Positions 1 to 32,613 of a DNA stretch of 32,613 nt are shown in pieces. The notes under the pieces are model-generated. The model was given only the letters and a program-made list of their open reading frames with translations. It was not told the origin of the DNA and did not search any database. Origin of the DNA: Baffinella frigidus (taxonomy: Eukaryota > Cryptophyceae > Cryptomonadales > Baffinellaceae); contig MU646340.1 of the NCBI GenBank assembly GCA_026770585.1, positions 309,434-342,046 on the forward strand, given 5' to 3'. The stretch's first letter is position 1. The number at the start of each line of letters is the position of its first letter. The position numbers were made by a program, and so were the translations under genes.

Positions 1-150
1 AACCCCAAACCCCAAACCCCAAACCCCAAACCCCAAACCCCAAACCCCAAACCCCAAACCCAAAACCCACAACCCTCAACCCCAAACCCTAATCCACAAA
101 TCCCAAACCCCATAACCTAAACCCTAAACTATAAACCCTAAACCGAGAGA
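1..150. repeat. CCCCAAA / CCCTAAA telomere-like array
   Basis: Near-perfect CCCCAAA units at the left edge grade into degenerate CCCTAAA and related units up to about 145. The array ends about 30 bp before the acceptor of the first exon (179). The units are degenerate and similar arrays occur inside the window, so this is interstitial rather than a proven chromosome end. Confidence 0.9.
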
Positions 151-178
151 CGGGGCGTGAGGTGCAGGCATAGCCCAG

Positions 179-471
179 GAAATCCGCGAAAGAGGTGGCA
201 GCCTCCCTGACGCCTCGACGCGCATCCGTCCAGGTACAAGGTCGAGTGACTTCGATTCGACGGGAGGGAGCGGACGGGGCTGACGGGGGAAGTGCAGACT
301 CTCTCCTTCTGGCTGTTACCACCCTGGAAGGCGCGCAGTTGCGGGTCTCGGTCTCCGAGCGCGGATACACGGTGGAGGGCGGCACGGGCACGGGCGGCGG
401 GGGGGAGGTGTACGAGAGCCTTCATGCCTTGCTCGCCACGCGCAGCCAAGGGTATATGGGGGAGTTTGCAG
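179..471 (+). CDS. Exon with GSKIP/DUF727-like domain (partial gene)
   Basis: Open frame of 97 codons with no in-frame ATG (an in-frame stop lies at 171), so it is an internal exon. The likely acceptor is the AG at 177-178 (phase 2 entry). The donor GTGCGT follows 471 (phase 1 exit). The frame reads TTLEGAQLRVSVSERGYTV, a Gly-rich insert, then VYESLHALLATRSQGYMGEF. This resembles the end of the GSKIP domain, where a strand pair is followed by a helix with a Y..tL..LL...sp.Y...F pattern; that domain occurs in GSK3-interacting proteins and near the N terminus of CLU/TIF31 proteins. The TLEG strand is somewhat more CLU-like. Which family it belongs to cannot be settled from one exon. It may be the 5' part of the coiled-coil gene downstream, but no certain linking exon was found. 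Confidence 0.5.
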
Positions 472-2209
472 GTGCGTGCCCCCCCTCCCTTTCTGTGTCC
501 CCGCTCCCTCTCTGGCCATCACGGCCGGCTCTCGTCGCAGTCCGCTGCAGTCCATCCCTTGTTCGTGTGCTCTTAATAACCACCAAGCCCTTCTCGAGAT
601 TTCCCCCGCATTAATGTTTGCTCCGCGTCCCACTCGAGGCTGGAAGAATGAGTATTTTAAATGTGGGGGTGACTGGTGCAAAGTTTTTGCACCAGTCACC
701 GGCGGGTTAGGTCGCGTAGCTCAGGGATACCCCGCAGCTACGTGACCCAACGCGATTGTTTACGTGAAAATTACTACACATACCTTCAAAATTACTACAC
801 CCCCCTTCGCTTGTAAAGGAACCCCTATTTTATCATAGTCACATCACTAGCCTCGAGTGTTCACCGTGCCTCTCGCACCCACACAGCTGACGTCAAAGGA
901 ATTTTTGGCCCATTTTAAGCCGAGTTTCCGTCACCGTATCTGAAGGAACCCCCCCCTATGTCCCTACGGCTTGCCTACCGTGGGGTCCTAGGTCTTATCG
1001 CTTAGGGGTTATTCAAAATCCCTTGGAAGTCTGCTGTGTTGCTTCAACTTCTGGCTAGCTACAGCAATCCAGCTGAGTTGAATCCTGTTCAGTAACCACG
1101 CGGCGAATGCGGCAGGGGCGCTAGCGGGAGCACTGGGGGCCCTCTCAGCTCGACGAGACTCCCCGTCGCCTTCACCCCCTCCGTCTCCTTGACAGTCCTC
1201 CGGTGCCTGAGCGTTGGCGCATATTCAGAACGCGGGCCAAGTCGAGGAGGGCGCACGGCTAGTTTCCGCTCTGTAACGCCGGGGATTTCACGATTTTGTG
1301 GGTTTCCAATAAATTTCATTCATGTAGCGAAGATTTTGAAGCGATGGGCTGAACGGGACGGGCGCGGCAACGGCAAGGAGCGTCGGGGGGTGACGATTTT
1401 CGGCCGGCATGTTCATCAGCAGGCAGGGGTTCTTACGAAAGTGTCCGACACGTAAAGTTGAGAAGGGGTGGTGGAGACAAAAAAAATATGGACCGCGAAA
1501 AATGGGTGTGTGTGAACTTGACATTCATTACATGCAGGATTCAGGCACGCGCTCAACTCGGTCGGTGTGGACCTTAATTTCATTACGTGTACAATCAAGG
1601 CACGTGCTCAACTCGGTCGGTGTGCTGTCCTTTAGGAGACACACAATTCATCTCCCGCAGAATCCTCGCTCCCCTCCTGGCTTCCCTCTCCACCACCGCT
1701 TTTCTTCTCCGACGAGAGTTTCTTGGGGACTGGGAACTTGGCAGATTTTCGCTGTGTTAAGGTCTGAGAACAACGGGCGTGGGTGGTTGTTACCGTCAGG
1801 GTCCGCAGAAGAAGCCTCTTTTTTGCAGAAGAAGGGGGCTTTTTTTGCAGAAGAAGGGGGCTTTTTTGGTGTGGATCTCAATTTGATGTGTTGTAAACCT
1901 TAAAATCGAGTAACCCCTGCAGAGGTTCCGAGCTTCAGGATTGGTGTTGCAGCCTTCGGGATAGAGAGAGAGAAAGCCAGTCTTTGAAACGAGCACGAAC
2001 ACACGATATCATCATTTTTTACCAGAGGGCATGAGAGGTGCAGGTGCTGTGCGGGGGGGGCCCTTTAGCGGGGGGGGGGAAGCGAGGTTTAATAAGTTGA
2101 CAAACCCGACCGCTGCACGCCACGTGGAGAGGTAGGCCGAGACGCAGGGCTATAACGCCCATCACCACCCCTAAGGGTGGATCGTTCAATGGAACGCCTC
2201 GCCCGCTAG
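472..2209. other. Intron or intergenic DNA, repeat-rich
   Basis: No convincing gene. It contains a 160 bp inverted-repeat element (879-1041), a diverged direct repeat of about 57 bp (around 1516-1623) and a TTTGCAGAAGAAGGGGG direct repeat (1808-1870). One exon-like stretch at 1661-1761 (CAG acceptor, phase 1 entry, AAG|GTCTGA donor, phase 0 exit) would link in phase with the exon ending at 471. Its translation is Pro/Ser/Leu-rich and resembles nothing known, so I do not call it. Confidence 0.5.
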
Positions 2210-2335
2210 GACGAGCTACCTAGGAGTGAAGGCACGAACCAACCGCCGGCGCAAGGCCAGGCCCAGGAGGTGCAGATCCATGCCCCCACCCACGCCCGGA
2301 TGAGGCACGGGGACCCGTCCGTGGAGCCCCCTGAG
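2210..2335 (+). CDS. Possible small exon, unknown product
   Basis: Frame open from 2210 to GAG|GTGTAG at 2336 reads NQPPAQGQAQEVQIHAP followed by THARMRHGDPSVEPPE, which looks protein-like. Exit is phase 0, matching the phase 0 entry at 2764, so it could be the exon before the coiled-coil gene. The donor is weak and the acceptor is undecided (2210, 2224 or 2232). Downstream (2340-2460) is a G-rich stretch of degenerate GGCGGCTCGTAG-type units. Confidence 0.25.
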
Positions 2336-2763
2336 GTGTAGAGCGGCGCGTGGGGCGGCGCGTAGGGCGGCTCGTAGGGCGGGGACTGCGGCGCCGTCGG
2401 CTCGTCCGGCCTCGCCTGTTGAGGGGGGGGTAGTGGGTAGGGGGAGGGGAGGGGGAGGGGGGTGTCGGGCGTGTCACCGAGGATGCCTGACTCCCCCCAC
2501 CATCTGCCAGATGGGGTAGTAGTCCTGGACCCGGCAACGGGGGCGGCGAGAGCGTGCCGAGCAGGATCTTCTATCCTCATCCTGTGAGGATAGAAGACTA
2601 TCCTCATCCTGTCATCGGTCAAAGCACGGTCAAAGTGGTCAAAACAAGAGGAAAATCTTAAGTTGATGGGCGGGAAAAGTCACTGACTTTTAGTGCTCAT
2701 GTAGGGTGATACGAAATCCGTAGGGTCCTACGGTAGCATGGGCTTTAAAATGGGTCAAAACAG

Positions 2764-5700
2764 TTGAGGGTTCCGGATAAGGCCCTTGATCGTGTCCCCC
2801 GAACAAGACATGGCCGGAGCATGGAAGGAGACGGCGAACAGGGGCTTCTACTACGGACCCAAGTCCAACAATGCGTGGAACAACGACAGTGGGTGGAAAA
2901 ATTGTATCAAGAAAGAGAACAAGCTTGCTGCAAAGTCCTTCCCCACCTCCATAGGAAGGAGGCCCGGGAGGCGTATGCTGACCCAAACTTCTCCCTGACT
3001 TGCGTGGCGCACCTGCCTAGTGATGAACCTGTCGGCCGGGACTCGTCAACCCCCGGCGCTCCTTACCGTTCCCCGTCCCCCGCAGCGCAGCGATTTGTTT
3101 CAGAATGTGCCCTCGGCGGTCCCCAAGGGTACCGTCGAGGTTTCCGGCCCGACCTCATGGAAAGAAACGCCGCACCCCAGACGCCTCACACGCCCATGAT
3201 ACTCATCGAACGGCCGCGGGGGAGCAGATTCGTGGAGATGCAAGACCCTGAGGGACTGGCGCTGGCGGGAGGGGATGCGACATCTGTCAAAGATGAGCGA
3301 AGATCCGCCAAGTCTGGCAGCCACTTCTCTTCTGCGTCGCGCGACAGGTGCCTCCCCCGTCACGCTCGCGGGCAGGTCCAGCGTATCTCGCAGGGGTGAG
3401 CCGACCGGAACACTGCGCCAGGGGCCTCCCTCATTCCAGCTGCGGGGAATGAGGCGACGTGACCATGGGTGAAAGTTTTAGGGCCGTGGCGCGGTTGAGT
3501 GGCAGCACCCATTTTTTTCGAGGGGGTGGCTCGCTCCATATGTCTGCGTTAGCAAATTTCGCACGCTATAGTTGTTAATCCGCTCTCGAGCGGGTCAGGC
3601 ACAACTGGAAGGGTCTTCATTTGTACCTCAACTCAGGTCCAGATCCTGGACCTGGCCTTTTCAAATGTTGCGAGATCTCTCGAGAGCGGTATTGACAGTG
3701 ATGCAACACGCCACCCATCGGGCTACGCAGTGATTTTCGGGTGCTGAGAGCCCGGATTTCCGCTACCTTATCCGCAGGAACCCCCTTGTGTCCCTACGGA
3801 TTGCCTGCTGTAGAGTCCCTAGGTCTTATTGGGTTATTCAAAATCCCTTGAAAGTGCGCTGTGTGGGTCAGCACGATTTTCTTGCTGGTATCATGAGATG
3901 CGACTAGCGCAACACGGTCGACCCCCTGAGACAGACGCCGCGTCGGGATCGAGTTGATAGGCTAACGTCTTGAAAACCGGGCAGTTGACCTACGGTATTG
4001 CCTACGGTAGGCCGTAGGGGCCTAGGGGGGGTCCTATGAAACATTAAATCCTGGGACCACTACGGCCTACCGTAGGCGATACCGTAGGACTAACTACCCG
4101 GTTTTCAGGACGTTATCCTATTGGAGTGTCGGTGCTGACTTTTTCGTGGGGGGGGGCACGCAGCTTGTACAGGCACTTCGACAAGTTAGGCAAGGAAGAG
4201 CAAGTTCAAGTTCTCAAGGACGCGCTGGGTGCGATAACCCTCCCGAACCCCGCACTCCACGATGCAAGCTCAACAGAGGTTTTCAGGCTTTCACGTTCAC
4301 TAAATCACTTGACGAACAACCCTGCAAACCCTGCAACCCCCCCTGCAATTCACGAATAAACCCTTCGTGCACTTGGGTCACGGTCACGGCTTCAGGTTTT
4401 TGCAAGCCAGTGACTTTGACTCGTGCACCACGGCACGCGCAGTGTAGGTTCTTATGCCTGAGGGCGCCTTGAGTTTCCTCGGAATATTTTTAATAAATTC
4501 TTTTGTGACAAAAACGCAGGGCGGAAGGAGCGGCTGGATAAGCTAGAGTCGGCGTCCCAGAAGTTTGAAGACAAGACACTACGGGGGCTGTCCGGGCAGC
4601 AGAAAGCCGAGAAGCTGCTGGTGGTACGCTGCCGACCCGCGCCGACATGCGATCATCTCGCTTTGATTTTGCGAACCTCGCCAGAGTCTGTATCATCGTG
4701 AGGAGGCACGCGCTGCTCGCGGCATTGACCATATCTGTGGTTGCTTTGACCGTATCTGCGGTTACGCGCGCGTTGACTGACCCATTGGCGGGGGCAAACG
4801 GGTGTGTGCGACTGCCTGTGAACCCTTGGAGTCTCTCAAGATCGGTCTGGGCGGGGTGATGAAGAAAACGTCGATGCACCACGCATCGCCGATCTGCGTA
4901 GGACCCTGGTCAAATTCCGTGGCAAATTCCGAGGACCCTGGCCAAGTTCCGTGGCAAGTTCCGGGCACCGACGCTTTACAGGTTCTGGGCACCAACACTG
5001 ACGACATTCTGGGCACCGACGCTTACCACATTCTGGGCACCAGCGCTGATGATTTTTGGGGGCAACGACGGTTCGCAGGTTCTGGGGCACGAGAGGGAGA
5101 AGCGCACGCAGAAGGAGGCCTTGTTCGTGGAGCTTCTCAACGAGGAGCGCGCCGCTCGCGTGCAGGTTCGCCCTTGTCCCTTAAGTGCCCAGGAGGCTCA
5201 TACGCCCTACGTTAGGACCCTAGGACCTGCCTAGGACCTCTTGGCGGTCAATTTTGACCGCCTGGTCACTTACGGGATATCAGCTTACACCAATTAGCAT
5301 ATACACCGTTATCTTAAGCATACGACAGCGGGACAGATTCTGTCTTGTTGCGGAATTAAGTGTGGGGCGGCGACCACACAGTCATTGTACATGCCTTTGC
5401 TGTTCGATGGCCTTCACTCTGCGAGGTTACAATACTAGAAAACAGTCGATGTAATGACCCGAGGCGGGCTCGTCCTAGACTTGGTCCTCACGCCCACCCC
5501 ACCATAGCCTTAACGTGAGGCAGCGTGTTATCCTATGAGGCCGGGTCACGGTCCGTGGCTGCGGGGTGATGCCCAACAGTCAGCGGGTGTAAGGACCTAG
5601 TCCAAGACGAGTCCTCGATAGGTGGACTGTAATTGGGGGTTACTCCCCGAGGCGGTCTCGTCCGGAACTGCAGGGGTGCCTCGCTGATAAGAAAACGCCC

Positions 5701-6148
5701 CCTCCCTAGGACCCTCAAGTAGCCCAATGCCTATGGCCCGATGGTTGTCCTAGGGGATGGGTGTTTTCTTATGAGCGAGGTACCCCTGTAGTCAAGGACG
5801 AGCCCACCTCGGGTGAATAGGTGGACTGTATTTGCCCCCCCCCCCCCCGAGGCTGGCTTGTCCTGGACTATCCCTTAATTGGCCAGTAGGCTCATACGCC
5901 CTACGGTAGGGCCCTAGGACCTGCCTAGGACCTCTTGGCCGCCAAATTTGGCGGCATGGGCACTTAAGGGATATCCTCACAGCGGGGCTGACGCGCGTAT
6001 CCTCACAGCGGGGCTGACGGGCGTTTCATTCCCGCAGGCGGAGGCTTCGATGAAGATGCTGGAGGGCAAGCTCGACAACCTCGCGCAGGCCATGGGCGTC
6101 GGCGGACCAAACCAGCAGTACCTCCGCAAGACCAACAAACGCGTCTGA
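2764..6148 (+). CDS. Five-exon coiled-coil protein gene (complete 3' end)
   Basis: Exons 2764-3395, 4164-4228, 4520-4623, 5079-5165 and 6038-6148 join with matching intron phases 2, 1, 0, 0 and end at TGA 6146-6148. If translation starts at ATG 2821 the product is 313 aa; upstream exons are possible because the frame is open back to an acceptor at 2763. Exon 1 carries a charged helix (VEQRQWVEKLYQERE) then a Ser/Pro/Arg-rich, probably disordered region. Exons 2-5 are heptad-like: LYRHFDKLGKEEQVQVLKDA, RKERLDKLESASQKFEDK, REKRTQKEALFVELLNEER, MKMLEGKLDNLAQAMG. The C terminus is Lys/Arg-rich (YLRKTNKRV). I do not recognise the family; cytoskeletal or scaffold proteins often end this way, but that is inference. 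Its introns hold a 153 bp foldback element, a minisatellite and two copies of a 105 bp repeat. Confidence 0.7.
3580..3689. mobile_element. CCGCTCTCGAG inverted-repeat element, copy 1
   Basis: Begins CCGCTCTCGAG and ends CTCGAGAGCGG (perfect 11 bp terminal inverted repeats), 110 bp. Its interior (TCCAGATCCTGGAC) is shared with the copy at 10213-10343. It lies in the first intron of the coiled-coil gene. It has no coding capacity, as in MITE-type non-autonomous DNA transposons. Confidence 0.6.
3711..3866. mobile_element. CCACACAGCGG-family element (diverged copy)
   Basis: Shares the order of blocks seen in the other copies: GGGCTACG near the left end, TTACCTTATC.GYAGGAACCCCC, the block TGTCCCTACGGATTGCC, GGTCTTAT, TTCAAAATCCCTTG, and a right end GTGCGCTGTGTGG. 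Non-coding; intronic. Confidence 0.65.
3963..4115. mobile_element. Foldback MITE, ACCGGGCAGTT family, copy 1
   Basis: Terminal inverted repeats of 24 bp (TAACGTCTTGAAAACCGGGC at the left) with two mismatches, and a palindromic interior of CCTACGGTAGGC and CTACGGCCTACCGTAGG blocks. The whole 153 bp can fold into one long hairpin. A second copy lies at 14972-15111. It sits about 50 bp before the exon at 4164. Confidence 0.75.
4905..5060. repeat. Minisatellite in intron, about 24-27 bp units
   Basis: Units of the form TTCTGGGCACCGACGCTTAC, preceded by GGCAAATTCCGAGGACCCT-type units, repeat between the exons ending at 4623 and starting at 5079. The array happens to be open in one frame, but its Gly-Thr-Asp repeat translation is out of place between the coiled-coil exons. 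Confidence 0.7.
5176..5280. mobile_element. 105 bp inverted-repeat element, copy 1
   Basis: Terminal repeats TCCCTTAAGTGCCC and CACTTACGGGATAT. The interior has AGGCTCATACGCCCTAC, CCTAGGACCTGCCTAGGACC and a palindrome GGTCAATTTTGACC. It starts about 10 bp after the donor at 5166. Other copies are at 5869-5974 and 7647-7755. Confidence 0.7.
5590..5815. repeat. Large inverted repeat in last intron of coiled-coil gene
   Basis: The segment at about 5655-5712 (CCGAGGCGGTCTCGTCC, CAGGGGTGCCTCGCTGATAA, GAAAACGCCCCCTCCC) recurs inverted at about 5748-5815, with scattered mismatches. The outer parts (AGGTGGACTGTA at 5619 and 5819) are direct repeats. This suggests an element inserted twice in opposite or nested fashion. 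Confidence 0.6.
5869..5974. mobile_element. 105 bp inverted-repeat element, copy 2
   Basis: Ends ATCCCTTAATTGGCCA and GGGCACTTAAGGGATAT. The central palindrome is GCCAAATTTGGC, different in sequence from copy 1 but still self-complementary. It lies in the same intron as copy 1, about 65 bp before the last exon. Confidence 0.7.
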
Positions 6149-7131
6149 GGCTCTCCACGGCCTGCGCTCGCCTAGAGCAGAGCGCCTCTGGTGTGGAGCG
6201 GCGGACCGCGCGACAGGGGCGAGGTCCCGTGCAGCGGCGTTGAATACTAGGACAGGAGGAAGAAGTGCGGAGTAGGACAGGAGGAAAAAGTGAGGAGTAG
6301 AACAGGTATCTGTTGTGGAGGAATGCGTGTACGTGCCCCGGCACACGTGCGGAGGGAAGGAGGGGATGTGCTCTAGCTAGACGGTAGATGGGTGGTGGGG
6401 GGCGAGGGGGGGGGGTCATGATAGGCGGAGAAGGGGGGTTGTTCGGTAGGAGCCAGCGAGAAGTGGTCAAGGAATTAGAGGAAATCATGCGAGCGAGGCC
6501 CTGCAAGGCAGGGTCTCTCTGCGAGAGAGAGACCTGCAAGTCTCCGGATATGTTGTCGATTTGGCGGTGTTTTTGTGTGTGGAAAACAGGAAGAGTGCTA
6601 TCAACTGGGATTCAGACGCAGCGAGTCTAGCGGTTGGTGCCAGGACCGCAATCCCGTGCGTACCCATGCATGCTGTGTGCTGACACACCTCGTTTTGGCG
6701 AGAGACGTTTTCACGGAAGGAAACACGTTTGAGGTCACGGCGGTTTCGATCCGTAATAAACGCATTTCTCTCTATGACGCAGTGGTGCCGCGCTGTAAAC
6801 AATGCCCGCGCGCCCACCCCTCCTGTGGGTATCTATGCTCTCAGTGAATCTACTTTGGAAGCCTCCGAACCTTGCATTCTCAAGTGCCCTTCGAGCCTAC
6901 AGTCCCAGAACGCCTCCCGGGTGCGAGGCAACGATCTGCGAGGGATGAGCCACTCTGTGAGGGTACTTTGCACTTACAAGTGCACCCCCTCATCGCTCTA
7001 CAATCGCCCCCCTCTGCGAAGCAACAGGAGCTCGCACACCTTGCAGCCCCGCCCCACCCGATCTGCCCCGAGTCGTACTGACTTGCGAGCAACCGCAGTA
7101 TCCCAAGAAGGGATGGGCATCCACTCGGAAC

Positions 7132-7205
7132 ACTACGGGGAACATTCTAAAGTTGATTATTGGATTCTAAGGAAACACGCCCAGCAATGTTGGTCACGCA
7201 ATGTT
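7132..7205. repeat. Dispersed repeat, two copies (other at 17363-17440)
   Basis: Both copies share CTACGRGGAACATTCT, AARTTGAYT, TTCTWAGGAAACACGCC and TGTTGGTC in the same order with short indels. No clear terminal repeats. It is probably a transposon fragment. Confidence 0.55.
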
Positions 7206-7646
7206 CAAACATCCGGACAAGTCGTGCTTCGTAGCCTTCCAAACGGTCCCTAGGACCCTGGCGCCGTGACGAACGTTGTGGTTCCGATGTTCACTCACGA
7301 GAACGGCATTCGTGTGTGGGGATAATTTCCGAGCACCAGACCCGCCCCGCCCCCTCTCTCACCCTCTTCCCCCCGCCTCCTGTGCCGTCTCCTGCCCGGC
7401 GCTTTCTTGGCTGCTAGAGGGTTACCACGATCCTAAGACAGTGCCCCCATCCACGGACCGCCACATGACCCTAACCATCGGCGTACTGACGATTCCCAGG
7501 GGTACGCGTTTCCGTTGAATCGAGGTACCCTGTACCCTGTGCCCCTGCATTCGCGACACTCTAGCGGCGAGCGAGTCACTAGCCTTGGAGGGCCTTCTTC
7601 ATCACACCTGCACAGAAGGCACAACATCTTTCACGTGTTTGAACAC

Positions 7647-7755
7647 TATCCCTTCAGTGGCAGGTAGGCTCGTACGCCCTACCGTAGGGCCCCAGGACCT
7701 GTCTAGGACCTCTTTTGAGGTCAATTTTGACCCACTGGAAACTTTAAGCGATACT
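7647..7755. mobile_element. 105 bp inverted-repeat element, copy 3
   Basis: Contains AGGTAGGCTCGTACGCCCTAC, AGGACCTGTCTAGGACC and the palindrome GGTCAATTTTGACC. Its ends TATCCCTTCAGTGGC and ACTTTAAGCGATAC are more diverged than in the two intronic copies. Confidence 0.65.
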
Positions 7756-8351
7756 CCTCGCGTGACTCCGGTCCCTAAAAAGCGTGACATCCGTTGGTGT
7801 CATTAGAACCTAGATACCGACAACATGAGCAAAGCCCACCGAACTGCCTAAGCCTACCGAACTCCATAAGCCAACTGAATTCCCTGAGCAACCGGACTCC
7901 CCGAGCCTGCCGAACTCCCTAGGGCGGCGTGAAGTGTTGGCGCACAGATCTGTGAGGACGTTGTCTAAGGACGGGCCCGCCTCAGAACAAAGCATCTGAG
8001 TTCAGAGGCTTTCATGGGGACTGGTGTGGGTGGTGCGGGTTGGAAGGCAGGGTTGAGAACTTCGAACTCGGCACTGCAAACAACTGGCGCTGAGTGCAAG
8101 CTGCAGCGGTCTGATGCAAAGGACCGCACCGAGGATACTCGCAAATACGCACACACACCTCCCTAGGGTCCTACGGTAGGGCTAGTCCTGGAAGCCCAGG
8201 ACCACCCTAAGGCTGTGAGTGTCCTGGATGTCGAGTAACCTCTGTACCCGCGATGGGCTACGGATCTTTGAACAACCCCAGATCTCGAGGTCACGTGATC
8301 TAATTTGTACCAGAAAAGGCCAAGTCAATTTTCTCGGGGAAAGTTGACTTT

Positions 8352-11300
8352 TCAAAGAGGTTTGCAGTCGACATTGGCGCTACCTGCGGTGCCCCCCCCG
8401 TCCTTGTAGTCATCCTTCATCTTCTTGACCTCATCCGGATCCATGTTCTCCACCATCTTCGGCAGCACGAACGCCTGCACGAGGGTTGGGTTTAGGTTAA
8501 GGTTAAGGTTAAGGTTTAGCTCTTGGTTTCGGTTTCGGTTTCGGCTTCGGTTTCGGTTAAGGATAAGGATCAGGATTCGTTTTGGGTTAAGGTTTAGGAT
8601 AGGTTTAGGATAGGTTCAGATTTCGGATTGTTCTGTCCGGATCCCTGGGTCACGCCCAGTTGTGCCCAAGTTGCTTAAACCATACACCCTGAATCCTGGA
8701 TCCCAAACCAGGAAGCGCCGTACCACACGAGGCTACCCAGGCGAACAGAATAAAAGGCACTTTTAAAGTTTTGTGGGGAAATGATCACGTTTCCGCCCGC
8801 TGAGCGGTCGGTCGGTTACCTTATCCGTGATCATTTCCCCACAAAACTTTAAAAGTGCCTTTTATTCTGTTCGCCTGGGTAGCCTCGTGTGGTATCTCCA
8901 TCAGGCAGCACGACCTTGGAAAGCTTGTGGTATCTGCCTCGAATATTTTCCAGCACCAAAAATTTGAAAGTAAACGCTCGAGAGAGGCGCGGCTTTGACC
9001 ATGAGGCTGACGTTTAGGGTTTAGGGTTTAGGGTTTAGGGTTTAGGGTTTAGGGTTTAGGGTTTAGGGTTGCGTGGCGCACCATGAGGGTGACGCCGACG
9101 CCCATGATGACCATGGGGTTCTTGAGGTACACGGTGATGTCGAACTTTTCCCGCTCCTCGAAATACTTTTGACGCCCACGCGGCTCCAGCTTCAGGGGGT
9201 ACGGGAACGCCTTCGAGCGCAGCGCCTCCAGCTGTCCAGAGGGTTCCAAAAGTCAGAACGAGCTTTCCAAGAACCCCCAAGAGTCGGAAAGAGCTGTGCA
9301 AGGGGCCCCAAAAGTAAAAAAAAGAGAGGGTGCTGGAAGTTGACAGCCCAACCAAAGTCAACTCCAGATCTGAGGCGGGCCCGTCCATTCCGTGGCGCTG
9401 CCGGGTTTGGTCTATGCGGTCAGCTGGGCTCGCTGTGCGATCCCGGGGTGGCGCAACTGCCACCCAGCGGGCTACGAAAGGATTTTCGGCCCGACCCTGA
9501 CCGACTTTCCGTTGCCTTCAGAGAAAACCCCCGAAGTCCCTGAGGTATTGCACACGGAGGGAAAACGCGGTTGGTGGTGGCGCGGGTTACGGTACCTGGG
9601 ACGTGGCCTTGACCTTGACGCCCTTCCCGTGCTTCATCACCTCCAGCCGCACCTGCACAGCCAACATTCAGTATTTACGCCCAGCTGGACAGGCAAGATT
9701 CAATATTTACGCCCAGCGTTGCCCCAGGCGCGGCCAGAGGCCGAAAGATGTTCATCTCCGCCGCGCCTGTCCCCGCCGCCGCTTGCAGCTTCAAGCTGCC
9801 ACCTATCTTCAAGACACGGCATCCAACCCTGGGATCACCCGCCACCCTCCCAGGCGAAGTGTTTTGATCGTTAGGTCAGGCGAATTCGTACCAAGGGGGG
9901 CGGGGTCCTCCAGCACCCCCCTGGTACACACGCCGGAAATCGGGGGTTGGCCAAACGATCAAAACAATTGACTTGGGAGTGTTGGTGGGAACGACAGGCT
10001 GCCCTACAGTGTCCGGATGCTTCGGGACATCAGGCCGGTGCAGCTACCTCTGCGGACAACCATCTTCTGGGAGCAGGCACATCCCACACTCCTTGGTCTC
10101 AACGGACGGGGGAAGAATGCTATGCCCGCATGCGGACTACCCATACACAGCACAACTAGCGCGTACTGCTCACGAGAAAGCGAACACCAGCGTTCGAGAT
10201 GTGGTCTGCGGTCCGCTCTCGAGCTGGGAGGGAACACCTTAAAAGTACCCCATCCACACGTATCGGCTCCAGACTTTCACCAGAACCCATGTGCAGATTC
10301 TGGACATGGACTTTTATTATCGGCCGAAGCCCCTCGAGAGCGGCGGGTGGGCGTCTACTTTCAGTATCACCCTCGTTTTGGTAGCACCTTAAAGAGTTGA
10401 ATTCCGTAGCACCCCACGAAATGCTGAAAGTTGGTGCCTGAAGTGGGGTGTGCATTGGTGGAGCGGTTTTCGCATCTATCTGTTGACCACAAAAAAGCAT
10501 GAAGCTGCCAAACATTCGCGATTCAGTACCAGCACCGTCTACGCTCGGCATTGTTGCATTCCTTTCGTGGCCAACTGATGTGCAACCCGCTCTAGATACG
10601 AGGGCGGCGGGCTCGTTTTAAGGCGCATAGCTTTTTGAATTGTTCATCTGTAGACTTGAGAGTAAGAAGAAAAAGTAAAAAGAAGAAGAAGAAGAAAAAG
10701 AAGAAGAAGAAGAAGAAGAGGGGAAAAGAAAAAAAGGGGGGAGGACCTGGTCGAACAAGAACCCCGGGGCGTCAACGTCGAGCATGTGCACGCCCTCGGC
10801 CACCTCGTAGATGGAGAAGGAGCCATCGAAGCGCACCGGCGCCTGCTGCGCCCCGCCGTCCAGCAGGATCCGCAGCACCTTGCCTGTGCCGTTGGTATGT
10901 CAGCTGGGAGATGTAAGGTTGTCAGAAATATCGGGAAATGTCTGGCTTGCTGATGTGGCAGCTTGCCTGCTCCACCCTGGTGCGTTCAGCGCGAGCCTTG
11001 GGAATCTTCATGGGCCCTTCGGTGGGCCACTGAGGGCGCTCGCAGAAGAAGTCGCGACAAACCATCCACAATATCCCTATGGCACCGCACAGGGACGCGC
11101 CACACGGCAGGCCACCCTCAATGTCTGTTGAGCTTCTCTCTCGGGCTTGACTGAAAACGCGAGATGCCACCAAGTCGGAGCCACCACGGAGCAACTGCAC
11201 ACGCTTGAATCGGCATCGCCAGGAACCGTGTGCCCGGGGGGTGTCGGCGTGTACCATGCTGCTTGAACATCTTACGAAACTGTTCGTTGGACACAAACCC

Positions 11301-11831
11301 CTGCGCAGACACCCATTCCTCAGCGCCAAGGGGTCCCCGGGCTTTGCCCCACCTGTCTCCAGGCGGAAGAACCTCAATTGGTCCAGTGCGGCATCACGAG
11401 ATAGCACGATTCCACCATTCGGGTGAAATGCCAGCGCGGGCCGGGGGCACGCCACCCTCGCCCCGCCTGATCCTCCCCCGCTGGCGCGCCCACCTCAGCA
11501 CAGCAGGATCCGCTCCACGACCGGAGTGCCAATCTGGGAAAATCCCCCCGGTGCGTGCTGCTCCGAGCAATAATTTTTCACAGCAATATGTGCGCTTCCA
11601 ACCTCCCTGCCAGGTGCACAGCCACAGCGCCGGCGGGCCTGCGCCTTGGGCTGGCGGTTGTACCGTGACTGTGGCGGTGCGAAGCCCGTCGGCATTCACA
11701 CCCGACGTCTCGACGGGCGCCTCCTGCTCCCGCTCGTACTCGTCATCGTCGTCGTCGTCCGGCCCGCGTGCCCCGCCCGCCAGCAGCGCAGACGCCAGCA
11801 GGACGCAGAGCAGCGCTTGTCTTGCCTGCAT
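8352..11831 (-). CDS. EMC7: ER membrane protein complex subunit 7 (EMC7), six exons
   Basis: EMC7 is a subunit of the ER membrane complex, which inserts tail-anchored and multipass proteins; its beta-sandwich faces the lumen. Exons in order: 11831-11664, 11029-10976, 10878-10747, 9652-9596, 9231-9082 and 8474-8352. All introns are phase 0, giving 227 aa, normal for the family. Residues 1-20 (MQARQALLCVLLASALLAGG) form a signal peptide, followed by an acidic stretch. The beta-sandwich domain contains GPMKIPKARAERTR, LRILLDGG, RFDGSFSIYEVAEGVHML and VRLEVMKHGKGVKV. Then come YPLKLEPRGRQKYFEERE, the membrane segment YLKNPMVIMGVGVTLM and FVLPKMVENMDPDEVKKM. The start is ATG 11831. The last exon reads on to TGA (8352-8354); a GTAGCG at about 8383 could be an alternative donor, so the final 10 or so residues are less certain. 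Introns contain TTTAGGG arrays, MITEs and an (AAG)n tract. Confidence 0.92.
8488..8625. repeat. Degenerate TTAGGG/TTAAGG/TTTCGG array in EMC7 intron 5
   Basis: Units GGTTAAGGTT, GGTTTCGGTTTC and GGATAGGTTTAGGA. Read on the EMC7 sense strand it is the CCTTAACC / CCTAAACC form, ending about 15 bp before the acceptor of the last exon (8475). Confidence 0.85.
8721..8894. mobile_element. Perfect 69 bp inverted repeat (hairpin element)
   Basis: The left arm 8721-8789 is the exact reverse complement of the right arm 8826-8894, with a 36 bp spacer. The arms begin TACCACACGAGGCTACCC. Perfect identity over 69 bp implies recent origin or ongoing correction. It is in EMC7 intron 5. Confidence 0.9.
9012..9070. 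repeat. TTTAGGG telomere-type array in EMC7 intron 5
   Basis: Eight to nine near-perfect TTTAGGG units, i.e. CCCTAAA on the EMC7 sense strand. The array starts about 10 bp after the donor of exon 5 (9081). Confidence 0.95.
9460..9555. mobile_element. CCACACAGCGG-family fragment in EMC7 intron 4
   Basis: CCACCCAGCGGGCTACGAAA, GGATTTTCGGCCCGA, CTTTCCGTTGCCTT and AAGTCCCTGAGG match the left half and right end of the family in order. The ACCCTACGG middle block is missing. Diverged copy. Confidence 0.5.
10213..10343. mobile_element. CCGCTCTCGAG inverted-repeat element, copy 2
   Basis: Begins CCGCTCTCGAG and ends CTCGAGAGCGG. The interior GCAGATTCTGGACATGGACTT parallels copy 1 (3580-3689). Located in EMC7 intron 3. 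Confidence 0.6.
10664..10740. repeat. (AAG)n / (AAAG)n microsatellite
   Basis: Purine-rich AAG tract on the + strand. On the EMC7 sense strand it is a CTT tract beginning right after the donor of exon 3 (10746). Confidence 0.95.
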
Positions 11832-12638
11832 CGTGCCTCGACCCTGGACCGGAGGCGGGCCTGTGCGTGTTGTAAATTGAAAACTACGTCCATCTACTCG
11901 CCAGTTTGTACTAGAAAGAATAGAACGACTCAAAAACAAGGCGTCCTACAGAGGTGGGTGAGCGAGAGACCGCTGCTTCGAGCCCCAGGTCGCCCACACC
12001 CAACAGGATAGGCCTGAATAGCGCACGACACGACGGGCGTCACATGATGTTGGTGCTGCGAGTGAAAGACAGGCTGGATCCTTGGCCAATCTTCTCTCTC
12101 CTCCGGAGCAGCCCACGACAGCCCACGAGTCAATCGTTAGAGCTGCTCCACGCGAGAACGTGACGCACAGAGGAAGCGGTCTGGGAGCGCAGTGGGCTAG
12201 AGGGAGCATGCATTGCGGTGCTGGAGCGCAGAAAGAGACAGCTGCACTGTTAGTGGTACCCGAGGCAAGGGAATATCGTAAAGCCCATTTTTACCTCTGC
12301 TCAAGGCGGAGGTAAAAAAGGCTTGAGCAGAGGTAAAAAAGGGCGCAGTAAGCTAGAGCGAGCATGTACAGAGATACTGGAGCGCAGAGACCATCACCAC
12401 CCCAGCCTCCAGCCATACGGCCCCCTCTCAGAGCGAACAGCGAATCTGCCTCTGTCTCTGCGACTGATCTGCCGAGAAAGCAACTTGGCACAGAGAGAGA
12501 GACCCTGCCTGGTTTCTTTTGACATGTTGCGGACCACGACAGCCGATCTCGCTGACGACGTCGCCCACCCCCCCCCTTCCAGATTCGGCCATTCGCTGGG
12601 GCTGTGGAAGGGAAAGGTCCTCGCCGATCGAAAACGGG
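11832..12638. promoter_or_regulatory. Divergent intergenic region between EMC7 and EF-hand gene
   Basis: About 807 bp separates the two inferred start codons, so it should hold both promoters; no TATA or other core motif is recognisable. It contains a hairpin (12287-12347: ACCTCTGCTCAAG and CTTGAGCAGAGGT) flanked by direct repeats of GCTAGAG.GAGCATG and CTGGAGCGCAGA at about 12198-12235 and 12352-12388. Open frames over this stretch are uninterpreted. Confidence 0.4.
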
Positions 12639-15579
12639 ATGGCGGACGATGCAGCAGCGGAGGACAGTCTGGCAGCGCATGCCAGGGGCTCGGACTCCTC
12701 CCCGACAAGGGGAGGACGTTTGCGTGGGAGCGGCTCTCCATCAAACACATCCGAGTCCCCTCGTCGGCGGCGGTCCCTGATAAACCTCGAGGAAGGCATG
12801 CAGTGGGCGACTCGCATCTCGTCTTCCTCGCAGGATATGCTTCAGCAGGCCCTCAGGGAGGAAGCTGACTACTTCCCGGAGCCAGGCAGCGAGACCCCCG
12901 AGCCTGGAACCTCCGCAGCGGTCGACGAGCCCACGGACGGCGTCTCGCGTGATGGATGCCGCTTCTCGCTCGGCACGCTCGCTGCTGCGAAGGCGGAGGG
13001 GGCGTATCTGGACGTTTCGCGGGAGGCTCCTGCGGCGCGGTCGCCGCTTCGGCAGCCAGCGTCCGCCCCGGTCGATCTACTCTCCATGAAAGGCCAGGGT
13101 TGATGGTTCGGAGCTTCGGGATCAGGGCTTAGGTCTTAGGGCTTAGGACTTCAGGCTTGAGAGGCACTCGGTGTCTTGATCAAACCCCAGGCTAGGTGGC
13201 GGACACAAAAAACTGGGGGGGGGGGGGGTCGGCACTCGGTGACAGTCGGTGTCTTGGTCCTTGCCTCTGGGGATTTTGTATAACAATTAGAAAACACACA
13301 CCTTCTTAGCTAACTCCCGCCCCATGCTGCATCACCTAACACCCGCATTTTGTTCGCAGGCCACCGCACGGCAGCGCAGGGGACTCGACAAGCTGCAGCA
13401 GAAAGAAATCATCAGACGGGTGAGTGACACCGTGAAAAAATCGCCGAGTGATCAGACCACGCCAGATTGATCCAAGGAAACCTACGCCTTGTCCACGTAA
13501 AATCTGACGTGGCCGACTTGAGGATTTAAGGGGTTTCCCTGCAAAGATGTCAAAAGTGGATGTTTTAATCATCCTGTTGTGGGAAGGTTGCACTGTTCTA
13601 AAATCGTGCCCGTTTTCGTTTGCGTCCCGGTAGAACAACGGTTGAGTCAATGGCCGCGGGACCCCGTGGCTCTGGCGTGCCATCCATGCGTTTGAAACAG
13701 CTTTGTGTGTGGCGTGGTGGACAGCGTTCTTCGTGGCGTGGTTAAAAAAAGAGTGTCATGTGTGTTTGGTTAAAAAAACTGTGTTGTGTGTGGCGTGGTT
13801 GAAACGGCTTTGTGTGTTGGCGTGGTGTGCAGTTTGTTGCGGAGATGGACAAGGACAACGACGGGTGGATGCGAAGGGACACCGTCATCGCCTTCCTTCA
13901 CAGGTCCACTTCTGCTCATTTTCTTTCACGCTCGCCACAACTTTTCTGCTGATCTCTCCAGAAGTCCACTTCTGCTGATTTTCTCTTAGGAAATTCGAAG
14001 GGAATGATGTGCGCGTTGATGCACGTGGCATAGGCGACTGGCCTGTCCAGCGCGCCGCTGATCACCGTCGCGTTGTTATGGATCCGTTTGAGTCTTCTAT
14101 AATACTTACAGGACGTGACGTGTGTAAAGTCACTCCGGATATGCCTACATGGGGTCATCCCTAGATACTTACCCCCATCCCTGTCCCCCCGGGGCGAGCA
14201 GCAAGGCGCCACTACTAGTCGCGGCGCTGGAAGGCACCGAGCTGGGGCGGGACAATCTCTCAGGAGTGCTGCATCACGGCTCACAGGGGAGCCCTCCGAA
14301 TACCAACGACGCCAAGCGCCTCAGTGACTCTGAGGTATTCCGAGACACTGTTCCCGAGCCACGCTTTGACAGGAAAGCCTTTCCGCCGTAAGAGCCTTCA
14401 GTCGGCCTGTACGTGTGAACCTAGGACAACCCACACAGCGGACTACAACGGGATTTCGAGAACAACCCGCAAGTTGATCATCCATAGGACCCTACGGTAG
14501 GCTATCCGTAGGGTGGTAAGGTTGTTCCTACGGATATCCTCAACCGATTCTCGTTCAGAATCGGCCAGCAGATTCATTCGCAGCCCGCTGTGTGGCCTCT
14601 TCCCGTACCACTCGTTGCCGCTTCAGAGTGTGTCTTTTTGCAATTTGCTTCTGTTCCACCATGCGAAACGGTCTCACAACCCCGCCTCTCTCCATGTGTT
14701 GGCCTGGTGAACTCCCCCGGATCCTGAACTTCTCGGTATACCGATCCCCGGAGCCCTCTTGACAGAGGTTTGACCGAGGATCATAACCTAAGGTGTCGAT
14801 GCAAAGCGGCTGATTGTCTGTGGCGTGTGCTGAGCAGATTCGCGCGAGTTACTCGTCGCTGATTTCGAGCACCTCCAGCTACGGCTTCGACCCCGAGGTA
14901 CCACAGTTTTCTTTCTCCCCAAAAGTGGCCATTCTTGTCACATTGTTTTTTTTGCTTCCATCTGAATAGGGTAACGGCCTGAAAACCGGGCAGTTAGGCC
15001 TACGGTAGGCCGTAGGGGCCAAGGGGGCTCCTACGAGAAACCTTTGCGTAGGGGGCCTACGGCCTACCGTAGTCAATACCGTAGGATGAACCACCCGGTT
15101 TTCAGGACGTTTTTCAGGACGAACCTGTCGGTGGCCAACCTTGGCGGGGCGTGCAGGGCAGGGCACACCCTGGCCTGGCTGCGTCGCCTCACAACACCCC
15201 CCCCTACATCCCTTGACGCGTGCGGGGAACTCATCCCGCAGGAGCTGCGCGCGGAGATGGTCCCCTCCGCGAACCTAAACTATTGGATACCCATGAAACC
15301 GCAGAATCCCGGTTGTTACAGAGCGGAATCCAGGCGAGCGCGAGCGCGAGGTTGGTTGGATGCGAGATGCGTCGACGCGAGACCGGTGCAACGCCGCGCG
15401 CGCCCAGGACGAAACGTGCTTTGTTGACGCGTGATGGGTCTTCTGCAGGAGCTGCGCGCGGAAATGTTCGATGATGGTGAGAGACAGGCGAGTGGGGCTC
15501 ATGATCCGCCGAGCGAGGATGGGTCAGGTGCGCTGGGGTTGACCAATACGTTGCATGTCTCGCGTGATGTCTGCATTTA

Positions 15580-15634
<55 letters not shown>

Positions 15635-15958
15635 CACCCCCTCTCTCTCTCTCTCGCTCGCTCGCTCCCTATTTCTATCTCTCTCTCTCGCGCGCGCTTG
15701 ACGCTGGCGTTTTTGCTCCGGAAGGCTGCACTCAGCACGCACCCCAAGTGTGTTCGGGGTGAGGGTTCATGATCTAGAGTTTCAGGTTTACGATCTAGGG
15801 TTGGAACGCCACCCTTTCAAAATCGAAGCCTGAGTCCGAAACCCAGATGCAGATGCAGATGCAGGCGTGGACGCGTCACCGCACCGCGCTTCTGCGGTAC
15901 GAGCACCCCCGCTGGAGACCGCCCCTACCCATGCACCACCTGCTGCCGGGCCTTGATG
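12639..15958 (+). CDS. EF-hand protein gene, multi-exon (3' end unresolved)
   Basis: Exons: 12639-13070 (ATG 12639; the donor is uncertain because the frame runs to 13103), 13360-13419 (donor GTGAGT), 13833-13903, 14202-14334 and 14838-14897. Phases 0, 0, 2, 0, 0 agree. Candidate continuations are 15449-15476 or 15449-15527 (ELRAEMFDD) and 15865-15958 (TRHRTALLRYEHPRW); the last junction does not match in phase. The N-terminal third is Ser/Arg/Glu/Pro-rich and probably disordered. LDKLQQKEIIRR plus FVAEMDKDNDGWMRRDTV forms one EF-hand helix-loop-helix. No second EF-hand or catalytic domain is visible, so the role is at most a calcium-responsive or EF-hand-derived scaffold. No terminal stop exon was identified. 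GAGCTGCGCGCGGARATG also occurs at 15241-15258, a partial duplicate of the exon at 15449. Confidence 0.6.
13833..13903 (+). CDS. Exon encoding EF-hand loop
   Basis: Translation FVAEMDKDNDGWMRRDTV, then IAFLH. Loop positions 1, 3 and 5 are D, D, D, position 6 is G and position 8 is M (normally hydrophobic). Position 12 is T instead of the usual E, so calcium affinity or ion geometry may be altered. Entry is phase 0 after TGCAG; exit is phase 2 before GTCCAC. Confidence 0.75.
14431..14595. mobile_element. CCACACAGCGG-family MITE
   Basis: Left end CCACACAGCGGACTACAACG, right end CAGCCCGCTGTGTGG (inverted). The interior contains CCTACGGTAGGCTATCCGTA. It is intronic in the EF-hand gene and 165 bp long. 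Confidence 0.75.
14972..15111. mobile_element. Foldback MITE, ACCGGGCAGTT family, copy 2
   Basis: TAACGGCCTGAAAACCGGGC at the left and CCCGGTTTTCAGGACGTT at the right, with the same palindromic CCTACGGTAGGCCGTAGG interior as 3963-4115. Just downstream, TTTTTCAG at 15112-15119 could serve as an acceptor. Confidence 0.75.
15583..15690. repeat. (CT)n microsatellite
   Basis: An almost pure CT run of about 50 bp, then interrupted CTCTCT/CGCTCG tracts. It is pyrimidine-rich on the coding strand of the EF-hand gene. Confidence 0.97.
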
Positions 15959-15983
15959 GTGTCCTGCAACCTTGGCGACCCAC

Positions 15984-16143
15984 CCACACAGCGGGCTACG
16001 ATGGGATTTTCGGCCTATTTTGGGCCAAGTTTCCGTTACCTTATCTGTAGGAACCCCCCTATGTTCCTGCGGGTTGCCTACCGTAGGGTCCTAGGTCTTA
16101 TCGCTTAGGGGTTGTTCAAATCCCTGCGAAGTCCGCTGTATGG
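15984..16143. mobile_element. CCACACAGCGG-family MITE, best-preserved copy
   Basis: Left end CCACACAGCGGGCTACGATG, right end AAGTCCGCTGTATGG: inverted ends of about 13 bp with one or two mismatches. It contains TTCCGTTACCTTATCTGTAGG, CCCCCCTATG, GGTTGCCTACCGTAGGGTCC and GGTCTTATCGCTTAGGGGTT. The frame of the exon at 15865 would meet a stop inside this element if it were not spliced at 15959. Confidence 0.8.
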
Positions 16144-16567
16144 TGCGCACCCTTTCAAACGAAGTCATTTCGGACGATACCATAATCAGTTCCACGTGTT
16201 TACTATGCTGGGGCTTTTTGTGTGACATGTTAGGTTGGCTGTTGCTATCTTGGTGTGAAACCCATGCCTAACATAGCATCCAAAGTGGATCTGGTTCGGC
16301 TATCTTCCGAGATGAAAACTGCTGGTGCATGCACGCAAGGCACCGACCGTCACGCCGGCGCCAATAAACGTGGAAATTGCCTTGGTTGCCGTGGCATGAC
16401 CCTCCATGTTGCCTCCTCGCGACGTCCGCGTGACCTCCTCGTGACCTCCGTGTGACCAGGTCACGCTGCAAGCGGTAGAGGCGTCACGCTGGAAGCACGA
16501 AAGACACGAACACGCGTCCACTGCCGAGCGACGCAGGTGCGACAGGCCCGCCTCGAGGGGATTTTCT

Positions 16568-16646
16568 GGGGACACCGTCCCGTGTAGGATGACCGGAGTG
16601 ACTTTACATGAGTCACTCCGGTGATCTTACACGGGACTGTGTCCCC
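16568..16646. repeat. 79 bp near-perfect hairpin
   Basis: GGGGACACCGTCCCGTGTAG pairs with the inverse at 16611-16646: 36 bp arms with three mismatches. The apex contains GGAGTGACTTTACATGAGTC. The motif AGTGACTTTACA recurs at 31250-31300 and GAGTCACTTTACAGGGA at 20001-20525. Confidence 0.8.
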
Positions 16647-16748
16647 AGAGATCTCACCCCCCGGTTGCACGGGCAGATTTGCTGGATTGGAGGAGTTCCC
16701 GGACTCGTGTTCAAAACATGCCAGCTGGTGAAGCAGAGTCCGTCGCTA

Positions 16749-16789
16749 GATAGATAGACAGATAATTAGAAAAATAGATAGAAGAAAAC

Positions 16790-16826
<37 letters not shown>

Positions 16827-16908
16827 AAGGTAGATAGAAAGATAGATAGATCGATAGATAGATGGATAAATAGATAGATAGATAGATAGATAGATGGATA
16901 GATAGACA
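16749..16908. repeat. (GATA)n microsatellite
   Basis: TAGATAGATAGA units with interruptions over about 160 bp. Confidence 0.98.
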
Positions 16909-17223
16909 TGAGTCCCCGCCCCTCAGAAATCGAGCTGCCCGCAAAACAAAGCCACCGCGGGCCCTTCAACGAGGGCCCGGGGGGTCTCGGTCCCCCTGTC
17001 ATGCGCCCCCACACCCCCCCCCCTGCCGGCAGTTTCATGATTTCTCTTTCATGATTTCTATTTCATGATTTCTCGTGCCTCTACATGTTCCAAGTGAGCT
17101 GGAGAGGTGAGGGTTCAAGATTCGTGATTCGTGCCGGCAGTCCTCGAGTAGCCCGCTGCACTGCCGAGGGGGGGGGTCCAGGACGGTGTTTTTGATGTGG
17201 GACGGTGTGTGATCAGGGCGAGC

Positions 17224-20200
17224 ATGGCGCTGGAGGCAAGGCTGTTCGCTTCTGCGTTTGGCGAAGAGCCGATCGATCCATCTTCGTCCTTGACGGTGCG
17301 CCTGTTGTATCCCGCGTGTGACCCTGTTTCTCTCGATTCCTCTGTGAAGACCACGCATAAGACTACGAGGAACATTCTCAAATTGACTTTTTGATAGTTT
17401 CTTAGGAAACACGCCACAAGTCAGCTATTGTTGGTCGTGTTACACCAGATATCCGGGGCTTCCGGGCCTCGCAGTCTTTTCAGCGGTATGCATACATGCA
17501 TCGCTCCTCAGCTTACAGCAGCTGGGAGCGACCCCCCCCCCCTTTCTCCCTCGTTCTGCAAAATGTCAGAGAAAAGCATATCCACCTCTGAGAGGAAAGA
17601 GCGTGATTGGAACCACAGCCGTCGCCATCTGTTTCCAAGCTCCGCCCGATCCGTTCAGCAAGCTACATATCACACGACGAAAGGGAGAGTGGTTTCATGG
17701 TGCGTGCACGCGGCACAGACTCTCGAACGGGCGCATTCCTGACGCTAGAGGACCCTGCATTCCAGGCACCAGAGCACCTCTCATTTCCGACACTAAGGAA
17801 CACCTCATTTTCGACACCGAAGCACCCTTCATTTTCGACACCAAACAACCCCTCCTGTCTGACACCAGCGGCCCCCTGTTCCTCCAGGCGAGGGGGGGCA
17901 TGGAGGCGATTCAGGAGCAGGTGTCCAGTCTCGCGGGAGCCTCGCCCCGGAAGGGTGCCGTCAGCTTGGGGACAGGCCCGTTATTTCTCGATGAGGCCTC
18001 GTCGCAGGCGAGATTCAGCCTCGTGGCGATGGGGACGAGTCCCAGAAGGCGCGATGGGGCGTCGGAGCAGGTGGGACTCTCGCTCCGCCTCGTTGCAGAC
18101 TTCTCACGAGTATGTGAGGCGTCTCTCTTGCGCTCGTCCCGATTCACAGACCGTTTCTAGGGGAATCCTGGTTAGTTGGTACTCGACCAATTTCAGGCGT
18201 GGGGGGTGGAATCATTCCCGGTGTAGGTATCGTCCTGGTGCCAACGCTGCGTGGTTCAACACTCTCATCCGGACGAGTATTTGAGTCAAATACGATTTTG
18301 GGGATCTCCGAACCGATTTGCAACGAAAATTACTACGTGACTGGAAAAGTCAGGTGTGTAGTAATTTTCGTTGCCAGGATCGTATTTGAGTCAAATACTC
18401 GCCGCGATTAACTCGTGCTTACGCATGGGGGGCGGCTCATAACCTGGCGCAGGAATCAGGATCCCCGTTGCCGCAGCTGTTGGCGAACACGCACCACACA
18501 GCAGACTACGAACGGGTTTCACCAAGAGACGCGCTGGCGGTTTGCACTCTACTGACTGGGAGGACTGCGGGGGGACTGTGGCGCAGGTTGCGAGCCTGGG
18601 TGCGGACGATTCCGAATCAGGATCGCCGGTGCCGCAGTTGTTCTCGAACAAGCGCGGGTACCGCTTGCCGGGGCATGCCGACGATGCGCACGTAACCCTG
18701 ACACCCACCTTCTTCTTTTTTGTTCATCTTCCCCGATTGACTTTACAAGTGATTTTACCGCGGCCGAACTTTTTTGTTCATATTCCCCGATTGACTTTAC
18801 AAGTGATTTTACCGCGGCCGAACGTTCTCTCTTTGACACGCTTGACTTGTGATTGCGGGTTTTACATTTCTCGGGCATTTGTACGAGATGTCGCCGGAAA
18901 TCGCGCAGCCTGCGGCGCAAAAAAACAGCGGAAAGCACGTTCAAAGTCAATCGGGGGGAAATGGTTTCCTCCCGAGTTGGGAGCTGTGGAACCGCCCTCA
19001 ACTCGGGCAGAAACCATTACTGTCACGCCTAGCGATGAGTGATCCAATACTCTCAAGCCTGGAGATGCGTGGTCCAATACTCTTAAGCCTAAAGATGAGT
19101 GATCCAAACCCCCAAGACCTTCCTCGTTTCTCGAAATGAAAGCGGACATGATGGCGGGTATGATAGAGGCAGGAGACCAGACGCGAAATCAGGTACGGGG
19201 CATGCACGCAACCAGCGAGGAGACGTGCGGATGAATCAGGGTGGAGGCGTGCGGAGGCATCGTGCGTGCCGCGTGCGAGCAACCATGCCGCGTGCGGGGC
19301 TGACACAGCATCACCAAATGAATATGTTTGATACCCATAAAATCGCGAAATCCCAGGTGTTATGCAGCGGAATGTAGTCGTGCGGGGCTGACGCAGCGTG
19401 GTGGTGCAGGCTGGGGACGGCAGGGGGGAAGCGGGGGTGCAGGAGAAGGTGAAGCTTGTTCCTCTCAGCGTCAGCTGGCGCGCGCGTTCACTCTCGGAGC
19501 TTACCGAGGTGGAAACGTTGACGGATTTGTACCGCACACCCAGCATGTCAACTTGAGAATAGTCGGACTATTCGCATGTCAACTTTGGACTAGTCAACCC
19601 CAGTGAGGCAGAGCTGGAAGATGCTCAGCTGGCGCGCACGTTCCCTCTCGGAGCTCACTGAGGTCAAGCGCTGGTTCCGTCTATTTGGTCGAAACGATTT
19701 GGTGAGCCCGGGCGCTGTTGAGCGGAACAGTTGACGGAATGCACCGCGAACTTGGAGCGAAAACGTCAACCGATTGTACCGTGAAAAATGTCAACGTGGG
19801 AGTAGTCGATCCCTCTCGGAGCTCGCCTAGCTTCGTGCCCTAGTTCGTTCAACCGTGAATCGCAGGCGTGTGGAGTTTATGGGTGATTCACGGTTGACTG
19901 GAACCTCTCAGGTGACTTGGACCGCCCTGAGTTGACCGAATATTTGGTACAGGCAGTGCGTAGCGCCAGCACCCTCTCTCAAGTCAGCAGAGTCTCGGGA
20001 TGAGTCACTTTACAGGGAAGCTGAGTCACGTTGCTTGCACATGAGTCGCTTCACAAGAAATCAACTTTTGTCTCGACTGGGAATCAACTTTTGGCTCGCA
20101 CGTGCGCAGGAGGCATGCACGTGTCGACCTCGCCAACCTGCACGCATCACCTCTCTCTCCACCCCTCAACTCCCAGTCACGTTACCGGGAAGGCTGAGTC

Positions 20201-21827
20201 ACGTTGCTACCTCTCTCTCCACCCCTCAACTCCCAGTCACGTTACCGGGAAGGCTGAGTCACGTTGCTAGCACCTGCCGCGCCACAGTCTGGAAGGAGTC
20301 TCCAAAAGTCGATTCATTCTCAAGCCAGTGGTTTCCAAAAGCCAACAACCGTTCCCTGGAACGGTTAAAAAAAACTGACCCCCACGAACACTCTGGCGTG
20401 GTGCGCAGGACGGCGTGAATGTGTCGACGTCGCCGACGTTCGCGCAGAACCTCTCTCCCCACCGCGCCAACTCTTAGCCACTTTACAGGGCGGCTGAGTC
20501 GCTTTACTTTACAGGGAGGCTGAGTCACTTCGCTCGCTCCTGAGCAGGACGGCGTGAACGTGTCGACGTCGCCGACGTTCGCGCAGAACCTCAAACGCGC
20601 CACTTCCCAGAGCTGGCTCACGGGCAGCGCGCGGAAGAGAGGCTCTGAGAGAGCTGCTGAGGGTAGGAGAACCACTGGGGGGCCACTCTCGAGTTTTTTC
20701 GCTCCTGGCGGCAGCTTCAAAGGTACAGCGCCCACCCTCCCTTGCAGCGTGGAATGGTTACAACTCGAATCATTATGATGTATGTAGTAATAACCTTTCC
20801 ACCCTGCTCCCTTGCTTTGCCAGCAGCCCTTTTTCGTTTGACCGTAAATCGCACCCCGGTGGCGCGAATTGCATATCCTGCCCCCCGCCAGGCCCCGCCT
20901 CACTTGGCATGGTTTCAGTGCGGGTAAGTTGGGGAACTCCGAATGAGTGCGGAACTCCCGCGTAGTCACCCCACTCACTTGGAGTTTCCCAAACCTACCC
21001 GCATTCAGGTTTAGGGTTTAGGGTTTGGAGTTTCGAGTTTGGGGTTTAGGATTTAGGGTTTAGGGTTTAGGGTTCAGGGTTCAGGGTTCACGATTCATGC
21101 GCGCGGGGCGTCTGATTTTTCGGCACCAGCGACGCCTGGCCTCGCTTGTATCTGAGAAAACGTATTAATCCATGCCTTTCTGCCAATGAAACCCACGACA
21201 CAATTGGATCATACTAGTAACCGTATAGTGTGTGTACAGTATTGTTTTTTGGCAGGAAAGACACTAATTAATCCATTCTACGAGGTAAGTTTGGCATTGC
21301 CTCAGGCGCGGGAGGCCTCAGAGTGTTCGGCACCGGTTGGGGAACTCCAACTGAGTGGGGAACTCCGACGTAGTGACCCCACTCAGTTGTCTGAACTTAC
21401 CCATATGCAGGCGCGGGAGGGCACCGAGTGTTGGGCATGAGCGATGCTGCTCCCCCACGCGCGCCCCCAGGTCGACCCGCTGATCCAACTCCCACTCGAA
21501 TTTCTCACGATGTGAACAACTATCGGTTGGGAGTATCTGTAGTCCCGAGGTCAGCACGTTGCTTTATGCTGCACCGGACAGAGTGGGAGGTTGCGAGCAG
21601 GTTCAATGGCGCAGGGTTCAGGGTTCAGGGTGCGTGGTGTCTCAACTCCCTGAAGCGCCCCCCCTCTCAGGCACTCCAGTATTTCTCCCAGACTCGTCAG
21701 ACGCTCCGCCGCCCTCCCCAGGAGGAGTTTCCGAGGATTTCTCGCAGGGCGGCGTTTCCGAGGAGGGGCACGCAGAGGGGGGTTGGGCAGACGCTGCTGT
21801 CACCCAGCTCTTGTTTGGACACTGGCG
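17224..21827 (+). CDS. Multi-exon gene of unknown function with duplicated exons (3' end in gap)
   Basis: Exon-like pieces on the + strand: 17224-17295 (ATGGCGCTGGAGGCAAGG, possible first exon), 17888-18109 (GGMEAIQEQVSSLAGA), 18587-18691 (DDSESGSPVPQLFSNKRGY), about 19117-19192 (EMKADMMAGMIEAGDQTRNQ), 19612-19662 (SWRARSLSELTE), 20548-20662 (DGVNVSTSPTFAQNLKR), 21411-21470 and 21671-21827 (GWADAAVTQLLFGHWR). Phases agree at every junction except into 19117. The sequence is Ser/Pro/acidic with no recognised domain. Exit at 21827 is phase 2, which equals the entry phase of the serpin exon at 24288, so this may be the 5' half of the serpin gene rather than a separate one. Several exons have extra copies nearby (18453, 19469, 20110, 20409, 21306). 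Confidence 0.45.
17735..17885. repeat. 30 bp minisatellite before exon 17888
   Basis: Four or five units of the type CATTTTCGACACCGAAGCAC run up to the acceptor at 17886-17887. The array is open in the same frame as the exon (units read FDTEAPFI-like), so an unspliced or longer exon cannot be excluded. Confidence 0.65.
18274..18401. mobile_element. Palindrome-ended MITE, CGAGTATT family, copy 1
   Basis: Outer arms 18274-18296 and 18379-18401 are perfect 23 bp inverted repeats, and each arm is itself palindromic (GTATTTGAGTCAAATAC). An inner perfect 17 bp pair GCAACGAAAATTACTAC lies inside. The flank CTCATCCGGA and interior GATCTCCG are shared, inverted, with 22178-22318. Confidence 0.85.
18453..18515 (+). 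pseudogene. Partial copy of exon 18587-18691
   Basis: GAATCAGGATCCCCGTTGCC, GCAGCTGTTGGCGAAC matches the middle of the exon at 18587 (ESGSPLPQLLAN versus ESGSPVPQLFSN). After AACACG it changes to CCACACAGCAGACTACGAAC, the terminal repeat of the CCACACAGCGG family. So it is a duplicate truncated at a transposon end. It still has CAG and GT borders in phase 0. Confidence 0.6.
18722..18823. repeat. 54 bp tandem duplication
   Basis: Units starting GTTCATCTTCCCCGATTGAC at 18722 and GTTCATATTCCCCGATTGAC at 18776 are nearly identical through ACCGCGGCCGAAC. Intronic. Confidence 0.95.
19469..19840 (+). repeat. Tandem array of about 160-170 bp containing exon copies
   Basis: CAGCTGGCGCGC.CGTT..CT, CTCGGAGCT.AC.GAG appears at 19472-19508 and 19625-19662, and a shortened TCCCTCTCGGAGCTCGCCTAG at 19809-19830. 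The first two keep SWRARSLSELTE followed by GT. The intervening sequence (TTGACGGA.TTGTACCG, ATGTCAAC) is also repeated. Only the middle copy matches the phase 0 entry expected from its neighbours. Confidence 0.65.
20110..20662 (+). repeat. Three tandem copies of the DGVNVST exon, two decayed
   Basis: CAGGACGGCGTGAACGTGTC, GACGTCGCCGACGTTCGCGC occurs at 20548 (intact, 115 bp, donor GTAGGA). At 20409 the same frame hits TAG at 20475, and at 20110 a 1 bp shift breaks the frame. Linker units GGGAAGGCTGAGTCACGTTG repeat between them. A local duplication, with decay of the extra copies, is the simplest reading. Confidence 0.7.
20149..20269. repeat. Perfect 60 bp tandem duplication
   Basis: 20149-20208 is identical to 20209-20268 (units begin ACCTCTCTCTCCACCCCTCA). 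Identity suggests a very recent event. Confidence 0.97.
20917..21006. mobile_element. Intron-like palindromic element bounded by GTAAGT and CAG
   Basis: TGCGGGTAAGTTGGGGAACT at the left pairs with GGAGTTTCCCAAACCTACCC at the right. The stretch from GGTAAGT (20925) to ATTCAG (21006) has the layout of an 80 bp intron. A related element lies at 21336-21405 (GGGGAACTCCAACTGAGTGG, ACCCCACTCAGTTG). Confidence 0.5.
21007..21091. repeat. TTTAGGG / TTCAGGG array
   Basis: Degenerate TTTAGGG units on the + strand, i.e. antisense to the gene around it, unlike most other arrays here. Confidence 0.9.
21306..21470 (+). CDS. Duplicated small exon flanking an inverted-repeat element
   Basis: CAGGCGCGGGAGGCCTCAGA at 21303 and CAGGCGCGGGAGGGCACCGA at 21408 are near copies on each side of the 21336-21405 element. 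Both can be phase 1 to phase 1 exons: 21306-21335 and 21411-21470 (the latter reads AGGHRVLGMSDAAPPRAPP, donor GTCGAC). Because phases are symmetric, either or both could be spliced in. The product is unknown. Confidence 0.35.
21671..21827 (+). CDS. Exon, acidic/proline-rich then GWADAAVTQLLFGHWR
   Basis: CTCTCAG acceptor, phase 1 entry. The translation has TPVFLPDSSDAPPPSP and GGVSEEGHAEGGWADAAV, then TQLLFGHWR at GTGCGT (phase 2 exit). It ends 19 bp before the assembly gap. Clearly coding-like; the family is not recognised. It could be the N-terminal region of the serpin-PDZ protein. Confidence 0.55.
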
Positions 21828-21846
21828 GTGCGTGCTGGGTAGGGAG

Positions 21847-22076
21847 NNNNNNNNNNNNNNNNNNNNNNNNNNNNNNNNNNNNNNNNNNNNNNNNNNNNNN
21901 NNNNNNNNNNNNNNNNNNNNNNNNNNNNNNNNNNNNNNNNNNNNNNNNNNNNNNNNNNNNNNNNNNNNNNNNNNNNNNNNNNNNNNNNNNNNNNNNNNNN
22001 NNNNNNNNNNNNNNNNNNNNNNNNNNNNNNNNNNNNNNNNNNNNNNNNNNNNNNNNNNNNNNNNNNNNNNNNNNNN
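21847..22076. other. Assembly gap (N run)
   Basis: 230 undetermined bases followed by a G run. An exon could be missing here. Translations that run across the Ns are meaningless. Confidence 1.
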
Positions 22077-22177
22077 GGGGGGGGGGATGTGCGCGTCGCC
22101 GCATGGGCTGGTGGGGGTGCTGCTTCTTGGGTGTACGGCGTCTGATGGTGCGGCTCCCTTGCCTGATCTAATCCCGC

Positions 22178-22318
22178 CGAGTATTCATAATGAATACGAT
22201 TTTGGTGTATATTAAGGGTATAAATAAGTCAATCGTCTGTCTAGACTTCATTCAGAGACTCAAGATACACCAAAATCGGATCGGAGATCCCCAAAGTCGT
22301 ATTCATCATGAATACTCG
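22178..22318. mobile_element. Palindrome-ended MITE, CGAGTATT family, copy 2
   Basis: Left arm CGAGTATTCATAATGAATAC, right arm GTATTCATCATGAATACTCG, inner pair ATTTTGGTGTAT and ATACACCAAAAT. The right flank GAGATCCCCAAAGTCG and CGTCCGGATGAGAT match copy 1 (18264-18311) inverted. 141 bp. Confidence 0.85.
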
Positions 22319-22435
22319 TCCGGATGAGATCTGAGGCTGGTCGCAGCCCTTGTTTGCAGAGCACCCGGGGTTCGCAGACCAGTGCCGTTGCTGGTCAGCA
22401 CCAAACGGCGTTTAAATTGAGACTGGTTCCGCAAT

Positions 22436-22640
22436 ATTTATGCTCACGAGAGAGCGGTGTGGGGAAAGACACCTCCGTGTGGAACAGATTGATGCTGACG
22501 AGAGAGTATATGGCGGGCAGACGCTCGAAGTGATTGATGCTCACGCGAGGGTGGTGTGAGGACAGACGCTTCCTCCGTGAATAATTGATGCTGAAGAGAG
22601 AGTGGTGTGGGGACAGACGTTTCCACGGGGAAGGAGACAC
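22436..22640. repeat. 60-65 bp degenerate tandem repeat, about 3.5 units
   Basis: Each unit contains TTGATGCTCACGAGAGAG, GGTGTGGGGACAGACG and TCC.CG.G. The last unit merges into the exon-like segment 22617-22669. Confidence 0.85.
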
Positions 22641-22669
22641 TCGAGGAGCTGGCCCTCTTTGCGCGCCGG
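22617..22669 (+). CDS. Candidate exon (TGKETLEELALFARR)
   Basis: GACAG acceptor, phase 1 entry, CGG|GTCTGT donor, phase 0 exit. TGKETLEELALFARR is strongly helix-like and would suit the GA.G.T..eL...L segment near the serpin N terminus. The context (end of a tandem repeat) and short length keep this tentative. Confidence 0.35.
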
Positions 22670-22680
22670 GTCTGTCCCCG

Positions 22681-23175
22681 TCTAAACCCTAAACCCTAAA
22701 CCCTAAACCCTAAACCCTAAACCCTACACCATGAACCCTAAACCCTTGAACATAAACCCTAGACCCTACATGCTCAATCATCAACCCTAAACCCTGGACC
22801 ATGAACCCTAGACCCGAAACCCTGAACCCCAAACCCTAAACCTTGAACCCTGAACCCTAAACCCTGAACCCTGGACCCTGAACCCTAGGCCCGCAACCCT
22901 AAACCCTAAACCCTAAACCCTAAATCCTAAACCCTAAACCCTACACCCTAAACCCTAAACCCTAAACCCTCAAACCTAAACCCTCAACCCCAAACCCTAA
23001 ACCCCAAACCCTAAACCCTAAACCCTAAACCCTAAACCCTAAACCCTAAACCCTAAACCCTCAAACCTAAACCCTGCATGCTCAACCTTGAACCATGAAC
23101 CCTGAACTCTGAACCCTAAACCCTGTACCCTAAACCCTATACCCCAAACCCTAACTCTAAACCCTACACCCCAAA
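22681..23175. repeat. Largest CCCTAAA telomere-type array in the window
   Basis: About 495 bp of CCCTAAA with CCCTGAA, CCATGAA and CCCTACA variants on the + strand. It ends five bases before the CAG acceptor of the candidate exon 23181. Confidence 0.98.
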
Positions 23176-23180
23176 CGCAG

Positions 23181-23279
23181 GGAAAAGGGACAGACGTTTC
23201 AGGGGGTATCGAGGAAGAGGAAGCAGATGATGAGACGTGGCGCACACGAACAAGAGCCGTGTTCCCGTGGCACCAAGCG
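23181..23279 (+). CDS. Candidate exon, acidic helix
   Basis: AAACGCAG acceptor, phase 0 to phase 0, donor GTCTGT. The translation begins GKGTDVSGGIEEEEADDETW, then RTRTRAVFPWHQA. Its phase matches the exon ending at 22669. Position suggests the serpin gene 5' region, but no serpin motif is visible. Confidence 0.35.
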
Positions 23280-23311
23280 GTCTGTCCCTCTTCCCGAGCG
23301 ACGTTTAACAC

Positions 23312-23385
23312 GCTTAGCGGGAAATTCATGGCTCACGCTTAACGGGCAATTCATGGCTCACGCTTAACGGGCAATTCATGGCTCA
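23312..23385. repeat. 28 bp tandem triplicate
   Basis: Three units of CGCTTAACGGGCAATTCATG plus GCTCA, the first with small differences. Confidence 0.95.
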
Positions 23386-23427
23386 CAAGAGCAGTGTTTC
23401 CGTGGAACTAAGCGGTCGGTCTCAGCT

Positions 23428-23709
23428 CCACACAGTGGACTACAAAACAATTTGTCGGATTCTGGCCAAAAATCGGTTAGGATATTCGTATGACTAGCCT
23501 ATGGCCCTACGGTAGGCAATACTGAAGGGTCCAATGACACCAGGCCCTGCTCCATACAGACTACAAAGTGATTTCGTGAATAACTCATACGTGGATAATC
23601 CATAGGAACCTACCGTAGGCAATCCGGGTCGCAGGGTTGTTCTCATGGATATCTTAGGTCATTCCCGGTGGCTCGGTTGCCAAAATTTCCTTCAAAGTCC
23701 GCTGCGTGG
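23428..23709. mobile_element. CCACACAGCGG-family elements, nested or adjacent pair
   Basis: Left end CCACACAGTGGACTACAAAA at 23428, a second left end CCATACAGACTACAAAGTG at 23551, and one right end CAAAGTCCGCTGCGTGG at 23709. Interiors share CCTACGGTAGGCAATAC and CTACCGTAGGCAATCC. One copy probably inserted into or beside another. Confidence 0.65.
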
Positions 23710-23867
23710 CCCCGGCCTTTGTCGGGAAATGGTCATTATAGAGTAGGTTACAAGCCTGGAGGTCATGCCAGAAGTGGTTTCGCGTGAGATGGTCGTGCGG
23801 AATTGAGTGTGGTGCCTGAACGTGGCAGTCTTGTGGAATCGAGAGTGTAATTCAGTGTGGAGATTTA

Positions 23868-24028
23868 GTGTACAGATTCAGTGTGGAATCGAGTGTGGAA
23901 TCGAGTGTGGAATCGAGTGTGGATTTGCGTGTGGAATTGAGTGTGGAGTTGAGTGTGGAATTGAGTGTGGAATTGAGTTTCGAAATTCGTGTGGTACTGA
24001 GTGTGTAATTGAGTGTGGAGAGTGGACA
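23868..24028. repeat. GTGTGGAATTGA tandem repeat
   Basis: 12 bp units GAGTGTGGAATC / GAGTGTGGAATT. The complementary form (CACACTC.TCCCACACTCAG) follows at 24089-24148, so the pair can fold into a cruciform. Confidence 0.9.
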
Positions 24029-24029
24029 T

Positions 24030-24328
24030 GGCAGGAACACGTGGGAAGGAAGAGGCACCTGAGTCGGGCCACGTCCAATCTCCATATTGAATTACACACT
24101 CCGTCCCACACTCAGTCCCACGCTCATTTTCACACTCGCTTACACACTAGGAGCACGCGGGAAGGAAGAGGCTCCCGTGTCGATCGCGCCCGCCCGCCAA
24201 AAATCCCTTCGTAGCTACGCACGACACACACAGTTGTGTGGCCGCGCCCTGAGCGGGAAATGCTCAACAGTGGACGTGGCGTGGCAGGAGCACTTGGGAA
24301 GGAAGAGACTGCCGAGTCGATCGCGCGA
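24030..24328. repeat. Three copies of an exon-start segment
   Basis: GGGAAGGAAGAG preceded by GRRCAC and followed by GAGTCG (or TGTCGATCGCGC) occurs at about 24034-24065, 24150-24190 and 24287-24328. Only the third leads into an open frame with good coding character (the exon at 24288). Confidence 0.8.
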
Positions 24329-27300
24329 GTGCAGCGTCGAGTACTCCGTCTGGCTCCCTGCTGGTGCCGCGCCCTTCCGCCCACGTGCATGCGCCGCTGT
24401 TGGCTGAGGGTGCAGTGGTTTGGGTGTAGGGTGTAGGGTGTAGGGTTGCGGTCAGGGTGGGCAAGGACCATACAGAGAAGGGACGAGCCAGAGGAGCAGG
24501 GGGGGTGCCGCACCCCCCCGCTTAGCGCTCAAGTTTTTAAGGATGCAGCTACGGCTGTTGAACACTAGGCGCAGGCACGGTTTGGTAAAACGTTTCCTGT
24601 TTGAGCCACCACATTTTCGAGGTTGCCGTTGAGGTTGGGTGGTTTAGGCCCTCCCGATTAGCTCTCAAGTTCTTACGGCTAACTTCTCAAGGTCGGTGTC
24701 AAAGGTGGGCGCCATCACATTTTTGAGATTGGTGTGAAGGTTTGGCCGTCAAATCGCTAAACCTTAACAACCGACGGGGTGTTGTGGAAGCTCGGGGTGT
24801 GTTCAGGAGGGGAATGAGTGTGTCCATGACGGGGAGCATGTGGCGCAGGGGCCAAAGCGTCGAAGCGGTTTGCCGTGGCTGTGCAAGAAGCCCTCGGCGC
24901 TCACGTCTTCCGCCGCGAGACCAGCACTGGGGGGGACGAGGAGGTACCGCGCCCCGCGCTCCGTGCCCGTAATTGTTTCCGACCGATCTTGCCGGTCCTG
25001 GGGAAGTGTGTATGTGAAGCCCACCAGTTTGAATCCGAGACGCGGTGCAGGTGGCTGAGTGGATGCGGCTCAAGTCGGAGAGGGGGGCGCGCGCGTTTCC
25101 TCCACCACGCGCTCCTCCACACCAGGCACGTCCCATACTCTCTGCAACACCTCTCGCTCGCTCTATCTATATCTCGCTCTGTCTCGCTCGCTATCTCTCT
25201 CTCTCGCACACATCACACACACACGCACAAGTCGGAGTGGGGCGCGTGCGCATTCCCTCCTCCCCGGGCTTCTCCACACAAAGTGCGTGTGTGTCAAATT
25301 TTCGCGTGTGCACACTACACTATCTGAAACACCTCTTGCACACTCCCACACCTCTTGCCCACCCAGTCGTTTCTCCGCTCCCAGGGCTCCTCCCCACCAG
25401 GTGTCTTCATTGACCCTGCGCACACTCGGGAGAAACGACTGGGTGGTTAAGAGGTGTGGGAGCCGCACACGCGCACTCCTCTTCACCACCCATCATTTCT
25501 CCGATAGATATCCTGCCTGGGTAAGTGGTTAATATCGCGTGCAGATCCTGCCGGGTTAGTGTTGACGTCTGAAGAGTAACACCTGTAGGTGGCTCCAGTG
25601 CTGGTGGTAGCCTCCACTTCAGTTGCTTTACAGTAACGGCACTAACCACTTTTTCTCCCTCGCAGGTGGTGTGGGCGCTAGTGGCGCGGCTGGCGCTGCC
25701 CTGGGTGCAGCCCTTTGCGCGCCGGAGAACGCGCGTTGCCCCTTTCTCCCTTTCGACAGGCGCGCTCCCCTCCCTCCCTCCCGCTCTCCCTCCCTCCCTC
25801 CCTCCCTCCCTCCATCTACCGACTGTATACTGGTTACATCTTTCTCTGAATCTGAGCATTCCCGGTTTAGTTGTCGTGCTGGCAAAGACCCTGCCCGGTG
25901 CAGTGAACAGTGGTGGGACTGTATTGCCTGGGTGCGCAGGGGGGAGTGGACGCTGCCAGATGATGCAAGGAAGAGTGTTCGCCCCTACGCTCGAGACTGA
26001 CAAGTGCCATACCCGCCCGCAACTTGTTCTTCAGATTCTTATTGTTCTTCTTCTTCGTCTTCTGCTTCTTCTTCTCCTTCATCTTCTTCTTTATTCGCCT
26101 TGTGAAAAGTTTTCACCACCGCGACATTCACCCTTGGCCCCACACTCCTGTACACGTAACACACGTCCCGCATCACCTCTGGATCCCCAGAGAGTCGATG
26201 CGGTGTGATGAATGACCGTGGATTCGAAACGTATCCGGGTTCAGATGCAAAAATATATCCGCGTTAAGATCCGACCATGTATCAGTGTTTTGATACGAAC
26301 CTCTATCCATGTTTTGATGCGAAACAATATATCCGTGTGTTCTGTTGCGAAGATAGATATTGAAGCTGACCCGCAAACCCTAAAATCTAAACCCTGAACC
26401 CTAACCCCTAAACCCTAAACCCTAAACCCTAAACCCTGAACCCTAAACCCTAAACCCCAAACCAGGTTCTCGGCGGTTGTGCTGGCGTGTGGGGACGCGT
26501 GTCCAATGGAGGCCATCTTCTTCCGTCCTTTGCAAGGTCATGATCCTTTCCCCCACCATTCAGTTACAGAGTGTCTCATCATACTTCCATGTGGTACACG
26601 GTAAAAGTGGCCATTTTGTTAGGTAAAAGTGGTGATGCGTTCATTTCTACTTCTCGCGTTGGACAATCGATGCGAGAACCGCTCTATCAGGGGATATAGA
26701 GCGTTTGCGGTAATTGTTGTCCGTTTTGGACGTGCGGTTTTCCGGTTTTCCGGTTTTCATTTGCTCCCCCCCCCGATTCATTTGTACCAGAGAAGTGTCC
26801 ATTTAAAATATTCAACGACCTTTACAACATTTTAAAAAACCGTAAAACCGGAAAACCGTACGTCCAAAACGGACAACAATTACCGCAAACGCTCTACCTC
26901 AGCCGATTCTTGGAGTGACCCATGATGCAACCACGCTCCTGACGATCTTCGTTTGACACATGATGAAATCTCGCGGCTGAAGAGAGGTGACGAGGGCGGC
27001 GTTTGGGACTAACCCCTCAACCCTAAATCCGTGGATACAGGGGCGGCGGTTGGGGGCGAAAAGGCCGACGGGTTGGACGAAATGCTCAGGTATTTGCAGT
27101 GCACCCAACCACCTGCCCTCCCGAGTGAACCTGATTGGGTCTGGAAGGTTACTAGCTCTGTCTCAGTCTGTTTGGTCACCCCAACCCCTGAACCCCAAAC
27201 CCCAAATTCCAAACCTCAAACCACAAACCCAAAAACCAAAACCCAAAACCCAAAACCCAAAACCCAAAACCCAAAAACCAAACACCCAAACTCCAAACCC

Positions 27301-30300
27301 TCAACCCTCAACCCCAAACCCGAAACCCGAAACCCTACACCAGGGTGCTGGAGGAGGGGGACATGGCAACGCTGATGGACGGAGCAGCCGTGAGGGATGT
27401 CGAGCTTTTGATTCCTCGCTTCACCCTCTCGGTGCCCACCCACCCTCTCAAACCTAAGTGTTCACAAAAGAATCGTTTTCATGTCCTGCAGGCTTGTCAT
27501 ACAAACCAAGGGATTTATCTAATATTATAGGGATGCATATTTGCTCCCAAGTCTAGTGGAGTGGTGTGGTTGGGTGGGTCTGGTGGATGTGTACCTACCT
27601 CTGGAGGTGCGTAGCGCGAAAGTTATTGATTTGCCTCTTCGGGTCGAGTCGAAATACCGCGTGGATTCCAGAGCTTAAGTGGATTCCGGAGCCCAAGTGG
27701 ATTCCAGGGCCTAAGTGGATTCCAGAGCCTAACTGGATTCCAGAGCACAAGTGGATTCCAGAGACTAAGTGGATTCCAGAGCCTACGTTTATTCCCGATC
27801 CTAAGTTAATTCCAGACATTAAGGTGTCGAGCCTCACGCAGGTGGCGGCCCCAGAGGAGGTGTCAGGAGCTCTCGGGGAGTTGCCGGGCTTCCGGAAGGC
27901 TCTAGCCTGCGGCCTTTTTGGATGCCCCAGCGGCGACTCGACGGTACGTCGCGAACCGTCGCATTTTGACAATTTATGGGGGTATGAATTGTTGCAGCCA
28001 CACCAGGCTCAACAAGCCCCAAATTCAAACGTCCAAAAGGTCACAATGTATTCATTGTATAGTCGTTTTCATTGGGTTGGTCACGTGTCGACCGCGTTAA
28101 CCGGTCGACACGTGACTCACTCCCCTCAAAATCGCAAAACTAACATTTTGAAAGGGGAATGGGATAGCTTCGTGTGGAGGATCTGAGTGCCGTCGTGAGT
28201 TCTCTCCGTTCAAATAAGAATGCCCGTTTTGTCAAACTGAATTCCCGATTCAGTTTCAGATGACCTAGATAGGGCATTCCGGGCAAAAGTGAACGCTCTG
28301 CGTTGAAACGTGGATGCCGGTGGTCCTAGCCCTTGCGGTGTGATGCCTTTTCTGAGGTGCAACATGAATAACATGTTCTGGGTGCTTTGCGGCGACCCGA
28401 AACCCGAAACCCGAAACCCGAATCCCGAATCCCGAATCTCGAATCCCGAAACCCGAATCCCGAAACCCGAATCCCGGCCACACCGAAACCCGAAACCAGA
28501 AACCCGAAACGCAGGTAGTGCACCGCGAGCTGATCCGCTGCGACGAACGCGGCCTCACTGCGGGACCTGGTATGCTAACCATCACCCCTAAACCCTAAAC
28601 TCTCAACCCCAAGCCCCAATTCTAAACCCTTACCCTAAACCCTACACCTTTCTTTGCTAGAACGAAGCCACAACTAATTCAAACCATGGTCGGACCCCCC
28701 CTTGTACGATCCCTGTCCTCCTGCTGCCTTAGCGCAGCGCCTTTCAGCATCTCGTTCGCGCGGGTGATACGGTTGGTGCTGATGGTTGTGCGGGGAATAT
28801 GTGGCAGGGAGCGACAACGACTCGCTGTGCGGCGAGCAGGAGTTGGAAATGCCAGGCATCGGACTTCAGGTGCGTGCTGGTTTCCTGATGCTAATCCCGC
28901 CCGGTTCAGAACTCGGCCCGGTACAAACCAGGTGTAGCTCACCCTCCTGAACCCTGAACCCTGAACCCTGAACCCTGAATCCTGAAACCTGAATCCTCTC
29001 GGCAGGGGGGTGCGCCGTGCGCGATCCTCTGGACCGACGGCCTGGAGGATGAAGCTCGCAACAGGTCCATTGTGGGTTCAGGCGTCAGGCTTCAGGGCCT
29101 AGGGTTCAGGGTTCAGGGCTTAGGGTTTATGGTCCAACAGGTCTTCTTCTTCACTATTTTATTTTTATTTTTTTAACACTCTCGAACCTTAAATTGTGTG
29201 ATACAATAGTCTATGCGCCTCACGAAATCGGCCCCTGCAGCCTGGCACTCTCCTCTACCCTCCTTTACCCTCCGCCACGCTCCTCCACCCTCATCTAGCC
29301 TTCTCCAGCCTCCGCCAGCCGTCTCGCACCCTCCTGAGCCTAATCTTTCCGCAGTCGTGTCAAGTGCTCAACCGCCGGTGCCGCATCTGTTTTAGTTTGA
29401 TGTGTGTGTGTGTGTGGTGCTCGAGTGCTTTCCTTTTTTTTTAGTTTTGTGTGTGTGGTGTGTACTCAATGGTACCCTGGGGCGACAGGGAGGGGGGGGC
29501 ACTCTACGCGAACCCTGCGATTCTCCCCGGAGATACCATCTTGGAAGTGGACGGACGAAAGGTGCCGCCCTCCCTCACAAATCGCTGCCCTTTTCGAGGC
29601 ACGACAACCAGTCGAGGCCAGGAAAGGGACTATTTTGAAATTTAAGGTCTGCCTGAGTGAACCTGGGCACCCCACAAATGCATTGAAGTTGCCCGTTTAA
29701 ACTAGAGTTTCTGCTCATGACTTTTTATCACGACGAGCCCAGTTTTACTCAGGCAGAGCTGGACATTCCCGCTGAGCACGAAACCCAACGTCCGAAACTG
29801 CAGGTGCATGACAAGGGTAAAGAGGAGGTAGCACGGATGCTCTCGGGGCCGCGCGGCGCCGTCGTCGCCCTCACTCTCGCTCGGTACACCTTACACTCTA
29901 AACCATCAACACTAAAACCTAAACCCTAAGCCTTAAACGCTAAACCCTCAGCCTTAAACCCTAAGCCTTAAACCCAAAATCTGGAACCCTGAACCCTCAA
30001 CCCTGAATCCTAAACCAGAACCTCTAAACCCTTAATCCTGAACCTAAACCACGTGGCGCCCTAGCCCGGCCTACCGTATTCCAAATCCGTATGCTAATTA
30101 CTTGAAATCGTGCCCTGGCCCTCTCTCGGCTGGTGTGGGTTAAAGGTCCAGGGTTGAGGGTTGAGGGGGTTGAGGGTTGAGGGTTTACGCCCAAGACACG
30201 CGCACCTACGCGCCCTAGGCCAAAACTTTACCAGGTAGGTAGTCAGATTATCTGGCGATAACTTTCCATAACTATGAACTCTAAACCCTCACACCCAAAC

Positions 30301-32130
30301 ACCACACCCTACGAACCAAACCATAAACCTAATCCTGGACGTTTACACCCCCAGGACGGACCCGGTCCAGGAGGGGAACGGGAGGATGGGCGATGACGCG
30401 GCCCTCAACCCTAAACCCTTAACCCCAAACTCTCTACCTAAACTCTGCCGCTGCACACCAGCAGGGCGGTGGACCATGAGGAGGGGGTGAGGAGGCCGGG
30501 CGAGGACCTAAACCCTGAACTCCAAACCCTGGACCCTGAACCCTGCACCTTCGCGCCCCAGGGCGGTGGACACGAACCGAGAAGGGAAAGGGAGGGTGGG
30601 TGAGAATGCAGCGTGGGGGCGCGCGACGGCTCCGATTTCCTCCCCGCTGCACGGCCGCCGGGTCCAGGTGCTTCGCTCGCTCGTGTCTTGCATCGTCTCT
30701 ACCATGAAAGTGTTCAACTATGAAAGTGTTTAACGAAGTTCACGTCAGCATTTTCTGGTGGGTAGCGTCCCGGGGTGGCCGACCCCCTAGCTCTGTCAGA
30801 GCTGCCACGGTAGCTTGATCCGACAACTGGGGGGTGGCGCCGTGTATTGCTTCCACAACACGCCTGGCGCATAACCCACTAACAACAACCCCCCCCCAAA
30901 ACAAAAGGTGTGCCTGCGGCGGAACCGGAGCGTAGGCACCACGCTCCACTCTGGCTCTGGCGGGAGCGGGGAGGGGGGCAGTGGAGAGGGGGGGGGGGTG
31001 ATGCGGTTCGAGCTGGATCGGCCGTTTGCGGTCGTGATACGCGATACGACGAGTGGCGCGGTATGCGCCTACCCCTCCCGCCCTCTTGAAATACGCCCCC
31101 CTACCTCCTGCCGAATTACGCCCCCCTAACTCCTGCCGAATTATGCCTCCCTGGCTCGGTCCGGATGGTGCTACATTTAGCACCACCCGGCGCCGCAATC
31201 AAATGATTTATGTGGGATAGCCCCGTGTAAGACCCGCGGGAGTGACTTTACACAGTTGACTCACACAAGTGACTTTACACAGTTAGGAGTGACTTTAAGC
31301 AGTTGACAGATGCAGCGCCCCCCCCCTGTTCGCAGGTGCTGGCAGCATGCGTCGTCATGTCCCCCGACAGCCCCCCCCCTTCCTCCTCGGATGACCTCCT
31401 CCCAACGCGCCTCGAGTATGAGGCGTCACCTGCGGTACATCGAAGTTCCCCACCGACTAACATCTCGGATGGTGACTTTGGCGAAGATGGTGACTTTTCG
31501 CGCATGAGCCGACCTGGCTCGGGGTTTGGGTCTCACTATGGCTCTATCCCGGTAGAAACCCGCGCTGAAGAGACGGGGGCGGAGCAGCCGTGGAAGGTAC
31601 TGGAAGGCTCTCGCTCGGGGGGCGGCGGCAATGGCGAGGGCGAGGGCGAGGGCGAGGAGGGGAGGGGGGGCGGAGGGTGGGGGTGGGAGAGTCGTCGGGC
31701 GCAGGAGGCTCTGGCCCGGGCGCACGCGGTCCTCCAGCTGTCCTCCCACGCGGGGCACATTTCCGGATACGACGCCGGAGGGCACGCGCAGCATGTGGAC
31801 GGACGGCAGCCCGAGGGCGCGTCAGCGCGTCTCACTGAGGGGGGGCATGCGCGCGGGGCTGAGGAAGAATGGCTCTCTGGGCAAGTCGCGCCCGTAAACG
31901 GAGGCGGGCGCGTCCTCGCGGTCGGGCGCGTTTTGGCCCCGGGGGACCTCGGTGTCTCGGCGCCGGAGGGGCGTGATGTCGGACATGATGAAGAACGTGA
32001 CCCGCCCGTGCTGACGCGCCCCGAATCCAATGGCTCCAATAACGCCGCTGGGAGCGACTCCTCAGCGCCGGAGAACACCGCGTCTGGGAGGCCTGGGAGC
32101 GATGAGTCATGGGGCGACATCGGGGGGTAA
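24288..32130 (+). CDS. Serpin with PDZ domain between hinge and C-terminal strands (serpin-PDZ gene)
   Basis: Exons (all + strand): 24288-24409, 24849-24943, 25666-26003, 26466-26536, 27041-27089, 27344-27431, 27842-27943, 28515-28569, 28808-28869, 29006-29064, 29489-29561, 29804-29883, one of 30465-30486 or 30562-30595, 30908-31060 and 31336-32130. Intron phases match at every junction, and the total is 721 or 725 codons including TAA. Serpin landmarks occur in family order: LPWVQPFARRRTRVAPF, CQMMQ, AVVLACGDACPMEAIFFRP, VELLIPRFTL, the helix ALGELPGFRKAL, the hinge VVHRELIRCDERG, FELDRPFAVVIRDTTSG and VLAACVVMSP. Four exons between hinge and FELDRPF code a PDZ domain. The N-terminal serpin helices A-D were not found with confidence; they may lie in or before the gap. 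Serpins are protease inhibitors or relatives with a mobile reactive loop; PDZ domains bind C-terminal peptides. Secretion cannot be judged without the N terminus. Confidence 0.7.
24849..24943 (+). CDS. Serpin gene exon (SKRFAVAVQEALGAHVFRRE)
   Basis: GCGCAG acceptor, phase 1 entry, donor GTACCG, phase 0 exit. Together with the exon at 24288 (SGSLLVPRPSAHVHAPLLAE) it would cover the strand-helix-strand segment before the W..PF region. Similarity to serpins here is weak; the placement rests on phase and order. Confidence 0.5.
25666..26003 (+). CDS. Serpin exon with W..PF motif, low-complexity insert and MM segment
   Basis: The CTCGCAG acceptor opens a frame reading VARLALPWVQPFARRRTRVA, which fits the serpin lvnA.yF...W..pF....T...F block. 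The same frame stays open through a (CCCT)n tract to GSGRCQMMQGRVFAP and a GTGCCA donor (phase 2). Serpins normally have about a dozen residues between these blocks; here there are about 60. No phase-compatible intron that removes the CCCT tract was found, so I list it as one exon with an insertion. Confidence 0.55.
26031..26097. repeat. (CTT)n microsatellite
   Basis: Pyrimidine CTT/CTTTATT tract early in the serpin intron after 26003. Confidence 0.95.
26378..26464. repeat. CCCTAAA array ending at a serpin acceptor
   Basis: CCCTAAA / CCCTGAA units run directly into CCCCAAACCAG, the acceptor of the exon at 26466. Confidence 0.95.
26466..26536 (+). CDS. Serpin exon, central sheet segment
   Basis: Phase 2 to phase 1. 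The translation FSAVVLACGDACPMEAIFFR, then PLQ, fits the serpin y.~vveLPY.gd...M.iilP segment. Both splice phases match the neighbouring exons. Confidence 0.65.
26697..26896. mobile_element. Foldback element with about 60 bp arms
   Basis: TAGAGCGTTTGCGGTAATTG, TTGTCCGTTTTGGACGTGCG on the left recurs inverted at 26836-26896 with few mismatches. The arms include GGTTTTCCGGTTTTCC units; the spacer is about 78 bp. It lies in a serpin intron. Confidence 0.85.
27041..27431 (+). CDS. Two serpin exons leading to the IPRFTL strand
   Basis: 27041-27089 reads AAVGGEKADGLDEML. 27344-27431 continues VLEEGDMATLMDGAAVRDVE, LLIPRFTLS. Together they fit the serpin stretch l..le..lt...l..w.....V.v.lPrFkle. 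The phase 2 junction is exact. The donor after TCG at 27431 is GTGCCC. Confidence 0.7.
27185..27343. repeat. AAACCCA / CCCTCAA array in serpin intron
   Basis: Degenerate AAACCCA, ACCCGAAACCCG and CCCTCAACCC units end in CCCTACACCAG, the acceptor for the exon at 27344. Confidence 0.95.
27640..27815. repeat. 18 bp minisatellite (AGTGGATTCCAGAGCCTA)
   Basis: Eight or nine units, the last ones diverged, in the intron between 27431 and 27842. In one frame they read WIPEPK repeats and this frame is continuous with the next exon. Confidence 0.97.
27842..27943 (+). CDS. Serpin exon after the IPRF strand
   Basis: ACGCAG acceptor, phase 0 to phase 0, donor GTACGT. VSGALGELPGFRKALACGLF fits the serpin helix dL...L..LG...aF....adfs; GCPSGDST follows. 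The distance from PRFTL to this helix is only about two residues longer than usual if the intron with the minisatellite is removed. Confidence 0.7.
28085..28116. repeat. Short perfect palindrome GTCACGTGTCGACC
   Basis: TCACGTGTCGACCG and CGGTCGACACGTGA flank CGTTAAC. The intronic hairpin arms are about 15 bp. A second hairpin pair (AAACTGAATTC / GATTCAGTTT, GAATGCCC / GGGCATTC) follows at 28217-28278. Confidence 0.8.
28389..28514. repeat. CCCGAAA / CCCGAAT array ending at the hinge-exon acceptor
   Basis: A variant telomere-like unit (CCCGAAA, CCCGAAT) ends in ACCCGAAACGCAG, the acceptor of the exon at 28515. Confidence 0.95.
28515..28569 (+). CDS. Serpin hinge exon
   Basis: Phase 0 entry, phase 1 exit (donor GTATGC). 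VVHRELIRCDERGLTAGPG corresponds to the serpin vvHka.ievnEeGteAaaatg. Counting the Glu of DERG as P17, P15 is Gly and P12 is Ala as usual. P14 is Leu and P10 is Pro, which are poor for loop insertion and may indicate a non-inhibitory protein. Confidence 0.75.
28808..29883 (+). CDS. Four exons encoding a PDZ domain
   Basis: 28808-28869 ends LEMPGIGLQ (the GLGF-type carboxylate-binding loop). 29006-29064 gives GGAPCAILWTDGLEDEARN, 29489-29561 gives LYANPAILPGDTILEVDGRK, and 29804-29883 gives VHDKGKEEVARMLSGPRGAV plus VALTLAR. Order and spacing are those of a PDZ domain: binding loop, the GD.Il.VdG strand, helix B (KEEVARML) and the last strand. Phases run 1, 0, 2, 0 and then exit at 2, each matching the next exon and the hinge exon before. 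It could be an independent nested gene, but no start or stop of its own is seen. Confidence 0.75.
29885..30060. repeat. CCCTAAA-type array after PDZ exons
   Basis: CCCTAAGCCTTAAA, CCCTCAACC and CCCTGAA units follow the GTACAC donor at 29884. Confidence 0.9.
30465..30595 (+). CDS. Two alternative microexon candidates in the serpin loop region
   Basis: 30465-30486 (AVDHEEG, donor GTGAGG) and 30562-30595 (AVDTNREGKGR, donor GTGGGT) both begin CAG|GGCGGTGGAC, enter at phase 2 and exit at phase 0. A third, weaker relative starts at about 30354. The reading frame requires exactly one of them between 29883 and 30908. They are very short, so this is tentative. Confidence 0.3.
30908..31060 (+). CDS. 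Serpin exon with loop end, Gly/Ser linker and FELDRPF strand
   Basis: The AAAAG acceptor gives phase 0 and VCLRRNRSVGTTLHSG, then a Gly-Ser-Glu linker and FELDRPFAVVIRDTTSG, the serpin F..dhPFlf.Ird..tg signature near the C terminus. An alternative acceptor (30935) would shorten the linker but change phase. Donor GTATGC, phase 0. Confidence 0.7.
31250..31310. repeat. GTGACTTTACACAGTTGAC triplicate
   Basis: Three short direct copies of AGTGACTTTACACAGTT / AGTGACTTTAAGCAGTT in the last serpin intron. The core AGTGACTTTAC matches the apex of the 16568-16646 hairpin. Confidence 0.8.
31336..32130 (+). CDS. Terminal serpin exon with long disordered tail
   Basis: GTTCGCAG acceptor, phase 0. VLAACVVMSP completes the last serpin strand (usual lF.G.v..P). 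The exon then runs on for about 250 residues rich in Ser, Pro, Gly, Glu and Asp (e.g. GNGEGEGEGEEGRGGGG) to TAA. A helix EALARAHAVLQLSSHAG interrupts it. It ends ESWGDIGG. The final four residues do not look like a typical class I PDZ ligand. Confidence 0.75.
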   Translation: MLAACVVMSPDSPPPSSSDDLLPTRLEYEASPAVHRSSPPTNISDGDFGEDGDFSRMSRPGSGFGSHYGSIPVETRAEETGAEQPWKVLEGSRSGGGGNGEGEGEGEEGRGGGGWGWESRRAQEALARAHAVLQLSSHAGHISGYDAGGHAQHVDGRQPEGASARLTEGGHARGAEEEWLSGQVAPVNGGGRVLAVGRVLAPGDLGVSAPEGRDVGHDEERDPPVLTRPESNGSNNAAGSDSSAPENTASGRPGSDESWGDIGG

Positions 32131-32134
32131 CCCT

Positions 32135-32613
32135 CAACCATGAACCCTTACCCGTGAACCCTGAACCCTCAACCCTCAACCCTCAACCCTAAACCCTCAA
32201 CCCTGAACCTTTACCTCTGAACCCTAAACACGAAACACGAAACACGAAACACAAAACACGAAACACGGAACACGAAACACGGCACCCGAATCCCGAAACC
32301 CTTAACCCTGGGCCCTGAACCCTCCACCCTTAACCCTAAACTCGAAGCACCAAACCCTGAACCCTCACCTCTGAGCCCTAAACCCTAAACGTTTCACAAT
32401 GCACCAGGTGGGCGTCGTGGGTCGAGTCGCTCTCCCGCCCGGAGTTAGTGTCTCTGGTAGAGGCGGGTAAACCCCGAGACCCTAAACCCCACACCCCAAA
32501 CCCCAATCCCCAATCCCCAAACCCCAAACCCCAAACCCCAAACCCCAAACCCCAAACCCCAAACCCCAAACCCCAAACCCCAAACCCCAAACCCCAACCC
32601 CCAATCCCCAATC
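32135..32613. repeat. CCCTAAA / CCCTCAA / CCCCAAA arrays at right edge
   Basis: Mixed CCCTGAA and CCCTCAA units, ACACGAA units at 32227-32282, a unique gap at about 32390-32475, then a homogeneous CCCCAAA array to the end of the window, like the one at position 1. Confidence 0.95.

Follow-up and report, generated by a model that had tools for sequence, protein, structure and literature searches.

Serpins carry a short mobile loop, and the length of that loop and its small residues decide whether the protein inhibits. The locus described here raises the question of whether a serpin loop can carry a whole folded domain. The original prediction placed four PDZ-coding exons between the hinge exon of a serpin and the exon of its C-terminal strands, all on one strand and in phase, in a window of 32,613 nucleotides (the window being the whole stretch of DNA that was analysed). 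We asked whether both domains are encoded, whether their exons can be read as one frame, and what such a protein might do. The observation of serpin and PDZ exons is confirmed, and the interpretation built on it as a whole is partly supported. A divergent serpin fold with an entire PDZ domain (about 77 residues) in its reactive-centre loop, all in one gene, is probably what the locus encodes, judging from its exons and frames. The whole reading that we regard as the best explanation, in which this PDZ-in-loop serpin would act as a non-inhibitory scaffold, is given with moderate confidence.

The window is eukaryotic-type DNA with a G+C content of 56%; it is intron-rich, with short exons between AG and GT and long introns. 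Its 230 unknown bases all lie inside a single run (21847-22076) upstream of the serpin exons. Judgement by eye played a part in choosing the exon borders for the joined protein, and a self-written crude gene finder, which over-spliced (131, 95 and 54 exons, depending on which of three intron costs was set), was used as a hint only.

Other features of the window were also recorded. On the minus strand, 8370-11831 holds a multi-exon gene whose start resembles a signal peptide and which may encode ER membrane complex subunit 7; on the plus strand, the exon 306-470 (VYESLHALLATRSQGYMGEFA) is similar to a GSKIP-type domain. An ATG and several plus-strand exons at 12639-14897 may be the start of the serpin's own gene. 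One of these exons has a weak EF-hand-like stretch (13833), whose 13.5 bits against a cut-off of 30 do not justify naming it. Telomere-like CCCTAAA repeats, some perfect and others decayed, lie mostly in presumed introns (9011-9070, 21008-21088, 22685-23129, 26397-26463 and others), with 66 matches at two mismatches or fewer against 0.00 expected. A motif like CACACAGCGGACTACGAAGGGATTT recurs at 9461, 14432, 15985, 16118 and 18495 (5 matches at three mismatches or fewer, 0.00 expected), and these repeats are perhaps the ends of small mobile elements. A pattern scan of viral contigs gave 9 matches, none of which was a relative.

The PDZ exons

Four plus-strand exons between the hinge exon and the C-terminal exon join in phase into one PDZ domain, as predicted. 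The first (28808-28869, SDNDSLCGEQELEMPGIGLQ, phase 1-0) encodes a loop stem and then the GLGF-like motif GIGLQ, a candidate carboxylate-binding loop standing at the place expected for it ahead of the second strand. The second (29006-29064, GGAPCAILWTDGLEDEARN, phase 0-2), like the first, was recognised by its in-phase join and its coding score; the donor that follows it, gtccat, is poor. The third (29489-29561, EGGALYANPAILPGDTILEVDGRK, phase 2-0) and the fourth (29804-29883, VHDKGKEEVARMLSGPRGAVVALTLA(R), phase 0-2) were recognised by their match to Pfam PDZ_6 and PDZ. The joined PDZ part matched PDZ_6 with an E-value of 3.4e-7 and 30.4 bits (cut-off 27), and PDZ with an E-value of 1e-5 and 26.3 bits (cut-off 23.2). 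Both cut-offs were passed in all 6 joins that held the PDZ. These matches start after GIGLQ, at profile position 16 or 34. The joined PDZ part did not reach the Pfam cut-offs of PDZ_Tricorn and PDZ_2, and it matched the PDZ region of the prc family (TIGR00225) weakly, at 19.6 bits, far under the whole-protein cut-off of 218.6. The domain differs from the PDZ families, including the PDZ of the C-terminal processing peptidases, in that it is set within another fold.

Codon usage was scored with a model trained on 613 codons from the other exons of the window. The proposed frame was the best of three in all four PDZ exons, and among open segments of matching length from presumably non-coding DNA the fractions that scored as high were 0.001, 0.013, 0.045 and 0.005 for the four exons. 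In the hinge exon another frame scored slightly higher, but it contains a stop.

The serpin exons

The serpin profile was made from 75 of 80 bacterial and archaeal serpins that were fetched with a consensus query. When all model exons between 24849 and the end of the serpin were joined with the PDZ left out, the HH score was 88.5 and the probability 97.8 over 190 columns (164-367), whereas the maximum over 60 shuffles was 20.2 and the scores were 14.4 for the reversed sequence, 13.8 for the joined N-terminal exons and 19.7 for the C-terminal tail. The serpin C-terminal half is encoded on the plus strand in exons from 25666 to 31365. The serpin exons of the original prediction stand, and their extent had been understated, since the family fit extends back to 25666 in the HH alignment.

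That alignment starts at PWVQPF (serpin column 164) in an exon of the strand 3A region (25666-25824, VVWALVARLALPWVQPFARRRTRVAPFSLST..., phase 0-0) and continues in order through 25960-26003 (MMQGRVFAPTLETD, phase 0-2), 26466-26600 (FSAVVLACGD...TECLIILPCGT, phase 2-2), 27344-27431 (VLEEGDMATLMDGAAVRDVELLIPRFTLS, phase 2-0) and 27842-27943 (VAAPEEVSGALGELPGFRKALACGLFGCPSGDST, phase 0-0), the last of which is also backed by its coding score. It then takes in the hinge columns in the exon 28515-28569 (VVHRELIRCDERGLTAGP(G), phase 0-1), which was also compared with the 75 serpins. The hinge exon and the exon with FELDRPFAVVIRD that ends at 31060 are both present on the same strand with AG...GT borders, as predicted. 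In our model the latter exon runs from 30982 to 31060 (GEGGGVMRFELDRPFAVVIRDTTSGA, phase 2-0). The last exon (31336-32130) encodes the serpin C terminus VLAACVVMSP, where the HH alignment reaches column 367, then a tail (31366-32130) of about 255 residues, low in complexity and rich in Gly, Ser, Pro and Glu, and ends in a TAA stop. A possible upstream exon (24849-24943, AKASKRFAVAVQEALGAHVFRRETSTGGDEE) has a coding frame and a phase that fits 25666; it lies outside the HH alignment.

Pieces of the model searched alone fell at the correct places, with probabilities that were modest for 24849-26600 (41.8, columns 164-215) and 27344-28569 (59.5, columns 241-320) and reached 94.6 for the exons from 30908 (columns 337-367), in which the C-terminal strands 4B/5B with the PF motif were found.

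An automatic spliced alignment, in which the program picks the exons unaided, was run over the whole window. Its best match joined the hinge (28509-28569) to 30982-31060 and 31336-31365 and reached the last profile column with 22.27 bits. None of 160 column-permuted profiles reached this score (mean 11.0, maximum 17.17), and at two other intron costs the real score again exceeded every permuted one (54.0 against a maximum of 42.8, and 124.8 against 105.4). At the first intron cost the score was 10.0 on the minus strand; with the profile reversed, it was 10.2 on one strand and 12.4 on the other. A piece at 30462-30486 that the search used between the hinge and C-terminal exons is taken to be spurious. 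The spliced search of 12000-28480 was weak: it found 27344-27431 at its proper columns (237-265), and permuted profiles reached the real score upstream of 28480 in 5/200 cases at intron costs of 9 and 6 and in 23/200 at a cost of 7. The exon 25960-26003 was also picked at lower intron costs, among spurious pieces.

In the candidate upstream exons, the N-terminal half of a serpin (columns 1-163) was not recognised by HH, and the run of unknown bases lies near its possible place. N-terminal serpin exons chosen by eye in the regions of 20548, 21667, 22078 and 23196 moved the HH score only from 88.5 to 89.1 when joined, and these candidates are therefore not claimed. When the joined serpin part was compared with PDB sequences by phmmer, the result was uninformative: mainly antibody fragments, matched through a Gly-Ser stretch, with a single serpin (6los, E 1.6) among the best 60 of 110 matches.

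The unrecognised N-terminal half and the gap upstream would fit a decaying serpin pseudogene, or an assembly error that joined two loci. We consider this quite improbable, because the joined model is open from 24849 to 32130, its sole stop being the final TAA, the coding score is kept in every PDZ exon, and all of the unknown bases are confined to the upstream gap.

Place of the insertion and the last junction

With exactly the 77 PDZ residues removed and the final model otherwise unchanged, the Pfam Serpin score rose from 20.0 to 29.3 bits (cut-off 27); with the PDZ kept, only the last 31 serpin positions were matched. The HH score rose likewise from 77.8 to 94.7, and the end of the alignment moved from column 276 to column 367. 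In the model with an exon start at 30908 (see below), the alignment with the PDZ in place ended at column 320 with a score of 58.3. When 77-residue cuts were made at 35 positions of the model, the top three began 16 residues ahead of the PDZ, 8 residues ahead of it and exactly at its first residue (HH scores of 95.9, 95.9 and 94.7), and the next best cut gave 88.1.

The joined translation reached the PDZ cut-offs as it stands and the Serpin cut-off only when the PDZ was taken out. Over all 12 scanned joins the Serpin cut-off was reached in 2. With the PDZ left in, none of 5 joins reached it (14.5 to 20.4 bits); with the PDZ cut from the final model, 2 of 3 did (29.3 bits, and 27.3 in a shorter cut), and a cut that also removed the loop stem from the longer form missed it at 26.6. 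Earlier PDZ-free joins did not reach it either (0/3, 20.8 to 23.1 bits), and a short piece without the C terminus gave no match.

Between Gly P15 and the Pro of the PF motif lie 111 loop residues in the final model, 77 of them PDZ and 34 remaining, and 171 in the 30908-start model; the 75 bacterial and archaeal serpins have 25-33 there. The PDZ starts 21 residues after P15, past the usual cleavage point if P1 lies where we presume. The two ends of a PDZ fold are close together, as insertion into a loop requires. That the PDZ is encoded in the reactive-loop region, on a single strand and in one open frame, is supported; that the exons are spliced jointly into one mRNA in the cell, and that the product folds, we infer.

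The claim that the whole exon chain is in phase holds from the hinge through the four PDZ exons and fails at the junction to 30908. Phase 2 at the end of exon 29804-29883 does not fit the phase 0 that a start at 30908 requires, and the frame is lost there. It is kept from 29883 if the exon starts at 30982, behind a CAG, which gives the simplest frame-keeping gene model. All 13 acceptors in the 30982 model are CAG, while the 30908 acceptor is AAG. A start at 30908 would need a bridging exon, and 30562-30667 or any of the shorter pieces 30562-30595, 30465-30486 and 30355-30364 on the plus strand would carry the PDZ to 30908 in frame. Three of these form a series of short exon-like pieces, 30355-30364 (TDP), 30465-30486 (AVDHEEG) and 30562-30595 (AVDTNREGKGR), of which the last two are similar.

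The original prediction named a transcript joining 28569 directly to 30908 as one that would speak against it. We examined this join and found that it would be out of frame, as would a join of the hinge to 30982. The same result bears on the idea that the PDZ exons come from a transcript of their own, separate or nested, or persist as unspliced relics inside an intron of the serpin. A small transcript of their own can be imagined, since reading on past 29883 leads to a stop at 29927, and the first PDZ exon contains an ATG at 28849. Set against this, the serpin exons on either side would not join in frame at either exon start; from the ATG at 28849 only a Pro precedes GIGLQ, so that most of any first strand would be lost; and upstream in frame from the 28808 exon a stop at 28780 precedes any ATG, which leaves room for a first exon further upstream. 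We therefore rate a separate origin of the PDZ exons as rather remote.

The reading frames also bear on whether the PDZ is an optional cassette, its exons being alternatively spliced so that plain-loop and PDZ-loop serpins come from one gene, which seems improbable to us. With the 30908 start and the bridge 30562-30667, the exons from 29006 to 30667 form a 318-base block of phase 0-0 that could be skipped in frame, and a join of 28869 to 30908 stays open and keeps the frame. This would rest on the AAG acceptor, however, and would need the joint skipping of four or five exons. With the 30982 start, skipping all four exons, or keeping only 28808, breaks the frame; three partial sets keep it (29489 by itself, not read as PDZ; 28808 with 29006; and 28808 with 29804), but in these the PDZ is broken or absent.

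Hinge, proposed function and known systems

The inhibitory hinge consensus for P17-P9 is given as E[EKR]G[TS].(AGS)4 in a passage of PMC2770083, according to which a single change in the hinge motif can abolish inhibition. The hinge encoded here, ERGLTAGPG, fails this consensus at P14 (Leu) and P10 (Pro). Neither Leu at P14 nor Pro at P10 occurs in any of the 75 serpins, a bacterial and archaeal set that was fetched by a canonical consensus and so leans canonical. Because the hinge departs at two positions of a motif in which one change can stop inhibition, we favour a non-inhibitory scaffold that displays the PDZ, a mechanism that the hinge residues suggest and that we put forward only tentatively. 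In such a protein the PDZ would sit on the P-prime side of the loop after about 21 residues of stem, and would be followed by a Gly-rich link and then by the normal serpin C-terminal strands. From its exposed loop the serpin body would present the PDZ, which might dock the protein to partners by way of the partners' C-terminal tails.

The same hinge could be read differently, as that of an inhibitory serpin with a built-in exosite, in which the PDZ recruits a protease by the protease's C-terminal tail, the stem before the PDZ is cut and inserts into sheet A, and the PDZ stays on the C-terminal piece. The stem, with its 21 residues from P15 to the PDZ, is long enough for this, and P17, P16, P15, P12, P11 and P9 match the inhibitory consensus, but the pair of Leu P14 and Pro P10, absent from all 75 serpins, makes it unlikely. 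The off-consensus hinge likewise weakens the proposal in the original prediction that peptide binding is coupled to loop movement. A natural switch of that kind, in which a peptide bound to the PDZ alters loop entry into sheet A, so that the serpin body is turned on or off by another protein's C-terminal tail or senses cleavage beside its own bait, is in our estimate also unlikely.

If a folded domain does sit in the loop, it would mean that a serpin body tolerates its loop as a display site and that evolution has used it as such. Sensors and switches could be modelled on such a protein as a natural template, and it would test clearly how much load the loop can take before the serpin mechanism fails.

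Among the matches listed in full-text literature searches, some of the lists in part, there was no serpin with an inserted PDZ. Compared with the Serpin superfamily (PF00079), the gene shares columns 164-367, the hinge Glu P17 and Gly P15, and the C-terminal FELDRPFAVVIRDTTSGAVLAACVVMSP; it differs in its 111-residue loop with a PDZ, its off-consensus hinge, its long C-terminal tail and its unrecognised N-terminal half. A large internal insertion is also found in Drosophila Spn100A, a serpin-derived protein that, in the passages on it in PMC2770083, has a 294-residue insertion between two blocks of serpin homology. There the insertion is flanked by an N-terminal block of 44 residues and a C-terminal block of 235 residues, the putative loop is located within the C-terminal part, and those passages name no PDZ. 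The tick serpin Iripin-8 shares an unusually long reactive loop; it differs, as far as the passages of PMC8431025 go, in being an inhibitor with a solved structure, whose long loop is rigid, with Arg at P1 and a poly-Pro element, and is described there with no inserted domain. A serpin and a PDZ also meet in one pathway in the inhibition of HtrA1 by SerpinE2, but there, according to the passages of PMC11026092, the PDZ is the protease's own and the two are separate proteins, whereas in the gene described here the PDZ would be part of the serpin itself.
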